Of a stretch of 64,000 bases of DNA, positions 1 to 64,000 are shown piece by piece. The notes below the pieces were generated by a model that had not been told where the DNA came from, did not search any database, and saw nothing but the letters and a program-made list of their open reading frames with translations. The position numbers were made by a program, and so were the translations under genes. Within the stretch, counting starts at the first letter, position 1; the number at the start of each line of letters is the position of its first letter. Source of the stretch: a virus; IMG/VR virus record IMGVR_UViG_3300037189_004920, positions 1-64,000 of that record. One strand, written 5' to 3'.

Positions 1-1
1 A

Positions 2-106
2 AAAGCCACAGCAACTGATCCAAAAGCCACAGCAACTGATCCAAAAGCCACAGCAACTGATCCAAAAGCCACAGCAACTGATCCAAAGGCCACAGCAACT
101 GATCCA
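2..106 (+). repeat. 21-bp tandem repeat, five copies in window
   Basis: Five head-to-tail copies of a 21-bp unit run from the window edge; four are identical and the fifth differs by A to G in the first codon. In the reading frame of the following protein each unit encodes KATATDP. The array is cut by the window edge, so the true copy number is unknown. Being exactly seven codons, copy-number change would lengthen or shorten the protein without a frameshift. Confidence 0.95.
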
Positions 107-1666
107 AAGGGTCCTGAAACCAGCGCCAAAGAAAAACCGCCTGTTAAAGCAGGAGATGGTCCAACTGGTCTAGCATTGGCTAAACTCGGTATTACTAGAG
201 ATCAAAGACGTAATCAAGAATTTGTAGATAAGACTCTTGGTGCAGGCAAATTTACAGCAGGAACTGCGGCCTCGAACCTAGCATTACTAGCGGCTGCTGA
301 AGAAAACGCTAGAAATCCAGCGGCTCCAGCACCAGCGGCGGTGGCAGCGTCTCCTGCGGTGGACGCGGCGGCGCCTGCGGCATCAGGTGATGGACAAGGA
401 CCAAAACCTAACGGAGCAGGGGTTGTTCCACAAGCAAGTGTACAAGGAAGTCCAACTGCGACCAGTGTTGCTCCAGCACCAGCTCCAGCTCCAGCGGCAG
501 TACCAGTAAATGCAGAAGACGAACAGGCTAAATTTGACAGACTGGCAGCAGTTGCTAGAGAACGCGAGCAAACAGCTAATGCTAAGGCATATATTGATAA
601 TTTAAGAAAAGAATACGGTAACAAAGACGGTAACTTTATGAGATCAACTGGCGCACAGGCAATTGATCCAGAAGGCAACCCAGTCTATTGGAAACGCGGC
701 AACACGGGAACTGACGGTTCATGGGAAAAATTGCCTAGCTATCACCCTGCTACAAGACAAGGTTGGTATAGTCCAGAATTAGTTGACGCACTGAAACGTA
801 CAGGAGCTGTACCAAGTGACGACAAGTTTGCTCCTGATAAGAGAAGCTGGTATGAAAAGCCATTTAAAGATGCAGAAGGTTCAATCAAGTTAAATCTTAA
901 AGAGCCAGCGGCAACTACTACAACTGCTCCAGTTAGTAGATCAGTTGCATTAGGAAGAGCGGCACCAAAACCTGACGGCTCTCCACAAACTATTACTGTT
1001 AGTGATAATGGCGGCAAACCAGACACATCTGCTAAGGAAGGACCAGTTGATCGCACAAACCCTGCAGTTAAAGACGCATTAGGTGCAAATCGTAATGGCG
1101 CACAAGAATCAAGCGATTGGCCAATGAAAACTATCAATGGTGTGAGAACTTTTGATCCGTTAAACATTGGTCGTTCTGATCCAAAAGAAAATATTGAATT
1201 ACATGAAATGTCCACACAGCTTAACTTGCTAGCGGAAGAATTAACTGAATGGAGCATGAGTGATAGAATTCACAAAGATGTTCCATATTCATATTCAGAC
1301 GCCGCAACTGATGCAGGCATTGCAGGTCTAGGAGCACTAGCCACTTATGCTACAGGCGGATTGGCAGCTCCAATTGCAGGTGCAGCCACTGTGGCACGTG
1401 GTGGTCGTTTAGCAAACATGCTAAACAAGGCCTACCAAGGTTCAAAAAATGTAGCTAAAGGTGCTAAAGAAATTGCAACTAATCCAGAAGTTAGAGCAGT
1501 GGCAAATAAAAACTTACCAGGAGTTGCGGCAACTGGTGTAAAAACTGGTACTGCTAGTGCTGGCGTGACTACAGGATTAAATGCTGCCAGTGATGCGTTA
1601 GATGAAACTAATGTTGATAATACAACCACTGAACTTGAAAGAATAAAGAAACTGTCCAAAGGATAA
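2..1666 (+). CDS. Ala/Pro-rich repeat protein, probably virion-associated (5' partial)
   Basis: The frame is open from the window edge, so the start lies upstream; a TTG at 176 is internal. The protein opens with KATATDP repeats, continues through Ala/Pro-rich low-complexity sequence (several PAPAPA-type runs), then a more ordinary region, and near the C-terminus has a long Gly/Ala-rich hydrophobic stretch (about [21 protein letters not shown]) followed by a basic Ala/Lys segment. I do not recognise a family. It lies 4 bp before a second Ala/Gly-rich protein and upstream of the terminase, so a structural, scaffolding or ejected internal virion protein is plausible. The hydrophobic Gly/Ala segment would suit membrane interaction, but that is inference. 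Confidence 0.8.
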
Positions 1667-1670
1667 AATT

Positions 1671-2936
1671 ATGAAAATGCATGATATTACAAATGAAAAC
1701 AAGCTCACTTCGGCAGGTGAACTTGCGACAAAATTAGGCGGCAAAGCATGGTCTGGCGCTAAAGATATAGCTGGTAAAGTGTTTAACTGGAATGAGAAAA
1801 ATGTTTATTCAAAACCAGTACAAAAATCAGCAGATGACATTGCAGGGAAAAATGCAGATCGAGCCGCAAGAAGAGAACCATCAGAGCTAGCAGTTAAAAA
1901 TGCTGAAAATGAATTGGCTAGAATTGCAGCCACTAAATCAGATGTACATGCAGTTGTTCCTGCAGGCAGTAAAATGCCGGTACCAAAAGATGAATATGTT
2001 AATAAATTGAATACAACAATTGCTACTAACAATCCAATTATTAATAAAAATTCACCAATTAAACCTCCAGATTTTGACAAAGTGAGTAAATTAAGATACA
2101 CATTACCTGTAGCAACTGCTGATTTAGCGTTAGGTAAAGCAACTTCATCTACAGATGATCCTGAAGGCTACTCTGCTATTAGAGGCCTTGCAGGTCTTGC
2201 GAAAGATGCCGCAGTTGGGACCGCACAGCTTCCTGGAAAAGTTTTGACTGGATTAGACAAAGGCAATATATCAGCAGACCCAGAAGACGGCCCAAGTACA
2301 AGTGCAAAAGAAGTGGACCCAAATAAACCACAACTTGAAGAAAATATAAATGATATATTAAAATTATCTGGTGTTAAGCGTATTACCAGTAGAGACAATA
2401 CATCGGGTTTAACTAAAGTAAAGGAAGTTACTACATTGAATGAATCAAAACAAATAGACGAGTGCGGAATGGGCATGCCGTCAAATAGTTCAACTCCTGC
2501 AACATTGAGCATTAATGCTACAGCATCTAGTGGAGAAGAAGTGGCCAACATGTTAAAGAGCATTATGGACCTAGCAGGAGTTAAGCCAGTAACAGCAGAC
2601 ATGTTAGGCGGACCAGTTGCTCCAATGCCTATGGTCAAAGCTATTGACATTGTTAGTACGCCAGATCACGACCATGATCATGATAGCATGGAACCACAAG
2701 AAGATGAATTAAATCAAAAGCCATTAACTGGCAGTATGGAAGAAGAGTATGCAAATACTCCAGAAGATCCAACTGATGTTCCAAAATATGATCCTGAAAA
2801 AATGGTATTCCGTCCTAATCAACCAGGACAAGGGGATAGAATGGATGGTACAATGCCCAAGGGTAATCCAGGATTAGGAGAAGGCCTAGCACAATCTCTA
2901 CTCAAAGAGTACGAAGCTTTCAAAAATGGTCAATAA
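1671..2936 (+). CDS. Conserved structural-type protein upstream of terminase
   Basis: This 421-residue protein starts 4 bp after the preceding stop; an in-frame ATG two codons later is also possible. The N-terminal part is Ala/Lys-rich and resembles the C-terminal style of the preceding protein (GGKAWSGAKDIAGKVF). The middle is acidic with LKLSGV-like segments, there is a His/Asp run DHDHDHDS near residue 325, and the C-terminus carries ANTPEDPTD and a KEYEAF-type ending that I recall from proteins near terminase or head genes in aquatic T4-like phages. The function is unknown. Its context and lack of catalytic motifs favour a head, scaffold or internal virion protein. Its stop overlaps an ATAAATA box and is followed by a terminator. 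Confidence 0.75.
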   Translation: MKMHDITNENKLTSAGELATKLGGKAWSGAKDIAGKVFNWNEKNVYSKPVQKSADDIAGKNADRAARREPSELAVKNAENELARIAATKSDVHAVVPAGSKMPVPKDEYVNKLNTTIATNNPIINKNSPIKPPDFDKVSKLRYTLPVATADLALGKATSSTDDPEGYSAIRGLAGLAKDAAVGTAQLPGKVLTGLDKGNISADPEDGPSTSAKEVDPNKPQLEENINDILKLSGVKRITSRDNTSGLTKVKEVTTLNESKQIDECGMGMPSNSSTPATLSINATASSGEEVANMLKSIMDLAGVKPVTADMLGGPVAPMPMVKAIDIVSTPDHDHDHDSMEPQEDELNQKPLTGSMEEEYANTPEDPTDVPKYDPEKMVFRPNQPGQGDRMDGTMPKGNPGLGEGLAQSLLKEYEAFKNGQ

Positions 2937-2940
2937 ATAT
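2933..2940 (+). promoter_or_regulatory. Late-promoter-like box ATAAATAT
   Basis: It overlaps the stop codon of the preceding gene and lies 53 bp before the terminase ATG. It matches the TAAATA core seen before many late genes here. A terminator lies between it and terminase, which weakens the assignment. Confidence 0.4.
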
Positions 2941-2957
2941 TCCTAACAGGAACAAAT

Positions 2958-2982
2958 AAAGCCTGCCCAGCGCAGGCTTTTT
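2958..2982 (+). terminator. Rho-independent terminator before terminase
   Basis: Perfect 9-bp stem AAAGCCTGC / GCAGGCTTT with a 5-nt loop, running into a T tract. It ends the upstream structural transcript. Confidence 0.85.
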
Positions 2983-2992
2983 AATCAAACAT

Positions 2993-4564
2993 ATGGCAAA
3001 AAGTTTAGACGGCGTATTAATTAAAAAAGCTCACGTTCGACAAAAGTGGACCGAAGCTGAAATAGAACAAATGCTCAAATGTTCAGATCCTGTCACGGGT
3101 CCGGATTATTTTTTAAGAAACTTTTTCTACATACAGCATCCAACAAAAGGACAAATGTTATTTGAACCTTTTGAGTATCAAATGCGTTTGTTAGACAGCT
3201 ATCATAATTACAGATTTAATGTAAACATGATGCCACGTCAAACAGGTAAAACAACCACTGCGGCTGGTTACTTGCTTTGGTATGCCATGTTTAATCCAGA
3301 CAGTACTATTCTTATTGCGGCACACAAGTACACTGGCGCACAGGAAATTATGCAACGTGTTCGTTATGCTTACGAAATGTGTCCAGATTTTCTACGTGCA
3401 GGTGTTACTAGTTATAATAAGGGCAGTGTTGAATTTGACAACGGATCACGTATAGTAAGTCAAACAACTACAGCTAACACTGGTCGTGGTATGTCTATTA
3501 CACTACTCTACGCTGACGAGTTTGCTTTCGTTCCACCTAACATAGCCAGTGAGTTTTGGACTTCTATATCTCCTACTTTGTCAACTGGTGGTAAAGCTAT
3601 TATTACTAGCACACCAAACAGTGACGAAGATCAGTTTGCACAAATATGGAAAGAAGCAAACAAACGATTTGATGAATATGGTAATGAGCAAGATGTTGGC
3701 ACAAACGGATTCCATCCATTTAAAGCACATTGGAGTGAACATCCTGACAGAGATGAAAAATGGGCCAATGAAGAACGCTCACGCATTGGTGAAGAAAGAT
3801 TCCGTCGTGAACACGAATGTGAATTTATTATCTTTGATGAGACATTGATTAGTGCATTATTCCTTGCAGAAATGGAAGGGGTAGAACCAATCATGCGTGT
3901 AGGTCAGGTGCGCTGGTATAGCAAAATACAAAAGAATAAAAATTATCTAGTCAGTTTAGATCCTAGTTTAGGAACTGGCGGTGACTACAGTGCTGTTGAA
4001 GTATTTGAAATACCTGGAATGAAACAGGTGGCTGAATGGCATCATAATATGACTCCAGTTCAAGCACAGGTTAGAATATTAAAAGAAATTTGCAAATATA
4101 TAACTGAAGAATCAGGTGGCGGGGACAATGCTCCTAAAGTATATTACAGTGTGGAAAATAACACCGTAGGAGAAGCCGCTCTAGTTTCTATTAATGAAAT
4201 TGGAGAGGAAAATATACCAGGATTGTTTATCAGTGAACCCATACGCAAAGGACACGTTCGCAAGTTCCGTAAGGGATTTAACACTACCCATAATAGTAAA
4301 ATTTCTGCTTGCGCCAAGCTAAAACAACTGATTGAAACTAAATCAATTGACATTAAAAGTAAAGCACTTATTAGCCAACTCAAGGCATTTATTGCTTCTG
4401 GAACCAGTTTTGGGGCTAAACAAGGGGAGCATGATGACCTTGTAATGAGTATGTTAGTAGCAGTACGTATGCTAGGAGTACTCAGTGATTGGGATCCACA
4501 AGTATATGATCTTCTAAGAAAGGGCGAAGATGTGGTCATGCCAATGCCCATATTCATGAGCTAA
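2993..4564 (+). CDS. terL: Terminase large subunit (T4 gp17-like)
   Basis: This is the ATP-driven DNA-packaging motor and headful nuclease. The N-terminal ATPase has a Walker A PRQTGKTT at residues 81-88, a Walker B LLYADE at 171-176 and an STPNS coupling motif near 207. The C-terminal RNase H-like nuclease shows SLDPSLGTGGDYS at 321-333, with candidate metal ligand D323, and the downstream acidic motif EHDDLVMSM. At 523 residues it is slightly shorter than T4 gp17 but contains both domains. The ATG at 2993 follows a terminator, and the next gene begins 18 bp downstream with an ATAAATA box between. No small terminase subunit is visible beside it. Confidence 0.97.
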   Translation: MAKSLDGVLIKKAHVRQKWTEAEIEQMLKCSDPVTGPDYFLRNFFYIQHPTKGQMLFEPFEYQMRLLDSYHNYRFNVNMMPRQTGKTTTAAGYLLWYAMFNPDSTILIAAHKYTGAQEIMQRVRYAYEMCPDFLRAGVTSYNKGSVEFDNGSRIVSQTTTANTGRGMSITLLYADEFAFVPPNIASEFWTSISPTLSTGGKAIITSTPNSDEDQFAQIWKEANKRFDEYGNEQDVGTNGFHPFKAHWSEHPDRDEKWANEERSRIGEERFRREHECEFIIFDETLISALFLAEMEGVEPIMRVGQVRWYSKIQKNKNYLVSLDPSLGTGGDYSAVEVFEIPGMKQVAEWHHNMTPVQAQVRILKEICKYITEESGGGDNAPKVYYSVENNTVGEAALVSINEIGEENIPGLFISEPIRKGHVRKFRKGFNTTHNSKISACAKLKQLIETKSIDIKSKALISQLKAFIASGTSFGAKQGEHDDLVMSMLVAVRMLGVLSDWDPQVYDLLRKGEDVVMPMPIFMS

Positions 4565-4570
4565 GAAAGC

Positions 4571-4578
4571 ATAAATAT
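4571..4578 (+). promoter_or_regulatory. Late-promoter-like box ATAAATAT
   Basis: It lies between terminase and the 825-residue gene, 5 bp before the ATG at 4583, matching the TAAATA box seen at late genes. A transcript from it would have almost no leader. Confidence 0.5.
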
Positions 4579-4582
4579 CATT

Positions 4583-7060
4583 ATGATTAATCAAGACATT
4601 ATCGCACAAGACTTGTTCTATAAAATCCGTAGCAGATTTCCCAAGATGGAAATGGGCGACGGTGATGGACAACCTACATTTGAAGCTACTAAGGGCAGAT
4701 TGTTTGATTTTGATGCTGTATTTGAAGGTACTAATTTAGGCACCGTTAGTATCAGTATCAACGAACCTGGTAGTTTAAAAATTTACTTCAACAGAAATAT
4801 CTTAGAAGATGTAGATCCAATTATATCAAAAACATGGTATAATTTTTTAAAAGAAATGAGAAAGTTTGCCATGAAGCGATTAATGAGCTTTGACACAAGA
4901 GATATTTCTAAAACAAATTTAGACAAAAGAGATTACGGTTATTTGGCCAAAAAGGAATCAGTTATGAATGAATCACTTATGAAAGGCACTAGTCGCACTA
5001 GTTATAAGCCTTTGGAAAAGACACGTTTAATTATTAGACACAGCAAAACAGTAGATGAGTCTATTCCAGGAGCACGTAGCAGAAACATCGAAGCATTGTT
5101 TATTGAAAATGCTATTGGTGAAAGATACAAGTATCCATTCAATCATAAAGTTGGTGCAGAAGCAATGCAACGACACGTGGCCAATGGCGGACTACCACAT
5201 GACCCAATAGGCAAAAAAATTATTGAAATGAGTGAAGACATTGCTAAACTAAAATCATTCAAACATTATGTTCAAAAAGAAGATTTAATGAACACTCAGA
5301 ATAACCACATAGTGGAACGAGCAACTGCAAAACTAGAATCCTTAAAAGGTACCATGGCCAAGTTGAGTCGTCAACATCATTACGAAGAATTTAAAAACAG
5401 TTTTGGCACAGCAGTGTCCAGTGACGAACAGCCACTAATGGATCAAATTACATTAGAAGATTACAAAGACAAGTTTACTGTTAAAAGTTTTAAAGAAGAT
5501 ATCGCTGACATTTTTCCATTGATACATCGTATTATGCAGGAAAACAGTGATATTGATTTAGAAGAAGTCGCACAATTAGAAGACACTACAGAAGAAGTTA
5601 ATTTAGAAGACCTAGTGTCTGAAAGTCCAGATCATCAATTTGACACATGGACTACAACACTAATTGAAACAAGACTGACTCCTGAAGAAATAAATTCATT
5701 AAAAGGTCTATTGAGTGAACACTTCCCTGTTGGCATCAATGGCGACAGTGCTACAGGTGCGTTAGAAGAATTAGGCATCAACTTATCCAATAAAGTGAAA
5801 CAAGACTTAGCACAACTAGCAGAATCAGAAGGTCCAGATTCAGATGCAAAAGATCTAGTAATTGAATATCTAAGCAAATACGAACCAGAAGTGTATGGAG
5901 CACTGGATATTCAAATGGCTGAAAGTAATGAAGTCAATGAAGGACAGTCCTCAGTTGAACTCAATGGAAAAGCAGTCGATGTTCAAAGTTTAGAAATTGA
6001 CGGTGTAGATACACGTGACTATCCAGATTTTGCTGATGCATATTTTAGTGCAGGGTCATTTGAAGATGGCACAGAATTATCAGATCAAGATTTAGAACAA
6101 CTTAGAGATCAACACGGTGACTTGCTTCACGAACTAGTGTTTGATAGTTTACATGAAAATTTAAAAGTAGTACCAAATCCAAGTGGTGCATCAAGTGCTG
6201 ATGATGCCAAACGATTAGGGGCATTGATGCCAGCTAATGCTGGTGAAAAAGATCCTATTGCTACTAAGGAAAATACAGGAGATCAAACTCCTGAAGAAAG
6301 AAAAGCTGCCGCAGAGTATACTGCCAAAGTAGCAATGGCTATACGCAAAGGTGAAATTAAACCAGAAGACATTGAAAGTGAATTTTTTAATACACTACCA
6401 ATGATGGGTGTGAGTGACGAAAGAACTTATGCCGCTTGGGATAGAATAACCAATCACAGCGGTGAACAAAAACCTAAAGCCGCAATGAGCGACAAAGATA
6501 TAGATGCACAGTTAAAGGGCATTGATAACGAAGAAGACGATGACGCCCAATTTATTGCCAATCTAAAGAATCAAGCCAAGAGTGGCGGCATTAAACAAGA
6601 CAACACAGGCTTTGGTGCAGAAGTCAACGAAAGAGAAGGCGCCGCACAAGAGGGCAAAGGCGATAACTCAAATATGAAAAAGATTGCAGAGTTTATCATG
6701 GGATTCTATGATCGTAACACTGGCAACTTCCCATTAGGTGAAACAGGTGTTGCTATCAAAGTACAAAAAGAATTTGGCGATAAAGCAGGCGAGCTAGCAG
6801 AACGATTAATTCAAAAAATGGCAAATCAAAATCAAGTTGAACAAACTAGTCAACAAATGTTTGAAGATCTAAAGAAACTAAGTGGGCAAATTAAGTCTAG
6901 CGGTCTAACTGCTATAAACAAATCACCAACTACAACTAAAAAGATTAATGAAGGCACTGACCACACTGAATTACAAAGATTGGCAGGAATAGGCACAAAG
7001 ACAAAAGCAACTGGTAAATCCAGTGAAGTATTTGATTTGAAAAAGTTAGCCGGAATCTAA
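4583..7060 (+). CDS. Large conserved protein of aquatic T4-like phages, function unknown
   Basis: An 825-residue acidic protein. The N-terminal 270 residues (INQDIIAQDLFYKIRSRFP, then FDFDAVFEG, SISINEPGS and RHVANGGLPHD) match a family I recognise as strongly conserved in uncultured aquatic T4-like phages, always without an assigned role. The C-terminal two thirds are Glu/Asp/Gln-rich, with segments resembling charged linker or scaffold sequence, and end in the repeat-like LQRLAGI and LKKLAGI. I see no catalytic motif. It sits directly after terminase, suggesting a virion or packaging-associated role, but it also precedes gp32. The start is the first ATG and lies 5 bp after a late-type box. 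Confidence 0.75.
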   Translation: MINQDIIAQDLFYKIRSRFPKMEMGDGDGQPTFEATKGRLFDFDAVFEGTNLGTVSISINEPGSLKIYFNRNILEDVDPIISKTWYNFLKEMRKFAMKRLMSFDTRDISKTNLDKRDYGYLAKKESVMNESLMKGTSRTSYKPLEKTRLIIRHSKTVDESIPGARSRNIEALFIENAIGERYKYPFNHKVGAEAMQRHVANGGLPHDPIGKKIIEMSEDIAKLKSFKHYVQKEDLMNTQNNHIVERATAKLESLKGTMAKLSRQHHYEEFKNSFGTAVSSDEQPLMDQITLEDYKDKFTVKSFKEDIADIFPLIHRIMQENSDIDLEEVAQLEDTTEEVNLEDLVSESPDHQFDTWTTTLIETRLTPEEINSLKGLLSEHFPVGINGDSATGALEELGINLSNKVKQDLAQLAESEGPDSDAKDLVIEYLSKYEPEVYGALDIQMAESNEVNEGQSSVELNGKAVDVQSLEIDGVDTRDYPDFADAYFSAGSFEDGTELSDQDLEQLRDQHGDLLHELVFDSLHENLKVVPNPSGASSADDAKRLGALMPANAGEKDPIATKENTGDQTPEERKAAAEYTAKVAMAIRKGEIKPEDIESEFFNTLPMMGVSDERTYAAWDRITNHSGEQKPKAAMSDKDIDAQLKGIDNEEDDDAQFIANLKNQAKSGGIKQDNTGFGAEVNEREGAAQEGKGDNSNMKKIAEFIMGFYDRNTGNFPLGETGVAIKVQKEFGDKAGELAERLIQKMANQNQVEQTSQQMFEDLKKLSGQIKSSGLTAINKSPTTTKKINEGTDHTELQRLAGIGTKTKATGKSSEVFDLKKLAGI

Positions 7061-7064
7061 ATAT
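7057..7064 (+). promoter_or_regulatory. Late-promoter-like box CTAAATAT
   Basis: It overlaps the stop codon of the 825-residue gene. It matches the shared late box, but a hairpin lies between it and gp32, so it may not be functional. Confidence 0.3.
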
Positions 7065-7073
7065 TAATTTCAG

Positions 7074-7102
7074 TTGACTTGCTAAATAAAAGCGTATACA
7101 AT
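7074..7102 (+). promoter_or_regulatory. Sigma70-type promoter for gp32/UvsX operon
   Basis: TTGACT at 7074-7079 and TACAAT at 7097-7102, separated by exactly 17 bp. It should start transcription near 7109, within the adjacent hairpin, about 75 nt before the gp32 start. Confidence 0.7.
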
Positions 7103-7120
7103 AACATGTATGCGCTTTTT
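7088..7120 (+). terminator. Terminator hairpin overlapping the gp32 promoter
   Basis: A 12-bp stem, AAAAGCGTATAC pairing with GTATGCGCTTTT (one G-T pair), ends in five T. Its left arm contains most of the -10 region of the promoter at 7074-7102, so incoming late transcripts can end where the gp32 transcript begins. Confidence 0.8.
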
Positions 7121-7183
7121 GTTTTGTGTAGTGGCACATTACAAAGTAAGGCAAACTAAAGGCATATTATAAGGAGAAACATT

Positions 7184-8179
7184 ATGGCATCTTTAGCAGA
7201 AATTAGAGCAAAACTTCAAGAACAAAACAGCCGCACCCAAAGCGGTGGTCAAACAGGTGGCGACAACGCCATTTTCCCTCACTGGAACATTGCAGAAGGA
7301 CAAGAAGTAACTGTCCGTTTCATTCCAGACAGCGATCCAAATAACACATTTTTCTGGGCAGAACGTGCCATGATCAAACTACCATTTGCTGGTATCAAAG
7401 GTCAAACAGATTCACGTCCAGTTACTGTACAAGTTCCTTGTATGGAAATGTGGGGAGAAACTTGTCCTATTCTAACTGAGGTACGTCCTTGGTTTAAAGA
7501 CAAGAGTTTGGAAGACATGGGTCGTAAGTATTGGAAGAAAAAGTCTTACGTTTTCCAAGGGTTTGTGGTTGACGCTGGCAAGTTCAAAGAAGATAGAACT
7601 CCAGAAAATCCAATCCGTCGTTTCATTATTGGTCCTCAGATTTTTAACATTATCAAGGCCGCATTGATGGACAATGAGATTGAAGAAATGCCAACTGACT
7701 ATGTTCGTGGTCTTGACTTCAAAATTGTTAAAACTACTAAGGGTGGCTACGCTGACTATAGCACAAGCAAATGGTCACGCAGAGAAACAAGCATCACACA
7801 AGAACAACAAGATGCTATCAAAGCAAACGGGTTGTTCAATCTAAGGGATTTCCTTCCTAAGAAGCCAACTGATGTTGAACTCAAAGTCATCAAAGAAATG
7901 TTTGAAGCAAGCGTTGATGGCGAAGCATTTGACATGGATCGTTGGGGACAATACTACAAACCAGCTGGCGCAACAGGCAGTGGTCGTGGTGGCGATGCTG
8001 AAGCAGATGTTGGAGCAGTTGATGTTGCTACACCTGTGGCAATTGCACAACCAGCAGTTAGAACAGAATCTGTTGCTCAAACAACAGCACCTGCACAAGA
8101 AGCTGGCAAATCACCAAGTAGTGAAAGAGCGCAAGATATTCTTGCCGCAATTCGCGCACGTCAAAATAAATCAGAATAA
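7184..8179 (+). CDS. 32: Single-stranded DNA-binding protein (gp32-like)
   Basis: The T4-type gp32 coats ssDNA at replication forks and recombination intermediates. The 331-residue protein has the family layout: a basic N-terminus (LAEIRAKLQEQNSR), an OB-fold core starting at FPHWNI (about 31-36), a Cys-containing segment CMEMWGETCPI at 86-96 likely to contribute to zinc binding, and an acidic, Ala/Gly-rich linker towards the C-terminus. The end (DILAAIRARQNKSE) is basic rather than the usual acidic tip. AAGGAG precedes the ATG at 7184. It is followed 17 bp later by UvsX, as expected for a recombination operon. Confidence 0.92.
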   Translation: MASLAEIRAKLQEQNSRTQSGGQTGGDNAIFPHWNIAEGQEVTVRFIPDSDPNNTFFWAERAMIKLPFAGIKGQTDSRPVTVQVPCMEMWGETCPILTEVRPWFKDKSLEDMGRKYWKKKSYVFQGFVVDAGKFKEDRTPENPIRRFIIGPQIFNIIKAALMDNEIEEMPTDYVRGLDFKIVKTTKGGYADYSTSKWSRRETSITQEQQDAIKANGLFNLRDFLPKKPTDVELKVIKEMFEASVDGEAFDMDRWGQYYKPAGATGSGRGGDAEADVGAVDVATPVAIAQPAVRTESVAQTTAPAQEAGKSPSSERAQDILAAIRARQNKSE

Positions 8180-8196
8180 TTTAGGAGGGTTTACGA

Positions 8197-9261
8197 ATGG
8201 GAAAGGCATTTGATGTCTCTAAGTTTCGTAAAACCCTCACTAAGTCTATTGATGGGCTTGGTGTTGGTTTTAACGATCCTACAGACTGGATTAGTACAGG
8301 AAACTTTGCACTCAATTACTTGATCAGTGGTGACTTTAACAAGGGTATTCCTTTGGGCAAGGTCACTGTGTTCGCAGGTGAAAGTGGTGCAGGTAAAAGT
8401 TATATTTGCTCAGGCAATATTGTAAGACATGCACAAGAGCAAGGAATTTTTGTTGTCCTAGTAGACAGCGAAAATGCACTTGATGAAAAATGGTTGCATG
8501 CCTTAGGTGTTGATACTAGTGAAAACAAACTACTTAAACTTAACATGGCTATGATTGATGACGTGGCAAAAACTATCCACGAATTCATGAAAGAGTATAA
8601 AACAATGCCAGATGGCGAACGTCCAAAAGTATTGTTTGTCATTGACAGTTTAGGTATGCTATTGACTCCTACTGACATTAATCAGTTTGAAGCAGGTGAT
8701 TTGAAAGGTGACATGGGCCGTAAGCCTAAAGCACTTACAGCACTTGTTCGTAACTGTGTAAACATGTTTGGTAGTTACAATGTTGGTCTAGTAGCAACTA
8801 ATCATACATACGCAAGTCAAGACATGTTTGATCCTGATGACAAGATCTCAGGCGGACAAGGCTTTATCTATGCGTCTAGTATTGTTGTGGCCATGCGTAA
8901 GTTGAAGTTGAAAACAGACGCAGATGGTAACAAAACTACTACAGTTAATGGTATTCGTGCCGCTTGTAAAATTATGAAAACACGCTATGCAAAACCTTTT
9001 GAAAGCGTTCAAGTTGAAATTCCTTACGAAGCTGGTATGAGTCCTTTTAGTGGTCTAGTCGATCTTGCTGAAGCAAAAGGTCTTCTTAAGAAAGAAGGCA
9101 ACAGTCTTGTTTATGTTACACCAGATGGTGAGATCATTAAACAATTCCGAAAGGCTTGGCAAAATAACGAAAAAGACGGTCTTACAATTATTATGGCTAA
9201 TTACAATACTTCATTGGCAAAAGTAGAAGCAAGTGAAGCAATTGTAGAGGAAACTGAATAA
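8197..9261 (+). CDS. uvsX: UvsX, RecA-like recombinase
   Basis: It catalyses homologous pairing and strand exchange for recombination-dependent replication and repair. The 354-residue protein has a Walker A GESGAGKS at 61-68 and a Walker B KVLFVID at 144-150, followed by SLGMLL, and the ATN-H segment of the RecA core around residue 200. A strong AGGAGG lies 9 bp before the ATG. It sits between gp32 and, one short gene later, UvsY, so the loader, filament and mediator are co-transcribed. Confidence 0.96.
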   Translation: MGKAFDVSKFRKTLTKSIDGLGVGFNDPTDWISTGNFALNYLISGDFNKGIPLGKVTVFAGESGAGKSYICSGNIVRHAQEQGIFVVLVDSENALDEKWLHALGVDTSENKLLKLNMAMIDDVAKTIHEFMKEYKTMPDGERPKVLFVIDSLGMLLTPTDINQFEAGDLKGDMGRKPKALTALVRNCVNMFGSYNVGLVATNHTYASQDMFDPDDKISGGQGFIYASSIVVAMRKLKLKTDADGNKTTTVNGIRAACKIMKTRYAKPFESVQVEIPYEAGMSPFSGLVDLAEAKGLLKKEGNSLVYVTPDGEIIKQFRKAWQNNEKDGLTIIMANYNTSLAKVEASEAIVEETE

Positions 9262-9263
9262 TC

Positions 9264-9512
9264 ATGGAAGAGCATTTAATCATTGAAGTTTGGGATTTAT
9301 TTAAAGAGTATATTCCAGGTAAGAATATCGACATTGCTGCCAATCATTTTGTTGACTTTTTAGTTGACAAAGATGTTGACATAAAAACTTTAGAAAGTCT
9401 GCAAGGATTAGATAGTCATTTAGACGAAGCAATCAAAGCCCTACTTCGCGAGGAGCAGGGTTATGATGATGCAGATGAAGATGAAGAATCTTACGAAGAC
9501 GAGGACTATTAA
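9264..9512 (+). CDS. Small acidic protein between UvsX and UvsY
   Basis: An 82-residue protein ending in a very acidic tail (about the last 20 residues are mostly Asp/Glu with Tyr). The first 60 residues look helical (LIIEVWDLFKEYIPGKNID, HFVDFLVDKDVDIKTL). A similarly placed acidic protein occurs in related aquatic phages; no function is known to me. The location in the gp32-uvsX-uvsY operon and the DNA-mimic-like tail suggest it may bind one of these proteins. Its TAA overlaps the UvsY ATG (TAATG), implying coupled translation. Confidence 0.75.
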   Translation: MEEHLIIEVWDLFKEYIPGKNIDIAANHFVDFLVDKDVDIKTLESLQGLDSHLDEAIKALLREEQGYDDADEDEESYEDEDY

Positions 9513-9964
9513 TGTGGTACAACAAGGTAAGTAAGGACCTCGGCGAGCTTCCCGCTTGCCTTGAGTACTATTATGACCAAATGGTTCTAGCACAGCAGGA
9601 ATGTAAGATTTATGGTAGTTTGGAAAAAGCAAGCTCAATGTTGCCTGGCATTGTTGAGCTTCGCTTTAACCAATTACAAGAGATTGAAGCAATACTAGAA
9701 TACCTAAATATTGAATTACGAAGATTACGTAGTAAAACTTTTAGAAAATACTTAGAAAACTATCAACGTGCATTGAGTAGTCGAGATGTTGAAAAGTACG
9801 TAGACGGTGAAGCTGATGTTGTAGACTTTGAAAAACTAATAAACGAGTTTGCATTGATTAGAAACAAGTGGCTTGGTATTATCAAAGCTCTTGATATTAA
9901 ACAATGGCAAATGAGTAATATTATTAAGCTAAGAACTGCAGGAATGGAGGATGTAACTGTATGA
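9512..9964 (+). CDS. uvsY: UvsY-like recombination mediator
   Basis: A 150-residue, mostly helical protein, close to the 137 residues of T4 UvsY. It would load UvsX onto gp32-coated ssDNA. Recognition rests on the WYNKVSKDLGELP-type N-terminus, the repeated Leu/Arg helices in the middle (IEAILEYLNIELRRLRSKTF), and the position directly after uvsX plus one small gene. It starts in a TAATG overlap and ends in an ATGA overlap with the next gene. Confidence 0.82.
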   Translation: MWYNKVSKDLGELPACLEYYYDQMVLAQQECKIYGSLEKASSMLPGIVELRFNQLQEIEAILEYLNIELRRLRSKTFRKYLENYQRALSSRDVEKYVDGEADVVDFEKLINEFALIRNKWLGIIKALDIKQWQMSNIIKLRTAGMEDVTV

Positions 9965-10386
9965 CCAGAAAAATTTACATAGGTGACATTAATGGAACCG
10001 CTGATTCCTGTCTAGATAAAATTAAACGTACCAGTGAAGAAAGTTTACATTTCCATATTATTAAAAAAAGTGATTTGGTCAAACATGAATTGACCAAAGA
10101 TGCAGGGTCTGATGTTTTTCAGTTCTTTGTACCATTTTTTAATCAGTATCAAGGTCTTGCATTATATGTTACTGATCAATTTGTATCAAAATTTGATGTA
10201 GATAAATTCTTTAGCAGTGTAGTGCATCAAAACTTAGGTTCAATTGTTTATTTTTCTCAGCATGATGCTTGGTTATTCAATTGTGACGACCCAGCAATAA
10301 GAATACTCACTCCTGATTATGTCAATAGTGCAACTAATCAGCAAATTAAAGAAACCATTTCAATAACTGTAATACAAGATATTTGA
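9961..10386 (+). CDS. Hypothetical protein downstream of UvsY
   Basis: A 141-residue protein with no motif I recognise. The sequence alternates short strands (KIYIGDI, LALYVTDQF, LGSIVYFSQHDAWLF) in an alpha/beta pattern. The ATG overlaps the UvsY stop (ATGA), so it belongs to the gp32-uvsX-uvsY operon. Its stop lies within the -35 region of the promoter that drives the next gene. Confidence 0.7.
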   Translation: MTRKIYIGDINGTADSCLDKIKRTSEESLHFHIIKKSDLVKHELTKDAGSDVFQFFVPFFNQYQGLALYVTDQFVSKFDVDKFFSSVVHQNLGSIVYFSQHDAWLFNCDDPAIRILTPDYVNSATNQQIKETISITVIQDI

Positions 10387-10411
10387 CTTCACCATATTTT
10401 TCATGTATAAT
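10383..10411 (+). promoter_or_regulatory. Sigma70-type promoter upstream of the HARP-like gene
   Basis: TTGACT at 10383-10388, a 17-bp spacer, and TATAAT at 10406-10411. The ATG at 10419 is only 7 bp beyond the -10 box, so transcription would begin at or next to the start codon, giving a leaderless mRNA. Confidence 0.75.
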
Positions 10412-10418
10412 TTAAAAT

Positions 10419-11597
10419 ATGAAGTATATTGAAGATTTTGTACAACTCTTTGCCATTGGCCAAATACACCTAAGCACATTTGATGAAAAAATTGCTAGTA
10501 GCCTTGGCTGGCAATGTGTTGAGAACAAAGCATTTACTCAAAAACAGGCAGAAATTGCATTACGGTTGCTGAAAAAATATAAAAAGCAATTTCTTGCACT
10601 TGGTCATCAAAATATTGAACTTTTTATTGACACTCCTGTGTACAAACATGCACTTAGAGTGATTGATAATCAAAGTGCAGTCACCCTTGATTACAAAGAT
10701 CAAAAATTTAGAGTTAAATTTCCGTTTAACCAAGAATTAGTCACAAAAATTCGCCAATTTTCGTCAAAAACACATTTGACGAAACCTAATTGGGATCCTG
10801 AAACTAAAACTTGGCAGTTTGATCTAAATGAAAAAAGTTTAGAATTTATTTTTAATGAACTACTTCCTTTAAAATTTGAAGTTACTGATGAAATATCAGA
10901 AATATTGGAAAAATACCAAAAAATTAAGGAAAATTTTGAAGATTATGTTCCCATGCTAATCAAGCATCATGACACTTATTGTTTTAAAAATATAAAATCT
11001 AATTTTAGTTCCACTGACTTGACTAGTGCATTAATTGAAAGTGTAAAATTAGCAGTAAGTGTTTACGATGACCAAATTTATGAAGAAATTGGCGTAGTTG
11101 GCACTGAATATCCAATATACAATATTTTTAAGCAACACGAAAAACAAAATTTTGTGTTACCAAAAGAAAAATATTCACGCACACAAATTTTGCACTTCAT
11201 GAAAGATATGGACACAATCAATGTAATTTTCCTTCATGAAAATGCCACCGCAGAAACGCTAAAAAACTGGATTTTTGACCTAGAATCGTGTGGTATAAGT
11301 TTAAGTGATGTCGCTGTTTTGTTTAGACAAAATAACGAAGGTCAGGGTGTTGAATTCAACAGCGTAGTAAAAAGTTATAACCTAAATAAGTCTACACAAG
11401 ACAATGTAAAGTGGATATTTTTAGGTGGGAAATACCCAAAAAGTTTAGTAAAAAATGAAAAAATTGCAAATATTTGTTTGTTTGAAAACCAGTATGTGTA
11501 CACACATCATACCATACAAAGTGTCATGAAAAACTCAATTTTTAATTTTGCTCACAACGAACATACAAAACAAGGAGATGGATTTGTCGTCTTGTAA
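10419..11597 (+). CDS. HARP-like domain protein preceding UvsW
   Basis: A 392-residue protein. Residues about 92-135 read FRVKFPFNQELVTKIRQF followed by PNWDPETKTWQFDLNE, which resembles the HARP domain of SMARCAL1-type annealing helicases (basic/hydrophobic strand, then N-x-D-P-x-T-x-x-W). I see no Walker motifs, so it has no obvious helicase core. The gene overlaps the start of UvsW, itself a branch-migration helicase. I infer a DNA-structure-recognition partner of UvsW. The rest of the protein is Lys/Asn-rich and unassigned. Leaderless transcription is likely from the promoter at 10383-10411. Confidence 0.7.
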   Translation: MKYIEDFVQLFAIGQIHLSTFDEKIASSLGWQCVENKAFTQKQAEIALRLLKKYKKQFLALGHQNIELFIDTPVYKHALRVIDNQSAVTLDYKDQKFRVKFPFNQELVTKIRQFSSKTHLTKPNWDPETKTWQFDLNEKSLEFIFNELLPLKFEVTDEISEILEKYQKIKENFEDYVPMLIKHHDTYCFKNIKSNFSSTDLTSALIESVKLAVSVYDDQIYEEIGVVGTEYPIYNIFKQHEKQNFVLPKEKYSRTQILHFMKDMDTINVIFLHENATAETLKNWIFDLESCGISLSDVAVLFRQNNEGQGVEFNSVVKSYNLNKSTQDNVKWIFLGGKYPKSLVKNEKIANICLFENQYVYTHHTIQSVMKNSIFNFAHNEHTKQGDGFVVL

Positions 11598-13038
11598 AAT
11601 AGTATTAAAAGATGAAGTCAACGTAAAAATTGAAGGTTTAGATTTAGACACTAGGAAAAAATTAGTGTCAATGTTTAAGTACGAGTTGCCCTATGCAAGA
11701 CACATGCCTGCTTTTAAATTAGGCAGATGGGATGGTACTGTTAGCTTTTTTGGTCTAGGCGGAACTACATATCTAAGCATGTTAGATAGGGTATTACCTG
11801 AGTTAGAAAGCAGAGGATTTGACATTGATTTAGAAGACTTACGTAATCCAACTAAACTTGAATTTGAAAAAGTCACTGAGACATATTGGGCAGACAAAGG
11901 AAAAGTTTGGCCTAAAGGTCACGTTAAAGAAGGTGAGCCAATTTTATTGCGTGACTATCAACCAGATGCAATTAATAGATTTTTAGAAAATCCGCAAAGC
12001 ATACAAGAACTAGCAACTGGTGCTGGTAAAACAATTATGACTGCTACCATGAGTCATATGTGTGAAAAATATGGACGCACAATTGTTATTGTTCCAAACA
12101 AAGGACTTGTTGAGCAAACTGAAGAAGATTATATCAACGTTGGATTAGATGTTGGTGTATACTATGGTGATAGAAAAGATTTAGACAAGACGCATACGAT
12201 TTGTACTTGGCAAAGTCTTAATATACTTGAGAAAAAAGGCAAAGAACTTGACGATGCAATGAAATTGATTGAGTTCATTGAAGGTGTAGTGTGCGTTATT
12301 GTTGACGAAGTACACATGGCTAAAGCAGATGTGTTAAAAAATTTGCTAACAGGAGCATTTGCACATTGCCCAATACGTTGGGGACTAACTGGCACAGTTC
12401 CTAAAGAAGATTTTGAATTTGAAGGTATCAAATGTAGTTTAGGCCCAGTGGTTGGTGGTATTTCTGCTCATGCATTACAGGAAGCAGGTCACTTGGCCAA
12501 TTGCCACGTTAACATAATTCAAACTCAAGAATGGAAAGAGTTTGGTGGTTATGCTGAAGAATTAAAATATCTAGTCACTGATAGCGACCGATTAACTTAT
12601 GTTGCTAATCTTATTAGAGTAATGTCTGAAACTGGAAATACCCTAGTATTAGTTGACAGGATTGAATGTGGCAAGCAATTGAGTGCTCACTTAGATTGTG
12701 TGTTTATTAATGGCAACGTTAAGACCACTGATAGGAAAGAACACTATGATGAAGTTCGAGAATCAGATGATAAGATTATTGTTGCCACATATGGTGTAGC
12801 TGCCGTAGGTATTAACATTCCAAGAATCTTTAATCTAGTTTTAATTGAACCTGGAAAGAGTTTTGTTCGAGTTATTCAAAGTATTGGTCGTGGCATTAGA
12901 AAAGCTGAAGACAAAGACTTTGTACAAATTTGGGACATAACTGCAAGTACCAAATACGCAAAAAGACATTTAACGGAGCGTAAAAAATACTACAAAGAAG
13001 CAAAATATCCGTTTACAATAGACAAGGTGAAATATTAA
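11578..13038 (+). CDS. uvsW: UvsW, superfamily 2 DNA/RNA helicase
   Basis: UvsW unwinds R-loops and branched DNA and in T4 drives the switch from origin- to recombination-dependent replication. From ATG 11578 the N-terminal domain contains FKLGRWDGTVSFFG (46-59), as in T4 UvsW; Walker A ATGAGKT is at 146-152; the DEVH box is present (VIVDEVHMA); motif VI is QSIGRGIRKAE. The start is ambiguous: AAGGAG abuts ATG 11578 directly, lies 6 bp before an in-frame TTG at 11584, and an in-frame TTG occurs upstream at 11548. The 5' end overlaps the HARP-like gene by 20 bp. Confidence 0.93.
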   Translation: MDLSSCKIVLKDEVNVKIEGLDLDTRKKLVSMFKYELPYARHMPAFKLGRWDGTVSFFGLGGTTYLSMLDRVLPELESRGFDIDLEDLRNPTKLEFEKVTETYWADKGKVWPKGHVKEGEPILLRDYQPDAINRFLENPQSIQELATGAGKTIMTATMSHMCEKYGRTIVIVPNKGLVEQTEEDYINVGLDVGVYYGDRKDLDKTHTICTWQSLNILEKKGKELDDAMKLIEFIEGVVCVIVDEVHMAKADVLKNLLTGAFAHCPIRWGLTGTVPKEDFEFEGIKCSLGPVVGGISAHALQEAGHLANCHVNIIQTQEWKEFGGYAEELKYLVTDSDRLTYVANLIRVMSETGNTLVLVDRIECGKQLSAHLDCVFINGNVKTTDRKEHYDEVRESDDKIIVATYGVAAVGINIPRIFNLVLIEPGKSFVRVIQSIGRGIRKAEDKDFVQIWDITASTKYAKRHLTERKKYYKEAKYPFTIDKVKY

Positions 13039-13040
13039 TA

Positions 13041-13547
13041 ATGCAAATACTGACTTTAAAAGATGAAACATTTTACTTAAATGATCTTCCAGAAGAAGTT
13101 GATGAAGACTGTAGATTCGCTGTGTTAGATAACAGCGATCCTAAAGAGCCCGATTACTTTTTCCAACCACTTATATTCTTAGAATCATTTACGTGCCCAG
13201 CGGCTGTATTACAAATTGGTCCTTGGCAAGTCCAAATGCCTTTAGATTGGTGTATGATTGTTGGTGACCCAGAAAGTACAGGTGACATGGAAGTATTGCC
13301 ATTAACCAGTTTAAATGATCGAGGTTTTAGCGCCTACACATTTAATCCAATTAGTAGTTTCAAACCACAATTTTATCCAGTAGACATTATTAATGTTTAT
13401 CAAGATGTAAAATGGTATTTTCCTAAAATGCGATTGGGACAACTACTTGCGACTCCTTTGCACGGTGGTGAAGCACCTACGTGTGCATACTTCGTTAAAG
13501 AAGTTAGTCGTCAAAGTGAGTTAGTTGATTATTCAAAATGTTGGTGA
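13041..13547 (+). CDS. Conserved hypothetical protein after UvsW
   Basis: A 168-residue protein of a family I recall next to uvsW or gp62 in aquatic T4-like phages (LETFxxPAAVLxIG, VPLDWxxxVGDPE, LNDRGFxAFTFNP, WYFPKM, CAYFVKE). It is Pro/Phe/Trp-rich and predicted mainly beta, with no catalytic motif visible. It starts 2 bp after the UvsW stop and is followed 4 bp later by the next gene. The conserved position within the replication block suggests a replication-related accessory role, but the function is unknown. Confidence 0.78.
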   Translation: MQILTLKDETFYLNDLPEEVDEDCRFAVLDNSDPKEPDYFFQPLIFLESFTCPAAVLQIGPWQVQMPLDWCMIVGDPESTGDMEVLPLTSLNDRGFSAYTFNPISSFKPQFYPVDIINVYQDVKWYFPKMRLGQLLATPLHGGEAPTCAYFVKEVSRQSELVDYSKCW

Positions 13548-13551
13548 TATT

Positions 13552-13845
13552 ATGGGACAACTTAAACCTGGTGTAAAATTAATATACGAACGACATGATA
13601 ATGTCGTGTATGCTAGAGAGTTTGGATCTGATCCAAGTACTAGACAAGTTCATGGATGGGATTATAATAAAGAGAATCCAAATTTTGATCCAAGAACAAG
13701 TGATGGTAGACCATTGCGTGACCACATAATGGAAGACAAAATGTGGGGTGAAATTCGCAGAGAAGCTCGAACAAATGAAGCATTGCATCATGCTTTAGAA
13801 CAGTGTATACTAATATATAACTTGAGTAAAGAACATGGCGCTTGA
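13552..13845 (+). CDS. Small conserved hypothetical protein
   Basis: A 97-residue protein from ATG 13552. The N-terminus reads KPGVKLIYERHDNVVYARE; the middle is Asn/Asp/Pro-rich; the C-terminal 30 residues are a predicted helix. It matches no domain I know. It overlaps the clamp-loader-like gene by 11 bp, so translation is probably coupled. Confidence 0.7.
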   Translation: MGQLKPGVKLIYERHDNVVYAREFGSDPSTRQVHGWDYNKENPNFDPRTSDGRPLRDHIMEDKMWGEIRREARTNEALHHALEQCILIYNLSKEHGA

Positions 13846-14290
13846 TATCAAAAAAGAATTGCACGGTGTTGACATGCGAGATAAAGACATGTACAACAAC
13901 CTTACAGAAGAAGAACGTAAGTCATTTAGTCCTTACATACTAATGCGATATGTTAGTAATGTGCAAGGTGATAATGATGTTCAAGAATGGTTTGTTGAAA
14001 TGACTAACGAGCTGGTCAACAAGCATCATTGGAAACTTAGTAAGAATCACAAAGGTTTACTATGGAAATTGTTTGCTGGATGTGGTACTGGTGCAAAGGC
14101 ATATCATCCATATCTAGCTGCCGGCAAAAAAGAAAAAGCAGTTAAAATTGAAAAATTAATTGCTGAACTTAATCCAGCAATGAAGATGGATGAAGTAAAA
14201 TTATTGACAAGTTTAATGACTAAGGATGACATTGAAAATCTGTTTAACCAGTTGGGGTACGACAAAAAGCAACGCAAGGAATATGAGTAA
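13835..14290 (+). CDS. 62: Clamp-loader small subunit (gp62-like)
   Basis: In T4, gp62 with gp44 loads the gp45 sliding clamp. This 151-residue protein has the family's start (a short charged helix, then SFSPYILMRYVS), a middle with HHWKLSKNHKGLLWKLF, and a C-terminal half with repeated Lys/Glu/Leu helices (KIEKLIAELNPAMKMDEV) ending in a basic tail. Similarity is by pattern only and length is a little below T4 gp62 (187). gp44, gp45 and the gp43 polymerase are not in the window and must lie elsewhere if present. Confidence 0.6.
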   Translation: MALDIKKELHGVDMRDKDMYNNLTEEERKSFSPYILMRYVSNVQGDNDVQEWFVEMTNELVNKHHWKLSKNHKGLLWKLFAGCGTGAKAYHPYLAAGKKEKAVKIEKLIAELNPAMKMDEVKLLTSLMTKDDIENLFNQLGYDKKQRKEYE

Positions 14291-14963
14291 CTATACGTGT
14301 GTTCACTGTGGCAAGGGATATACCAAAGAAGCAACTTTGGTGGCCCATATGTGTGAGCAAAAACGTAGGGCATTGCAACGAGATGAGAAAAGAGTGCAAG
14401 CTGGATTTATGACTTATAATAGATTTTATAAGTTGACTCAAAATTCTAAAAAAGATAAAACGTATGAAGATTTTTGCAAAAGCCCATACTACAATGCGTT
14501 CGTTAAGTTTGGTAGTTTTGTTAATAACGTTAATCCTATCTATCCTGACAAGTTTGTTGATTACGTTATCAAAAGTGGAGTTAAGCTCGATCACTGGTGT
14601 AGAGATGAATTATATTATACCTATCTATCCGAAATGATTAAAATTGAGCCAGTAGACTCTGCAATACAAAGATCACTTAACACTATGATGGAATGGGGTG
14701 ATGAGCAAGATGCAAATTTTGCACATTACTTTAACTATGTTAACATTAATCGTTCAGTTAGACACATTGCTGATGGATTGATTAGTCCTTGGCTGTTATT
14801 AAATTGTAACAGTGGAAAAGATATGCTGGCTAAATTTAACGACGAGCAATTGAACATTGTGTCTGATATTATAGATCCTACATATTGGATGAAAAGATTT
14901 AAAACATATCCTAGTGAAATTGCACTTGTAAAAGAAATTTGTAAAGAAGCAGGAATAACATAA
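14283..14963 (+). CDS. Conserved zinc-finger protein of aquatic T4-like phages
   Basis: From ATG 14283 the 226-residue protein begins with a short zinc-finger-like motif: CVHCGKGYTKEATLVAHMC (C5, C8, H21, C23). The rest is helical with conserved-looking stretches YNRFYKLT, SPYYNAFVKFGSF, DHWCRDELYYTYL and ISPWLLLN. I recall this family beside the mini-PolIII-like gene in many uncultured aquatic phages, always of unknown function. It overlaps the gp62-like stop by 8 bp and its own TAA overlaps the next ATG (TAATG), so the pair is probably co-translated. A DNA-binding partner of the downstream palm-like protein is a reasonable inference. Confidence 0.75.
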   Translation: MSNYTCVHCGKGYTKEATLVAHMCEQKRRALQRDEKRVQAGFMTYNRFYKLTQNSKKDKTYEDFCKSPYYNAFVKFGSFVNNVNPIYPDKFVDYVIKSGVKLDHWCRDELYYTYLSEMIKIEPVDSAIQRSLNTMMEWGDEQDANFAHYFNYVNINRSVRHIADGLISPWLLLNCNSGKDMLAKFNDEQLNIVSDIIDPTYWMKRFKTYPSEIALVKEICKEAGIT

Positions 14964-15550
14964 TGCCAGATATTGACATAGACTTTTTTGATAGAGATTC
15001 AGCACTAAAGCTAATCAAGCACGTGCCAGCGAGTCGTATTGAAAATGGTACTGTTAAAAAGCACAATACTGGAGTATATTGTACTTCTATCCCGTACGAT
15101 TCTGTAACAGGACTTGCCAGTATAGATTATGAAGAAGCTGAAGATCGTGGCTATTTTAAAATAGATTTTTTGAATGTGTCAATTTATAAAGACATTACTA
15201 GTGAACAAGAAATTGATCAATTACTGGCTGTTGAACCTCTTTGGGACTTGTTAGAACAAAAAGAGTTTTGTGATTTGATATTTCATATCAATGGATATCA
15301 TTCATTAGTTGCTCAGGTAAAACCTAAAAATATAGAGCAGTTGGCCATGTTATTGGCACTGATTAGACCTGGAAAGCGTCACCTTGTTTCAAAGGTAGAA
15401 CGTGAGGGTTGGGATAGTATTAAAGATGAGATTTGGGTTAAAACTGAAGATGAATATAGTTTTAAGAAAAGCCACGCAATTGCCTATGCACATGCTATTG
15501 TGGTACAAATGAATAATATTTGTAAAGCAATTAGTTACGGATTTTCCTAA
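14963..15550 (+). CDS. Miniature DNA polymerase III alpha (C-family) palm-like protein
   Basis: The 195-residue protein opens with PDIDIDF, the hallmark motif of bacterial DNA polymerase III alpha, giving candidate catalytic aspartates D5 and D7. It continues with KKHNTGVYCTSIP (compare the KHAGGVVIAP block), then GYFKIDFLNVSIY, which fits the VKFDFLGL motif carrying the third catalytic Asp (D68). LLEQKEF..LIFHINGY, LAMLLALIRPG and FKKSHAIAYAHAIVV follow in the same order as the PolIII blocks FQLES, ALVALFRPGPL and FNKSHSAAYA. PHP, most fingers, and the C-terminal beta-binding and OB domains are absent (usual length above 1,100). Whether it polymerises is unknown. Confidence 0.8.
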   Translation: MPDIDIDFFDRDSALKLIKHVPASRIENGTVKKHNTGVYCTSIPYDSVTGLASIDYEEAEDRGYFKIDFLNVSIYKDITSEQEIDQLLAVEPLWDLLEQKEFCDLIFHINGYHSLVAQVKPKNIEQLAMLLALIRPGKRHLVSKVEREGWDSIKDEIWVKTEDEYSFKKSHAIAYAHAIVVQMNNICKAISYGFS

Positions 15551-15917
15551 CACTACGAACAAGTTGAATACTTTTTCGTTTAACTCTTTTTTCTGCTATT
15601 TCATTTAGATTAACAATTGGCCCAAATACTAAAACAATATCCTTGCTATTAATTGTTTTGATATATCTTCGGTAGTTTTCAAGCTCACCTTTTAAGAATA
15701 TATTGATAGGTATTTTTCGATTGCTTTCCCACCACCATTGTTCGCCAAGATCCAGAAGACCTTGTTTTTCAATGTCGTTGTGAATTGCGCCCAGATCATA
15801 GATGCTTAGGACGCTGTCGTTTTGATTGATAACTATGCCCACTATCTCCAGTTCGTTGCAACGAACGCAGGTTAAAAATGGGAATGTCTGTTGTAATGTA
15901 TTTGTTATGTCGTTCAC
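15531..15917 (-). CDS. Conserved hypothetical protein, leftward
   Basis: A 128-residue protein with a GTG start (the only early candidate). The sequence DLGEQWWWESNRKIPINIFL followed by a basic segment EKRVKRKSIQLVRSVRK resembles a family I recall in aquatic T4-like phages; no function is known. The N-terminus has a CxxC-like pair (CVRC). It overlaps convergently by 20 bp with the palm-like gene. The upstream end lies against a rightward structural gene, with a late TATAAATA box on the minus strand at 15949-15956. Confidence 0.65.
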   Translation of the reverse strand: MNDITNTLQQTFPFLTCVRCNELEIVGIVINQNDSVLSIYDLGAIHNDIEKQGLLDLGEQWWWESNRKIPINIFLKGELENYRRYIKTINSKDIVLVFGPIVNLNEIAEKRVKRKSIQLVRSVRKIRN

Positions 15918-15925
15918 TATAAATA
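15918..15925 (+). promoter_or_regulatory. Late promoter TATAAATA (rightward)
   Basis: A perfect T4-late-type octamer immediately before the rightward structural gene. It overlaps an ATG at 15925, so initiation would favour the ATG at 15931, again nearly leaderless. Confidence 0.7.
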
Positions 15926-15930
15926 TGGGT

Positions 15931-16917
15931 ATGTTGAATTTACCAGTCTATTTATATACACCAGCCATCCGAGTTTTCATAGATTTGGAAAATAATTCCG
16001 TTATGGGGGTAGATGATATGTTTCATGGCTATGCTAATATTGCAAAAGGGATCAAAAACACGATCCGATTTAATTTTTTAAATGGTGAACAACGCACTGT
16101 TAATATCAGTGATAAAAGTTTTAGGTTCAATCTATATGACCAAAGTACAAATAAAAGAGTGCTTTCCAAAGGAATCACAGTTCTAGATGACACTGTGTCT
16201 AAAACTATTGCCACTGCTCAAACTGCTGTAGGAAGCACCATTACATTGAACAATGCCACTAATGTGAGTGTTGGTCAAAGCGTATATGGCATTGGCATAA
16301 CAAAAAATACAACGGTGCAGTCTATTAATGGAGCACAGGTAACTTTGAGTTCACCCACTACTGCACTAGCCCCTTTAGGTAGTGTAATTAAATTTGTTAC
16401 CTACAATCTAAGGGGTTCAGCTGAGTTAACATTGGTTGGCAGAGACACTGTTAATTTAAACTCAGGAAAATACAATTATTCAATCTATTTGGAAGATTTG
16501 GCAACGAACGAATTAAGTCCAGTATTTGTTGATGGTGCAAGCAGTATGACCGGAGTTGCTGAACTTATTGACAGTGTCAATCCTAAATTTATTGATAGTG
16601 AAACTTTAAACTTTAATCAGATGCCTGATAACAAGTTTACTTCTGGCAAAGTAGCTGCCAACCGAGATGGTAAAGGTAATGCCGACTTACATACTGCGGC
16701 AATTTATTTCAATAATTTTACCGGTAATTTTAAAATCTACGGCTCACTAAACAACAGTATAGATGGCGACGCAGGCAATTGGGCGTTATTAAGTTCAACT
16801 GATCATACCAACAAAAATGTCATTGAATATGCCAACCTATATGGTGCTTTTAACTTCTTCAAGTTTGAGTATAGTAAGACAGCCGGATCCATTGACAAAG
16901 TCCTATATAGAAGCTAA
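15931..16917 (+). CDS. Virion structural protein, aquatic T4-like family
   Basis: From ATG 15931, 328 residues. The N-terminus MLNLPVYLYTPAIRVFIDLE and the following DMFHGYANIAKGIKNTIRFNFLNGEQ match a beta-rich virion protein family I recognise in uncultured aquatic myoviruses. The middle has a Thr/Val-rich Ig-like insertion (ATNVSVGQSVYGIGITKNTTV) that resembles segments in the giant fibre at 39167-43381. The C-terminus is beta-rich with a YGAFNFFKFEYS segment like proteins that bind or cap fibres. It lies in the replication block but carries a late TATAAATA box, so it is probably expressed late. Confidence 0.72.
   Translation: MLNLPVYLYTPAIRVFIDLENNSVMGVDDMFHGYANIAKGIKNTIRFNFLNGEQRTVNISDKSFRFNLYDQSTNKRVLSKGITVLDDTVSKTIATAQTAVGSTITLNNATNVSVGQSVYGIGITKNTTVQSINGAQVTLSSPTTALAPLGSVIKFVTYNLRGSAELTLVGRDTVNLNSGKYNYSIYLEDLATNELSPVFVDGASSMTGVAELIDSVNPKFIDSETLNFNQMPDNKFTSGKVAANRDGKGNADLHTAAIYFNNFTGNFKIYGSLNNSIDGDAGNWALLSSTDHTNKNVIEYANLYGAFNFFKFEYSKTAGSIDKVLYRS
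15949..15956 (-). promoter_or_regulatory. Late promoter TATAAATA (leftward)
   Basis: A perfect octamer on the minus strand, about 30 bp before the GTG of the leftward gene and inside the 5' coding sequence of the rightward gene. Confidence 0.6.
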
Positions 16918-16926
16918 AATAGTAGT

Positions 16927-17910
16927 ATGAGTCTTTTACAGACAGAACTACTATCATACCTACCTTTTAAAAGAAAACAAACGTCCAGTGGTTGGACTAG
17001 TTTTGATGCTCCTTGCTGTGTTTATAATGGCGAGAGTGCAGACACTAGACAGCGTGGTGGATTTATCAGTCACGGCGGTGGTGGATTCAGTTATCATTGT
17101 TTTAACTGTGGGTTCAAGACCAGTTGGCAACCAGGCAGACAGATTAGTGGCAAAAATAAAAAGTTTTTCAAATGGGTTAATGTACCTAGTAGTAAAGTCA
17201 ACGAATGGAGTTTAGAAGCTCTTAAACTTTTAGACAATGGGTCAACCAATCAAGTTACATTCAAGGACTTTGAAGAAGTTGCTCCTCCTTTAGATTCAAT
17301 GCCATTAGCAGAAGCAATATTAGAACACGACGAAGCAATCAAATGCTTAGAGTATCTATTAGAGCGTGGACACACTTTAGAAGATTACAATTGGTTGTAC
17401 AGTCCAATGCCAGGCTATAAAGATAGATTGGTCATACCCTTTTATCATAGTAAGAAGTGTGTGGGCTACACTGCTAGGAAAGTTGTACCAGGTAGTCCAA
17501 AATACCTAAGTGAAAATCAAACAGGCTATGTGTTTAATGTTGATAATCAAAAATACACTAGCAAGGTGGTTTTTGTAACAGAAGGCCCATTTGATGCTCT
17601 AGCCATTGGTGGTGTAGCCATACTCACAAACTTGCCAAATGAACAACAAAAAGCTATAATTAATAGTCTAGGCAAGACAGTAGTAGTAGTTCCTGACAGA
17701 GATCATACTGGCATGGGATTTGTTAAAGAAGCTATGGAAATGGGATGGCTTGTGGCAATACCTGAATGGGAAGAAGATATCAAAGATGCTAGTGAAGCAT
17801 TTAAGCGTTATGGCAGACTGTTTACCATAAAGACAATTTTAGATACAGCTACAGATAACAAAGTAAAATTGGAACTACTGATGAAACGTTATCCAAAGGA
17901 AATTAAATGA
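16927..17910 (+). CDS. 61: DNA primase (gp61/DnaG type)
   Basis: It synthesises RNA primers for lagging-strand replication. The N-terminal zinc-ribbon region has C30/C31 and HCFNC (C58, C61). The Toprim domain has the Glu motif VVFVTEGPFDA (E219) and the DxD motif VVVVPDRDHTG (D257, D259). At 327 residues it is close to T4 gp61 (342). Its ATGA stop/start overlaps the next small gene, and the helicase follows, giving a primase-helicase operon. Confidence 0.93.
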   Translation: MSLLQTELLSYLPFKRKQTSSGWTSFDAPCCVYNGESADTRQRGGFISHGGGGFSYHCFNCGFKTSWQPGRQISGKNKKFFKWVNVPSSKVNEWSLEALKLLDNGSTNQVTFKDFEEVAPPLDSMPLAEAILEHDEAIKCLEYLLERGHTLEDYNWLYSPMPGYKDRLVIPFYHSKKCVGYTARKVVPGSPKYLSENQTGYVFNVDNQKYTSKVVFVTEGPFDALAIGGVAILTNLPNEQQKAIINSLGKTVVVVPDRDHTGMGFVKEAMEMGWLVAIPEWEEDIKDASEAFKRYGRLFTIKTILDTATDNKVKLELLMKRYPKEIK

Positions 17911-18104
17911 ATACTCAAGTAACAGCAGGAAGCGTGTGGGAATCAAATAGCAAAAAATTTATGGTAATCCATGTGGTCGAACTAGACGGGCATACTTGGG
18001 TACACTATAGAGAAAACTTAATGAACAAGGCAACAAGCGACTGTAAAGAATACAGTTGCTACTTAGAAAGCTTCCTTTCAAGATTTAATAAATTACCAGA
18101 CTAA
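17907..18104 (+). CDS. Small protein between primase and helicase
   Basis: A 65-residue protein: VTAGSVWESNSKKFMVIHVVE, then a short beta segment and LESFLSRFNKLPD. The layout resembles short SH3-like phage proteins of the type GDVWEN...F...V that I recall from related genomes, but I cannot name the family. It overlaps the primase stop (ATGA) and ends 2 bp before the helicase ATG, suggesting a replisome accessory role. Confidence 0.72.
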   Translation: MNTQVTAGSVWESNSKKFMVIHVVELDGHTWVHYRENLMNKATSDCKEYSCYLESFLSRFNKLPD

Positions 18105-18106
18105 AC

Positions 18107-19558
18107 ATGCAAAAAACAAACTATACTACTGAAATGCAACGACTTTACTTGGAAATGTTTCTAAGTGATGCAGAGACTTTTGTACGTTGCCAAAACATTT
18201 TTGATGCTGAAAACTTTGACCGCAAACTTAAAGATGCAGCCGAGTTCATTAACGGCTATGTGGACAAGTATAAGGTCATGCCTGAACTGGACATTGTTAA
18301 TACCAGTTGCAGTACAGACTTTAAAGATGTGACTGGATTGCCAGTAGAAAACTATGATTGGTTGTTAGATGAATTTGAACAGTTTAGTAGACACAAAGCT
18401 CTAGAACGAGCAATTATTAAAAGTGCTGACATGCTGGAAAAAGGAGACTTTGGTCCAGTAGAAGCCATGATTAAGGCAGCGGTACAAATTAGTCTTAACA
18501 AAGACATGGGTACAGATTACTTTGAAGATCCTAAAGGTCGCTTGATGGGACTCAAAGATAAGAACGGGCAAGTCAGTACTGGCTGGCCCACATTTGATAA
18601 AAAATTATTTGGTGGATTTAATAGAGGCGAGCTGAATATATTTGCAGGTGGTTCAGGTGCAGGTAAGAGTTTGTTTTTACAAAATTTAGCCATAAACTTC
18701 AGTCAAGGCGGACTAAACGTATTGTACGTTAGTTTGGAATTGAGCGAACAATTGGTAGCCATGCGTTTGGACAGTATGATGACTGGCTTGCCCACTAGAG
18801 AAATTTTTAAGAACATCGATGACGTAGAACTCAAAGTTAAAGTTGCAGGTAAAAGTCAAGGAGCCATACAGGTCAAATACTTGCCATCGGGCAAGAACGT
18901 TAATGACCTTAGAGCCTACATAAAAGAATATCAAGTGAAAAAAGGTCACAAGCCTGATGTTGTGCTCATTGACTATTTGGATCTAATGATGCCGATCAGT
19001 GTCAAGATCAGTGCAGAAAACTTGTTTGTCAAAGACAAGTATGTGAGTGAAGAAATTCGTAACTTTGCCATGGATACCAAGTGTGTATGTGTAACAGCGT
19101 CACAGTTGAATCGTAGTGCTGTGGAAGAAATTGAATTTGATCACAGTCATATTTCAGGTGGATTATCTAAAATCCAAACAGCTGACAACGTGATTGGCAT
19201 CTTTACAAGTCGTGCTATGCGTGAACGTGGACGCTATCAAATACAGTTTATGAAGACACGTTCAAGCAGTGCTGTGGGACAGAAAATTGACTTGGACTAT
19301 AACTTGGACAGTTTACGCATTACAGATCCAGGTGAAGAGGGAGATGCCCCACAAGCCAGCTTTGGTCAGGGTGGTGGTCGTGCGCCTAGTACAGGGGCAA
19401 CTAGCATATTAGATGGATTGAAAAAGACTTCTACTGTGATGTCTAACGAAGAAGCTCGTGAACCCGATGACGGCATTGCTGTGGGTAAGGTACGTGCTAA
19501 AACTGATACCAGCCGCATTAGAGACATGCTGGCTAATTTGAACAGCGAACGAGATTAA
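18107..19558 (+). CDS. 41: Replicative DNA helicase (gp41/DnaB family)
   Basis: A hexameric 5'-3' helicase. The N-terminal helical domain (1-130) is followed by a RecA-like ATPase with Walker A AGGSGAGKS (180-188) and Walker B PDVVLIDYLD (283-292). SQLNRSAVEE and a SGGLSKIQTADN segment are typical of DnaB/gp41 motifs. The C-terminus is Gly/Ser-rich and charged. The 483-residue length matches T4 gp41 (475). Its TAA overlaps the TAA of the leftward AlgH-like gene in a shared TTAA. Confidence 0.95.
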   Translation: MQKTNYTTEMQRLYLEMFLSDAETFVRCQNIFDAENFDRKLKDAAEFINGYVDKYKVMPELDIVNTSCSTDFKDVTGLPVENYDWLLDEFEQFSRHKALERAIIKSADMLEKGDFGPVEAMIKAAVQISLNKDMGTDYFEDPKGRLMGLKDKNGQVSTGWPTFDKKLFGGFNRGELNIFAGGSGAGKSLFLQNLAINFSQGGLNVLYVSLELSEQLVAMRLDSMMTGLPTREIFKNIDDVELKVKVAGKSQGAIQVKYLPSGKNVNDLRAYIKEYQVKKGHKPDVVLIDYLDLMMPISVKISAENLFVKDKYVSEEIRNFAMDTKCVCVTASQLNRSAVEEIEFDHSHISGGLSKIQTADNVIGIFTSRAMRERGRYQIQFMKTRSSSAVGQKIDLDYNLDSLRITDPGEEGDAPQASFGQGGGRAPSTGATSILDGLKKTSTVMSNEEAREPDDGIAVGKVRAKTDTSRIRDMLANLNSERD

Positions 19559-20115
19559 CTCATCCAGTCGCTGACTGCGCTACGGGCACTGAGCTCCACG
19601 CTGGCCCGCCAAAGATCCATGCCAGTTAGACCAAAGAGTACTTCATGGTCTGCTGGCGCCACTAGCCAACTGTGTTCTTTGTTCCAAGGCTCTTGCCCAG
19701 ATATTTCGCCCTCCAGCTGACCCGGTGCCCAACTGCAAGTGCCCAGTATGAGCCTATACTGTTTGGGTATGTTGCCTGCCATGAGCTCACTGATAAAGCC
19801 CATGTCACTGCTCACAGACAAGCCTGTACCACTGTGCTGTGTTTCCATGGTACTGACATCAGGGGTGTGTAAAAAATGCAAGCTGGTACTGTTAATAGGA
19901 CCCCCGGCATGCACTTCCCCAGGCAAGTCCAATTCAATGTTGACCCTCTTGAGTATGTCAGTATTGGTCACGCTCACAATGGGCTTGTTGACCACCATGC
20001 CCCATGCTCCTGTGCTGGTATGGCTGTTGATATAGATCACGGTGTTGTTGAATCTGCGGTCCAATATCTTGGGTGGTGCTACTAGCAGTTGTCCAGTTAG
20101 GTTTTGTATGTTCAT
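19555..20115 (-). CDS. yqgE: AlgH/YqgE (UPF0301, DUF179) family protein
   Basis: The 186-residue protein has the family's length (about 187) and signatures: LTGQLLVAPPKILDRRFNNT, WGMVVNKPI, GGPINSTSLHFLHT, and ILGTCSWAPGQLEGEI. AlgH/YqgE is a widespread proteobacterial protein whose biochemical role is unsettled; AlgH has been linked to regulation in Pseudomonas. It is transcribed leftward, converging on the helicase with overlapping stop codons. A TTAAATAT box on the minus strand at 20120-20127 almost touches the ATG, suggesting late, leaderless expression. It is unusual in a phage replication block and was probably acquired from a host. Confidence 0.9.
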   Translation of the reverse strand: MNIQNLTGQLLVAPPKILDRRFNNTVIYINSHTSTGAWGMVVNKPIVSVTNTDILKRVNIELDLPGEVHAGGPINSTSLHFLHTPDVSTMETQHSGTGLSVSSDMGFISELMAGNIPKQYRLILGTCSWAPGQLEGEISGQEPWNKEHSWLVAPADHEVLFGLTGMDLWRASVELSARSAVSDWMS

Positions 20116-20119
20116 ATGG

Positions 20120-20127
20120 ATATTTAA
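20120..20127 (-). promoter_or_regulatory. Late-type box TTAAATAT for the AlgH-like gene
   Basis: It lies 4 bp upstream of the AlgH-like ATG, back to back with GTAAATAA on the other strand. Confidence 0.55.
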
Positions 20128-20130
20128 CAG

Positions 20131-20138
20131 GTAAATAA
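20131..20138 (+). promoter_or_regulatory. Late-type box GTAAATAA for the nucleotidyltransferase gene
   Basis: It lies 6 bp before the ATG at 20145, and 3 bp from the leftward box at 20120-20127. The two boxes form a divergent late-promoter pair. Confidence 0.55.
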
Positions 20139-20144
20139 CTTACC

Positions 20145-20843
20145 ATGCAAATACTAGAGTTTATCAGCCCCATAATGCTACACACCACACTGAACCCTCA
20201 GTTGTGGAACGGCGACCAAATTAAAGAACCTGTGAGGCTCAAATTACTAGCACATGCTCGTGAATTCATAAAATCATGGGATTTGGACCAAGTGCCACTT
20301 AGGGACATAGTGCTCACGGGCAGTCAGACCAATTTGACCTATACCCCAGCCAGTGACCTAGACCTACACATCATAGTGGACATGGACAAGATTTACGGGG
20401 GTGGATCTTTAGTAGAAAACTTCTTGGATGCCAAGCGCCGTTTGTGGAACAAGACCTATGATGTAGAGCTCTACGGCACTCCAGTAGAAGTCTACGTGGA
20501 AGACGATGATGAAACTGTGCGTGGCAACAAGTACAGTTTGATTTCTAATGAGTGGTTGGTGCGTGAACCCCTAAAGGACACACAGTATGATGACCGCAGT
20601 GTTAGGGCCAAGTATGGCTATCTCACACGTCATTTGACCCGTATCTTGGATCGTGCGGACAGTGTGGATGACCTAGACAGAGTCATGCGCAAGCTCAAGC
20701 AGTATAGACAAAGTGGCTTGGATCAGCATGGGGAATTCAGCACGGAAAACCTAGTGTTCAAGGCATTGAGAAATAATGGTTGGTTAGAACGCATACAAGA
20801 GCTCAGGGTAACACTAACGAACAAATCCTTGAGCCTGGATTAA
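20145..20843 (+). CDS. Nucleotidyltransferase-superfamily protein
   Basis: A 232-residue protein with the Pol-beta-type nucleotidyltransferase signature: LTGS (57-60), then SDLDLH (70-75), giving the metal-binding D71/D73 pair, and a further acidic residue in the strand VEVYVEDDDE. The N-terminus LNPQLWNGDQIKEPVR is shared with a family I recall in aquatic phages. The substrate (tRNA, RNA, protein or small molecule) cannot be inferred. The C-terminal helices are Arg-rich (RKLKQYRQSGLDQ). The gene may be late, because a GTAAATAA box lies just upstream. Confidence 0.8.
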   Translation: MQILEFISPIMLHTTLNPQLWNGDQIKEPVRLKLLAHAREFIKSWDLDQVPLRDIVLTGSQTNLTYTPASDLDLHIIVDMDKIYGGGSLVENFLDAKRRLWNKTYDVELYGTPVEVYVEDDDETVRGNKYSLISNEWLVREPLKDTQYDDRSVRAKYGYLTRHLTRILDRADSVDDLDRVMRKLKQYRQSGLDQHGEFSTENLVFKALRNNGWLERIQELRVTLTNKSLSLD

Positions 20844-20908
20844 AAACTAGGCATTTTTTAACAGAACCAGTCAATATTGATTAAAAAATTAACAATTATT
20901 GACAAGTT

Positions 20909-20916
20909 TTAAATAA
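20909..20916 (+). promoter_or_regulatory. Possible late-type box TTAAATAA
   Basis: It sits in a 119-bp AT-rich gap, 46 bp before the ATG at 20963. A TTGACA nearby at 20899-20904 has no convincing -10 partner. Confidence 0.35.
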
Positions 20917-20962
20917 AAACAGAGTCTTTTTAACAACGAGAACAAAAGGTATAGCATAACAT

Positions 20963-21187
20963 ATGACACGTGAACAATTAACCCAACAATTTCAAACTCT
21001 AACTGAAGAGTGTACCGCCCTATTAGAACAAGTGCGCCAAACTGAAGATGTAGAATCCAAAAAGGCATTGACTTGGCAAGCTGACGAACTAAGACGTCAA
21101 ATCAATCTAGTGCAAGCTGACATAATCAAGCTGGACCAAGAACAAGTCAATAGCCTGCATCAACAACAAGCTCAGGGCAGATACTGA
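20963..21187 (+). CDS. Small coiled-coil protein
   Basis: A 74-residue, Gln/Glu-rich protein with heptad-like Leu spacing throughout (LTQQFQTLTEECTALLEQV, then ADELRRQINLVQADIIKLD), so it should form a coiled coil. No family is recognised. An AT-rich gap precedes it and no strong ribosome-binding site is visible. Confidence 0.6.
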   Translation: MTREQLTQQFQTLTEECTALLEQVRQTEDVESKKALTWQADELRRQINLVQADIIKLDQEQVNSLHQQQAQGRY

Positions 21188-21220
21188 TTCAAAAGACTAC
21201 CTACCCAAACCAGCAGGAGT

Positions 21221-21228
21221 TTAAATAA
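21221..21228 (+). promoter_or_regulatory. Late-type box TTAAATAA
   Basis: Four bp before the ATG at 21233 and overlapped upstream by a possible ribosome-binding site AGGAG (21215-21219). Confidence 0.4.
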
Positions 21229-21232
21229 TTCC

Positions 21233-21562
21233 ATGCAAGTAGAACGAATCCCCGGCGATAACTATTTCCTCACATATAGCCCTGAAGCTGTCCAAGCCAT
21301 TACGGCCATTGGCAAGACCAAACCACAGGGCTGGTTCCGTATTAGATGTATTGTGCTAGCCGACAGAACTGACATTGAATTTGCTTGGGACGACGTTGCC
21401 ACTGATGACGACTTCCTAATTCCCATACCCAACTGCACTTATGAACTGATCATGGATGCTGTGAGCATAAGTTATATACTGGACGAATACTCACTCACAC
21501 ACGATGGCATTCGATTCATCCTAAGCAAGAATCCTAAGGGCCCACTCCGCCATCAGAAGTAG
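21233..21562 (+). CDS. Hypothetical protein at end of rightward replication block
   Basis: A 109-residue protein, Ile/Asp-rich with alternating strands and one helix (TYELIMDAVSISYILDEYS). No family is recognised. It is the last rightward gene before a multi-hairpin terminator and the convergent early region. Confidence 0.65.
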   Translation: MQVERIPGDNYFLTYSPEAVQAITAIGKTKPQGWFRIRCIVLADRTDIEFAWDDVATDDDFLIPIPNCTYELIMDAVSISYILDEYSLTHDGIRFILSKNPKGPLRHQK

Positions 21563-21613
21563 CCGTTAAGAGCGCGAAGCGCGATTGCGAAGCAACAGCG
21601 GTAAACGGTTTTT
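21563..21613 (+). terminator. Branched terminator closing the rightward block
   Basis: An outer stem CCGTT/AACGG encloses two mini-hairpins, GCGCGAAGCGC and TTGCGAAGCAA, and is followed by TTTTT. It lies immediately after the stop at 21562. Multi-branched terminators of this kind are uncommon. Confidence 0.75.
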
Positions 21614-21634
21614 ACCATTCATTAACTACCCACA

Positions 21635-21841
21635 TTATTTGTCAACCCTTCCCCACGCAATGCCCGACCATACTCGATCGTACAAGTAGTAACTGGTCAT
21701 CCAAACCATGTTAATAATGATGGTGGGGACTAGTGCTTGAGTCAGACTTTGCCCAGTGACCAAGAGCATGACATAAGTGCTCGCAATGACCCAAATCCTA
21801 TATATAACAGTTTTAACCAAAGTTCTTGTTCTAGTTTCCAT
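21635..21841 (-). CDS. DUF2061-like small membrane protein
   Basis: A 68-residue protein with the DUF2061 pattern: ETRTRTLVKTVIYRIW near the N-terminus, a hydrophobic segment VIASTYVMLLVTGQSL, a second hydrophobic segment IIINMVWMTSYYLYDRVW, and a terminal WGR. This predicts two transmembrane helices in the inner membrane. The function of DUF2061 is unknown. It is the last leftward gene before the convergence point and lies 8 bp after its upstream neighbour. Confidence 0.8.
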   Translation of the reverse strand: METRTRTLVKTVIYRIWVIASTYVMLLVTGQSLTQALVPTIIINMVWMTSYYLYDRVWSGIAWGRVDK

Positions 21842-21849
21842 TATAGTCC

Positions 21850-22047
21850 TTATAGTGAGAGATCATTGACATCTACTGGCTTACACACATCAGCCCAGCG
21901 TAGTAAGAATTCTGTTAGTAGTGGGCCTTCTGGGATCCAAAAGCGTGTACGGTTTAAGTGTACTTCATGCTTGATCTTATTGTGGGCAATCCATTGGCCC
22001 ACTGTGATGTAGTGTAAGTCGCGGGTTAAAACATAGTATTGATGCAT
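21850..22047 (-). CDS. Hypothetical protein
   Basis: A 65-residue protein, His/Trp/Tyr-rich (MHQYYVLTRDLHYITVGQW, HEVHLNRTRFW). It is not recognised. It lies upstream of the DUF2061 gene in the same direction and probably shares a transcript. No promoter of the standard early type is evident upstream; instead a hairpin and a phased repeat lie there. Confidence 0.6.
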   Translation of the reverse strand: MHQYYVLTRDLHYITVGQWIAHNKIKHEVHLNRTRFWIPEGPLLTEFLLRWADVCKPVDVNDLSL

Positions 22048-22063
22048 ACTAGTATATAGCTGG

Positions 22064-22097
22064 GAGTGAGTAAACTCACTCGTCCTTTCGGACCGAG
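22064..22097. other. Tandem hairpins
   Basis: GAGTGAG-TAAA-CTCACTC (7-bp perfect stem, 22064-22081), followed by GTCC-TTTC-GGAC within a longer imperfect stem ending at about 22097. A short TTTA follows on the plus strand, so it may act as a weak terminator of rightward read-through. Confidence 0.6.
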
Positions 22098-22100
22098 CTT

Positions 22101-22170
22101 TATAGGGGATTATAGACTATTATAGTTGTCTATGGTGAATTATAGTTGTTTATAGTGTTCTATAGTGGTC
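22101..22170. repeat. 10-bp phased TATAG repeat, seven units
   Basis: TATAG begins at 22101, 22111, 22121, 22141, 22151 and 22161; the unit at 22131 is TATGG. The spacing is exactly 10 bp, about one helical turn, with variable last five bases. Such phasing suggests a curved DNA element or an array of protein contacts on one helix face. Confidence 0.85.
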
Positions 22171-22300
22171 ATACCAGAAAGGGTCTTACACTAGCAAAAA
22201 ATTGGTGCGCAGTTTTTTTAAAAGTAGAATTATAGGTTGCCCACCACTTCTTAACCACTGGGTAGACGATTTTGGGGAATATTGACAGAAGAATTGGCAT

Positions 22301-22331
22301 GCGCACTGTTGCAAAAAAACAACAGTTGCGC
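22301..22331 (-). terminator. Long hairpin downstream of the GIY-YIG gene
   Basis: GCGCACTGTTG and CAACAGTTGCGC pair over 11 bp with one bulged T; the loop is A-rich on the plus strand (U-rich in the leftward RNA). It lies about 30 bp after the leftward stop at 22361 and has no U tract after the stem, so it is an atypical terminator or RNA-stability element. Confidence 0.5.
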
Positions 22332-22360
22332 ATATAAGCCACCACCCACCTATCTAACTG

Positions 22361-22687
22361 TCATGCCACCTGGTAGCCACAACCTCTCACATCAGTGTTC
22401 AACTCGGGCTTCATCAGTGCTATAAGCTCTCGCTCACGAGCATGAGCAGCCGCCTTGCCTCTAACAATCTCTAAGGGACGGATGTCTATCTCATGCTTGC
22501 TAGCCAGTGTGCGCAAGGCTGCACACAATCCCCATGTGCGCTGTTCTACTGTAGCTCTATAGTAGTGCTTATGTGCCCTACGCTGTAGGCTATGCAGTAC
22601 AGTCTTGTCCTTGTAGGTAATGCCAATGTAACGCTGGCCTTCTACAGTGATCTGGTATATGATATGATTGCGTAGTTTGATGCTCAT
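22361..22687 (-). CDS. GIY-YIG-type endonuclease domain protein
   Basis: A 108-residue protein with the family order: IIYQIT (9-14) and RYIGIT (19-24) in place of GIY and YIG, a basic segment with LQRRAHKHYYRAT carrying the catalytic Arg region, and the metal-binding Glu helix ARERELIALMKPELNTD. It is a stand-alone domain without an added DNA-binding region, like small phage homing or host-DNA-degrading nucleases. It is driven by its own early promoter at 22720-22748. Confidence 0.8.
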   Translation of the reverse strand: MSIKLRNHIIYQITVEGQRYIGITYKDKTVLHSLQRRAHKHYYRATVEQRTWGLCAALRTLASKHEIDIRPLEIVRGKAAAHARERELIALMKPELNTDVRGCGYQVA

Positions 22688-22719
22688 CTAGTGCTCCTGC
22701 TTGCTTAGTGTATGTCTAC

Positions 22720-22748
22720 ATTGTACACTAGGTTTTGCCTATTGTCAA
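22720..22748 (-). promoter_or_regulatory. Early promoter P1
   Basis: TTGACA - 17 bp - TACAAT on the minus strand; spacer core GGTTTTGCC (plus-strand reading). It drives the GIY-YIG gene. Confidence 0.85.
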
Positions 22749-22807
22749 GAGGGGAGGGAGAGCTCTTCTACTAGGGACACTACCCCCCAAGCTCTCCCGG
22801 AGCAACC

Positions 22808-23131
22808 TTAGTCTAAACGACTGCCTGCGTAGGCCTTTAGACCCAATGTGTTTAGGTAGTTGGCATAGGCCCAAGCACCTGCTTCTTTAATGTCTATGTT
22901 CTGTACTGGGAGTCCACCTGGATTCCACATGCTCAAACACCGGGGCTTGTAGTCCTTCTTAAAGCCTGCCTTCAGTAGCTCTTGTGCCTGCTTTGAGTTA
23001 GTGCGATCCACATAGACCTCAACCCAAGCAAAGCCACAGCAACCTCTGTCCCCGCCCCACTTGGCGTACTCGGCTTGGCTTGCTTGCTCTGCGAAGACCT
23101 TGCCTGCTGTAATGAATTCTGCTGTTACCAT
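22808..23131 (-). CDS. Hypothetical early protein
   Basis: A 107-residue protein with GCCGFAWVEVYVDRTNSKQAQELLKAG in the centre (short quotes only) and a C-terminal AWAYANYLNTLGLKAYAGSRLD. The CGFAWV-type centre recalls other small phage proteins of unknown role. It is monocistronic from promoter P2 with AAAGGAGC in the leader. Confidence 0.65.
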   Translation of the reverse strand: MVTAEFITAGKVFAEQASQAEYAKWGGDRGCCGFAWVEVYVDRTNSKQAQELLKAGFKKDYKPRCLSMWNPGGLPVQNIDIKEAGAWAYANYLNTLGLKAYAGSRLD

Positions 23132-23159
23132 TTGTCTGCTCCTTTGTGTTAGTGTCTAA

Positions 23160-23188
23160 AGTATACTAGGTTTTACCTAACTTGTCAA
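23160..23188 (-). promoter_or_regulatory. Early promoter P2
   Basis: TTGACA - 17 bp - TATACT; spacer core GGTTTTACC. It drives the gene at 22808-23131. The TGA in TTGACA is also the stop codon of the upstream gene (23185-23562). Confidence 0.88.
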
Positions 23189-23562
23189 CCCTCTACGCAG
23201 ATATATTTCTTGTCCCAGCTACCAATCTGCATGTGTGTATAGAACGCAGTGTGGAAGTAATCGGTCATGGCATCGCTCTCATCAAAGTAAACACGACCGC
23301 CCGCACGACCCGGAGCATTGTGCATGATCTCATCAATCTTGATCAGGGCCGCTTGGTCATCTGCATCCTGCCAGTGGTCCTTGATCCAGTAGTTGTTGAC
23401 CTGTGCATAGTCCTTGCCTTCGAATGCGCAAGTGCCCTGCATGATGTTCACGTCCACGCTAAGGCTACCACTGCCCTTGCGAACGCTGAACTTCCACTTG
23501 GGGAATGCCTGCTTGAGTTCTGCGCGGATTGCTTGGACGTCTTCTTTGCTAATGTATGCCAT
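23185..23562 (-). CDS. LPD29-like early protein
   Basis: A 125-residue protein. The N-terminal half (ISKEDVQAIRAELKQAFPKWKFSVRKG, then SLSVDVNIMQG) fits the small phage/mobile-element domain LPD29 (IR..L...FP...FSVR...S..V), and the C-terminus ends with HMQIGSWDKKY. The match is by pattern only and its function is unknown. Its stop codon is inside the next promoter's -35 box. Confidence 0.65.
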   Translation of the reverse strand: MAYISKEDVQAIRAELKQAFPKWKFSVRKGSGSLSVDVNIMQGTCAFEGKDYAQVNNYWIKDHWQDADDQAALIKIDEIMHNAPGRAGGRVYFDESDAMTDYFHTAFYTHMQIGSWDKKYICVEG

Positions 23563-23594
23563 TGTCAGCTCCTGTGTGTTAGTGTATGTGTTAC

Positions 23595-23622
23595 ATTATA
23601 CACGGTTTTACCGGAATGTCAA
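23595..23622 (-). promoter_or_regulatory. Early promoter P3
   Basis: TTGACA - 16 bp - TATAAT; spacer core GGTTTTACC. It drives the LPD29-like gene. Confidence 0.88.
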
Positions 23623-23624
23623 GC

Positions 23625-23822
23625 CTATTGAGCAAATATTTCTCGGCTAAGGATCTCGTCTTCAACCAGCTGGTTACAGGCATTCAGGGTAAACATTAGC
23701 ACTAGGTTGGCATTGGCCTGCTCTTTGCTGGGCAAGTGCGCAATGAAGTCCTGGACTTCGGCTAGGGTTGGAGTGGTGAACAAGTTACTCTTGGGGATGG
23801 GGTTTTGAACGATATCGTACAT
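23625..23822 (-). CDS. Small hypothetical early protein
   Basis: A 65-residue protein (YDIVQNPIPKSNLFTTPTL..., LVLMFTLNACNQLVEDEIL). Predicted mainly helical; not recognised. It is monocistronic from promoter P4 and ends 3 bp before the -35 box of P3. Confidence 0.62.
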   Translation of the reverse strand: MYDIVQNPIPKSNLFTTPTLAEVQDFIAHLPSKEQANANLVLMFTLNACNQLVEDEILSREIFAQ

Positions 23823-23848
23823 GCTTGCTCCTGTGTGTTAGTGTGTTA

Positions 23849-23877
23849 ATTATACAACCGGTTTTATCAGTTGTCAA
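23849..23877 (-). promoter_or_regulatory. Early promoter P4
   Basis: TTGACA - 17 bp - TATAAT; spacer core GGTTTTATC. It drives the gene at 23625-23822. Confidence 0.85.
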
Positions 23878-24046
23878 GTCTTTTTATGCCCAAGGTGCCC
23901 ACCCACATGATGAGCAGGCCCACACCACTGACCAGGACTCCTGTGGCCAATGTGGCATTGTCCATGCTGAGCTCTACGCTACCCACACCGCCCAAGGTCA
24001 AGAGTAGACCCACGGTGAAACAGAACATGCTTTCATTCTCAGTCAT
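23867..24046 (-). CDS. Small two-helix membrane protein
   Basis: A 59-residue protein. Two hydrophobic stretches, FCFTVGLLLTLGGVG and TGVLVSGVGLLIMWVGTLG, predict two transmembrane helices; a basic KRLDN end follows. Its ATG overlaps the TAA of the upstream gene (TAATG), so it is translationally coupled to it. Its 3' end runs into promoter P4. It is small enough to be overlooked, but the overlap and the promoter cassette upstream support it. Confidence 0.68.
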   Translation of the reverse strand: MTENESMFCFTVGLLLTLGGVGSVELSMDNATLATGVLVSGVGLLIMWVGTLGIKRLDN

Positions 24047-24228
24047 TATGCATACTCCTTAGGTGCAAACATCTTCTCGCCTGCTTCCATGAACACGAAG
24101 TAGGCCCGCAGTTCTTCCAGTGTGTAGTTGTGACTGTTGGTCTTGATGTCCATGAGCACTTCTAGGACTCCTGTATCCCGACCATATGCCTTGGCCTGGA
24201 TGATCTTACATGCCTTTGCTATATCCAT
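24046..24228 (-). CDS. Small hypothetical early protein
   Basis: A 60-residue protein from ATG 24228 (MDIAKACKIIQAKAYGRDTG, then MDIKTNSHNYTLEELRAYF). A longer frame upstream runs through promoter P5, so the 24228 start with its GGAGC-type leader is preferred. First gene of a two-gene unit with the 59-residue membrane protein. Confidence 0.65.
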   Translation of the reverse strand: MDIAKACKIIQAKAYGRDTGVLEVLMDIKTNSHNYTLEELRAYFVFMEAGEKMFAPKEYA

Positions 24229-24259
24229 TTCCTGCTCCTTTTGTTTAGTGTATGTGTAC

Positions 24260-24288
24260 ATTGTACACTCGGTTTTACCAAATGTCAA
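24260..24288 (-). promoter_or_regulatory. Early promoter P5
   Basis: TTGACA - 17 bp - TACAAT; spacer core GGTTTTACC. It drives 24046-24228 and 23867-24046. Its TGA is the stop codon of 24285-24539. Confidence 0.9.
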
Positions 24289-24539
24289 CCTAATACCACT
24301 ACACGGCGTGTGGACTCGTCAACAATTTCGTTGCCCTCGTCATCAAAGTCACCCTCGCCATCGTCTTCCACCATCTTGTCCATGCGGTGGTACTCACTGT
24401 ACACTACTGCGCCTTCAAACACTTCACCCACCTTAGGGGCTACCTGTGTGCGCCAATGGTCACCGTAATTGTATGCAAAATGGACTTCTGCATCCTTGTC
24501 CATGTAGCCCAACTGCTCGATAAGTTCTTGTACTGTCAT
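24285..24539 (-). CDS. Small acidic early protein
   Basis: An 84-residue protein: VQELIEQLGYMDKDAEVHFAYNYGDHWRT at the start and a Glu/Asp-rich C-terminal half (MVEDDGEGDFDDEGNEIVDE). The N-terminal pattern is that of small phage proteins beginning VxELIexLxxxdpdaeV; no function is known. It is monocistronic from P6. Confidence 0.68.
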   Translation of the reverse strand: MTVQELIEQLGYMDKDAEVHFAYNYGDHWRTQVAPKVGEVFEGAVVYSEYHRMDKMVEDDGEGDFDDEGNEIVDESTRRVVVLG

Positions 24540-24571
24540 TTAGTGCTCCTGCTTTGTTAGTGTATGTGTCT

Positions 24572-24600
24572 AGTATAGCACAGGTTTTACCGGCTGTCAA
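24572..24600 (-). promoter_or_regulatory. Early promoter P6
   Basis: TTGACA - 17 bp - TATACT; spacer core GGTTTTACC. It drives 24285-24539. Its TGA is the stop codon of 24597-24797. Confidence 0.9.
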
Positions 24601-24797
24601 CCTTCTATCCAACAATCCCTGGCTGACTGTATGGTTGTTTCCTGCCCGCCAATGTAGCCACCCTCAAAGCCATTTGGGCCTGCCTCTAGGTACAGCCTGT
24701 CCCCTTCGATCCGGGTGATGCGACCTGACTGCTCGATGTCACACTTAAAGCTGACGTAGTCCCCTACCTTGACCACTTGACCATCTACCTTTGCCAT
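24597..24797 (-). CDS. Small SH3-like early protein
   Basis: From ATG 24797, 66 residues. The pattern KVGDYVSFKCDIEQSGRITRIEGDRLYLE is that of a short beta-barrel (SH3/KOW-like) domain. A longer frame would start within promoter P7, so the shorter start is preferred. No specific function is assigned. Confidence 0.66.
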   Translation of the reverse strand: MAKVDGQVVKVGDYVSFKCDIEQSGRITRIEGDRLYLEAGPNGFEGGYIGGQETTIQSARDCWIEG

Positions 24798-24823
24798 GTT
24801 GCGCTCCTTGTTAGTGTATGTGT

Positions 24824-24852
24824 ATAATAACACAAAAGGAAAAACCTGTCAA
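24824..24852 (-). promoter_or_regulatory. Early promoter P7
   Basis: TTGACA - 17 bp - TATTAT; spacer core is the variant GGAAAAACC. It drives 24597-24797. Its TGA is the stop codon of 24849-25061. Confidence 0.8.
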
Positions 24853-25061
24853 CCGTAGTACTTGTATAACCCTGCTAGCCCTATGGTTATTGCTACAACG
24901 TTAACCAGTAGCTGAGGCTTGTTGCGCACACGCAAGGTCCAGGCAAGATAGAATATGCCACCTGCCACGCCTGCTACAATGTTATAGGGGTGCAGGTGAG
25001 GAAAGAAAGACATTAGCACGTACATGGTGAGGAGGCACACCGTGCCTGCCCACTGCAACAT
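24849..25061 (-). CDS. Small integral membrane protein
   Basis: A 70-residue protein, nearly all hydrophobic: LQWAGTVCLLTMYVLMSFF, PYNIVAGVAGGIFYLAWTL and LLVNVVAITIGLAGLYKYYG predict three transmembrane helices with a short basic loop. Last gene of the three-gene unit from P8. A TTG at 25073 gives an alternative, slightly longer start. Small phage membrane proteins of this kind often act in superinfection exclusion or host takeover, but there is no direct evidence here. Confidence 0.7.
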   Translation of the reverse strand: MLQWAGTVCLLTMYVLMSFFPHLHPYNIVAGVAGGIFYLAWTLRVRNKPQLLVNVVAITIGLAGLYKYYG

Positions 25062-25069
25062 GTTATTAA

Positions 25070-25297
25070 TCAAAATGTCTCCAAGTCAAATTCCATGTCA
25101 GCAACCACAAGCTCTAGCATGTCTGCTAGTCGCATCTTGTCTGCCTTGCTCAGTGTCTCCACCTCGTCATCATAAAAGTACTGCATCAAGTCTGCGTCTA
25201 GTCCCACATGCCCGTCCATGTAGTCTAAGCCTGCATCACCTCTGTCGTATATTTTACCAAATGCATCTGCAATTCTTTTGTTTAGTGCTTTACTCAT
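25070..25297 (-). CDS. Small hypothetical early protein
   Basis: A 75-residue protein with acidic, helical composition (LSKADKMRLADMLELVVADMEFDLETF at the C-terminus). Not recognised. Second gene of the unit from P8; 9 bp separate it from the upstream gene. Confidence 0.65.
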   Translation of the reverse strand: MSKALNKRIADAFGKIYDRGDAGLDYMDGHVGLDADLMQYFYDDEVETLSKADKMRLADMLELVVADMEFDLETF

Positions 25298-25306
25298 TTT
25301 ACTTCC

Positions 25307-25462
25307 TTAATCTACGTAATAATCTACTGCTTCTGTTAGTTTGTGCAATGCACCTTCTAACTCTGCAAAGCAGTCCATCTCTGCTAGTTGCTCGCCGTCT
25401 AGCGTAGCCTCCATCAGCATGTCGTCTATCTCTGCTAGCTTTGCAAGTATAGCATCTCTCAT
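25307..25462 (-). CDS. Small hypothetical early protein
   Basis: A 51-residue, acidic helical protein (MRDAILAKLAEIDDMLMEAT, then AELEGALHKLTEAVDYYVD), likely a coiled coil. A longer frame would cross promoter P8, so ATG 25462 is chosen. First gene of the unit from P8. Confidence 0.62.
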   Translation of the reverse strand: MRDAILAKLAEIDDMLMEATLDGEQLAEMDCFAELEGALHKLTEAVDYYVD

Positions 25463-25490
25463 CTTACGCTCCTTCTTAGTGTATGCGCTA

Positions 25491-25519
25491 ATTATACAAT
25501 CGGTTTTGCCGTTTGTCAA
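25491..25519 (-). promoter_or_regulatory. Early promoter P8
   Basis: TTGACA - 17 bp - TATAAT; spacer core GGTTTTGCC. It drives three genes, 25462 down to 24849. Confidence 0.87.
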
Positions 25520-25537
25520 TCTGTGCCGTTAATACCC

Positions 25538-25753
25538 TTACGCTGTGTAAGTGTATCCTTCTTCGCCTGCTAGTGCGCAGTCCATCCATTCTTCAAAACA
25601 GTCTTCTGCGTATTCTTCTTCCCAAATCAAAATCTGATCGCATGTTACAAACTCTTTGCCGCGTTGCAGTGTCACCTTTACAGTGCTTCCGCTAGCATAT
25701 TCGCTCTTGTAGTAACCTGCGTCTTCTATGTTTACAACTTTTACCTTTTGCAT
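25538..25753 (-). CDS. Small hypothetical early protein
   Basis: A 71-residue protein from ATG 25753: MQKVKVVNIEDAGYYKSEYA, followed by a beta segment and an acidic C-terminus (CDQILIWEEEYAEDCFEEWMD). Not recognised. It is monocistronic from P9; a longer frame would cross that promoter. Confidence 0.63.
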   Translation of the reverse strand: MQKVKVVNIEDAGYYKSEYASGSTVKVTLQRGKEFVTCDQILIWEEEYAEDCFEEWMDCALAGEEGYTYTA

Positions 25754-25784
25754 CTTTGCTCCTATTGCTTTAGTGTATGTGTAC

Positions 25785-25813
25785 ATTGTAGCATAGGTTT
25801 TTCCTTTTGTCAA
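25785..25813 (-). promoter_or_regulatory. Early promoter P9
   Basis: TTGACA - 17 bp - TACAAT; spacer core GGTTTTTCC. It drives 25538-25753. Confidence 0.85.
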
Positions 25814-25853
25814 TCTGCTGTGCAAATAACCCTACTGTGTGTAGGGTTATTGC

Positions 25854-26069
25854 TTATGCTACAATGACAAAGTCTTCTGCACTAAGGGAGGCAACTGCCT
25901 TGCTAATAAGCATAGGGAGGTCTTCCTCCAAACAGTCCCCGGAGGTGTATACTGCATTTTTGCTGTTGACTTTTTGCGTAGTGTTGAACGCAATGTAAAA
26001 ACGACTGCATTTGACTGCGTGTTTGTTGGGGGATTTTACTACACGGACTTGCGCTGTGCTTGCTTGCAT
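25854..26069 (-). CDS. Small hypothetical early protein
   Basis: A 71-residue protein (MQASTAQVRVVKSPNKHAVK, then FYIAFNTTQKVN, ending EDFVIVA), predicted alpha/beta. Not recognised. It is monocistronic from P10. Confidence 0.6.
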   Translation of the reverse strand: MQASTAQVRVVKSPNKHAVKCSRFYIAFNTTQKVNSKNAVYTSGDCLEEDLPMLISKAVASLSAEDFVIVA

Positions 26070-26099
26070 TGTTTAGCTCCTTTTGTTTAGTGTGTAAGT

Positions 26100-26128
26100 A
26101 TAATAACACAGGTTTTACCACCTGTCAA
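26100..26128 (-). promoter_or_regulatory. Early promoter P10
   Basis: TTGACA - 17 bp - TATTAT; spacer core GGTTTTACC. It drives 25854-26069. Confidence 0.87.
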
Positions 26129-26176
26129 CCGGTCTTGGCAATACCCACACTAACATCAAGGTCTTTCACTCAAAGT

Positions 26177-26208
26177 GACAGGGAAGACCACTAACAATCT
26201 TCCCTGTC
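26177..26208. other. 11-bp perfect hairpin in 3' region
   Basis: GACAGGGAAGA and TCTTCCCTGTC form a perfect stem with a 10-nt loop, in the 126-bp gap downstream of the HTH gene. No U tract follows on either strand, so it is more likely an RNA-protecting structure, a processing site or an operator than a standard terminator. Confidence 0.7.
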
Positions 26209-26254
26209 GGGTGCCTACGGGAGCGAATCGCAGGGCTTTTCCTCTAGGCGAGGA

Positions 26255-26545
26255 TTAAAGGGTAATACCTAGGCTTTGTGCCTTGTAGCCCAGTGCGGTC
26301 AATTTGCGTGACGCCTCACCATGGCGGTATTCTGTAACTTCAACATTGTTACCAGCAACACGGCTCTTGCTGTATACAGCATAACCACGTTGACGAATAA
26401 CTGAGATAGTGGCAGTAGGATTCTTAATACCAAAACGCTTGGCGATCTGTGCCTCTGTCAATGTCTCCTTGTCCAATACCAATGCCTTGAACAATTTGCC
26501 TTGTTTTGTTTCTAAATCGAAACGCTTGAGTTTAGTTGCTTTCAT
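26255..26545 (-). CDS. HTH (winged-helix-like) DNA-binding protein
   Basis: A 96-residue basic protein. The segment LTEAQIAKRFGIKNPTATIS followed by VIRQRGYAVYSKSR is a helix-turn-helix with a wing-like extension (about residues 28-66). The N-terminus KATKLKRFDLETKQGKLF is basic. Its promoter lacks the GGT-N3-ACC element present in most neighbouring promoters, so it could be the regulator that recognises that element; this is inference. Confidence 0.75.
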   Translation of the reverse strand: MKATKLKRFDLETKQGKLFKALVLDKETLTEAQIAKRFGIKNPTATISVIRQRGYAVYSKSRVAGNNVEVTEYRHGEASRKLTALGYKAQSLGITL

Positions 26546-26594
26546 TTTTTGTTTCCTCTATATAAAGTGGCTGTCTTTATCACAGCATGTCACT

Positions 26595-26623
26595 ATTATA
26601 TAGGGGAATTGATTATATTGCAA
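26595..26623 (-). promoter_or_regulatory. Early promoter P11 (no operator core)
   Basis: TTGCAA - 17 bp - TATAAT; the spacer has no GGT-N3-ACC. It drives the HTH gene. Confidence 0.65.
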
Positions 26624-26640
26624 GAGTCAATTTGCCCAAA

Positions 26641-26760
26641 TTAGGCGCCGTTGTAAGGACTATACTCTTCAAGGTCTTCTTCTTGAGTTTGATCCTCTTG
26701 TGAGCGTTGACGAATCATTTGGTCCATGACCTTTTGCAGTTCGGTAAAATCGTATGCCAT
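26641..26760 (-). CDS. 39-residue acidic early protein
   Basis: MAYDFTELQKVMDQMIRQRS then a Glu/Gln/Asp-rich end. It lies 2 bp after the stop of the preceding gene and is the last gene of the unit from P12. The tight spacing and a full-length open frame support it; function is unknown. Confidence 0.58.
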   Translation of the reverse strand: MAYDFTELQKVMDQMIRQRSQEDQTQEEDLEEYSPYNGA

Positions 26761-26762
26761 GT

Positions 26763-26990
26763 TTATTCCTTAAAAGAGTTAATCAAATCCACAGTGGAAT
26801 CTTCCACACTATCTACTTCATCAATGCAAGCCAATATCATTAGCTCACATACCACTTGCGCCTGTTCCCTATCCTTCTTAGGCAGTGAACGAATAAAGGT
26901 CGTAACCTGATCAGTGCTGTCCAAACTCCACATAATGTCTGCGAACAGACGTTGCTTCTTTGACAGACCTTCTATAACGATGTTAGACAT
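26763..26990 (-). CDS. Small hypothetical early protein
   Basis: A 75-residue helical protein (IVIEGLSKKQRLFADIMWSL, RSLPKKDREQAQVV, ending LINSFKE). Not recognised. Third gene of the P12 unit; 1 bp separates it from the upstream gene. Confidence 0.66.
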   Translation of the reverse strand: MSNIVIEGLSKKQRLFADIMWSLDSTDQVTTFIRSLPKKDREQAQVVCELMILACIDEVDSVEDSTVDLINSFKE

Positions 26991-26991
26991 A

Positions 26992-27168
26992 TTAGCTTTC
27001 CCAATCAGTTGGAGTTAAATCTACCACACCTTCAATCTCAGTCCACAAGTCGTAGACCTTAGCACTCAATTGTTTCTTCACAGCTGGGTTTAAATGTAGT
27101 TCCAGTATCAAGGCATCCACATCATCCAACAGCGAATCAATTTGGGCCAGTGTATCTTCAGTCTTCAT
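26992..27168 (-). CDS. Small helical early protein
   Basis: A 58-residue protein from ATG 27168 (MKTEDTLAQIDSLLDDVDAL, KKQLSAKVYDLWTEIEG), strongly helical and acidic. Longer in-frame starts overlap the upstream gene and lack a ribosome-binding site. Second gene of the P12 unit. Confidence 0.64.
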   Translation of the reverse strand: MKTEDTLAQIDSLLDDVDALILELHLNPAVKKQLSAKVYDLWTEIEGVVDLTPTDWES

Positions 27169-27169
27169 A

Positions 27170-27418
27170 TTACACCCAACTCTTCTTGTCACCGCACTCT
27201 TCGTTGTATGCGTAACCTGCCTTGTAAGCCTCAACCTGTTCCTCAGTCATTACTGGTGGGGTCAGCTTGGGTGCATTACCTGTGCCATTTGGATAGTAAT
27301 GCGGATCAAGACCACGACCATAATAGCTGTCTGCACTACCACGATCAAATGGGCTACCATGCTTCTGCAGATAGCTCTTGCCCTTATACTCTACCATGCT
27401 CTCTTGCTCTATAAACAT
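27170..27418 (-). CDS. Small hypothetical early protein
   Basis: From ATG 27418, 82 residues. VEYKGKSYLQKHGSPFDRGS then YYGRGLDPHYYPNGTGN, and a C-terminal EEQVEAYKAGYAYNEECGDKK. The EEQVEAYKAGY segment is of a type seen in several small phage proteins; function is unknown. First gene of the P12 unit. Confidence 0.68.
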   Translation of the reverse strand: MFIEQESMVEYKGKSYLQKHGSPFDRGSADSYYGRGLDPHYYPNGTGNAPKLTPPVMTEEQVEAYKAGYAYNEECGDKKSWV

Positions 27419-27446
27419 TGTCGCTCCTTTGTTTAACTTAGCCACT

Positions 27447-27475
27447 AGTATAGCACCGGTTATACCACCTGTCAA
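27447..27475 (-). promoter_or_regulatory. Early promoter P12
   Basis: TTGACA - 17 bp - TATACT; spacer core GGTTATACC (a perfect GGT/ACC dyad). It drives four genes, 27418 to 26641. Confidence 0.86.
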
Positions 27476-27480
27476 CCTGT

Positions 27481-27591
27481 TTATCCAAAGACCATATGAG
27501 CAATAAGGTTACCAGCCACGATGAGCGACACTGCAATGAATAGACAATTCACCACCACCAGTGCTACAATGATCCATTCCTCAGTCGTCAT
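27481..27591 (-). CDS. 36-residue single-helix membrane protein
   Basis: MTTEEWIIVALVVVNCLFIA then VSLIVAGNLIAH: one or two transmembrane segments. It overlaps the upstream gene by 11 bp, implying coupled translation. Too short to assign a function. Confidence 0.55.
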   Translation of the reverse strand: MTTEEWIIVALVVVNCLFIAVSLIVAGNLIAHMVFG

Positions 27592-27793
27592 AAGCCTCTT
27601 CACCCAGCTCAGTCACAGTCTCCTCCACCACATGGAGATCAATGATGCGAGCTGTTTGATCTTCATTGCTCACACCTTGGAACGCTGTCCTGAAGCTTTG
27701 GTTCTCTGCAAGGAAGTCAAACACATCCATGCGGTCCCAACCCTCTGGGACCTCCAACTCTTGATTGATGATTGTGGTAACAAGAACTTTCAT
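27581..27793 (-). CDS. Small acidic early protein
   Basis: A 70-residue protein (VLVTTIINQELEVPEGWDRM, DFLAENQSFRTAFQGV), ending in acidic residues. It resembles short phage proteins beginning VxVxxTxxxELEVPEGW; function is unknown. Second gene of the P13 unit. Confidence 0.65.
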   Translation of the reverse strand: MKVLVTTIINQELEVPEGWDRMDVFDFLAENQSFRTAFQGVSNEDQTARIIDLHVVEETVTELGEEAYDD

Positions 27794-27802
27794 GTCAGCT
27801 CC

Positions 27803-28060
27803 TTAGGCGTATTCGTAAAACTTAACGGAAGGATCCAACTGCTTCAACTCTTTAGCCACTTGTGTCAGCTCACGGTAGCGTGACTGCACTTGACCACGTG
27901 ACAGCTCTCCATCACAGGTAAGGTTCTCCGGACTCAATGCACTGTCCACAATCTCTGCAATGCGTTGACGGTCCGCCGCCACTGTAAGGTCCAAGTCCTT
28001 GATACCAAACACGCTGTTGAATTGGTTACGCTGTTTAACGAACTGTGCTAGTGCTTTCAT
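27803..28060 (-). CDS. Small hypothetical early protein
   Basis: An 85-residue protein, helical, with a CDGELSRGQVQSRYRELTQV centre. Similar helical small proteins occur beside the preceding family, but I do not recognise a domain. First gene of the P13 unit; 9 bp separate it from the next gene. Confidence 0.64.
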   Translation of the reverse strand: MKALAQFVKQRNQFNSVFGIKDLDLTVAADRQRIAEIVDSALSPENLTCDGELSRGQVQSRYRELTQVAKELKQLDPSVKFYEYA

Positions 28061-28090
28061 CTATCGCTCCTTTTGTTTAACTTAGCCTAT

Positions 28091-28119
28091 AGTATAGCAG
28101 AGTCGGTATTACCTGTCAA
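28091..28119 (-). promoter_or_regulatory. Early promoter P13
   Basis: TTGACA - 17 bp - TATACT; spacer core GGTATTACC (perfect GGT/ACC dyad). It drives 28060 to 27481. Confidence 0.86.
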
Positions 28120-28140
28120 GCTCTTTCTGCCATTAAGAAA

Positions 28141-28164
28141 GGGTGTTGTATTTCTACAACACCC
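28141..28164 (-). terminator. Terminator of the acidic-tip protein gene
   Basis: A 10-bp perfect stem, GGGTGTTGTA/TACAACACCC, with a 4-nt loop; in the leftward RNA it is followed by UUUCUU. It contains the GTTGTA-N4-TACAAC dyad that recurs at 30001, 31515 and 33975. Confidence 0.65.
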
Positions 28165-28188
28165 CGGCACTCAGCGTCTTACGTATAC

Positions 28189-28200
28189 GCTACAGCGGGA
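28189..28200 (+). repeat. GCTACAGCGGGA motif, outlying copy
   Basis: An exact 12-mer copy of the motif repeated four times at 35.6-35.9 kb. Confidence 0.8.
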
Positions 28201-28209
28201 AAGCACGGT

Positions 28210-28572
28210 TTAGAAAGGGGCGTCTTCAAGATCGGCGAGAGATGCCTTAGCTTTGGCTTGTGACATCACAGTGTCTGCTACTGTGGTCTTCTTAGCCTTA
28301 GTGGGCTTGGCTGCTTGCAACTCTACCTTACGTTTAGTTGCTTCACGTTGAATGGCTTCAGCCTTCTCAACGTTACCATCGGAGAAGTCAATTGCTAGCA
28401 AGTAGCTGACCACTTCTGACTTGGTCATAGCACGTGGCAGTTCAAGAAGGTCAATGTTGTCGTGTCCGCCTTTAACTAGTACTTTGACACGTGTCATATC
28501 ATTAGCAAAACGAACTTTGGTACTGCCGTTAACTTTAGAAGTACCGGCTACAGTGAACAGTTTATCAGTCAT
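28210..28572 (-). CDS. Basic early protein with SSB-like C-terminal tip
   Basis: A 120-residue protein. The N-terminal half is beta-rich (LFTVAGTSKVNGSTKVRFAN, RVKVLVKGGHDNIDLLEL), the middle Lys/Ala-rich, and it ends ASLADLEDAPF. This acidic tip, with final Pro-Phe, resembles the peptide at the end of bacterial SSB (DDDIPF) that docks on host repair and replication proteins. The match is short and could be chance. It is monocistronic from P14 and closed by the hairpin at 28141-28164. Confidence 0.7.
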   Translation of the reverse strand: MTDKLFTVAGTSKVNGSTKVRFANDMTRVKVLVKGGHDNIDLLELPRAMTKSEVVSYLLAIDFSDGNVEKAEAIQREATKRKVELQAAKPTKAKKTTVADTVMSQAKAKASLADLEDAPF

Positions 28573-28623
28573 TTAAATCTCCAAGTGTGAATGTGTGTGT
28601 TAGAACAATCTCTAACTATTAAT

Positions 28624-28652
28624 AGTATACTACCTTTTGAGCAGCTTGTCAA
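28624..28652 (-). promoter_or_regulatory. Early promoter P14
   Basis: TTGACA - 17 bp - TATACT; spacer lacks the GGT-N3-ACC core. It drives 28210-28572. Confidence 0.8.
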
Positions 28653-28655
28653 CCG

Positions 28656-28781
28656 TTATTTGGTTGCTTCTTTTGTAACTGATTGTACCTTGGTCACGGC
28701 ACTGTCACCAATCTTGGCAATGCCACCAAAGCCTACAGTTGCAATCACAATACCAAAAATTACTGCAATGATATATCCCAT
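28656..28781 (-). CDS. 41-residue membrane protein
   Basis: From ATG 28781: GYIIAVIFGIVIATVGFGGI is a single transmembrane helix, followed by a short Lys/Thr-rich cytoplasmic tail. It lies downstream of the tRNA and on the same transcript. Function unknown. Confidence 0.6.
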   Translation of the reverse strand: MGYIIAVIFGIVIATVGFGGIAKIGDSAVTKVQSVTKEATK

Positions 28782-28804
28782 CTCTATCTCCTTCTGTGTG
28801 TAAT

Positions 28805-28882
28805 TGGTGGGCCCTGTGTGAGTCGAACACACCACCAATGGATTATGAGTCCACTGCTCTAACCAACATGAGCTAAGGGCCC
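28805..28882 (-). tRNA. tRNA with CAU anticodon (probably Ile2, possibly Met)
   Basis: The 78-nt gene folds as a complete cloverleaf on the minus strand: acceptor GGGCCCT/AGGGCCC, an encoded ACCA 3' end, T loop TTCGACT, and an anticodon arm with loop CTCATAA. The pattern UUAGCUCA...GAGCAG...GACUCAUAAUC...UUGGU is closer to tRNA-Ile2, whose CAU is converted to lysidine-AU by TilS to read AUA, than to elongator Met. AUA codons are visible in the structural genes, which fits. The identity cannot be settled from sequence alone. Confidence 0.93.
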
Positions 28883-28890
28883 GTTAATCT

Positions 28891-29325
28891 TTACGCTGTT
28901 TCCTTCTCTGTACAAAAGTCAAAGAACTCCATGACCGTGCCATCAAAGATCGCTTCGTTCTTGTCAGACATAGTAAGTCCAAACATATTGCATCCGCGAT
29001 CCGTAATACGCACTCGCAACCCTTGTGCATCTTTGTAAACGTGATATTCGTAGTCCTGACCACAGTCAGTAGCTGTTGCTGGGTACAGGTAAAACTGTCC
29101 AGCTTCGCCTACTTTGAAGTTGCTGACCATCTGTGCAGCCAAGCAACCCATGCCATTGGCAACCTTGCGTGTTTCGTTAACACCTAGTCCATTGACCATA
29201 GTGAACTGTGCAAGGAACTCTGCCAGCTCTAAGCCATGACCACTAGGGTAGCCATCGTACTGGCGGTACATGTTGATGATGACGTCTTGCTCGTCGTATA
29301 CGAAAGTGAGTGAACGTGTGCCCAT
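28891..29325 (-). CDS. Conserved phage protein (MGTRSLTFVYDE family)
   Basis: A 144-residue protein of a family widespread in phages, recognised by MGTRSLTFVYDE, NMYRQYDGYPSGHG and LAEFLAQFTMVNGLG. The middle has CGQDYEYHVYKD. Its function is unknown to me. It heads the P15 unit that also contains the tRNA and a small membrane protein. Confidence 0.82.
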   Translation of the reverse strand: MGTRSLTFVYDEQDVIINMYRQYDGYPSGHGLELAEFLAQFTMVNGLGVNETRKVANGMGCLAAQMVSNFKVGEAGQFYLYPATATDCGQDYEYHVYKDAQGLRVRITDRGCNMFGLTMSDKNEAIFDGTVMEFFDFCTEKETA

Positions 29326-29356
29326 TTGTAGCTCCTTGCTGTGTTAGTGTGTGTTA

Positions 29357-29385
29357 ATTATACAACCGAAACATTCAGTTGTCAA
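29357..29385 (-). promoter_or_regulatory. Early promoter P15
   Basis: TTGACA - 17 bp - TATAAT; spacer has GAAACATTC, not the core. Its TGA is the stop codon of 29382-29654. It drives 29325 to 28656 including the tRNA. Confidence 0.8.
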
Positions 29386-29654
29386 GCATTTTTAAAGTAA
29401 ACAACCTGAATTTTGTTGTTTGCACGGTCTTCAACGAAGACATACTCTGTGCTTTCCTCGCGATTGGCAAGGGGATTGTTTAGTACTTTCTTAGCAATGA
29501 TCTTAACGCTACGCTCGTTAACGCTGTCCGTTACATCGTAGCCTGGGCCAAAGTTCTTTGCGCCGTCTGCTGTGTAGCTGTACTTGCCATTGCAACCGCA
29601 CATACAACCCAGCTTGCCGTTGTAGACCTTAACAATTTTGGAAATATCTAACAT
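29382..29654 (-). CDS. Cys-containing small early protein
   Basis: A 90-residue protein from ATG 29654. KLGCMCGCNGKYSYTADGAK holds three closely spaced cysteines (CMCGC), which could bind metal. The rest alternates beta strands (KIIAKKVLNN, EYVFVEDRANNKIQVVYF). A family of similar proteins with CxCGC near the start occurs in phages; function unknown. It is monocistronic from P16. Confidence 0.68.
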   Translation of the reverse strand: MLDISKIVKVYNGKLGCMCGCNGKYSYTADGAKNFGPGYDVTDSVNERSVKIIAKKVLNNPLANREESTEYVFVEDRANNKIQVVYFKNA

Positions 29655-29681
29655 GCCTGCTCCTTTAGTGTTTATGTGTGT

Positions 29682-29710
29682 AGTATAGCACGGTTTTACC
29701 ATCTTGTCAA
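29682..29710 (-). promoter_or_regulatory. Early promoter P16
   Basis: TTGACA - 17 bp - TATACT; spacer core GGTTTTACC. The TAA stop of the upstream gene (29696-29941) is formed by this core. Confidence 0.88.
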
Positions 29711-29941
29711 GTCAGTGTCTGCAATAACCTTACCACCTCTATGGGTAATGAACACCTTGGTGCTGTCAGTGCCACCTTCACACAGGAAGACTGCCATGTA
29801 GCAGATCTGTCCACCATTGGTGATGCCTAGGAACTTGCATGAGCTGAAGGCTGGACCTGTGTAGCCATTGTCCTTGGCCAACTTGGTTAGCTCGGGGGCT
29901 CGGTAGTTGATAAGTGTGTTGAGGGTTTCTGCTGTGATCAT
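29696..29941 (-). CDS. Small hypothetical early protein
   Basis: An 81-residue protein from ATG 29941 (MITAETLNTLINYRAPELTK, FLGITNGGQICYMAVFLCEG), beta-rich, with a VFITHRGGKVIADTDLTRW end. Not recognised. It ends inside promoter P16 and is driven by P17. Confidence 0.64.
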   Translation of the reverse strand: MITAETLNTLINYRAPELTKLAKDNGYTGPAFSSCKFLGITNGGQICYMAVFLCEGGTDSTKVFITHRGGKVIADTDLTRW

Positions 29942-29961
29942 TTGCTCTCCTAAGTGTCTAT

Positions 29962-29990
29962 AGTATAGCACCGGTAAAACCAAATGTCAA
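29962..29990 (-). promoter_or_regulatory. Early promoter P17
   Basis: TTGACA - 17 bp - TATACT; the core is in the opposite orientation, GGTAAAACC on the plus strand. It drives 29696-29941. Confidence 0.87.
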
Positions 29991-29999
29991 CCAGAATTT

Positions 30000-30017
30000 T
30001 GTTGTATTTTTACAACA
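30000..30017. repeat. GTTGTA-TTTT-TACAAC dyad
   Basis: A 7-bp inverted repeat just downstream of the stop at 30018 and about 10 bp upstream of the -35 box of P17. No U tract follows in the leftward RNA. Confidence 0.7.
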
Positions 30018-30269
30018 TTAATCGTCTATCTGTCCGTTGGCTCGGAACCAGGTCTTGATGACCTTAACGATGGCATCAGCTTCAGCATCGCGTAGGGGCT
30101 TTTCGCTTTCAGGTACTTGGGCTCTAGGAAACTCACAACGATCTTCTATAAGGTCAATGCAAGCACGAGCCGTGACCACCATCAACTCCCATAGGCGGGG
30201 ATCTTGGCACTCCTCTTCTGAGTACCCTGCATGTTTCTTTAAGTCGTCTTGCCATTTGTATTCTGTCAT
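30018..30269 (-). CDS. Small hypothetical early protein
   Basis: An 83-residue acidic protein (TEYKWQDDLKKHAGYSEEEC, QDPRLWELMVVTARACIDLI), helical. Not recognised. No early-type promoter is evident between it and the terminator at 30292-30321, so it may depend on read-through. Confidence 0.64.
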   Translation of the reverse strand: MTEYKWQDDLKKHAGYSEEECQDPRLWELMVVTARACIDLIEDRCEFPRAQVPESEKPLRDAEADAIVKVIKTWFRANGQIDD

Positions 30270-30291
30270 ATGCTCTCCTCCTTGTAGTTAT

Positions 30292-30321
30292 CAAAAAGAA
30301 AGGGCACACCAGGTACCCTTT
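30292..30321 (-). terminator. Rho-independent terminator, leftward
   Basis: In the leftward RNA AAAGGG pairs with CCCTTT around an 11-nt loop and is followed by CUUUUU. It closes the unit that starts at P18. Confidence 0.75.
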
Positions 30322-30326
30322 GTAAA

Positions 30327-30345
30327 GTAACCCATTGCAGGTTAC
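30327..30345. other. Hairpin GTAACC/GGTTAC
   Basis: A perfect 6-bp stem with a 7-nt loop, in the 164-bp gap between 30269 and 30434. Confidence 0.6.
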
Positions 30346-30359
30346 GGAGCAAAGTTGGG

Positions 30360-30392
30360 TGGGGAGTGGGCCTGCGTTTTGTTGACTCCCCA
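30360..30392. other. Hairpin TGGGGAGT/ACTCCCCA
   Basis: A perfect 8-bp stem in the same gap as the hairpins at 30292 and 30327. Three hairpins within 100 bp suggest a structured 3' untranslated region or a small RNA. Confidence 0.65.
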
Positions 30393-30433
30393 TTAAGGTA
30401 TTACCTAGGACTGCCCTTACCACCCGTAAACTG

Positions 30434-31021
30434 TTATTTCGATTCTTTCTCTTCTTCCTCTTCAGCGTTCTCTTCTTCCCATTCAGCCATATATTCACTG
30501 ATGCAGAACATTTCGTCTAAGACTGCGGGCAGTTCTTCTCGGACCTGCTCACTGGTCATACCACTAAGGTCATAGTAGTCATCTTCAAAGTCTTCCCAAA
30601 TACCAGCAAAGCACATGCCACCTTCATAGTAGTAGGCACGAACGCTGAAGCCCAAGTCAACCAACTTCTCGTATGCCTGGATAGGTGGTGACCACGCACT
30701 GTCAAAGGATGTGCTAATGCGACCATTCTCAATCTCGCAGGTCATGCCATCGCCACCGACGTCCCACTTGGTGCCCCACTCGTTGACACAATAGTCATAC
30801 CAGTTGCCATAGCCATGAACTTCCATGTTGCGTTTGGTATCTTCTTCGAGCTTCTTCTGCTCTGCTTCATCACTTACCATGCCTGCTACAATGTGCAAAC
30901 TCTCTGGCACTGGGATGAATTCATTTAGGAACTCTCCGCGATTCAGTGCATCACGAGCACGCTCAAGCATTGCTGGATCTTCGTGGGCCAGCTCGACCAC
31001 ATTGTTACACCAATTTGGCAT
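30434..31021 (-). CDS. Api92-like (DUF1281) family protein
   Basis: A 195-residue protein. The family signature is clear: MPNWCNNVVEL at the start, NWYDYCVNEWGTKWDV in the middle, then FDSAWSPPIQAYEKLVDLGF and a YYYEGGMCFAGIWED block. This matches the ferredoxin-like-fold domain found in phages and plasmids (Api92/DUF1281), whose molecular role is unknown. The C-terminus is very acidic (AEWEEENAEEEEEKESK). Its start overlaps the preceding 57-residue gene. Confidence 0.87.
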   Translation of the reverse strand: MPNWCNNVVELAHEDPAMLERARDALNRGEFLNEFIPVPESLHIVAGMVSDEAEQKKLEEDTKRNMEVHGYGNWYDYCVNEWGTKWDVGGDGMTCEIENGRISTSFDSAWSPPIQAYEKLVDLGFSVRAYYYEGGMCFAGIWEDFEDDYYDLSGMTSEQVREELPAVLDEMFCISEYMAEWEEENAEEEEEKESK

Positions 31022-31178
31022 TGTCAATCTCCTTCAGTTGTTCGTCAAGTTCTAGTGAGTCTGCAAGACAATTGGCAGTGCTTGCCAGCACTCGCAGGAC
31101 CTTCATGCGTTCTTCAACGGTCAAGACTTCTTCAAGTCTCTTCATGCACCGTTGCATCAATGCTACTTGACCCATCAT
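31005..31178 (-). CDS. 57-residue helical early protein
   Basis: MMGQVALMQRCMKRLEEVLT then EERMKVLRVLASTANCLADS and ELDEQLKEI: a helical, probably coiled-coil protein. Its ATG overlaps the stop of the upstream gene and its 3' end overlaps the start of the Api92-like gene, a compact three-gene unit from P18. Confidence 0.63.
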   Translation of the reverse strand: MMGQVALMQRCMKRLEEVLTVEERMKVLRVLASTANCLADSLELDEQLKEIDNAKLV

Positions 31179-31447
31179 ACTGGGCTCAGCATGTTAGCAG
31201 GAACACGCCACATGCCTTGTGGCGTAGCCACTGTGACATACTTACGACCTACCTTGTTCACAGTGCCCTTATAGGTCATGCCATTCCGTGTGCTAGTGAA
31301 CTGAACATTAGAACCAGTCCGCATGCTAAAGATGTTCTTCTGTGCAATACGGCTACGGGCAAACTTCACAGCGTCCATGATGCTATCCAGCTGTTCGTTA
31401 GTAAAGGCACCTTGCAGGATCTCTGCATTGATAGTTTGAATTGACAT
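31175..31447 (-). CDS. Small conserved phage protein with SH3-like core
   Basis: A 90-residue protein. A helical N-terminus (LQGAFTNEQLDSIMDAVKFA) is followed by VQFTSTRNGMTYKGTVNKVG and KYVTVATPQGMWRVPANMLS, a short beta-barrel pattern recurrent in phage proteins of unknown role (TxRNGxxxxGTVxKVxRKxVxV...WRVPxxML). First gene of the P18 unit. Confidence 0.78.
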   Translation of the reverse strand: MSIQTINAEILQGAFTNEQLDSIMDAVKFARSRIAQKNIFSMRTGSNVQFTSTRNGMTYKGTVNKVGRKYVTVATPQGMWRVPANMLSPV

Positions 31448-31476
31448 ACTCGCTCCTTTTGTTTAACTTAGCCTAT

Positions 31477-31505
31477 AGTATAGCACCGGTAAAACCATTT
31501 GTCAA
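31477..31505 (-). promoter_or_regulatory. Early promoter P18
   Basis: TTGACA - 17 bp - TATACT; core GGTAAAACC (reversed orientation). It drives 31447 to 30434. Confidence 0.87.
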
Positions 31506-31514
31506 GCCTTTTTG

Positions 31515-31534
31515 GTGTTGTATTTTTACAACAC
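31515..31534. repeat. GTGTTGTA-TTTT-TACAACAC dyad
   Basis: An 8-bp inverted repeat 9 bp upstream of the -35 box of P18, overlapping the 3' end of the gene at 31526. Confidence 0.7.
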
Positions 31535-31819
31535 TCCTTCTTGCTCTAGCTCAGCAACCGCTTCATTGAACAAGTTCTCCAACTCTTCAATAGACAAGGT
31601 GTTGTGTTTTTGCAACGGAGCGGCACTCCTGCCCTTGACCAAAGCAGACCCTTTGACATACATTCGAGCATAGTGTTCGGCACAATAGCTCTTGCCCTTG
31701 ACCACCTTGCAACCACAGTAGGTCACTGGACTGGTCCTTGGATCCTGATTAGGGCCCAGCCACTGACAGCCCCAATCCTTCTCGATCATCCGTTGCATGA
31801 CGCTGTCAGTCAAGTTCAT
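31526..31819 (-). CDS. Cys/His zinc-binding protein resembling GcrA C-terminal region
   Basis: A 97-residue protein. The central region has CQWLG (C18), TYCGCKV (C35, C37), SYCAEHYARMYVKG (C45, H48): a C...C.C...C..H arrangement like the short zinc-binding region of GcrA-family regulators and a small phage family I recall. The C-terminal 25 residues are an acidic helix (SIEELENLFNEAVAELEQE). Its role is unknown. Second gene of the P19 unit, 1 bp after the ATPase. Confidence 0.7.
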   Translation of the reverse strand: MNLTDSVMQRMIEKDWGCQWLGPNQDPRTSPVTYCGCKVVKGKSYCAEHYARMYVKGSALVKGRSAAPLQKHNTLSIEELENLFNEAVAELEQEGVL

Positions 31820-31820
31820 A

Positions 31821-32672
31821 TTAGGCCCTCTTCATGCAAGTAAGAGCAGCCACACTCTGCCATTTGTCAGGCATTGCCGCACGAAGGTCTGCAACCTTGA
31901 TGACCATACGCAATGACAGCTCACGCATCTTGTCCTTGTTCACATCAATGAACTGTACCACTTCAGCCTTCTGCTCTTCAGTCAGGTCGTATACATCCAG
32001 CATGCCATCGTTCACAATCTGCTTGATACGAAGGATCTTCTCACGAGCTGTGTCAATGGTGAGGTCCAAGTAGTGACAGCGTGACTCTAGTGCATCCAAG
32101 TGGTCACGGAGCTTCTTACTGCGCACATGCTCGAACTTGATGTTAGTAATAAAGATGGCACTGCCTGCGAACTCAAACGAATTGGGGATACCTTCTGCTC
32201 GCAACACACGGCTGTCTGTGTTCCAAGAGATAGTGCGCTTCTTGCTAGAGTCAAGAGCAGCCTTCAAAATATTAAGACTCAGCTCGTCCAGCAATACGCT
32301 GTCACAGTCGTCAAACACCAAGACACTGCCTTTCTTGCTGTACTCATAGAGCTTGCTGTACAAGCCAATGGCACTCATTGCACCCTTGAGGATTTCATAG
32401 CGTGGCTTGCGGTCACCCATCTTGTCAAACAGGTCGTCTTTGGTCAGTACTGCTTCAACACCAAAGCTCTTGCCCACACCTGGGGGGCCTGAAACGATCA
32501 TGGCACGGACATCACCTTTGCGCACACCCTTGGTCATGTCTTCAAGGATAGTGAATCGTTCTTTAATACGAGTGATGATCTCTTCATCAGTCTCACGGGC
32601 CACTGCCTTCTCACGGGCCTTGATAGCTTCTTGATCAAAGTCCAAAAGGTTAGTTGCGGGTGCTTTTGCCAT
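31821..32672 (-). CDS. AAA+ ATPase, early
   Basis: A 283-residue ATPase: Walker A SGPPGVGKS (61-69), Walker B VLVFDDCD (117-124), a sensor-like ITN at about 174-176 (AIFITNIKFEH), and an Arg-rich region DALESRCHYLDL likely to hold the arginine finger. It resembles AAA+ proteins encoded by many phages near early genes; its substrate is unknown. At 283 residues it has the AAA module and a helical lid (REKILRIKQIVND) but no extra domain. It is driven by P19 and followed by the Cys/His protein. Confidence 0.88.
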   Translation of the reverse strand: MAKAPATNLLDFDQEAIKAREKAVARETDEEIITRIKERFTILEDMTKGVRKGDVRAMIVSGPPGVGKSFGVEAVLTKDDLFDKMGDRKPRYEILKGAMSAIGLYSKLYEYSKKGSVLVFDDCDSVLLDELSLNILKAALDSSKKRTISWNTDSRVLRAEGIPNSFEFAGSAIFITNIKFEHVRSKKLRDHLDALESRCHYLDLTIDTAREKILRIKQIVNDGMLDVYDLTEEQKAEVVQFIDVNKDKMRELSLRMVIKVADLRAAMPDKWQSVAALTCMKRA

Positions 32673-32701
32673 TCTATGCTCCTGTGTGTGTTTAAAGTGT
32701 A

Positions 32702-32730
32702 ATTATACTGCCGGAAGTTTCATTTGTCAA
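32702..32730 (-). promoter_or_regulatory. Early promoter P19
   Basis: TTGACA - 17 bp - TATAAT; no core (spacer contains CCGGAAGTTTC). It drives 32672 to 31526. Confidence 0.82.
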
Positions 32731-32747
32731 CCCCCGGCCCTGCCTAT

Positions 32748-33137
32748 TTACCACCAACTGTCGTAGTAAACGGCATCGCCCACTGCCAGTACTTCGCGGC
32801 ACTCTGCAATGAAGCGCAGGTCTTCAGTGTCGCTGTCCTCGTCTGGAGGATTGTCTCCAAAGAAGAAACCACTAGTACTAGGCAATTGTCTAGCCTTAAT
32901 GTCCAACTCCAAGGCCAAGAGGTCTACCTCATTGAGGCGAACGGGCACACAATTGAAGCTGTCAGCTTCGCCACCCTTGGCATAGTACAGCCGCTCCATC
33001 CAACCATGGAGGTTGTGATGCTTGCGCCAGTAGTGCATCTCTTCTACCTTGCCACGACCTTCTTCGTCCTTGGCAATAGTAAAGTCATCAATGGCATCCT
33101 CTGCCTTGACTCGCCACGCATACATGTCTAAACCCAT
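32748..33137 (-). CDS. Conserved phage protein (MGLDMYA family)
   Basis: A 129-residue protein of a widespread phage and prophage family recognised by MGLDMYAWRVK, the HYWRKHHNLHGWMERLY segment, and FNCVPVRLNEVDLLALE. Acidic C-terminus. Function unknown to me. It is monocistronic from P20. Confidence 0.82.
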   Translation of the reverse strand: MGLDMYAWRVKAEDAIDDFTIAKDEEGRGKVEEMHYWRKHHNLHGWMERLYYAKGGEADSFNCVPVRLNEVDLLALELDIKARQLPSTSGFFFGDNPPDEDSDTEDLRFIAECREVLAVGDAVYYDSWW

Positions 33138-33167
33138 TGCTCGCTCCTTCTTATTAACTTAGCCTAT

Positions 33168-33196
33168 AGTATACTGGAAAAACCGGCCCTTGTCAA
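33168..33196 (-). promoter_or_regulatory. Early promoter P20
   Basis: TTGACA - 17 bp - TATACT; core variant GGAAAAACC. Its TGA is the stop codon of the gene at 33193-33906. Confidence 0.85.
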
Positions 33197-33906
33197 GCCT
33201 GTTGCATAAAGACCACAAAGCCTGAACGGTCTTTCTTAGCACGGCCCTTAGCCTTAAGACCTAGCACCACGCCCCTAGGATCAAGGAAGCGAAGGTCTGT
33301 ATCATCTGCATTGAATACAGTCTTGCCCTTGTACTCTGCAGGGATCTTGTCAAACACAACGGTCACGTTCATGTTCTTGCTGATGGCCCAGTTGGCATCC
33401 TTCTCATTGCCGTCTGCTTGGCTGAACGTGAGGTGATAGTTCTTAATGCCGTCTACCTTGCGCTTGGGCACCTTGGTGTAGTCATAAAACTGTACTTGGG
33501 GGAAGGCTTCAAAGATGTTAGTGTAGCCCGCTACCTCATACTTCTCCCAGCTCAAGTCGCTAGTACCATTCAAACGGAACACAGGAGTCAAGCCCTTGCG
33601 CTCTGCGAACTTGATGGCCTTCTGGATGTCTTTGTAGAGATCAGCCATAAAGCCTGCACGGTCTTCAAAGAAGTACTTGGCCTTGCGGATACGTGCCTTC
33701 TGGATAGTGTTGGTGGTCTCACCTTTCTTGAACATACCACCACGACCGGCAGTGTTCAAGCATGCCGCCTTACAACCAGCCGTGGCCTTGGGGCAGGTAT
33801 TGTAGCCGCTCACATCAGCAGGGGCAAGGTGAAGGATAAAGCTCAAGTAGCCTTGCTTGGTACCCTTTTGGATTTTTGGGTTGGCAGTACTTAACAGTTT
33901 GAACAT
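33193..33906 (-). CDS. GP88-like family protein
   Basis: A 237-residue protein. The pattern NTCPKATAGCKAACLNTAGR near residues 37-56, followed by ARIRKAKYFFEDRAGFMADL and PVFRLNGTSDLSWEKY, matches the phage family called gene product 88 (Cys-rich N-terminus, then RLNGTSDLxWE). The cysteines may bind metal. Molecular function is unknown. It is monocistronic from P21; the stop is in the -35 box of P20. Confidence 0.85.
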   Translation of the reverse strand: MFKLLSTANPKIQKGTKQGYLSFILHLAPADVSGYNTCPKATAGCKAACLNTAGRGGMFKKGETTNTIQKARIRKAKYFFEDRAGFMADLYKDIQKAIKFAERKGLTPVFRLNGTSDLSWEKYEVAGYTNIFEAFPQVQFYDYTKVPKRKVDGIKNYHLTFSQADGNEKDANWAISKNMNVTVVFDKIPAEYKGKTVFNADDTDLRFLDPRGVVLGLKAKGRAKKDRSGFVVFMQQA

Positions 33907-33935
33907 GCTAGCTCCTTTGTGTAGTGTATGTCATA

Positions 33936-33964
33936 ATTATACTGCCGGTTTTACCGATTGTCAA
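33936..33964 (-). promoter_or_regulatory. Early promoter P21
   Basis: TTGACA - 17 bp - TATAAT; core GGTTTTACC. It drives the GP88-like gene. Confidence 0.9.
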
Positions 33965-33974
33965 CCATTTTCTT

Positions 33975-33992
33975 TGTTGTATTTTTACAACA
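33975..33992. repeat. TGTTGTA-TTTT-TACAACA dyad
   Basis: A 7-bp inverted repeat 11 bp upstream of the -35 box of P21, the fourth copy of this element. Confidence 0.7.
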
Positions 33993-34142
33993 CTATCTGA
34001 CCTGCCCGGCACTCACGCCCACTGGACCGCCCAAGCTACCAGGTCTTGGTTCATCTAGGAAGGCACATGAATAGATCACTTGACCTATCACATAGGCCAA
34101 GGCTAGATGTAAGACTAGTCTACTCCAACGGATCTTGGGCAA

Positions 34143-34430
34143 TCACATGCTCCAGTAGAGTTCACTTGATGGATCACATGCTCGTGGGGTGTCATGTGGG
34201 ATCTCCATGTCCCGCCCCGTCATCAAGTTCTTCACAGTCTTCATAGTGGGCACGAACTCTATGCGATAGCCTAACCGTGTGGGCCACAGTTCATACTGGA
34301 GTTCACGCACCTCACGACGCATCTCTGCCTCGTCCCTGTTCTGCCATACTGTAGTGCTTACAAGTCGTTCGCCCCGTTTGGTACGACGATCCGCCTTGTA
34401 GATGTACATGGTGTGAGAGGTCTTCATCAT
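34143..34430 (-). CDS. Small basic early protein
   Basis: A 95-residue protein, Arg-rich in the middle (YKADRRTKRGERLVSTTVW, EAEMRREVRELQYELWPTRL), probably nucleic-acid-associated. It starts with ATGATG overlapping the stop of the preceding HTH-like gene, so the two are translationally coupled. Not recognised. Confidence 0.68.
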   Translation of the reverse strand: MMKTSHTMYIYKADRRTKRGERLVSTTVWQNRDEAEMRREVRELQYELWPTRLGYRIEFVPTMKTVKNLMTGRDMEIPHDTPRACDPSSELYWSM

Positions 34431-34663
34431 TCGTCTCCGTAGTAGCCGTAGTCTTCGTCCGTGCCAAAGCCAGCAGAGGCAAGGGCATCACCATCGTCCT
34501 CGTAGTCTGGTTCGTAGTCTTCTTCCTGCTCCATCATGTCAGCAAAGATCTCCTCCACAGTGGATTGTGGCACATCGTATCGCTCGGCAATCTCTGCAAA
34601 GCTCAAGTCGCCCGAGTTCAGCTCGTCTTGGATATCAAAAATTACGTCTTTTAGTGCGCCCAT
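34427..34663 (-). CDS. Small HTH-like protein with acidic tail
   Basis: A 78-residue protein. LSFAEIAERYDVPQSTVEEI (residues 20-39) reads as a helix-turn-helix; the second half is strongly acidic with Tyr (EEDYEPDYEDDGDA, YGYYGDE). This arrangement resembles small phage regulators or DNA mimics; either is inference. First gene of the two-gene unit from P22, one of the promoters nearest the presumed origin. Confidence 0.72.
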   Translation of the reverse strand: MGALKDVIFDIQDELNSGDLSFAEIAERYDVPQSTVEEIFADMMEQEEDYEPDYEDDGDALASAGFGTDEDYGYYGDE

Positions 34664-34692
34664 ACAGTCAGCTCCTTAGTGTGTAAGTCTAA

Positions 34693-34721
34693 ATTATATG
34701 ATAAAACCTAGCCTTTGTCAA
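34693..34721 (-). promoter_or_regulatory. Early promoter P22
   Basis: TTGACA - 17 bp - TATAAT; spacer holds ATAAAACC, a degenerate core. It drives 34663 to 34143. Confidence 0.83.
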
Positions 34722-34768
34722 GAGCCTTTTGAAAGACCACACAAAGAGTCTGGCTTCTCCGCCACCGG

Positions 34769-34797
34769 TTGACAAAACGGTTTTTCCATTGTATACT
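34769..34797 (+). promoter_or_regulatory. Rightward early-type promoter facing the DnaA-box cluster
   Basis: TTGACA (34769-34774), 17 bp, TATACT (34792-34797). The spacer contains GGTTTTTCC, a variant of the same core. It is the only rightward member of this promoter class in the early region, and it transcribes into the DnaA-box cluster. Confidence 0.82.
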
Positions 34798-34829
34798 AGT
34801 GGCATAATAAGAAAACGGGAAGACCGGCC

Positions 34830-35042
34830 ATGTGTTCGAACAGTCATACTGGGGATGGACGTGGAGGCTGGGCGTCTGATTCTGGTGGTGGCAAAATAAA
34901 AAGAGCCCGCCCAAAAGCTCAAAGTTATCCACAGGTTGTTCACAGGGTGTGGATATCTTTCAGGTTATCCACAGCTTATCCGCCAGTTATCCACAACCAA
35001 TTCTGGACTTATCCACAGGTTATCCACAAGTTATTTCTTTAG
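34830..35042 (+). CDS. Possible small protein read through the DnaA boxes
   Basis: A 70-residue frame (MCSNSHTGDGRGGWASDSGG, then KIKRARPKAQ) lies downstream of the promoter at 34769-34797. Its C-terminal half is the DnaA-box repeat itself, reading YPQVV, VIHN and YPQVIHK. The ribosome-binding site is weak. It may instead be only an untranslated RNA entering the origin region. It ends tail to tail with the lipoprotein gene, overlapping by 12 bp. Confidence 0.25.
   Translation: MCSNSHTGDGRGGWASDSGGGKIKRARPKAQSYPQVVHRVWISFRLSTAYPPVIHNQFWTYPQVIHKLFL
34925..35028. other. DnaA-box cluster, candidate replication origin
   Basis: Perfect TTATCCACA boxes start at 34925, 34965, 34987, 35009 and 35020. 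Degenerate boxes start at 34936 (TTGTTCACA) and 34976 (TTATCCGCC), and one lies on the minus strand (34948-34956, TGTGGATAT). The distances 11, 11, 11, 22 and 11 between neighbouring starts put most boxes on one helical face. The cluster lies at the divide between leftward early and rightward late genes. This is the organisation expected of a DnaA-bound origin; DnaA titration is the main alternative. Confidence 0.8.
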
Positions 35043-35348
35043 GATTTCTCTGCAAAAGTCCTTACCATTGTCAGGGTTACTACGACAATAGCTGATCATT
35101 TCCACCTGTTCCCAATTTCTTTTCTCGGCAAAAGCTCTTGTGTCCACTTCTTTGACCGCTCCCCATTGTGGTTCAGGTCTTGATCTAGAACGACATTCCT
35201 CATCACCAGCGCGGTATTTTGCTTGATGGCCCACACAATCTCTCCAGTATGTCATACTCATACTATATGTGGTTATACTCATACTAGGACCTGTTGCACA
35301 CCCAGTCATACCTATACACGCTGTACATGCTAGTATAAGAGTTCTCAT
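35031..35348 (-). CDS. Small lipoprotein
   Basis: From ATG 35348 (GAGGAAG 8 bp upstream) the 105-residue protein begins MRTLILACTACIGMTGCATG: a short basic n-region, a hydrophobic core and a lipobox-like MTGC, predicting lipid-anchored export with mature Cys17. The mature part is polar with further cysteines (WRDCVGHQ, DEECRSRS, ISYCRSNPD, KDFCREIL), which may pair. A longer start at 35369 lacks a ribosome-binding site. Phage lipoproteins can block superinfection or modify the envelope; neither is shown here. It is driven by P23. Confidence 0.75.
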   Translation of the reverse strand: MRTLILACTACIGMTGCATGPSMSITTYSMSMTYWRDCVGHQAKYRAGDEECRSRSRPEPQWGAVKEVDTRAFAEKRNWEQVEMISYCRSNPDNGKDFCREILKK

Positions 35349-35380
35349 GCCGTAGTCTTCCTCGTTCACTATATGAGTAT

Positions 35381-35409
35381 AGTATACAGGATCACATCGG
35401 TTTTGTCAA
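35381..35409 (-). promoter_or_regulatory. Early promoter P23
   Basis: TTGACA - 17 bp - TATACT; spacer contains CGGTTTT, a partial core. It is the outermost leftward promoter and drives the lipoprotein gene. Confidence 0.82.
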
Positions 35410-35611
35410 GAGTGTTCTATACTGGATATAGAGTGAAAAACCGCCCATTTTCAGGGTCAAGGAGCCCTAGAATACCACCGTAGATCCCATCTTTTGAACA
35501 GATTTGGGCGAAAATACCTAAGAAATCCTAGTAAAAATTTTTGGCAGGGTCGTGGTCCAATCGGGTAATGACCAAATACTTTTTACCATTCTACCTAAAA
35601 TACCTGTATAT

Positions 35612-35872
35612 GCTACAGCGGGACTTTTAGCTCTTGACCCCCCACACGCTACAGCGGGAATGCTAGGTATTATGTATATACGCTAACCTTTCACTAGTAT
35701 GAGTATACAGTATGAGCCCTTGTGTAAGTGTGTGAGACCTTTCCTTAGTATGAGTATGAGTGCGTGTGTGCAGTATGCGTTGAGTGTTATATTTGTCTAC
35801 AGCTACAGCGGGAATGTAGGGTTAGAAGGTTTTATCTAATTTGACGTATATGTGCTAGTAGCTACAGCGGGA
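35612..35872 (+). repeat. Four GCTACAGCGGGA motifs
   Basis: Exact 12-mers start at 35612, 35648, 35802 and 35861, all in the same orientation; three continue as AATG. One further copy is at 28189. Spacing is irregular (36, 154, 59 bp), so they are dispersed sites, not a tandem array. Confidence 0.85.
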
Positions 35873-35943
35873 ATGTGCTCAGTGTAAATACTCATACTAG
35901 TGTATATACTCATATGAAGCCATACTCATTAATACATTGTTAT
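35698..35943. repeat. TATGAGTAT/ATACTCATA repeat family
   Basis: Copies of AGTATGAGTAT and its complement ACTCATAC(T) recur between about 35698 and 35943 and also at 35255-35290 and 35373-35386. They surround and interleave with the GCTACAGCGGGA motifs. Confidence 0.7.
35884..35891 (+). promoter_or_regulatory. Late-type box GTAAATAC
   Basis: It lies 22 bp before the ATG at 35914 and is the first late box of the rightward block. Confidence 0.5.
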
Positions 35944-36123
35944 TTGACATCAGCAGAAGATTCAGTTCAGGAACAGATGTGGCTGTACATACAAAGGTAT
36001 AAGGGTTGGATCAGTACTCATCCCCTAGGACTTTTAGTCTACATTCCCGAGAGATACAGTGCCATCATACTCATGTTAGATCCTCTGGCTCAGCGACAAC
36101 ATCGGCATGACTACATTGCTTAA
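35914..36123 (+). CDS. Small hypothetical late protein
   Basis: A 69-residue protein from ATG 35914 (MKPYSLIHCYLTSAEDSVQE, IPERYSAIILMLDPLAQR). A longer frame starts inside the repeat region. Not recognised. It overlaps the next gene by 17 bp. Confidence 0.62.
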   Translation: MKPYSLIHCYLTSAEDSVQEQMWLYIQRYKGWISTHPLGLLVYIPERYSAIILMLDPLAQRQHRHDYIA

Positions 36124-36328
36124 AGCCGAAATTGCTTGGCCTGAGATTGGCCAGGACCATCATCAGCTGGATTGGATTGACCACATGTTTGCTGTGGAAG
36201 TGTGGTTGATATCTAATGTGGGCAGGGAAGGTGAGTTGTGGCGCTGGCGGGACGCCCTAGGGGGCGGACTTGCAGTCCAGTTTGAAAGGCCTCAGGATCT
36301 TGCATGGTTCATGCTCAAGTGGGGCTAA
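36107..36328 (+). CDS. Small hypothetical late protein
   Basis: A 73-residue protein, Trp-rich (AEIAWPEIGQDHHQLDWIDH, VEVWLISNVGREGELWRWRD, FMLKWG). Not recognised. It overlaps the upstream gene and is followed by a late box. Confidence 0.62.
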   Translation: MTTLLKAEIAWPEIGQDHHQLDWIDHMFAVEVWLISNVGREGELWRWRDALGGGLAVQFERPQDLAWFMLKWG

Positions 36329-36330
36329 TG

Positions 36331-36338
36331 GTAAATAC
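36331..36338 (+). promoter_or_regulatory. Late-type box GTAAATAC
   Basis: It lies 26 bp before the ATG at 36365, ideal spacing for a short leader. Confidence 0.6.
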
Positions 36339-36364
36339 ACAGTATATTATACTAGGACCTTTTC

Positions 36365-37114
36365 ATGATTACCCTACAACGAGTTTATAACAGCTACGAT
36401 CCCTTGACCAGTCAACTCTTGGTTGATGTCACACAGGAGTTTGTGCCCGATAATGACCCACAGGCCACCCCCGAGGTCATAGCCTCATGGACCATAATGG
36501 TACACTTGCCCGTGGACAGTTCGGGTCAGGTCACACAGGATGCCAGCTTGATTGAAAGTCTAGTACAAGAGCGCATACAACAGCGCCTGGCGCCATTTAC
36601 ACAACAGACCAGTCAAATACCCCTGGGCGGTGTGGTCAATCCTCAAGCTATCTATGCCTTGACTGCCACGGCCGAAGTAGACAGTTTGCCCTTGGGCAGT
36701 TTCTATGTCAAGTTGACCGCAGACCCTGACAGTGAAACTGCACCTGCATCAGGCATGTTCACACGTTCAATCATGCAGTTGATCACTACAAGAACCAATT
36801 TGAGCCGTCCCTACAACGTGGCCTATGATCAGTTTGAAACCTTGGACAATGGCAACATTGTAGCCAGTGGGGGCTTGACTCTTGTGGAATCAGCAGGTGT
36901 GGCCACTGTACAAGCAGGACCATTTGCTATCACTGCGGCCAATGACAACACTGACACCTTGCCCGTGGACTCATGGGTCTACTCCGTGGCTCCCGGCTAT
37001 GTGGACAACCAGTTGCCTGATGCTTGGGCTCAAGGCTATGACTTTTACCAAGTCTACATAGAGCATGATGCCCTAGAGATTGTGGGCACTGCCACAGCCA
37101 TTTTCAGCTACTAA
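36365..37114 (+). CDS. Beta-rich virion-like protein
   Basis: A 249-residue protein, Thr/Val/Gln/Asp-rich with repeated strands (MITLQRVYNSYDPLTSQLLV, SFYVKLTADPDSE, WVYSVAPGYVDN), a composition typical of tail or baseplate proteins. No family is recognised. A late box and the surrounding structural genes support a virion role. Confidence 0.68.
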   Translation: MITLQRVYNSYDPLTSQLLVDVTQEFVPDNDPQATPEVIASWTIMVHLPVDSSGQVTQDASLIESLVQERIQQRLAPFTQQTSQIPLGGVVNPQAIYALTATAEVDSLPLGSFYVKLTADPDSETAPASGMFTRSIMQLITTRTNLSRPYNVAYDQFETLDNGNIVASGGLTLVESAGVATVQAGPFAITAANDNTDTLPVDSWVYSVAPGYVDNQLPDAWAQGYDFYQVYIEHDALEIVGTATAIFSY

Positions 37115-37161
37115 GTCATTTTTATGTGAGCTAGCTCTGGTCAAGAGCTAATTACTTGACT

Positions 37162-37515
37162 ATGACTTTAGAACAAATTATCTGGGCACAAGTGGCCTTT
37201 GTAGTAGCAATTGGAGTAGTATACACTCACAGTAATTGGCGCAAGATCCGTGAGTGCTATGGCATGTGGTTCACACGTGAATACTGGACAGACTATAACG
37301 TAGTAGAGTTTGCATCATGGGCCGCCAAGGCCTTGATCATTGTGCCTGGACTTATATTTGGCATTCAAATATGGTGGCTGTTCTTTTTAACCCTGTTTAC
37401 CAGCTTGACATTAATATGGGCCAGTAACAAGAAGTTGTTGCCCACATTGGTTGGTTTCAATACCATATGGGTTTGGATCAGCTGTATGGTTCTAGCTCAA
37501 CACCTAGTCAAGTAG
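37162..37515 (+). CDS. Integral membrane protein
   Basis: From ATG 37162, 117 residues. Hydrophobic segments IIWAQVAFVVAIGVVYTHS, WAAKALIIVPGLIFGIQIWW, LFFLTLFTSLTLIWAS and VGFNTIWVWISCMVLA predict four transmembrane helices. It might be a holin or other membrane protein, but there is no endolysin beside it to support that. It overlaps the convergent oxygenase gene by 8 bp. Confidence 0.75.
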   Translation: MTLEQIIWAQVAFVVAIGVVYTHSNWRKIRECYGMWFTREYWTDYNVVEFASWAAKALIIVPGLIFGIQIWWLFFLTLFTSLTLIWASNKKLLPTLVGFNTIWVWISCMVLAQHLVK

Positions 37516-38041
37516 GGTTATATTCACTTTCCATGAGCCAGTTGATGCCTATGCTCATGCGCCAATCCCCTAGGTCAGGAGCCAAGGCTTCATGTTCAAT
37601 ACCACTGTTAAACACCACCAGTCTATGTGGTTGGAACGGGACTTGTTGTTCGTCTAGGGGTTCATAAAATTTCAAATCGCCCGAGTGGCCCAGTAAGAAG
37701 TAGACCCCAGTCCAGTATCTAGGATCATGGTCAAAGTCTGTGTGTACCCCTGGAGCCATACCCCCTGTCTGACCATTGACTATGACACGTTCAAAGCCCA
37801 AGAACTTGGCCTGGGGGTCCAGTTGCTGAATCAAGTCCGTGCGTATGTAATCGCATAGGGCTGTGACAAAGTATGGAGGCTCTTGATTGACCCCAGTCCT
37901 TCTATTAAACAAACATCGGCCAAAGAATGCGGGGTTATGGTTGTGCGTGTGATGATTGTACTCCATGGGGAACCTATAGAACTGTTCCTCGCCCACTTGC
38001 TCTAGCCACTGGGGCAGTGGGTGGTCAATGGTTTTTATCAT
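37508..38041 (-). CDS. 2OG-Fe(II) oxygenase-like protein, leftward
   Basis: From ATG 38041, 177 residues. The double-stranded beta-helix signature of prolyl-4-hydroxylase-type 2-oxoglutarate/iron oxygenases is visible: HTDFDHDPRYWTGVYFLL (H-x-D iron ligands), then GDLKFYEP, PHRLVVFNSGIEHEALAP (distal His), and a final Trp-rich strand. The substrate is unknown. It is divergent from another oxygenase (38103-38690) and convergent with the membrane protein. Confidence 0.82.
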   Translation of the reverse strand: MIKTIDHPLPQWLEQVGEEQFYRFPMEYNHHTHNHNPAFFGRCLFNRRTGVNQEPPYFVTALCDYIRTDLIQQLDPQAKFLGFERVIVNGQTGGMAPGVHTDFDHDPRYWTGVYFLLGHSGDLKFYEPLDEQQVPFQPHRLVVFNSGIEHEALAPDLGDWRMSIGINWLMESEYNPT

Positions 38042-38102
38042 AAGTGTTGATCTCGGACAAATAAAATTATAACTATACTTAATTATCACAAAGAAATTGA
38101 CA

Positions 38103-38690
38103 ATGCTTACACTCTGGTTCCCCACAGCAATACTTGATGCAGAATACCCACAGCATGAAAAGCTCAAACAGCATCTTGAACCACTCGTGCTAGCCCGTGT
38201 GGGTAAGAATCCCACAACACAAGATTGGATAGGCAACGTGCCCAACAGTTTTAATCTTTGGAACCCCTTGAACACTGATGACGGCCCAGTGCAGGAGTTT
38301 GCCCATTGGGTTGAAGAACAAACTAACGAGCTGGCATTTAAAATGGGCAGTATGAATCAGTTTATGATTGGGGAGGCTTGGGCCAATGTGTATGGTCCAG
38401 GAGATTTTCAAGAAAGTCACTATCACCCAGGGTGGCATTTTAGTGCTGTTTACTTTTTAACAGCGCCTGAAGGTAGTGGCAGTCTAAAGTTTGAAAGTCC
38501 CCTACTACCAGACATGTTGCCCTTGGACACTATGACACACAATGAACTCAGTAATCAATCAGCTTCATACACACCCCTTGAAGGTAGTCTAGTGGTATTT
38601 AGAAGTAGCCTGCGTCATGGAGTATACCCCAACCAATCCCAGTTGCCTAGAATATCGCTAGCCATGAATTTATGCAAGGTTAGACGCTAA
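38103..38690 (+). CDS. 2OG-Fe(II) oxygenase (PF13759-like)
   Basis: A 195-residue protein from ATG 38103. The family block is EAWANVYGPGDFQESHYHPG (candidate ligand H121/H123 region) followed by HFSAVYFLTAPEGSGSLKFE, SLVVFRSSLRHGVYPNQS (distal His) and RISLAMNL (2OG-binding Arg). This matches the putative 2OG-Fe(II) oxygenase family common in T4-like aquatic phages. The target is unknown. It is the first gene of a late block with fibres. Confidence 0.87.
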   Translation: MLTLWFPTAILDAEYPQHEKLKQHLEPLVLARVGKNPTTQDWIGNVPNSFNLWNPLNTDDGPVQEFAHWVEEQTNELAFKMGSMNQFMIGEAWANVYGPGDFQESHYHPGWHFSAVYFLTAPEGSGSLKFESPLLPDMLPLDTMTHNELSNQSASYTPLEGSLVVFRSSLRHGVYPNQSQLPRISLAMNLCKVRR

Positions 38691-38694
38691 ATAT
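38687..38694 (+). promoter_or_regulatory. Late-type box CTAAATAT
   Basis: It overlaps the stop of the oxygenase gene and lies 16 bp before the ATG at 38711. Confidence 0.55.
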
Positions 38695-38710
38695 TGAAAA
38701 GGAGATCACG

Positions 38711-38905
38711 ATGACCGAATATAGAATTATTGCTAAAGATGTCAAGAACGGCACCAGGATCGTTAGACAAAGTCTAATCAATGCAGGCATGTATGACAAA
38801 CATATTGCACAAGATGAAGCCAATGCTTTTGCCGAACAGCAGAGCAAAAAGACCAGAAGAGAGTGGGTAGGGGTCATCGAAGAAGTGCGTAAACGTTCTT
38901 GGTAA
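38711..38905 (+). CDS. Small hypothetical late protein
   Basis: A 64-residue basic, helical protein (MTEYRIIAKDVKNGTRIVRQ, KKTRREWVGVIEEVRKRSW). Good AAGGAG ribosome-binding site. Not recognised. It is followed by a terminator. Confidence 0.68.
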   Translation: MTEYRIIAKDVKNGTRIVRQSLINAGMYDKHIAQDEANAFAEQQSKKTRREWVGVIEEVRKRSW

Positions 38906-38914
38906 TATAAAAAG

Positions 38915-38938
38915 AAAAGGCTCGTAAGGGCCTTTTTT
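38915..38938 (+). terminator. Rho-independent terminator
   Basis: AAAAGGC pairs with GCCTTTT around an 8-nt loop, followed by further T. It closes the transcript of the small gene at 38711. Confidence 0.82.
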
Positions 38939-38943
38939 ATTGG

Positions 38944-38951
38944 GTAAATAT
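38944..38951 (+). promoter_or_regulatory. Late-type box GTAAATAT
   Basis: It lies just after the terminator and 3 bp before the GTG at 38955, so initiation would be almost leaderless. Confidence 0.5.
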
Positions 38952-38954
38952 GGG

Positions 38955-39110
38955 GTGAACATATATTACCTAAAACAACGTCAAGCACAATGCCAAGTGT
39001 GCCCTGAGAATAAAATGGGACGTTGCCAACAATGCAAATGCATCATATCTGCCTTGATCATGTGGCCTTTCAGCAAGTGTCCCTTGGGCCGTTGGCACGG
39101 AGTCAAATAA
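38955..39110 (+). CDS. Small Cys-rich protein (aquatic phage family)
   Basis: A 51-residue protein with a GTG start. Cysteines in CQVCPE and CQQCKC, then WPFSKCPLGRW, match a small Cys-cluster family I recall in cyanophages and related T4-like phages, which ends CPLGKW. It probably binds zinc or iron; the role is unknown. It lies between a terminator and the giant fibre gene. Confidence 0.75.
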   Translation: MNIYYLKQRQAQCQVCPENKMGRCQQCKCIISALIMWPFSKCPLGRWHGVK

Positions 39111-39116
39111 TATTTG

Positions 39117-39124
39117 GTAAATAT
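39117..39124 (+). promoter_or_regulatory. Late-type box GTAAATAT
   Basis: It lies 42 bp before the ATG of the giant fibre gene at 39167. Confidence 0.6.
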
Positions 39125-39166
39125 ACAATAATGAATGGCCAACTTGCTGGTTAGAGGAAACGATAA

Positions 39167-42100
39167 ATGTCTAAAAGTGTAAAAATTCGTAGGGGTAGTA
39201 GTCTAGATCATCAACAGTTCACAGGCGCCGAGGGCGAAATAACGGTTGATATCACTTTAGATACTCTCAGAGTACATGATGGGGTCACTGTAGGTGGATA
39301 CCCATTGCTCAACACCATTAAAAACTCTCAAGTAACTGCTGAAGAGTTCATAGCAAATAAAATATTATACAAAAACAGTTATGCCAGTCTATCGGCATTC
39401 CCCAATGCAGTTACCTATCCAGGTATGTTGGCCTACGCACAACTGGAAGACAAAGCATATATTAGTAATGGAACCACATGGACATCTTTTACTCAGCCAT
39501 CAGACCTTACCAATTTCGTAGTAGGCAGTATCAACACTGCCAACACTGTATTAGACTTTGGAGTTACAGCTCCTAAAGTTGGTACTAATCTAAGCTTCAA
39601 AACTCTTAGAGCTGGAACTAACATCAGCATGTCAGCTGATGCATCTAGTATTACCATAGTTGGTGCTAGTTATACTGGAGAGAACGTACAAGATAGTAGT
39701 GGTGGACAAACAGTCTATAAAACTACAAGTGGTACCAGTTTACAATTTAAAACACTACGTCCAGGCACTGGTATTACCATGTCAACTAGTGTTAGCGGTA
39801 ATGAAATAAATTTAGACACCCCACTCAAACAAGCATACAACACAGTGACAGTTGACACTACTGATATTCCAACCAATACAGTAAACAACACCATAACATT
39901 TACTTCAGGCTCAGGCATCACCCTAACACCAAACACTGTGAGTAAGAGTGTGAACGTGGCTGTGAATCTATCAGCCACCAATAACTCTAGTCAAACAGGC
40001 AGTAATGTATTAGGCAGTTACAGTGCAGGTACATTTGTTTTCAATAAAATTACTGGCGGAACTGGTATTACATTGACCACAGGACCAAATGGTGAAGTTA
40101 ATATTGATAACGACTATGCAGGTACAATTACTGGTGCAATACCAATGTTGCCACCGACACCAACATCTTTGGCAGTGTTCAATGATGTAACTGGCGCAGG
40201 AGTACTGCGTTTCTTTAACATAGCGGCTGGTGATGGAATATCGTTGAGCAATGATGGTAACTCAGTGGTCATAACCAGTACTGGCGCAGGCGGTGGCGGA
40301 GCAGGTGTTGGTATCATTAACTCTGGTACACTAAATGCTTTGGCATTTTATCCAGGCCCTGGCACAGTAATAAGTCCTACAGCTAGCCCTGTCAAATATG
40401 ATTCTGTTGATCAATTATTGATCACTGATATTGATGGAACTGTAAGTGACATAAGCAACCATACAACTGATGCACTATCAGAAGGAACAACCAATGTCTA
40501 TTGGACTCAAACTAGATTCAATACAGCATTTGGTTTAAAGAATTCAGGAGACCTTGTAGAAGGCGGTTTGAATTTGTATTTTACCAATGAGCGAGCACAG
40601 GATGCTGTATCATTAATGTTACTTAATGGTAATCCAACGCCATCCAGCATAACAGCAACAACTACGGCATCAAGTACCAGCCTTGCCACAGTGACTGTTG
40701 GAAGCACTAGTGGTATTACAGCGGGAATGACCGTAACAGGTGCAGGCTTTGGTGCAGGAGTTACCGTTCAATCTGTAGTTAATGCTACAACATTTTTAGT
40801 AAGCCCAGCCATATTTGCGCCAACTGGTACCAGCATTACTTTAACTGGTGTGTCGTCACTAGTTATAAACACTACTGCAAATACAACCAGCAGTGCAACA
40901 TTTGTTGTTGATAGCACAGCAGGTATTACTACTGGATTGTCAGTTATTGGTACAGGTATACTTGGTTCAGTAACAGTGTCTTCAGTGACTAACTCTACAT
41001 CCTTTATTGTAAGCCCAGGGTATAACGTCACAGTGGGCAGTGGTGTTGCACTAACAGTTAGAGCACTAGCCGCAACAGGCATAACAAGTGCATATAGTGA
41101 CCCATCAAATACCTATACATACAATTTAGATTATGCAGTAGTTGGTCAACAGATTAGAAACAGTTTGAGTGTTATTGCTGGACAAGGTCTAAGCTATGAT
41201 CCCGTAAGTGGACGCTTTGGACTGAGTGGAGCAGTAACCAGTGTAAACGGACTATCAGGAGCGGTGCAGTTGACTGTTGGCGACATAACAGGTGCGGCAC
41301 CACTTGCAAGTCCAACATTTACAGGAACTGCTAGAGTATCAACTCCTACAGCAGGAAGTCCTACACTACAAATTGCCAACAAAGACTATGTGGATCAAGC
41401 TAGACTTGCAGTAACAGGTAACCCACTAAGTGGATTGGCCACAATACAAGCTCTTGGTAACGCCATTAATGGTGACACATTGTTCTTCCAAACTGTTAAC
41501 ACTAGTCTTGCAGGCAAGTTAAACACAGCAGGCGGAACACTAAATGGTGTATTGAATTTAAACTACACAATCAATTCTGGTTCAGACCCACTAACTGCTG
41601 TTAACAAACAATATGTTGATGGCGTTGCTCTTGTACAAACAGTTAATAGCAAACAGGGTAACGTGGTATTGGTCACTGATGATATTGCTGAAAGAGTAAG
41701 TCCAACAGCTACTAGATTATATTTTACTCAAGCTCGTGCAAGAGGTGCAATAAGTTTAACAAGTGCAGATTCAGATATCTTAAGTTACAACATAGGAACT
41801 GGTGCATTTACATTTAACATGCCAGACACTGATAAGATTGTTGAAGGAACTAATCAGTATTGGACCACAACACGCAGTCGTGGAGCAATGGGCATCAACG
41901 TAACTGGAAATACTTCTTTTGCCAGTTATAATGCAGGCACTGGAATTTACACATTTAATGCAACCACTGACAATTTGTCACAAGGTACAACTAACAAGTT
42001 CTACGATGATGCTCTAGTAAGACAAGCAATTACTTTGAGTACAAGTAATAGTCAAGTGGGCCTATTAACATATAATACCAGTACTGGTCAATTTACTGTT

Positions 42101-43381
42101 GCGGCTCAGACATCAAACATATCAGAAGGTGCCGCTGGTCCTTACTACTTTACAGGCACAAGAGTTAACTCTGCACTTGCGGTAAGCGTTACACAGTTAA
42201 ACAACGTGGCGGCATCACAAGTTTTAACATCAGCGTTTAACCCTGCTACATCCGTAACAACATTTACATTTAATGCTAACACAAACAGTATTACAGAAGG
42301 CACAAACAACTTGTACTTCACAGATACTAGATCTAGAACAGCTATCACTTTAAGTAGTGATGATACAACTGTACTAGCATATAACACAGCTACTGGCGCA
42401 TTTACCTTTAACAAGCCTAGCACAACAAAGATTGCTGAAGGTACAAACCTTTACTATACTGATGCTCGTGTAAGATTGGCGCTTGGTGTTAATGTAACTC
42501 AAACCACCGGGGTATCAATAGCTAATGCTCTTACTTACAGCACATCAACTGGTGTGTTTACATTTAATGCTAACTTAGATAACTTTGCTGACGGTGCAAC
42601 AAACAGATTTGCTAGCGTTGGTAGAGTTGCTGGAATTATAAGTTTAAACACAACTACTGCTGACGGCGCTGTTCCAGGAGCACTGCTTGCCTACAACAAT
42701 TTAACAGGTGCATTTACATTTAACAATAGTACTGATAGCTTGCGTGAAGGTTCAGTTAACAAGTGGGCCAGTGCCGCAACTGTTCGAGGACATGTAACTG
42801 CATCAGCAACAACACCAACAGTAAACAATAGTCAGTTTGCTTTACGCTTTGGTGGAAGTGCTGGTATAGGTGGCACAAATGCTGTAAGTGCTGGTGATAT
42901 TAATCTTGCTTTCTATACTAGTCCAAGTATTGTTTGGACTCCGCAAGCTGATGGTAATACAACATTCCACTTGCGTACAGCACAAGAAATAACAACTACA
43001 TCTACACCTTTGTTCAAATACATTACCAAGGCAACTAATCCAGCAGCCGCTGCCTCTGGAACTAGAATTGCAATTGGTGGTCTTGGAGATGTAACGTTTA
43101 ACTGTTCAGTGGCTAGCTATCATGAAGTTAACAGAAATGCAAGTATTTCGTCACTGTCATTTACTAACGTTCCAGCAAGTGGACAATATTTTGAAGTGAC
43201 TGTTGTATTCTATTGCAATTCAACTGGTTTAAATTTTACAAATAGCAATACCGCAGTTAAGTTTGCTGGTGGCGCACCTCCTACTATGTCTAATAGTATA
43301 GGATATAGAGACATATTTAAATTTTATACTATTGACGGCGCAAACTTCTATGAGCTAAGTCGTAGTATTGCTGTGAGATAA
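39167..43381 (+). CDS. Giant tail-fibre-type protein with internal repeats
   Basis: A 1,404-residue protein. The N-terminus SVKIRRGSSLDHQQFTGAEG then EITVDITLDTLRVHDG is the attachment module seen in many phage fibres. The central 600 residues hold repeated units around EGTNxLYFTDxRSRxAIxLS and YNTATGAFTFN, about 50-60 residues apart, as in fibre shafts. An Ig-like Thr/Val-rich insertion (residues about 500-640) has two similar halves. The C-terminus (about 1280-1404) is a distinct beta-rich domain, perhaps the receptor-binding tip. The final strand ends ELSRSIAVR. No chaperone gene is visible beside it. Confidence 0.88.
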   Translation: MSKSVKIRRGSSLDHQQFTGAEGEITVDITLDTLRVHDGVTVGGYPLLNTIKNSQVTAEEFIANKILYKNSYASLSAFPNAVTYPGMLAYAQLEDKAYISNGTTWTSFTQPSDLTNFVVGSINTANTVLDFGVTAPKVGTNLSFKTLRAGTNISMSADASSITIVGASYTGENVQDSSGGQTVYKTTSGTSLQFKTLRPGTGITMSTSVSGNEINLDTPLKQAYNTVTVDTTDIPTNTVNNTITFTSGSGITLTPNTVSKSVNVAVNLSATNNSSQTGSNVLGSYSAGTFVFNKITGGTGITLTTGPNGEVNIDNDYAGTITGAIPMLPPTPTSLAVFNDVTGAGVLRFFNIAAGDGISLSNDGNSVVITSTGAGGGGAGVGIINSGTLNALAFYPGPGTVISPTASPVKYDSVDQLLITDIDGTVSDISNHTTDALSEGTTNVYWTQTRFNTAFGLKNSGDLVEGGLNLYFTNERAQDAVSLMLLNGNPTPSSITATTTASSTSLATVTVGSTSGITAGMTVTGAGFGAGVTVQSVVNATTFLVSPAIFAPTGTSITLTGVSSLVINTTANTTSSATFVVDSTAGITTGLSVIGTGILGSVTVSSVTNSTSFIVSPGYNVTVGSGVALTVRALAATGITSAYSDPSNTYTYNLDYAVVGQQIRNSLSVIAGQGLSYDPVSGRFGLSGAVTSVNGLSGAVQLTVGDITGAAPLASPTFTGTARVSTPTAGSPTLQIANKDYVDQARLAVTGNPLSGLATIQALGNAINGDTLFFQTVNTSLAGKLNTAGGTLNGVLNLNYTINSGSDPLTAVNKQYVDGVALVQTVNSKQGNVVLVTDDIAERVSPTATRLYFTQARARGAISLTSADSDILSYNIGTGAFTFNMPDTDKIVEGTNQYWTTTRSRGAMGINVTGNTSFASYNAGTGIYTFNATTDNLSQGTTNKFYDDALVRQAITLSTSNSQVGLLTYNTSTGQFTVAAQTSNISEGAAGPYYFTGTRVNSALAVSVTQLNNVAASQVLTSAFNPATSVTTFTFNANTNSITEGTNNLYFTDTRSRTAITLSSDDTTVLAYNTATGAFTFNKPSTTKIAEGTNLYYTDARVRLALGVNVTQTTGVSIANALTYSTSTGVFTFNANLDNFADGATNRFASVGRVAGIISLNTTTADGAVPGALLAYNNLTGAFTFNNSTDSLREGSVNKWASAATVRGHVTASATTPTVNNSQFALRFGGSAGIGGTNAVSAGDINLAFYTSPSIVWTPQADGNTTFHLRTAQEITTTSTPLFKYITKATNPAAAASGTRIAIGGLGDVTFNCSVASYHEVNRNASISSLSFTNVPASGQYFEVTVVFYCNSTGLNFTNSNTAVKFAGGAPPTMSNSIGYRDIFKFYTIDGANFYELSRSIAVR

Positions 43382-43389
43382 TTAATATT

Positions 43390-43623
43390 ATGAGACTAAA
43401 CGAATTTACCGATCAAGAGTTAGAAGAACGTTGGGTAGCGGCCCACACTTGTAAGAGCCCAAAACATTTGGGTAATAGCGATCAAAGCCAATGTGTGGCT
43501 CGTGGGTTACGTCCAAGACATGATCACAAAGTATTAAAAGGCAAACAAGTGTATGGTCGCAAGATCAAACATACCAAATACGGTGGCCCACTTGGCGGCG
43601 ACCCAAACGGCAAGGGCAAGTAA
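43390..43623 (+). CDS. Small basic protein after the giant fibre
   Basis: A 77-residue, Lys/Arg/His/Gly-rich protein (EERWVAAHTCKSPKHLGNSD, GLRPRHDHKVLKGKQVYG, ending GGDPNGKGK). Not recognised; it could bind nucleic acid or be a structural peptide. It is 8 bp after the fibre stop. Confidence 0.65.
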   Translation: MRLNEFTDQELEERWVAAHTCKSPKHLGNSDQSQCVARGLRPRHDHKVLKGKQVYGRKIKHTKYGGPLGGDPNGKGK

Positions 43624-43654
43624 TCAATTTTTATTGACTGATTGATTACATTTC

Positions 43655-43662
43655 TTAAATAG
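43655..43662 (+). promoter_or_regulatory. Late-type box TTAAATAG
   Basis: Four bp before the ATG at 43667; the leader would be very short. Confidence 0.4.
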
Positions 43663-43666
43663 TTTC

Positions 43667-43912
43667 ATGCTATATAAAGAACTTGCTAACAAACATATCA
43701 AACTACCAAGTAAAGGACAAGTGGAAATTGACGCTGGAGATGGCGTTATTCTTGTCCCTTTGAACGACGGTAAAATATTCCTAAATTGGCTCAATGACAA
43801 AGGGCAGATTATAGCTACACATACTTTAAGATTCAGTACTCAAATTGAACGCCGTGTTCGAATTATTAATTCTGAATCTAAAGAAATAACGCTATTGCAA
43901 ATTACTCTATGA
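43667..43912 (+). CDS. Small hypothetical late protein
   Basis: An 81-residue beta-rich protein (LPSKGQVEIDAGDGVILVPL, KIFLNWLNDKGQIIATHTLR). Not recognised. The ATGA overlap couples it to the following oxygenase gene. Confidence 0.66.
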   Translation: MLYKELANKHIKLPSKGQVEIDAGDGVILVPLNDGKIFLNWLNDKGQIIATHTLRFSTQIERRVRIINSESKEITLLQITL

Positions 43913-44424
43913 TAGAGTCTATATATCTAACGCAAGTAAAAGATTTAAATTTACTTGAAGACCTGTGTCAAGAATTACTATCAATACTTGATCAAGACTT
44001 ATCTAGAACTCCTGTTGATCATCCTATTACATTTAACAATAGTGATATTTTTATAATGGATAGTACAATTATAAAAAAGTTTATCAAAGAAGTTGTTGAG
44101 CCTGAATTTGAAAAATATGTAGATGTGCATTACAATAAAAAACTTAGTGAACTTAAACACTATTATAAGTCTTGGGTAGCAATGTATACCAATGGTAGAC
44201 ATCAGCCTATTCATAATCATCCTAGCAGTACCATAAGTTCAGTGATATACCTATTGTCTAATAATGAAGGTGGTGAGATAGAATTTATAGAAGATACCGC
44301 AACATTATTACATGCCCCTGTTACAGGAGACTTTGTAATATTCCCTAGTAGACTTCATCATGAAGTAAAAAAGTACAACGGCAGACTGCGTTTGGCATTG
44401 CCTGTTGATTTATATATTATATGA
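43909..44424 (+). CDS. 2OG-Fe(II) oxygenase-like protein
   Basis: A 171-residue protein. WVAMYTNGRHQPIHNHPSST contains the proximal His motif; ISSVIYLLSNNEGGEIEF, TGDFVIFPSRLHHEVKKY (distal His) and the final RLRLALPVDLYI strand complete the fold of the PF13759-type oxygenase. Substrate unknown. It is coupled upstream and downstream by ATGA overlaps to two other genes. Confidence 0.85.
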   Translation: MIESIYLTQVKDLNLLEDLCQELLSILDQDLSRTPVDHPITFNNSDIFIMDSTIIKKFIKEVVEPEFEKYVDVHYNKKLSELKHYYKSWVAMYTNGRHQPIHNHPSSTISSVIYLLSNNEGGEIEFIEDTATLLHAPVTGDFVIFPSRLHHEVKKYNGRLRLALPVDLYII

Positions 44425-45050
44425 TTAACCTAGAAAACTATTTTGAAAAGGGATTTGATATTACACAGTTAACTCCTGACTTTGTGACCAAGTTGTGGCA
44501 AATAGTTTATACGACAGAATGGATAAACGATGAGTCAGGGTATAAGGCCAAACCAGACTGGTATCAAACTAAAGATATTTCTAATGTTAATAACAGTCGC
44601 ATTTACCAAGGCAAAATAGAACGAGAGTACGGTAAAGAATTATTAAACAACAGTCCAACAGCTATAACAGACATTGCTCAAGATGTCATAAATTCCAATT
44701 TTTTTAGTCCGTTGAGAGTTTTTAAAACCAATACTGAACTAAAATACGTTCATCTTTGGAATGGTGCAGAGGACATATCTTGGCACAGTGATGCAATTGA
44801 TGGTTCAGATATGTTAATACTCGTATATCTAACTGAAGAAATAAAATGGGATAATAACTGGGGTGGCTGTATTGAAATTGCCAAAGATATTAATAATGAA
44901 AAACGTTATCAAACAATGGTACAACCATTAAGTGGTAATATGGTTGTGATAAACAATGCCAATCCACTAGTCAAACATCGAGTTCACGCACTCACTAATC
45001 AAACAGTTAACCGATACACATTCAACATGTGTTTCAATTGGTTAAGTTGA
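44421..45050 (+). CDS. 2OG-Fe(II) oxygenase-like protein
   Basis: A 209-residue protein. HLWNGAEDISWHSDAIDGSD supplies the H-x-D pair, then MLILVYLTEEIKWDNNWGGC, and PLSGNMVVINNANPLVKHRV supplies the distal His. It ends RYTFNMCFNWL. It is similar to the 2OG-Fe(II) family with a WHxD motif and differs clearly from the neighbouring oxygenase, so the pair are not recent duplicates. It overlaps the upstream gene (ATGA). Confidence 0.84.
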   Translation: MINLENYFEKGFDITQLTPDFVTKLWQIVYTTEWINDESGYKAKPDWYQTKDISNVNNSRIYQGKIEREYGKELLNNSPTAITDIAQDVINSNFFSPLRVFKTNTELKYVHLWNGAEDISWHSDAIDGSDMLILVYLTEEIKWDNNWGGCIEIAKDINNEKRYQTMVQPLSGNMVVINNANPLVKHRVHALTNQTVNRYTFNMCFNWLS

Positions 45051-45072
45051 TCATAATTTGATAAAACCAGTC

Positions 45073-45101
45073 TTGACAACTGTTCAAAAATCCACTATAA
45101 T
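45073..45101 (+). promoter_or_regulatory. Perfect sigma70 promoter for DNA ligase
   Basis: TTGACA (45073-45078), 17 bp, TATAAT (45096-45101), all consensus. It sets the ligase apart from surrounding late genes: it should be expressed by unmodified host RNA polymerase. Confidence 0.9.
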
Positions 45102-45133
45102 AATACACATAGACACTATTTAGGAAAAATCAA

Positions 45134-46450
45134 ATGCACAAAATTATTGCGGCTCTAGAAGCAGACAACAGTCGTCTTGCCAAAGAAGCAATTATCTCTG
45201 CGGAGATGGAAAAGGATAATAAAGAATTTTTTGAAGGAGCACTACTTTGTCTAAGTCCCTTCATTACGTTTGGTGTTAAGAAAGTTCCCACACATGGCGG
45301 CCCAGATGGTCAAGGATTGCCTTGGTCAGTCTTTAAAGACTTGGCAGACAAACTAGCCAAACGTGAACTTACAGGGCATGACGCTCGTGACGCAATTGAA
45401 CTGTGTTTGAAAACTGCCAAACAAGACGAATGGAATGGCTGGTACAAACGCATTCTTACCAAAGACTTTAAAGCAGGCTTTGGCGAAAGCACAATCAATA
45501 ACTGTGCAAAGAAACTAAAAAACAAAGAGTTTGGCATTCCATTGTTTGAATGTCAGCTGGCACACGACAGCGCCAAACACGAAAAGAAAGTAACAGGCAA
45601 GAAGCTTATTGAAGTTAAGCTGGATGGTGTGCGTGTTATTACCATTGTTCATCCCAACGGCATTGTCAATATGTACAGCCGTAACGGCAAAGAGCTAGTT
45701 AACTTCCCTCACATTGCAGAACAGTTCGCCAAGTATGCTGGCAACTTAAAAGAAGCCACTGTGTTTGATGGTGAAGTAATGTCTAGTTCATTCCAAGACC
45801 TTATGAAGCAGGTGCATCGTAAGAGCAACGTGCAGGCTAACGATGCTGTACTGCATTTGTTTGACTACTTGCCACTTAAAAACTTTCAAAAGGGCGGATG
45901 GGATATGCCACAAACATATCGCATTGCACAATTGAACAAATGGAAAGAGTCTACTGGAGAGTTTGCTCCTAACATCCAGTGTTTGGATTACGAAGAAGTA
46001 GACTTGGACACGATGGTTGGTCAAGTGCGTTATAAAGAAATTAACGCACAAGCCATTGCTGGTGGCTATGAAGGCATCATGCTCAAAGATCCAGAAGCTG
46101 GTTATGAGTGCAAACGTAGTGTTGCATGGCTTAAACTTAAACCATTTATTGAAGTTAGTCTCACCGTTGTTGGTGTTGAAGAAGGTACTGCTGGCACCAA
46201 GAATGAAAACAATTTGGGTGCATTAATTTGTGAAGGTGAAGATGATGGAAAATTTATCCGTGTTAATGTGGGTGGCGGGTACAGTGATGATCTGCGTCGT
46301 GAGCTATGGGACAATAAAGATACGCTTGTGGGACAGATTGTTGAAGTACGTGCAGATGCGGCAACTAAAGCACAAGATGGCGAAACTTGGAGCCTTCGAT
46401 TCCCTAGATTCCTTCGTTTCCGCGGCTTCGAAGTTGGCGAGAAAATTTGA
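45134..46450 (+). CDS. lig: ATP-dependent DNA ligase (gp30-like)
   Basis: It seals nicks during replication and repair. The 438-residue protein has the nucleophilic-lysine motif EVKLDGVRV (K162), the nucleotidyltransferase motifs VFDGEVM and GGYEGIMLKDPEAGYECKR, and the final motif WLKLKP, then an OB-fold domain ending in FPRFLRFRGF. The N-terminal domain is helical. T4 gp30 is 487 residues. A perfect consensus sigma70 promoter lies 32 bp upstream. Confidence 0.95.
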   Translation: MHKIIAALEADNSRLAKEAIISAEMEKDNKEFFEGALLCLSPFITFGVKKVPTHGGPDGQGLPWSVFKDLADKLAKRELTGHDARDAIELCLKTAKQDEWNGWYKRILTKDFKAGFGESTINNCAKKLKNKEFGIPLFECQLAHDSAKHEKKVTGKKLIEVKLDGVRVITIVHPNGIVNMYSRNGKELVNFPHIAEQFAKYAGNLKEATVFDGEVMSSSFQDLMKQVHRKSNVQANDAVLHLFDYLPLKNFQKGGWDMPQTYRIAQLNKWKESTGEFAPNIQCLDYEEVDLDTMVGQVRYKEINAQAIAGGYEGIMLKDPEAGYECKRSVAWLKLKPFIEVSLTVVGVEEGTAGTKNENNLGALICEGEDDGKFIRVNVGGGYSDDLRRELWDNKDTLVGQIVEVRADAATKAQDGETWSLRFPRFLRFRGFEVGEKI

Positions 46451-46463
46451 GAGGGCTCCAATT

Positions 46464-46709
46464 ATGATGGATAAGACAGCAATCAAGGATACTCTATATG
46501 GAGGTATCCATGAAATGATGAATAACAGTAAATACTTTTACTATAGTAGTGTAGGACACAACTATTGTCATTGGACAGATGAAGGAGTGAAGGCACTGAC
46601 GGAATACCTCAAACTCATGACTCCTATAATGTTGACCAATGAAAGAGAGATGCTCGATAAACGAGCAAAGCAACTTGTTCTTGATGGACTGAAAGGAGAT
46701 GTGAAGTAA
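46464..46709 (+). CDS. Small hypothetical protein
   Basis: From ATG 46464 (tandem ATG at 46467), 81 residues (MMDKTAIKDTLYGGIHEMMN, NYCHWTDEGVKALTEYLKLM). Helical, Met/Lys-rich. A longer upstream frame lies within the ligase gene and is an artefact. It is 1 bp before the IF-1 gene. Not recognised. Confidence 0.66.
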   Translation: MMDKTAIKDTLYGGIHEMMNNSKYFYYSSVGHNYCHWTDEGVKALTEYLKLMTPIMLTNEREMLDKRAKQLVLDGLKGDVK

Positions 46710-46710
46710 A

Positions 46711-46926
46711 GTGAGTAAAGAAGACGTTATCGTCATGGAAGGAGAAGTCATTGAAGTTCTCCCCAACGCAACATTCAAAGTAGTACTTGATAATAAAGTG
46801 GCAATTAACGCATACACTTCAGGAAGAATGCGTCAAAATAAAATACAGGTTCTGTTAGGCGACAGAGTTCAAATTGAACTAAGCCCGTATGATCTCAGTA
46901 AAGGTCGTGTAAGTCGAAGACTTTAA
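46711..46926 (+). CDS. infA: Translation initiation factor IF-1
   Basis: A 71-residue protein with the full IF-1 OB-fold sequence: MSKEDVIVMEGEVIEVLPNA, then FKVVLDNKVAINAYTSGRMR, QNKIQVLLGDRVQIELSPYD and LSKGRVSRRL. It matches the bacterial IF-1 pattern (LPNxxFxVxLxN...GxMRxxxIxxLxGDxVxxELxPYDLxKGR) across its whole length. IF-1 binds the ribosomal A site and helps choose the start codon. It has a GTG start, 1 bp after the preceding stop. Its TAA overlaps the stop of a leftward gene. Phage IF-1 is rare. Confidence 0.95.
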   Translation: MSKEDVIVMEGEVIEVLPNATFKVVLDNKVAINAYTSGRMRQNKIQVLLGDRVQIELSPYDLSKGRVSRRL

Positions 46927-47201
46927 TCCCAAGAAAGTTTAACATCAGGAGTGTTGGCTGAAAGCCATTCACCCATATCCCTGCATGTCTTGTGAAACTC
47001 ATCACGTTTAATACTCACAGCGGCAGGATTGGGCCTACCACCATCTCTAGGATCTAATAGCAAGTCCAACTGCTCAGCAGAAATCAACATGGTGTTGTAT
47101 ATTTTCCTACCACTAGATTGAGCAAACTCATCAACACTGTCTAGAGCCTGCTCAATCTGTAGCTTGTGCTGTAAAAACTTAGGGTTTTTACTTAATTTCA
47201 T
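46923..47201 (-). CDS. Hypothetical protein downstream of HNH endonuclease
   Basis: From ATG 47201, 92 residues, helical in the first half (KFLQHKLQIEQALDSVDEFA) with a DPRDGGRPNPAAVSIKRDEF linker. Not recognised. It overlaps the HNH stop in an ATGA, so the two are probably coupled, and its stop overlaps the IF-1 stop. Confidence 0.66.
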   Translation of the reverse strand: MKLSKNPKFLQHKLQIEQALDSVDEFAQSSGRKIYNTMLISAEQLDLLLDPRDGGRPNPAAVSIKRDEFHKTCRDMGEWLSANTPDVKLSWD

Positions 47202-47710
47202 AACAAATATTGTTCCCAACTTGGATGAGCAAGATAGAAAGGCATCTTCTTGCGCTTTTCAACCAGTTCCCAATAGCTTGGTTTATATGGTTGACGCTTA
47301 GGTTTAATGCGTTTATCGTTGCCTTTGTTGGCATTACATTTTGAACAAGCACACGTAGCATTTTCCCACACGCTTTTACCGCCGTGTGATGTTGGCAACA
47401 CATGGTCTAAGGTTGCTGTTTTCTTGTTGACTTGTGCGCCGCAGTACTGGCATTTAAAATCATCGCGGAGAAAAACATTCTGCTTGCTGTAACGAACATA
47501 CGATTTTGCCTTTTGATAATCCCTTAACACCATAACGGCAGGAATCTTGGTTTCCCAAGACGAGCTACGCACCACTCGGTCTTCGTGCCATTCCAAAGGA
47601 ACAGCCTTGTCCAAAACGAGATAAGTGATAGCGTCCTGCCAAGATATAGTACTCAAAGGGAGTACACTAACTGGTTGGCAGTCTGCATTTAGGATTAGAC
47701 ATTCTGACAT
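47198..47710 (-). CDS. HNH endonuclease
   Basis: From ATG 47710, 170 residues. The ββα-metal core is clear: FKCQYCGAQ (C87, C90), LDHVLPTSHGGKSVWENAT (D102, H103) and CSKCNANKGN (C122, C125) with the catalytic His/Asn. The N-terminal 80 residues (LNADCQPVSVLPLSTISWQD, then VPLEWHEDRVVRS) resemble a family of phage HNH proteins found across T4-like aquatic phages. Homing or host-DNA degradation are both possible. A late GTAAATAT box at 47730-47737 precedes it. Confidence 0.9.
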   Translation of the reverse strand: MSECLILNADCQPVSVLPLSTISWQDAITYLVLDKAVPLEWHEDRVVRSSSWETKIPAVMVLRDYQKAKSYVRYSKQNVFLRDDFKCQYCGAQVNKKTATLDHVLPTSHGGKSVWENATCACSKCNANKGNDKRIKPKRQPYKPSYWELVEKRKKMPFYLAHPSWEQYLL

Positions 47711-47729
47711 TAAAACCTCACTTAAAACA

Positions 47730-47737
47730 ATATTTAC
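47730..47737 (-). promoter_or_regulatory. Late-type box GTAAATAT for HNH gene
   Basis: It lies on the minus strand 19 bp before the ATG at 47710. A TATAAT hexamer on the same strand (47744-47749) has only a weak -35 partner. Confidence 0.5.
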
Positions 47738-47804
47738 CTTGAGATTATAGCACGAAACTGCCAAAAGAGCAAGGTACAACATACTTAAACGAATAATTAA
47801 TTTT

Positions 47805-48224
47805 ATGAAAAAACTATTTTGGAAACTACTTGGATTTATAAGTTTGGGCTTGGCCTATATTGGGGTTATTACCCCTGGAATGCCATATTCTATCTTTGTT
47901 GTATTCGCAGCCTATTGTTTTGCCAAAGGTTCACCAAAAATGCATGCCTGGCTGTACAATCACAAGTTGTTTGGGCCGTTCCTAACCAATTGGGGTGAAA
48001 AGCGTGTGTTCCCAACTAAAATGAAATACTTTATGTTGGTCATGATGACCAGTAGTTTGATCATCATGTATTTTACAGGAGTAAAACCAATTGGAATTAT
48101 TAGTACTGCAATTTTTATGGGGCTTGTTGCTATTTGGGCTTGGAGGTTTCCTGGCTCTGTTGCCCATTATGATCAGCGCATCGCTAAAGGCAAAAAAGTA
48201 GGTTGGTTTAATAACAACTTTTGA
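47805..48224 (+). CDS. DUF454 (YbaN-like) membrane protein
   Basis: A 139-residue protein. LGLAYIGVITPGMPYSIFVV, the FAKGSPKMHAWLYNHKLFGP motif, and the later helices YFMLVMMTSSLIIMYF and ISTAIFMGLVAIWAW match the DUF454 family of bacterial inner-membrane proteins, including the LPGLPTTPF-like turn here written TPGMPYSIF. About three transmembrane helices are predicted. The role is unknown; the gene is host-like and unusual in phage. Confidence 0.86.
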   Translation: MKKLFWKLLGFISLGLAYIGVITPGMPYSIFVVFAAYCFAKGSPKMHAWLYNHKLFGPFLTNWGEKRVFPTKMKYFMLVMMTSSLIIMYFTGVKPIGIISTAIFMGLVAIWAWRFPGSVAHYDQRIAKGKKVGWFNNNF

Positions 48225-48225
48225 A

Positions 48226-48233
48226 TATAAATA
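48226..48233 (+). promoter_or_regulatory. Late promoter TATAAATA
   Basis: Perfect octamer, 26 bp before the ATG at 48260. Confidence 0.75.
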
Positions 48234-48259
48234 AATTTATAATTTCAAAGGAGCCACAG

Positions 48260-48643
48260 ATGGCAGATTTATATTCAACATTAGGTACTAACGCTAAGAA
48301 AACATTCGATAGCACACAGTTTGGTACTCGTGATTTAGTATTTTTACAGATTGATGCACAGCAAGATATTGAAACTAACTACACAGCATCAAACAGCGTT
48401 TTTACTGAATTAATCCAATGTCTACAACAAAGAGTTGAGATTTACGGCGTTGGCATTCCAGACGGACAAGAAGTCACTGTTGTAGTCAGCAGACAATCTG
48501 TCCCATTCACTGACAATGAAGAAGCAGATGCAGGCGGTAATGTCAGCGTTTTACAAGACATGATCAATGCAAGTGCTACATTTAGTGGTGTTAATGTGTT
48601 CCACGGTAAGATGAACGGTTGGTCAATCCAAAACGATTGCTAA
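48260..48643 (+). CDS. Conserved hypothetical late protein
   Basis: From ATG 48260 (AAAGGAG 8 bp upstream), 127 residues (MADLYSTLGTNAKKTFDSTQ, VEIYGVGIPDGQEVTVVVSR), predicted mainly alpha/beta, ending in GWSIQNDC. It resembles small proteins of unknown role I recall from aquatic T4-like phages. It stands alone between a late promoter and a terminator, which suggests high expression. Confidence 0.7.
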   Translation: MADLYSTLGTNAKKTFDSTQFGTRDLVFLQIDAQQDIETNYTASNSVFTELIQCLQQRVEIYGVGIPDGQEVTVVVSRQSVPFTDNEEADAGGNVSVLQDMINASATFSGVNVFHGKMNGWSIQNDC

Positions 48644-48658
48644 TCTAATCTAGCAAAC

Positions 48659-48688
48659 AAAGCCCAGATTAAGCCCTGGGCTTTTTTT
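48659..48688 (+). terminator. Rho-independent terminator
   Basis: AAAGCCCAG pairs with CTGGGCTTT around a 7-8-nt loop, then T. It closes the gene at 48260. Confidence 0.88.
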
Positions 48689-48694
48689 ACGGCT

Positions 48695-48702
48695 GTAAAT
48701 AC
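48695..48702 (+). promoter_or_regulatory. Late-type box GTAAATAC
   Basis: Four bp before the ATG at 48707; very short leader. Confidence 0.5.
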
Positions 48703-48706
48703 CTGT

Positions 48707-49366
48707 ATGAAAATTAGACGAAATAGTGAGCGTGGCTATATTCCTCACAGCAGACTAGGCGAAGATAACTTTGAAAGCTATCGTAGTTTTAGTTTTGAAG
48801 GCTACCAAGATCCCAAGTACGATTGCTGGGGTCCTATTAGAACAATTAACGATGATAGAGCACAACCTGGATTTATTACCAGCCATCACGAACATGTGGG
48901 TTTAGATATTCTAAGTTATGTAGTACGAGGTCAGGTGCATCATAAGGATAACTTGGGCAACGAACTTCAAGCACAAGAAGGACAAGTACAATGGATGAGT
49001 TGTGGTACAGGCATTTGGCACACAGAAGGAAACACTAGTGACAAGCCTAACCGTTACTTACAAATATGGATCATGCCCAATAAGATTGCTCCAGTGTGGC
49101 AACCTAAATATGAATTAATAACTCGACCAGCTGGGTTTGCCAAGTTGCCTTTACAGTTACAAAACACAGAGCTAGAAGTGTGGGCTGGCAACTTAGATTG
49201 TTACATGGATATTGTTAACAGTTATCTATTGGTATTAGAAGGAAGCATTCGTGTAGGAGATACTATACTTACAGAAGGAGATAGTATTGATACAGAAGGC
49301 GACTATGTTACTGTGGAGCCAATAGGAACACCACACCTACTACTGTTTGAACTACACTACAATTAA
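48707..49366 (+). CDS. Pirin-family protein (YhaK-like)
   Basis: A 219-residue bicupin-type protein. [20 protein letters not shown] supplies H61 and H63, and [13 protein letters not shown] supplies H105 and E107: the four-ligand metal site of pirin, with the same relative spacing. [20 protein letters not shown] lies between. The C-terminal half has a second beta region. Pirins are metal-binding proteins, some with quercetinase activity. The phage substrate is unknown. The stop overlaps the ALAS stop, TTAA. Confidence 0.88.
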
Positions 49367-50553
49367 AACATTGTTTTAAGAGCTTTAACCAAATCCTCAA
49401 TCATTCCATCATCGTGAAACGGAGTAGGCGCAAAACGTAAACGCTCTGTCCCCACAGCCACAGTAGGATAGTTGATTGGCTGCACATATATGTTGTGCTC
49501 GTTTAGTAATGCATCACTCATGGCTTTACACTTCTTAGCATCTCCCACTAGCACAGGAACAATATGTTCTGTAGCACAACTCATAACTTCAATACCAGCA
49601 ACACCTAAACGATGTTTTAGTTTACGAGCACGTTCTTGATGCTTCTCACGTATCTCATTGTGATCTTTAAGATACTTAACAGCCGCTAGAGCGCCTGCAC
49701 AACTAACTGGGCTCATACTGGTAGTAAAGATAAAGCCAGCTGCCACACTACGAATCGCATCACACACTACGGAGTCGGCAGCAATATAGCCGCCCTGTAC
49801 TCCAAATGCCTTGCCCAGTGTACCATTTATGATATCTATTTCAGATTCTAGTCCAAGCTCTTCAACTTTGCCACCGCCATGTTGTCCATATAAACCAACA
49901 GCGTGAACTTCATCAATATAGGTAATGGCTTTGTATTTTTTAGCAAGGCGGCATATTTCTTTAATGGGACTAACATCGCCATCCATGCTGTAGACACTTT
50001 CAAAAGCAATGCATGGTGTATTTCCTTGTGCAAAACTAATTTTAAGTTTCTGTTCTAAATCTTCTAAGTCGTTGTGTTTGAATACAACTTTCTTGGCTCG
50101 ACTATGACTCATGCCCACAATCATACTGTTGTGGTTATTTTCATCACTGATATATTCTATGTTGGGTATAATTTTAGCAAGAGCAATAAACGTCCATTCA
50201 TTAGCAACATAGGCACTACTGAAAAGCAGTGCTTTGGGTTTCTTATGTAACTGAGCAAGTTCGTATTCAAGGGCCACGTGATAGTGACTGGTCCCGCCAA
50301 TATTGCGGGTGCCGCCTGATCCTGCCCCAGTATGATCTAAGGCGGTGTGCATGGCATCTAGCACAACTTTGTGCTGTCCCATGCCCAAATAATCATTTGA
50401 ACACCAATTAACTATGTTTTTAATGTTGTAAGGCCCGTACCAAATGGCTGTGGGGAATTTGCCCGCCTCACGCACAATGTCATTAAACACGCGGTATTTG
50501 CCCGTTTCTTTTAGGCTTTCTATCAGGTCTTGAAAAGGTTGCTTGTTAATCAT
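49363..50553 (-). CDS. hemA: 5-Aminolevulinate synthase (ALAS, Shemin pathway)
   Basis: It condenses glycine with succinyl-CoA to 5-aminolevulinate, the first precursor of haem and other tetrapyrroles. The 396-residue protein is complete and matches ALAS rather than other alpha-oxoamine synthases throughout: [72 protein letters not shown], and the PLP lysine in [16 protein letters not shown] (K248), with R21 also present. It is leftward, divergent from a tail gene, with a TTAAATAA box at 50560-50567 touching the ATG. No other haem gene is in the window. Confidence 0.97.
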
Positions 50554-50559
50554 ATAGCC

Positions 50560-50567
50560 TTATTTAA
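50560..50567 (-). promoter_or_regulatory. Late-type box TTAAATAA for ALAS
   Basis: It lies 6 bp upstream of the ALAS ATG on the minus strand and 1 bp from CTAAATAT on the other strand. Confidence 0.55.
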
Positions 50568-50568
50568 A

Positions 50569-50576
50569 CTAAATAT
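50569..50576 (+). promoter_or_regulatory. Late-type box CTAAATAT for the rightward tail gene
   Basis: It lies 18 bp before the ATG at 50595, back to back with the ALAS box. Confidence 0.6.
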
Positions 50577-50594
50577 TGATAGAGGGCGACTAAA

Positions 50595-50867
50595 ATGAGC
50601 AGACAACTAATCAATTTGGGCAATGAAAACGCTGGCAATGGCGACCCATTACGCATTGCCTTTGAAAAGGTCAATGACAACTTTACTGAGGTATATGCGT
50701 TGTTAGGAGGCCCAGCAACTGATTTACAAGAACTAGCACAAGATTACGCGGCAGAAATGCTGACTACAGTAACACATAATGGTATCATTACCTCATATAA
50801 TAATTCTACAAATAAATTGACTTTAACAGTAGTGATTGATGGCGGCACTGCTTCAACAGTGTTTTAA
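50595..50867 (+). CDS. Small tail-fibre-associated protein
   Basis: A 90-residue protein starting SRQLINLGNENAGNGDPLRI followed by AFEKVNDNFTEVYALLGG, a module very common at the start of fibre or baseplate-attached proteins in aquatic T4-like phages (QLINxGxxxNDGTGDPLRxAFxKxNxNFxElY). Here it is a stand-alone protein with a short beta-rich end. It is 12 bp before the 1,314-residue fibre gene, so it may serve as adaptor. Confidence 0.8.
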   Translation: MSRQLINLGNENAGNGDPLRIAFEKVNDNFTEVYALLGGPATDLQELAQDYAAEMLTTVTHNGIITSYNNSTNKLTLTVVIDGGTASTVF

Positions 50868-50879
50868 GGATAAAAGAAT

Positions 50880-53800
50880 ATGGCAACGCAGATTAAATTA
50901 AGAAGGGACACGTATCAGAATTGGTTTGATAATAATCCAGTTCTAGGACTAGCTGAACCTGGCTATGATACCACTAACAAAAAACTAAAAATTGGTGATG
51001 GAGTCACTACTTGGCGCCTACTTCCTTATTTTGATGATAAGGAAACGGATCTTAGTGCAGTTGCACAAAATATTGTCCCAAGTGTAGACAGCAACGGTAC
51101 TACAGGGTATACACTAGGAAGTCCAAGTTTTAAATGGAAAGAATTATTTGTATCTAATGGATCAATTTATATTGGTGATGTTAAACTATCTAACGTTGCT
51201 GGTAAACTTGTTGCTACAAAGGTTGTTAATCCTGGAGAAGATGACGAAGCTGAAGATCCTGATGATTCAGATGCAGCTAGCGAAATTGGTAACGGCGGGG
51301 GAATACAATTACCTTCACAAAGTGGACAAGAAGGAAAATTTTTAACAACAGATGGTGATGAATTAAGTTGGGCCACAGTAACTGGCGGCGATGCTGACTT
51401 AGGGTCGTTTACTATCGAAAGTAACATACTAAGTGTAAACTCTGGCACAGATATCTACATCGAAACATACGAAACTGATGGTGACGGTGAAAGCAGATTG
51501 ATATTAAAGCCACAAGAGGATGACGATGGTGACAACCCAACTCGAATAGAAGGTTCATACGGTGTAGGCATTTGGGCCAATACTACCGGCACAGCGAAGA
51601 AATGGTTGTTTGGCTCAGATGGTGATCTAAAACTACCAGCAGGTGGAGACATTGTTGACAGCAGTGGCAACTCAGTATTAGGTGGAGGCGGTGGCGGTGC
51701 TGTTGTAGATCGTGCGGTTAGTTTTCCCAACGGTGAAGCTGGCGACACAGAGGGTACCTTGGCCAACGACAATGGTGTATTGTATTTCTGTACAGCAGAC
51801 TATGTTGATTTCAATCAATATATTGACACACCATTCAGCCTAGAAACCAACCAAGATTTTCTAGTTGGGCAAACAGGCAACTTACTAAATGTAGCAACTA
51901 TATCGCGAGAATCTAACGCTTTTGTTTTATTCATACTAGAGAACGGTGGTACTACTGCCAGCGACTGGTCTATCACAATGACTGACGGCGACTTTGGCGG
52001 AGCACAGACCTGTACTGCTGTAGGATTTAATGTCGATGACGATATTAACTTTTTATGGACACACCGCAATGACGATCCAAACAGTATCCCAGAAGGTTCT
52101 ACGTTTACTGTAACATATACAGGCACATTAAATCGCCCAGCAATTTGGGAAAGAATTAGTGGCGGTGGCAATCTTATTGAATACTATGACGAAGTATTAG
52201 ATTATACCAGTTCAGTTGAACTGACAGGAGATTTTAGAGTAGATGTAGATGATGCTCATTTAGAAGTAGACGGAGACGGATATTGGTCGTTGGGTAGTAA
52301 TAACTACGACACTAAAATATTCTCAACGAGCCGCACAGGGCCTGATCCAGTGGATATCACCATCCGAGCCAACGACAATGATTGGGTTTTTAAAAGTGAT
52401 GGTGGCTTGGCATTCCCAGATGGCACACTACAGACCACAGCCTATACTGGACAGTCGGGCGGCGTTACTAGCAGACGATTTGTTGCTGTAAGTAGAGATG
52501 GTAAAGTCTACGGTTCCACAGACGGTGAGAACTGGACATCATATGTCAGCCCAATAACTAACATTAGTGAGGTTGCTGTTGGCCCTAATCGAATTGTTTA
52601 TGTTGCGGCCAATAGCAATGACCTTGAAAGCCGATCACTATGGTATGCTACCGCTTATAACTCTACTCCTACAGAAGTGGCACCTCCTGAAAATGTACTA
52701 GAATATTACGAGAGAGTATACTATTTCAGCAGTATCGAAAAATATGTAGCAGTGGGATATGTTGCCGAAGGCAATGACTTTCCAATATTACTACACAGCA
52801 GTGATGGTATTACTTGGACTCGTTCATATGTCTCTGAGGAATTGATAACAGAACTTGGCGTTAGCGGCAGTGTGAGGTTCGAAGATATCGCAGAAAATGA
52901 TCTAGGATTTTTCGTTGTTTCAGATGATAGTGACCTAGGTGGATTCTTCCTTGAAAACATCACAGATCCGTTAGACAGCACAACCCATGTTGATCAGACA
53001 ACCGATTTTGATCACGTAGTTTGGGTAGAAACTGCCAACAGCAATCTCGGAGGCTGGCACGCTTTTGAAAGTGCTGAAGAATGGTATCACAATCCAAATC
53101 CTGATCCTCGTCAGGGAACATTTGCGAATTTTGCTCTTGAAGATGACATAGATGATATCACTGAGTCACAATTAGGTGTCAGCGTGGACATTAGAGAAAC
53201 GGCAGTGGGTGTACACAACGGTGTAACAACTCTTGTATTGTCCACACAAAGAGGACACATCCTGTACTGGCCGGTATCAAATGCCTTGCCAACTGTGGTA
53301 ATTCCCGAACCCTACACATCTAGTATTAGTGACATTATTCGCGGAACAATTACAGAGATCGAATGGACTGGTGACTATGAGCCAGAAGAGAGCGGTGAAA
53401 AGATTGTTATCACAGGAGTGACCACTCAACAAGGCGAGCCAGGGACTACTAACCAAAGTTATAATGGTATCAAGTATATTAAGAATAACGGTGGCATTTA
53501 TGAACTCTATACAGACCAAGCATTAACTACGCCGTGGAACACTACCACATATTGGCCAGTTAATACCAATACTGGTACACTGACTTGGAGTCACGGTGCG
53601 GACATTGATGCCCTACACTATGACGATGGTGTGTTCTATATTGGCAACGATAATCACCAACTGTTTAGATCAACTACTGGTGGAGCAACTTGGACTCAAC
53701 TTGGTACAGATGAAGGTACGGCAGATTTTGAATATATTTCTTCCTATGGTACAGTAGTTGCTGACACTACCACAGTGGTCAGTCAGGACACAGCACCCAC

Positions 53801-54824
53801 AGCGGACAATGGCTCACTATGGTTTAACACAGCAGAAGGAAGACTCTACATCAAGTACAGCGATGCTTGGATTGATGCGGCTCCTCTAGTTCAACCGCCA
53901 CCAGACACTGACATTGATGTTAACTCAATTACATTTGCAGATGCTTCAGTATTAACTTCTGTGGCGGACCTAACTCCCAACAAGTTGGTTAACGGTGATA
54001 ATGAACTAGTGCTTGCCACAGATGGTACACTGACATTCCCTGGTGGCAATATCAGCGTAGGTAGCATTCAAGGACAAGAAGTCATTATAGGAAGTACTAA
54101 CGCTACTATAAATGTAATAGCACAGGGCGCAACTGGCGTGGCCAGTCTCGGATGGGCTGAAGACGGAATTGATAGTGTTATTGTTGGATCAAACGTTGCG
54201 GCTGTAACCGTTAACAGTCCAGGCAACAGTTCCCCAGGCACAGTTGAGATAACGACAGGTAATAGTGGTATTGGCACAAACATCTGGGAGTTTAGACCAG
54301 ATGGTACTACAAAGTTTCCTAACGGTGTTATCAGACCACCGTTAGGTGATAATACTACCACAATAGAGTCCGAAAACGGCCTAACTAGTCTTGAAGTTGC
54401 TAATGGTTCAGTTGTTATAACCGCACAAACTTCTACAGAAAATACCTGGACATTTGGCACCAATGGTAGTTTAACTTTCCCAGATAACACAGTACAGACT
54501 ACTGCTTATACTGGGTCAAATGTACAGGGTGAATACATATACGCATTTAACGGTACAAACACAGAATTAACTATTACTAACGTTAACTTCAACTTGTTAT
54601 TTTGTACAGTAGCAAACGCATACGCAGGATCAGCAACGCACACCGTAAACTTGCCTGCGGGAACTCCTGGACAACGATTAGTAGTTATAAACTCAACTAC
54701 ACTTTGTACTCTAGTAGTCTCAGGTGCTGGTGAGGGCGATTCCTCTGTCACTGTTAACAGCGGCCCAGCAGAATACATCTACACTACTAATGAGGGTTGG
54801 TTTGCGATGTACGGCACAGTATAA
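50880..54824 (+). CDS. Giant tail-fibre-type protein
   Basis: A 1,314-residue protein. The N-terminus TQIKLRRDTYQNWFDNNPVL then GLAEPGYDTTNKKLKIGDGV is the fibre-attachment module shared with 55058-59245. The protein is Thr/Asp/Gly-rich with repeated FPDGTLQTTAYTG and FPDNTVQTTAYTG units, and glycine-rich stretches. A central section (about 540-1000) has a beta-propeller-like texture with SRDGKVYGSTDGENWTSY and SSDGITWTRSYVS units. The C-terminus (about 1230-1314) is a separate compact beta domain, probably the tip. Confidence 0.86.
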   Translation: MATQIKLRRDTYQNWFDNNPVLGLAEPGYDTTNKKLKIGDGVTTWRLLPYFDDKETDLSAVAQNIVPSVDSNGTTGYTLGSPSFKWKELFVSNGSIYIGDVKLSNVAGKLVATKVVNPGEDDEAEDPDDSDAASEIGNGGGIQLPSQSGQEGKFLTTDGDELSWATVTGGDADLGSFTIESNILSVNSGTDIYIETYETDGDGESRLILKPQEDDDGDNPTRIEGSYGVGIWANTTGTAKKWLFGSDGDLKLPAGGDIVDSSGNSVLGGGGGGAVVDRAVSFPNGEAGDTEGTLANDNGVLYFCTADYVDFNQYIDTPFSLETNQDFLVGQTGNLLNVATISRESNAFVLFILENGGTTASDWSITMTDGDFGGAQTCTAVGFNVDDDINFLWTHRNDDPNSIPEGSTFTVTYTGTLNRPAIWERISGGGNLIEYYDEVLDYTSSVELTGDFRVDVDDAHLEVDGDGYWSLGSNNYDTKIFSTSRTGPDPVDITIRANDNDWVFKSDGGLAFPDGTLQTTAYTGQSGGVTSRRFVAVSRDGKVYGSTDGENWTSYVSPITNISEVAVGPNRIVYVAANSNDLESRSLWYATAYNSTPTEVAPPENVLEYYERVYYFSSIEKYVAVGYVAEGNDFPILLHSSDGITWTRSYVSEELITELGVSGSVRFEDIAENDLGFFVVSDDSDLGGFFLENITDPLDSTTHVDQTTDFDHVVWVETANSNLGGWHAFESAEEWYHNPNPDPRQGTFANFALEDDIDDITESQLGVSVDIRETAVGVHNGVTTLVLSTQRGHILYWPVSNALPTVVIPEPYTSSISDIIRGTITEIEWTGDYEPEESGEKIVITGVTTQQGEPGTTNQSYNGIKYIKNNGGIYELYTDQALTTPWNTTTYWPVNTNTGTLTWSHGADIDALHYDDGVFYIGNDNHQLFRSTTGGATWTQLGTDEGTADFEYISSYGTVVADTTTVVSQDTAPTADNGSLWFNTAEGRLYIKYSDAWIDAAPLVQPPPDTDIDVNSITFADASVLTSVADLTPNKLVNGDNELVLATDGTLTFPGGNISVGSIQGQEVIIGSTNATINVIAQGATGVASLGWAEDGIDSVIVGSNVAAVTVNSPGNSSPGTVEITTGNSGIGTNIWEFRPDGTTKFPNGVIRPPLGDNTTTIESENGLTSLEVANGSVVITAQTSTENTWTFGTNGSLTFPDNTVQTTAYTGSNVQGEYIYAFNGTNTELTITNVNFNLLFCTVANAYAGSATHTVNLPAGTPGQRLVVINSTTLCTLVVSGAGEGDSSVTVNSGPAEYIYTTNEGWFAMYGTV

Positions 54825-54829
54825 AACCG

Positions 54830-54837
54830 ATAAATAT
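54830..54837 (+). promoter_or_regulatory. Late-type box ATAAATAT
   Basis: It lies 15 bp before the ATG at 54853. Confidence 0.55.
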
Positions 54838-54852
54838 GAATAGGACACTTAA

Positions 54853-55056
54853 ATGGCAATAACATTTCCAACATCGCCCACAATAGGGCAAGAATACGTA
54901 GCAGATAACTCTGCCACTTATCAATGGACGGGCAGTCAGTGGAGCACACAAGTTCCTTGGCTAGCAGGTAGAGCACAATATGTAGCAGGCGGCGGGGTTG
55001 CCGACCAGACTTACAACGAAGATTTAGATAACACCCTTGGTGGAGGCGGAGCATAA
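54853..55056 (+). CDS. Small fibre-associated protein
   Basis: A 67-residue protein: MAITFPTSPTIGQEYVADNS, YQWTGSQWSTQ, ending in LGGGGA. The FPxSPxxGQxYxxxxxxYxWxGxxW pattern is the short fibre-base module that often begins larger tail proteins. It ends 1 bp before the next fibre gene and is probably an adaptor. Confidence 0.76.
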   Translation: MAITFPTSPTIGQEYVADNSATYQWTGSQWSTQVPWLAGRAQYVAGGGVADQTYNEDLDNTLGGGGA

Positions 55057-55057
55057 A

Positions 55058-58000
55058 ATGACAACAAGAATTAAATTACGTAGAGATACGGCGGCAAACT
55101 GGACAACAGCAAATCCAATCCTGGCTGCTGGTGAACCTGGTTTAGAATCAGACACTGGCAAGATCAAGTATGGTGACGGTGAAACTGCTTGGACCAGTTT
55201 AGACTATAACGGTGGCGGCGGAGACTCATTATCTGATGACGGCTCAGTTGTGGTCACAGCAGGTTCAACAGAGCACTGGATTGCCACACAGCGTAGAGAT
55301 AATCAAAACGTTTACCCTAAAGCCCTGCGTTATGACAGTCTAGGTAATTTGTATTCGTTGACTGACTCATATGACGGTCAAGATAATATTACTATTCTTA
55401 CCAAATATACAGCCGCTGGTGCCATAGCATGGCAAAAATCATTCACTGGCTTTGATCCACATTCTTTGGCTATAGACAGCAGTGACCGTGCTTATATCAC
55501 TTACACCGATGGTGGTGACATGTCGCCTCCCTATATTGGAGTATACAAGTTTGAAACCACAGGCGGCGTACTGTGGCAGAAAGAATATGACATGTCCGTA
55601 ACGGCGTCATGGGACGCCTTCATCGAAGAAAAGAGTGCTACCACATTGGCATTGGTATGTAGCGCCAGCGATGAAGCCCCAGGTCCAAACATGATCATAG
55701 CAATGGAAATCAGTGCTTCAACTGGAGCAGTTGAGATTAAACGACGAATCGCATTTGACGCTTTAGATGCAACAGTTTTTGTTACAGGTCTTGATGTTGA
55801 CCCTGATGAAAATGTGTTTATCACAGGCTCACACTATAATAGTGCTGACAGTGTTACCAACATGTTTGTTGAAAAACTAGATCAGAATTTAGGTCGTGTA
55901 TGGTCCAAGACTATTGATGTTGGTGCTACATTCAGTCAGACTGGTGGTGACTGTGCTAGTGACGCACTGGGCAATATCTATGCTGTGGGAGCATATATAG
56001 TTCGAACAATAAACAGCGGTAATGGTACTGGTGACACTGACGAACAATCTGCTGGTATTCTAGTCAAACTAAACTCTAGTGGTGTACTACAATGGACACG
56101 CAGACTTGGGCCAGGACCTTGTGGTAGTTTTATCGCAGGCCTAACAGCCACAGCCACAGGCGATGTTTATCTATCAGCGGCCACTTTTGCTATCAGCACT
56201 GACAGTCAGACAGTTGAAAACGGTCAAAGTGCTCAAGAAGACCTTGGCGATAACAAAATGATTGTAGTTCGTTACACTACCACAGGTGATGTTGTTTGGC
56301 AACGCTATGTTGATGTAGCACATTTAGAAGAAATACCAAACAATCTAGCGGATGGCGACAGTCGCGGACAGGCCATAGCAGTATTTGAGGACAAGTTTGC
56401 TGTAGACGGATACGGCAATACTTGGAATACCACACCTTATGACGAAGGTTACTCACATGACAATGAATATGATTACTTTGTGGTACAGTTGCCCACAGCA
56501 GGCACAGACTTGACCATTGGTGATCTACACTTTACAGAAAGCCGTGTTCCAGGTCGTTTCATTACACCTGAAACTGTTAGCACTCCGTTGGTTAACATTG
56601 CCTATCCTGAAACAATTTCAGCAGAAACCGTTACAATAAACGCAGACGCAGTTGCTCGTGTTGCTAATGATATCGTTAACAGCGACACTTATGATTATAC
56701 ATTTGGTGCTGATGGTACACTGACTATTCCCAACGATGGCGATATTCGACTAACACAAAGTCAAGTAGGCTACATGATGTCCATAGGCAGTACTAATAAT
56801 CTCGATCCAAGTGTTTATTATGCTACGCTAACAGTAGACGCAGATGGTTACACGTATGTAGGCGGAGAAGAAGGTAATGGCAGTAACGCAAGTATAACCA
56901 AGATTAGCCCAACAGGTGAAAGATTGTGGGGTGTGAATATTATTGAAGACAGCGAAGGATGGGAGAACAGAGTTAACGGACTTGTGGTAAATCCTGAAAA
57001 TAACTCAGTGACCGCAATTCTTAGAATTTACACGGGCGACGATTGGTACGGTGCTGTAGTTACTCTAGATAAAGACACTGGTCGTATTTTAGATAACACA
57101 GAATACAAAGACTTGGGCAGTAACATTTACCTAAATGGTATTACTCTTGACAGCAACAACGACCCAATCATAGTGGGTGAAAAGAGTGGTGAGTTCGTTG
57201 CTCCAATCGTTGTTACACCAGAAACTGGCAGCGGCACTGGTGTCATTAAAATCTTAAGAAGTGCTATTCCAAACACTGACGCTGAGAGTTGGGATATTGG
57301 CGGTACTGGCATTACTGGATATGAAGCCATTCTTTATGTAGAACGCTACACAGGATTAACTGGCACAGTGCGTCAAGGCTCAGGTGCTACATTTGACATT
57401 ATCGACAACGGTAATGGCAGTTATAGTGCCGCGGTTGTTAATGGCGGTACAAATTATCTAGCAGGACACAAGATCAAGATTCTAGGTACTAGCCTAGGTG
57501 GTGCTACACCTGCCAACGATATCACTATCACAGTACAAACTGTAAATGAAAACGGTGTTATTCAAGGAGGTGGTGTAGGCAATACAGGAACGGCCGCTGG
57601 CACTGAAACTGCTACCTACACAGCATTATCGGGTGCTAACTTTGAAACAGGTTCTGGATTTGAATTTACACTACGAGGTTCAAGATACAGCAATAATTAT
57701 AATGATTACAATGGTCTTAACGTTGATAATCCTGGCACAAACTATGTAGAAAATGACCGTATTGTTATTCCAGGCACAAGTCTAGGCGGCACTAGCCCTA
57801 CTAACGACTTAACAATAACAGTTGGAGTTAATGCTGGAGGAGTTAACACATGGTACAATCTAGCAGGTACAAGCCAATCAACTACTTGGAAACTAGAAAC
57901 AACCACACAGGTTGATTTTGCTGGTACAGGCTCTTGGTCTATTCAATATCCATTAAGTCAAGAAAGTCTGTTGATCACTAGTGGTTGGTCACGCACATTT

Positions 58001-59245
58001 GGCACTGATGCCAATAAGACAGATTATATAACGGCTGTGGCTAGGGACTCTGGCAACAACATTATTGCCGTTGGTCGTGGTAATGGTGAAACCAGTACCG
58101 GCAATGATGATGACCTTGCCATTGTCTACAAGTTTAGCAGTACTGGCACACTACTATGGACCCGTAAACTAAACGACGAAAGTGACGATTGCGAGGCTCA
58201 TAGTGTAACAACCATTGGCACAGACATCTATGTTACACACGAAAACGACAGTGGCGAAACAATAATCAGCAAACTAGACGCTAGTGGCACAGTCAAGTGG
58301 CAACGCATTACTGAAAGCGGCAACGATCACCGTTCATCAATTGCTGCCACAGCAGATGGCAACTTGTTGGTAGTGGTAGAAGACGATAACAATGATATCG
58401 ATAATGATGCTGTCAAAGTGTTCTTGTTGTCATCCGCAGGTGAAGTCATCTACAAGCGTTGGTTAATGGCTAGTACTGACAGTACTACACGTCTTGATGA
58501 ACGTCGATGCCTAGCAGTAGTTGGGGACAGTTTTTACGTTAGTTGTAGTTACAACACCAATAATAATCAATCACAATTTGTGGCTCGACTACCTGTAGAT
58601 GGTTCAGGCACAGGTGAGTACGGTTCATTCCGTTATGTGGATGTTCATGCTGAAGCAGGTCTGGGCTTTGGCAACAATAACGCACAGGATAATACTAACT
58701 ACATTGTTTCTGAACTTGATTTAGACGGTGTGGACAACTATGCTGGTCCATTGGCTGCGGGTGAAGAAGTTTATATCAAGAGTACTGACACTTATACAAC
58801 TGGTACAGGTGATTACCGTGTAGAAAGTTACTTCCCAAGCATAGTTGTTGAAACTGTGCGTGATACAGATGGCGGCAGTATCATATTCCCAGATGGTACT
58901 AAGCAAACTACTAGTGCTACAGAATGGCCACAAACTCGTTTCTTTGGACAAAAGTACACAGTGGGTATGAAGGATCGTGGAGGCCATATTTTGTGCTATG
59001 ACTCTACTGATTCAATATTATTGCCTTATAACTCTCGTGTTGAACTGCCAATAGGCACAGTGGTACGTGTGGTTAACACAACAAGTAGTAGTATTGCGAT
59101 CAACGTTGAAGGTGGCGGAACTAGTATGATTGTGGCAGGCCAAGGTTATTATAGTACCGGATATGTACTCCCATACGGTCTAGCCACACTATTAAAAGTT
59201 GCTCGTGACGAATGGCATATATCTGGTAACGTGGATGTAAACTAA
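55058..59245 (+). CDS. Giant tail-fibre-type protein with propeller-like repeats
   Basis: From ATG 55058, 1,395 residues. It starts TTRIKLRRDTAANWTTANPI followed by LAAGEPGLESDTGKIKYGDG, the attachment module. Repeats of the type DSLGNLYSLTDS, DALGNIYAVGAYI and YTAAGAIAWQKSF recur through residues about 60-500 and 880-1150, as in beta-propeller (SBBP-like) repeat proteins. Two similar FETGSGFEFTLRG and GTSLGG units near 760-860 suggest another internal repeat. The C-terminus has FPDGTKQTTSATEW, then a compact ending RDEWHISGNVDVN. The following oxygenase begins 2 bp later. Confidence 0.86.
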   Translation: MTTRIKLRRDTAANWTTANPILAAGEPGLESDTGKIKYGDGETAWTSLDYNGGGGDSLSDDGSVVVTAGSTEHWIATQRRDNQNVYPKALRYDSLGNLYSLTDSYDGQDNITILTKYTAAGAIAWQKSFTGFDPHSLAIDSSDRAYITYTDGGDMSPPYIGVYKFETTGGVLWQKEYDMSVTASWDAFIEEKSATTLALVCSASDEAPGPNMIIAMEISASTGAVEIKRRIAFDALDATVFVTGLDVDPDENVFITGSHYNSADSVTNMFVEKLDQNLGRVWSKTIDVGATFSQTGGDCASDALGNIYAVGAYIVRTINSGNGTGDTDEQSAGILVKLNSSGVLQWTRRLGPGPCGSFIAGLTATATGDVYLSAATFAISTDSQTVENGQSAQEDLGDNKMIVVRYTTTGDVVWQRYVDVAHLEEIPNNLADGDSRGQAIAVFEDKFAVDGYGNTWNTTPYDEGYSHDNEYDYFVVQLPTAGTDLTIGDLHFTESRVPGRFITPETVSTPLVNIAYPETISAETVTINADAVARVANDIVNSDTYDYTFGADGTLTIPNDGDIRLTQSQVGYMMSIGSTNNLDPSVYYATLTVDADGYTYVGGEEGNGSNASITKISPTGERLWGVNIIEDSEGWENRVNGLVVNPENNSVTAILRIYTGDDWYGAVVTLDKDTGRILDNTEYKDLGSNIYLNGITLDSNNDPIIVGEKSGEFVAPIVVTPETGSGTGVIKILRSAIPNTDAESWDIGGTGITGYEAILYVERYTGLTGTVRQGSGATFDIIDNGNGSYSAAVVNGGTNYLAGHKIKILGTSLGGATPANDITITVQTVNENGVIQGGGVGNTGTAAGTETATYTALSGANFETGSGFEFTLRGSRYSNNYNDYNGLNVDNPGTNYVENDRIVIPGTSLGGTSPTNDLTITVGVNAGGVNTWYNLAGTSQSTTWKLETTTQVDFAGTGSWSIQYPLSQESLLITSGWSRTFGTDANKTDYITAVARDSGNNIIAVGRGNGETSTGNDDDLAIVYKFSSTGTLLWTRKLNDESDDCEAHSVTTIGTDIYVTHENDSGETIISKLDASGTVKWQRITESGNDHRSSIAATADGNLLVVVEDDNNDIDNDAVKVFLLSSAGEVIYKRWLMASTDSTTRLDERRCLAVVGDSFYVSCSYNTNNNQSQFVARLPVDGSGTGEYGSFRYVDVHAEAGLGFGNNNAQDNTNYIVSELDLDGVDNYAGPLAAGEEVYIKSTDTYTTGTGDYRVESYFPSIVVETVRDTDGGSIIFPDGTKQTTSATEWPQTRFFGQKYTVGMKDRGGHILCYDSTDSILLPYNSRVELPIGTVVRVVNTTSSSIAINVEGGGTSMIVAGQGYYSTGYVLPYGLATLLKVARDEWHISGNVDVN

Positions 59246-59247
59246 CT

Positions 59248-59703
59248 GTGATAGCAACGCATACTAATCCCGTTAGGTGCGTTCAATTAGCAGTACCCGA
59301 AGGTCTTGCGGCACGTATTCAACAACAGCGTGAATTGACGCCGCGAGATCGTGATGGCAGAGGCTGGCAAAGTTATCCAACTACTGACCAGCCTTTTGTT
59401 TGGTTTGACTCAGTATATCAAGCAGTGGAGGCTGAACACGGTGCCATAGACACTTGGTGGTTTAATGTAAACACACTGGGCGAATACACCAACTGGCACG
59501 CTCACCATCGCTGGGCCAAGGTAGCAGTATTGTATGTTACTGTGCCTGGCGGTGATATAGAGTTTAGGCAGGGCGGAGCATATTGGCGTGAAACTCCTCA
59601 AGCAGGGGACTTATTTGTTTTCTCTGGAGAGTTAGATCATAGAGTCTTGCCCAACCCTAGCGAACAAGTTAGGATCAGCGTAGCATTTAACTTTAAGAAT
59701 TAG
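59248..59703 (+). CDS. 2OG-Fe(II) oxygenase-like protein beside the fibre gene
   Basis: A 151-residue protein with a GTG start. WWFNVNTLGEYTNWHAHHRW gives the proximal His motif; KVAVLYVTVPGGDIEFRQGG, TPQAGDLFVFSGELDHRVLP (distal His) and NPSEQVRISVAFNF (2OG-binding Arg) follow. This is the same fold pattern as the oxygenases near 38 and 44 kb, in a shorter form. It follows the fibre stop by 2 bp, so they are co-transcribed. Its stop overlaps the QueC-like stop. Confidence 0.8.
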   Translation: MIATHTNPVRCVQLAVPEGLAARIQQQRELTPRDRDGRGWQSYPTTDQPFVWFDSVYQAVEAEHGAIDTWWFNVNTLGEYTNWHAHHRWAKVAVLYVTVPGGDIEFRQGGAYWRETPQAGDLFVFSGELDHRVLPNPSEQVRISVAFNFKN

Positions 59704-60290
59704 CGTATTGCCTGTTCACGTAGTTTAACACACGTATCGCACTTCCCACAAGGTGCGATATTTTTTTCACTGTACACCGGACGCCTACAACTCCAAAATA
59801 TATTACGCAATGTATCTGGTAAGCTATCGTAGATTTCACGCTTGGTCATTGTCATTACTGGATAGATTTTACCCACATCAGTAAATGCCGCTAATATTTT
59901 GTCAGCACGTTTACGGCGGTCTTCTAGTGCTAGATTATAATCATTTGCCTGCATGCCTAGAGCAACTTTTACTATATCAGGATTCGCAGAACAAATATAG
60001 CCAGCAAAGAAGTTAAGTGTATCTGAATCAAAAAGAAACTTGTTGCCGTAAGGTTGTGTGCCTATTTCGCTTTCACTATAGTCAAAAGTAAAACCCAATC
60101 GTTTGAGTTCTTTTAGAGCCATGTCAACAGCAATCTTTTCTGCCTGTGCCCTATTCTCCACATTACGATTGTGTATGTGATGTATGTGTAACCGATAGTC
60201 TCGGTATTCAGGATCTGTAAGCAACTTGTACGTCATGCCTAGGCTGTCAAGTCCGCCCGAGTACATGGCTAAGATTGTTTGTTGTTCCAT
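59700..60290 (-). CDS. queC: QueC-like 7-cyano-7-deazaguanine synthase / PP-loop ATPase
   Basis: A 196-residue protein. The PP-loop SGGLDSLGMTYKLL (11-24) and the Cys cluster WSCRRPVYS, then APCGKCDTCVKLR (C167, C180, C183, C186) match QueC, the ATP-dependent enzyme making preQ0. It is shorter than typical QueC (about 220-230), and a domain central to substrate binding may be reduced. In phages QueC can feed queuosine in tRNA or 7-deazaguanine DNA modification, but no other gene of that pathway is in the window. It overlaps the upstream methyltransferase-like gene. Confidence 0.82.
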   Translation of the reverse strand: MEQQTILAMYSGGLDSLGMTYKLLTDPEYRDYRLHIHHIHNRNVENRAQAEKIAVDMALKELKRLGFTFDYSESEIGTQPYGNKFLFDSDTLNFFAGYICSANPDIVKVALGMQANDYNLALEDRRKRADKILAAFTDVGKIYPVMTMTKREIYDSLPDTLRNIFWSCRRPVYSEKNIAPCGKCDTCVKLREQAIR

Positions 60291-60727
60291 ATGTAAAATG
60301 TATAAACTTCGTTGACAGGGTGTTCTTCAGGTTGCGGAGTTAGTTCTTCAGCACGGGGGAAATACACAGCATACTTTGTGGGCCAGCTGGGATTAAGAAA
60401 TGCACGAGCAACAAAACGATCACAGTGTTTGAGCACTTTGGGTAATAATGTTTTACAGTATTCTTCGCCCAGTGCTAGTGCGCCATCTACTATAATAGTA
60501 TCCCAGTGTTTGTCTAATGTAAGCCAATCCCGGTTCTTGATCTTAACGTCATCGTACTTGGGTTCTAAATCCCATGCTTCTGTACACAAAGGTAATAGCA
60601 GTTTTGTGCTACCCAACAGTAATACACGCCCTGTACAATACTGCTCAAATACACGATAATCGTCTAGATTAGGCGCCGCAGGCCATGTTAATCCAGTCCA
60701 ATAGTCTTTATCTGCATGTATATTCAT
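60269..60727 (-). CDS. Methyltransferase-like protein upstream of QueC
   Basis: From ATG 60727, 152 residues. VLLLGSTKLLLPLCTEAWDL then DVKIKNRDWLTLDKHWDTII and VDGALALGEE follow the Rossmann pattern of a class I SAM-dependent methyltransferase (motif I with GSTK instead of a GxGxG, post-I acidic Asp, motif IV). It is short and the glycine motif is degenerate, so the assignment is tentative. A perfect late box on the minus strand at 60733-60740 almost touches the ATG. It overlaps the QueC-like gene by 22 bp. Confidence 0.58.
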   Translation of the reverse strand: MNIHADKDYWTGLTWPAAPNLDDYRVFEQYCTGRVLLLGSTKLLLPLCTEAWDLEPKYDDVKIKNRDWLTLDKHWDTIIVDGALALGEEYCKTLLPKVLKHCDRFVARAFLNPSWPTKYAVYFPRAEELTPQPEEHPVNEVYTFYIWNNKQS

Positions 60728-60732
60728 CAGGG

Positions 60733-60740
60733 TATTTATA
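60733..60740 (-). promoter_or_regulatory. Late promoter TATAAATA (leftward)
   Basis: A perfect octamer 5 bp before the methyltransferase-like ATG. Together with the rightward box it forms a perfect 10-bp-arm palindrome centred at 60741. Confidence 0.75.
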
Positions 60741-60741
60741 G

Positions 60742-60749
60742 TATAAATA
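60742..60749 (+). promoter_or_regulatory. Late promoter TATAAATA (rightward)
   Basis: A perfect octamer 4 bp before the desaturase ATG; mirror image of the leftward box. Confidence 0.75.
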
Positions 60750-60753
60750 CACC

Positions 60754-61458
60754 ATGGAACTAATATTAATAACTCTCTTAATGACACACATAACGATAGT
60801 GTCAGTCACACTGTACCTACATCGTTGCCAAGCACATAGGGGAGTTGAATTTCACCCCGTAATTAGCCACTTTATGCGTTTCTGGTTATGGCTCACAACT
60901 GGCATGACAACTAAGCAATGGGTTGCAGTACATCGAAAACATCATCAGACCACCGACGTTGAAGGTGATCCACACAGTCCGCATATATTTGGCATTAAGA
61001 CTGTAATGACTACAGGTTGGTTATTATACAACACTGCATGTAAGGATGCCGACTTTGTCATGAAATACGGCATGGGCACACCTAAAGACTGGATTGAACG
61101 CAAACTATATCAACCACATCATAAGTTAGGTATTCTTTTAATGTTGGCTATTAATCTAGCATTGTTTGGACCGTGGGGATTGCTAGTATGGGGAGTGCAG
61201 ATGGTCTGGATTCCATTCTGGGCCGCTGGTATGATTAACGGACTAGCACATTGGTGGGGATATCGCAATGGAGAAACTAAAGACTTTAGTCGTAACATTA
61301 GCCCTATTGGTATTGTGGTAGGAGGCGAGGAACTGCATAACAATCATCATTTAGACCCAGCAAGTCCAAAATTTAGCCGTAAGTGGTTTGAATTTGACAT
61401 AGGTTGGATGTATATCACTGTCTTATGTAAATTAAGATTGGCAAAATTAAAAGGTTAA
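60754..61458 (+). CDS. Fatty-acid desaturase (delta-9 type)
   Basis: A 234-residue membrane enzyme with the three histidine boxes of the di-iron desaturases: HRCQAH (23-28), HRKHH (60-64) and HNNHH (195-199). The boxes alternate with hydrophobic segments, as expected for acyl-CoA/acyl-lipid delta-9 desaturases, which insert a double bond into membrane fatty acids. It is smaller than many bacterial relatives (about 280-320) but has every ligand box. It is expressed from a late TATAAATA box, almost leaderless, and diverges from the MTase/QueC pair. Confidence 0.94.
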   Translation: MELILITLLMTHITIVSVTLYLHRCQAHRGVEFHPVISHFMRFWLWLTTGMTTKQWVAVHRKHHQTTDVEGDPHSPHIFGIKTVMTTGWLLYNTACKDADFVMKYGMGTPKDWIERKLYQPHHKLGILLMLAINLALFGPWGLLVWGVQMVWIPFWAAGMINGLAHWWGYRNGETKDFSRNISPIGIVVGGEELHNNHHLDPASPKFSRKWFEFDIGWMYITVLCKLRLAKLKG

Positions 61459-61462
61459 ATAT
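61455..61462 (+). promoter_or_regulatory. Late-type box TTAAATAT
   Basis: It overlaps the desaturase stop and lies 4 bp before the ATG at 61467. Confidence 0.5.
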
Positions 61463-61466
61463 TATT

Positions 61467-61679
61467 ATGGCCGCAAACGGAATATCAACATTAGCAACTA
61501 AAGAACTTAAACAGAAAGCCAAGCTAGACTTGGCTGCTACAGACAGAGCCGCTGTGGGCAATCCTAGAGCAACTTACGATATCACACAGTTGCCAACACA
61601 GTATGACGACAATGCTGTAGTTAACAACCCTAACATAGGCGGACTAGTTCAAGGCCGTCCTTGGACAACAACACCTTAA
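61467..61679 (+). CDS. Conserved small structural-type protein
   Basis: A 70-residue protein: MAANGISTLATKELKQKAKL, ATDRAAVGNPRATYDITQLP, then GGLVQGRPW. This pattern is strongly conserved in uncultured aquatic T4-like phages; function unknown, probably virion-associated. It is followed by two further genes of the same set. Confidence 0.82.
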   Translation: MAANGISTLATKELKQKAKLDLAATDRAAVGNPRATYDITQLPTQYDDNAVVNNPNIGGLVQGRPWTTTP

Positions 61680-61692
61680 GGAAAATTGAATT

Positions 61693-62007
61693 ATGAAAAT
61701 GGCAGACATATTAAGAAACTTAGCAGACAAACTGGACGGCATTGAACAAAGCAGTGATGAATCTAATCATCCAGCAAACATTGATCAGTCAGCGGTTGAC
61801 TCACCTAAAGGTAATCCTGAGTTGGACATGAATCCAGTTATGGTTCCGCCACTACAAGCCAAACTAGAATTGTTGAAGAAAGCTACTGGCGTTGATAGCG
61901 TTTATGATGACGACAGTTCGGATGAGCTCGGTGATATTAAAAAGCTAACTGGTATCAAAGCTGTTATAGCTCAAGAAGCTGGTGAAGACAACGACATAAC
62001 AGGATAA
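61693..62007 (+). CDS. Conserved structural-type protein
   Basis: A 104-residue acidic protein (MADILRNLADKLDGIEQSSD, VPPLQAKLELLKKATGVDSV, ending AGEDNDITG). PPLQxKxELLKKAxGVD is a pattern I recall in the same family set. The role is unknown. The next gene starts 4 bp later. Confidence 0.75.
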   Translation: MKMADILRNLADKLDGIEQSSDESNHPANIDQSAVDSPKGNPELDMNPVMVPPLQAKLELLKKATGVDSVYDDDSSDELGDIKKLTGIKAVIAQEAGEDNDITG

Positions 62008-62011
62008 GCAG

Positions 62012-63607
62012 ATGGCCATTTATGATCTTTGGTTAAGCCGTAATAACGGTCCTACAGTTGCCGACTATGTCGGACACACCGGCCGCTTGTTTTACGATCC
62101 GGCAGAAAGAGTTCTACGGATCAGCGATGGTACTACTGCTGGCGGAGAAGTGTTTAACGGTCTAGTGACGGTTGCCAACCTTGAACCTACTGATAACTTT
62201 CAAGGACAGATTTGGCTCAACCCAGAAGATTCTTCTCTCAGCGTTTATCACAATGGCGACTTTATTCCCACTATCGACGTAGCAACATCGACTAAACTAG
62301 GTGGTATCAAACTAGGTCCTGGCATTACAGTCAACGCAGAAGGTCAGCTTATTATTGATAGTGAAGGTTTGGATTTTTCGTTTGGTAACTTTGCTGCCAC
62401 TGTTGGAACATATCCCTCGGATTATTTTGATGAGGATCGCCAAGACCAAGACTATGCGGTATTGAGCAGTATTGTAGCCAATGAAGATATTATCCTTGCC
62501 TCTAATGGCACAGGTGCTGTTAGGGTTGTGGGAGACTTCAGCGTTCGCCGTGCTAACGGTGACTTAGTCGGTGCTCTAGATGAACAACCAATCTTCCGTG
62601 TCAAATCAGATGGGCAGGTACAGATGTTAGTACCCGACGCTGACTCCTCAGAAGGAGCTGTGACTATTGTAGGTGGACTAGATGGAGTATTTCAGGCACC
62701 AGTTAATACTGGAGTTATGCTACACATCACAGGCATTGCTAGTAGTCCGGATCCAACCCCTTCTAGAATTTACAATGACGCACAAAATTCTTTCTCAGCC
62801 ATTGTTAGTCGCCGCTATAATGGTACTGCGGCTGCTCCTACAGCAGTATTGGCCAATGAGGAGATTATGCGTCTCAGCGGCACAGCACACAATGGTACTC
62901 TAATTCCTGGCACAGGCAATCAGCGTATTGTCTATGTAACTCGAGGCAATCAAACAACCAGCAACCAAGGTGGTGCTATTGAGTTCTGGGCTACTCCACT
63001 AAACACTACTACACTTGGTAAAGTTGCTACGGTAGAAAGCACAGGTATCGCCCTTGAATCAGGCAAAGTACTAACAGGCAATGTGACTGGCAATGTCACA
63101 GGCGATGTTACAGGTAATGTGTCAGGCTCAGCAGGATCAGTAGCAGCCGCAAACATCACAGGCACAACACTAGCCAGCGGAGTAACAGCCAGTAGCCTAA
63201 CAAGTGTGGGCACACTGACTAACCTAGCCATTGCTACTGGTGGGACTATTACTACACCACGAGTTGTGATTAACGATGGCGGCATTAGATCTGTTAACAG
63301 CGGCACAGCATTGACCATTGACTTTGCTACAGACAGTTTAATCTTATGGACTGCACCAAGTGGTACTGCTACAGTGACACTGAGCAACTACACAGCAGGC
63401 GCAACTGTTAAACTAATCATTGCTCTAACAACCAGCCGTGATATCAACTTTGGTGTATCAGCCGGCACAAATAGTAGTACAGGATCGGCTTCGTGGAACG
63501 GAGCAGGCGGAGGCGCCATTGACATATCCAATACCGCAATGCATCTTGAATACACTTGCTTTACAGCATTGGCAGCAGGATGTTATGTTGCTGTAACAGC
63601 AAACTAA
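62012..63607 (+). CDS. Tail-fibre protein
   Basis: A 531-residue protein. The N-terminus AIYDLWLSRNNGPTVADYVG, RLFYDPAERVLRISDGTT is an attachment module, and YHNGDFIPT, SQLIID-type beta repeats follow. Near 350-370 there is a regular GNVTGNVTGDVTGNVSG run (a repeated NVTG unit of four residues). The C-terminus (about 430-531) is a compact beta domain rich in Ser/Thr/Gly, ending GCYVAVTAN. It is the fourth fibre-type protein in the window and the shortest. Confidence 0.84.
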   Translation: MAIYDLWLSRNNGPTVADYVGHTGRLFYDPAERVLRISDGTTAGGEVFNGLVTVANLEPTDNFQGQIWLNPEDSSLSVYHNGDFIPTIDVATSTKLGGIKLGPGITVNAEGQLIIDSEGLDFSFGNFAATVGTYPSDYFDEDRQDQDYAVLSSIVANEDIILASNGTGAVRVVGDFSVRRANGDLVGALDEQPIFRVKSDGQVQMLVPDADSSEGAVTIVGGLDGVFQAPVNTGVMLHITGIASSPDPTPSRIYNDAQNSFSAIVSRRYNGTAAAPTAVLANEEIMRLSGTAHNGTLIPGTGNQRIVYVTRGNQTTSNQGGAIEFWATPLNTTTLGKVATVESTGIALESGKVLTGNVTGNVTGDVTGNVSGSAGSVAAANITGTTLASGVTASSLTSVGTLTNLAIATGGTITTPRVVINDGGIRSVNSGTALTIDFATDSLILWTAPSGTATVTLSNYTAGATVKLIIALTTSRDINFGVSAGTNSSTGSASWNGAGGGAIDISNTAMHLEYTCFTALAAGCYVAVTAN

Positions 63608-63610
63608 TCT

Positions 63611-64000
63611 ATGTATAGAAAATATATCAACATAGTAGAAGCAGCCAACAAAGGATGTCCTATTGCCACACACGACCTAGAGGTCAATGTGAAAAACAGA
63701 CAAACGGCTATTGACACGCATCATTACGGTCCTGCTAATCCTGACGAGCCAGGTAACTACTGGAAAGTAGCAGCCAAGCAATGGGGCATAGACGAAAAGA
63801 CTGCTAAGACTATGCAATGTGCTAACTGTGCCGCTTTTAACATTACAGATAGTATGTACAAATGTATACACGATGGCATGGGCAAAGAAGCATACGAAGC
63901 AGAAAAGACTCGTGAAGCCGCAGACTTAGGCTACTGTAACCTATTACATTTTAAATGTGCAGGCACACGTAGTTGCGAGCTATGGGTCACAGGTGGTCCA
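63611..64000 (+). CDS. Iron-sulfur-like small-protein family member (3' partial)
   Basis: The frame starts at ATG 63611 and is open through the window edge (130 codons). Cysteines in CANCAAF, YKCIHDG, YCNLLHFKCAGTRSCELW form a cluster recalled from a family often annotated high-potential iron-sulfur-like in aquatic phages (VKNRQTAIDTHHYGPANPD, LGYCNLLHFKCAGTRSC, WVTGGP). Function unverified. The gene lies 3 bp after the fibre stop. Confidence 0.8.
   Translation, partial: MYRKYINIVEAANKGCPIATHDLEVNVKNRQTAIDTHHYGPANPDEPGNYWKVAAKQWGIDEKTAKTMQCANCAAFNITDSMYKCIHDGMGKEAYEAEKTREAADLGYCNLLHFKCAGTRSCELWVTGGP

Follow-up and report, generated by a model that had tools for sequence, protein, structure and literature searches.

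The window, by which is meant the whole stretch of DNA analysed here (the first 64,000 bases of a virus record of 64,815 bases), carries a complete gene for 5-aminolevulinate synthase (ALAS). The gene is called valaS in the sense of an ALAS gene embedded among phage genes, which is the setting found both in the window and, for its relatives, in IMG/VR contigs. The features on which the argument depends are as follows.

2993..4564, plus strand: terminase large subunit (PHROG 36964, E 5.6e-125)
47198..47782, minus strand: HNH endonuclease-like gene adjoining DUF454 (PF14279/PF01844), recurrent in the neighbourhood
47805..48224, plus strand: DUF454 (PF04304, YbaN family) predicted membrane protein, 139 aa, a conserved neighbour of valaS
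48221..48643, plus strand: ORF of 140 aa with a TTG start and no known function (from the ORF list)
48707..49366, plus strand: pirin-like bicupin, 219 aa (PF02678, 79.7 bits)
49363..50553, minus strand: valaS, complete, 396 aa (TIGR01821, catalytic positions, structural model)
50561..50566, minus strand: TAAATA box resembling a T4-type late promoter, 7 nt ahead of the valaS start codon and in the same slot in relatives
50570..50575, plus strand: a second TAAATA box, facing the other way, putatively serving the divergent gene at 50595 (read from the sequence)
50595..50867, plus strand: divergent ORF of 90 aa ahead of the fibre-like genes (from the ORF list and relatives' loci)
50880-54824 and 55037-59245: large fibre-like genes

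In addition to the terminase and the fibre-like genes, valaS shares the window with genes for a UvsX-like recombinase, a ssDNA-binding protein, a DNA helicase, a primase and a DnaB-like helicase, and the fragment has one tRNA, tRNA-Met. The closest isolate terminases are divided between Pseudomonas and rhizobial jumbo phages: the window terminase matches those of PA5oct-like Pseudomonas jumbo phages (284-288 kb) at 54.9%, that of Sinorhizobium phage Phosso (469 kb) at 51.1% and that of Agrobacterium phage Atu_ph07 (490 kb) at 54.2% over 81%. Because the terminase is closest to those of jumbo phages, and because valaS-bearing relatives reach 356 kb, the record probably represents part of the genome of a large, myovirus-like phage.

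The pirin-like gene is convergent with valaS, the ends of the two overlapping by 4 bases, and together with the 140-aa ORF it is an extra element of the window, both being absent between DUF454 and valaS in the relatives L002-L004. One close viral relative of the pirin-like gene was found (L150, 91%), beside the same 140-aa ORF in a valaS-free 7-kb locus, and the two are possibly a separate mobile pair; among 50,697 records of isolated phages, a pirin-like gene appears in 10, as distant or bacterial-type matches only. Elsewhere in the window, three 2OG-Fe(II) oxygenase-like genes lie near the fibre-like genes (43909-45050, 59248-59703), followed by a short QueC-like protein with a weak TIGR00364/PF06508 match (59700-60290, minus strand) and a fatty-acid-desaturase-like protein (60754-61458, plus strand). 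In some relatives (L026, L065, L069, L073, L418) valaS is adjoined by sugar-nucleotide genes resembling a heptose pathway (PfkB-type kinase, cytidylyltransferase-like, HAD phosphatase, NAD-dependent epimerase), and in one subgroup (L059-L062, L065, L069-L081) a ClpP-type protease gene lies near it; a 353-kb record of that subgroup, G044, has DUF454 elsewhere in the record. A search for a methane-monooxygenase link (PF04896) gave no match in 26 records, and the control was likewise without a match anywhere.

Identity and phage ancestry of the enzyme

The valaS reading frame runs uninterrupted for 396 codons on the minus strand from an ATG at 50553 to a stop that ends at 49363, while the plus strand across the same interval contains many stops. 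In a profile search the product scores 567.5 bits against TIGR01821, for which the curated equivalog cut-off is 338.55. The closest solved structures are the ALAS of Rhodopseudomonas palustris (7x98, E 1.8e-132) and that of Rhodobacter capsulatus (2bwn, E 6.3e-121), and the predicted structure of the valaS product (mean pLDDT 84.2, with low-confidence loops at 22-44 and 79-87) superimposes on them with Z scores of 45.3 and 45.0, respectively, at an rmsd of 1.7-1.8 A over 339-341 residues and with 51-54% identity. The other alpha-oxoamine synthases have the same common fold, and the model does align with them at Z 36-42, so that it must be asked whether the product could be KBL (glycine C-acetyltransferase), BioF, a serine palmitoyltransferase or an enzyme of the CAI-1 type (CqsA). 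This is very improbable, since TIGR01821 is far over its own cut-off whereas every non-ALAS profile falls under its curated value (BioF 314 against 426, Kbl 312 against 460, SPT 234 against 640, with CAI-1 synthase also under), and since identity is 48-54% to ALAS structures and 22-34% to the structures of the other families.

In R. capsulatus numbering, the positions R21, N54, T83, N85, S137, D138, H142, K156, S189, D214, H217, T245, K248, T365 and R374 are shared by the window and 83/83 relatives, of which 80 are viral (the best 80 of 288) and 3 are loci from metagenome-assembled genomes (MAGs); L001, which is the window itself, and L085 were excluded from this alignment. We take the positions other than K248, for example R21, N54, T83, H142, D214, H217, T245, T365 and R374, to have roles in binding substrate or PLP. 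Lys248 is the PLP-binding lysine of ALAS (PMC11480375). The gene is under strong purifying selection, with dN/dS about 0.05: values of 0.046, 0.057 and 0.055 were obtained against L002, L003 and L022, the pairs with unsaturated dS, synonymous sites being saturated for L008, L031 and L048.

A scan of IMG/VR with valaS gave 288 related stretches, the best 80 of which are 82-97% identical, and a scan with a wider alignment gave at least 562, of which the best 80 are about 66-79% identical to the window. Among the 50,697 records of isolated phages there is no close homologue, the 19 matches being distant or bacterial-type and all below 60% identity (best 35.4%), so a cultured system is not at hand. 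Matches are present in 241/289 alphaproteobacterial genomes, the best about 60% identical to the window gene. In an ALAS tree, 47 phage rows (thinned at 95% identity) fall on one side of a single branch and 52 bacterial rows on the other, which amounts to one change with a support of 100 in a quick tree with SH-aLRT support only and long bacterial branches; rows L095-L099 are excluded from the bacterial counts taken from the ALAS alignment. On this sequence comparison, phage ALAS is one clade separate from bacterial ALAS.

These results bear on the possibility that this DNA belongs to a host, or that valaS was acquired by chance and has no function in the phage, as might be supposed for an ordinary alphaproteobacterial gene on a fragment from uncultured DNA. 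Such an origin is scarcely credible, because the gene has a phage-gene setting in scores of separate viral contigs, belongs to a single phage clade, evolves under purifying selection and has the GC content of the window (0.42 for both). Two of the MAG relatives, L082 (PBPT01000016.1, labelled Neomarinimicrobiota) and L083 (PAND01000020.1, labelled Flavobacteriales), resemble large phages binned with bacteria and are probably phage; the ALAS protein of L083 matches the one encoded by IMG/VR contig L340 at 100% identity, which is the reason for this assignment in its case. The valaS genes of such contigs could be mistaken for bacterial ones.

The interval 49363-50553 is thus best read as an auxiliary metabolic gene of a phage, encoding an active ALAS that depends on PLP, a reading to which we assign a probability of roughly 0.87, and in which the activity is deduced from published evidence on a related phage enzyme (PMC11480375). 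An earlier note made from the sequence had described a phage gene for a full ALAS with the PLP lysine and the substrate residues intact; the profile score, the conserved positions, the terminase, UvsX and other phage genes of the window, the phage clade and the relatives in viral contigs all bear this description out. The note gave no strand for the gene and did not pick out DUF454 as a partner, nor the scarcity of the heme-feedback residues in bacterial ALAS.

A TAAATA box at the start codon

The TAAATA box upstream of valaS is a recurrent feature of the gene. Among 43 upstream regions (the window and those relatives, thinned at 95% identity, for which a start is tabulated and 40 upstream bases are available; L032, whose match does not start at residue 1, was excluded), 36 have TAAATA 5-8 nt ahead of the ATG, compared with 33 of 8600 sites taken at random from these loci (0.4%, with a slot of 4-12 nt), and an SD-like sequence precedes valaS in 3/43. 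The box is not confined to this gene. In the window, TAAATA stands 4-10 nt ahead of 11 ATG-initiated ORFs with a length of 60 aa or more, versus 0-6 for the 14 other arrangements of these letters, and in 14 relatives the corresponding number is 73 versus 4-29, with gaps of 4-8 nt; boxes 4-7 nt before an ATG in the window include those at 4583, 15931, 20115, 20145, 48707 and 60754. A scan of 48000-51500 for sigma-70 promoters returned 8 promoter-like sites, which is the chance level (shuffle mean 9.4).

A T4-type late promoter is taken here as a TATAAATA-like box at the transcription start, used late in infection by gp55/gp33-type factors. In T4, transcription starts about six bases after the late box. 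If the +1 position lies about 6 bases past the box here as well, the valaS mRNA would begin at the ATG or within about 2 nt of it. The TAAATA core upstream of genes is shared with T4-type late promoters, but in the group to which the window belongs the box is often 4-8 nt from the ATG, so that the predicted transcript would be almost without a leader. The T4 late box is given as TATAAATA and that of cyanophage S-PM2 as NATAAATA (PMC2984593), and a passage in another report describes phage transcripts as often leaderless (PMC5312081). The pattern suggests that many late-type messages in this phage group are near-leaderless, and that valaS may be expressed late from such a message. The late, leaderless-looking promoter proposed in the earlier note therefore holds as a sequence pattern (36/43 versus 33/8600).

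Heme, bilins and the heme-feedback site

That Shemin-pathway genes had already been reported from aquatic phages, as the earlier note also states, is confirmed by the literature: Wegner et al. 2024 (PMC11480375) describe valaS, on its own or accompanied by hemO and pcyA/X, from phages of both marine and fresh waters, and demonstrate activity for one of the products, the phage CB_2 enzyme, which complements an ALA-auxotrophic E. coli and produces ALA. Since phage ALAS is already published and active, the core finding belongs to a known kind: the window gene adds another valaS, and the enzyme itself is ordinary. It agrees with the published genes in being an aquatic phage ALAS gene that keeps the PLP lysine and substrate residues and is without the His342/Cys400 heme site of R. 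capsulatus. It differs in its setting, a large-phage fragment in which valaS is accompanied by DUF454 and in which no hemO or bilin reductase is found in 64.8 kb; the words "DUF", "YbaN" and "jumbo" do not occur in the main text of that paper (PMC11480375). Compared with alphaproteobacterial HemA (2bwn/2bwo/2bwp, 7x98), the window enzyme has the same family, fold and catalytic residues, but it is about 60% identical at best and belongs to the separate phage clade.

The phage valaS would supply ALAS and thereby sustain the heme or bilin supply to the benefit of the phage. It is possible to argue that this supply goes to bilins, by way of heme oxygenase and bilin reductase, instead of to heme and respiration. 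Heme oxygenase (PF01126) and bilin reductase (PF05996) occur together in the same 14 of 50 valaS records (the window, 48 of the best 80 of 288 loci picked mainly for length, and L082), and bilin reductase is the direct downstream neighbour of valaS in 16/80 loci of the wider set (the best 80 of 562). Neither family has a match in the 64,815-base fragment, although both may lie elsewhere in the genome, and many valaS records likewise have neither, an observation limited by the fact that fragments cannot show absence. Apart from valaS, the fragment yielded no enzyme of the tetrapyrrole pathway, the family search having covered heme oxygenase and bilin reductase. The commonest neighbour of valaS is moreover DUF454, not a bilin gene, and we consider the bilin route unlikely.

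It has been proposed that loss of His342 and Cys400 may release the phage enzyme from heme feedback (PMC11480375). The window ALAS is indeed without the R. capsulatus-type site, having Lys at 342 and a tail with no Cys. His342 is present in 2/30 of the closest bacterial ALAS, 0/20 of a spread of bacterial ALAS and 0/80 phage sequences (the best 80 of 288), and a tail Cys in 2/30, 1/20 and 1/80, respectively. We accordingly reject the idea that loss of heme feedback is special to phage ALAS: most of the bacterial ALAS sampled lack both residues too, so that their absence says little about phage adaptation, and the bacterial comparison weakens the published argument.

DUF454 as a companion of valaS

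The product of 47805-48224 scores 102 bits against PF04304, for which the gathering cut-off is 35.1, and thus belongs to the DUF454/YbaN family; what sets it apart is its position beside valaS in phages. Its predicted structure is all-helical (mean pLDDT 84.5, pTM 0.58) and has no match in the PDB at E <= 0.001. A histidine of the family, His53, is almost invariant, being present in 55/61 sequences. In the window the gene lies two genes from valaS and on the opposite strand; in L002-L004 and L008-L009, the nearest relatives, nothing separates the two genes, which converge. DUF454 is present in 49/83 loci of the first valaS set (80 viral, the best 80 of 288), and in 18/20 of those loci that have at least 9 kb on each side. 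In the wider set (the best 80 of 562) it is directly downstream of valaS on the same strand in 52/80, with gaps of -44 to +48 bases; it follows after one intervening gene in 8/80 and is directly upstream in 6/80. Thinning this set at 95% identity leaves 38 distinct loci. In 32 of them DUF454 shares the strand of valaS and is no more than two genes away from it, and the next most frequent family reaches 8.

The association extends to whole records. DUF454 occurs in 15/19 valaS-bearing records and in 0/30 related records that lack valaS (21 of 80 terminase relatives of at least 30 kb and 9 ligase relatives), a difference for which the Fisher p value of 2.5e-9 ignores relatedness and fragmentation, adjacent genes co-occurring in fragments in any case. 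In a set of 42 records chosen by length (22 of 55 marine DUF454 loci with no nearby valaS, 11 of the freshwater DUF454 loci and the 9 ligase relatives), 8/10 of the DUF454-bearing records of at least 40 kb carry valaS somewhere, three of these coming from loci with no valaS nearby. Among isolated phages, DUF454 appears in 6 of the 50,697 records, as distant or bacterial-type matches only.

A connection of DUF454 with heme is suggested by bacterial gene order. Within about 1.5 kb of proteobacterial heme oxygenase genes, DUF454 occurs in 12/30 loci, on the same strand in all 12, and in 11/30 it lies directly downstream at a distance of 23-191 bases (L424, L428, L430-L433, L435, L437, L440, L442 and L443, with DUF454 upstream in L425); thinning by HemO identity leaves 7/24 loci at 80% and 4/20 at 60%. 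The reverse search found heme oxygenase beside 0/30 alphaproteobacterial DUF454 loci, with a flawed profile that took some wrong ORFs for heme oxygenase. Passages in three published studies list E. coli ybaN among Fur-regulated genes (PMC10164565), describe DUF454 and haem oxygenase as both co-occurring with T11SS genes (PMC12282271) and describe a rise of DUF454 under iron restriction in Avibacterium (PMC7970244). In the open-licence collection that was searched, nothing names YbaN together with heme oxygenase, no report of DUF454 beside valaS in phages was found and, among papers that name both DUF454 and phage, none is on phage ALAS by title or abstract; the relevant paper on phage ALAS there is PMC11480375.

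A phage tetrapyrrole module that has so far gone unrecognised could be formed by valaS and DUF454, with DUF454/YbaN as a heme-pathway protein (for instance one that handles, senses or moves heme or porphyrin at the inner membrane) which is inherited together with ALAS in phages and, in Proteobacteria, with heme oxygenase, and with valaS made late from a near-leaderless message. The heme-linked role is read from gene order, and for the proposal as a whole we would put the chances at a little under even. The pairing might instead be inherited synteny with no functional link, DUF454 being a general membrane gene of phages, and this too is a serious contender, if also one short of an even chance. 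It would account for the 55/80 marine loci selected by DUF454 that have no valaS within 6 kb, and for the 48/80 freshwater DUF454 loci with none nearby (9/27 among those with at least 5 kb on each side); the DUF454 of valaS-free loci is often next to a spike-like structural gene. It would also agree with the finding that DUF454 is beside none of 33 bacterial loci (L097-L129, of which 31 are ALAS and two, L098 and L099, score under the ALAS cut-off) and none of 8 phage loci with heme oxygenase or bilin reductase. Simple synteny is less easily reconciled with the way in which DUF454 stays in place while the other neighbours of valaS vary, with the co-occurrence of the two genes even when they are not adjacent, and with the same-strand position of DUF454 after bacterial heme oxygenase.

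A functional link between valaS and DUF454 is no more than plausible on these genomic patterns, because DUF454 is often found with no valaS nearby, is neither adjacent to it nor co-directional with it in the window and is beside none of the 31 bacterial ALAS genes examined. According to the proposed module, valaS would normally be accompanied by DUF454 and sometimes also by heme oxygenase and bilin reductase, and in the fragment that contains the window the module would consist of valaS and DUF454 only, inverted with respect to each other. What is new here is the partnership of the two genes as seen in gene order. ALAS emerges as a widespread gene of large aquatic phages instead of an oddity of a few contigs, and the genomic company that it keeps provides a testable clue to DUF454/YbaN, a family with no known function. 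The wider interest of the locus lies in the conserved late-type start of valaS and, above all, in the possible tie of DUF454 to heme metabolism.
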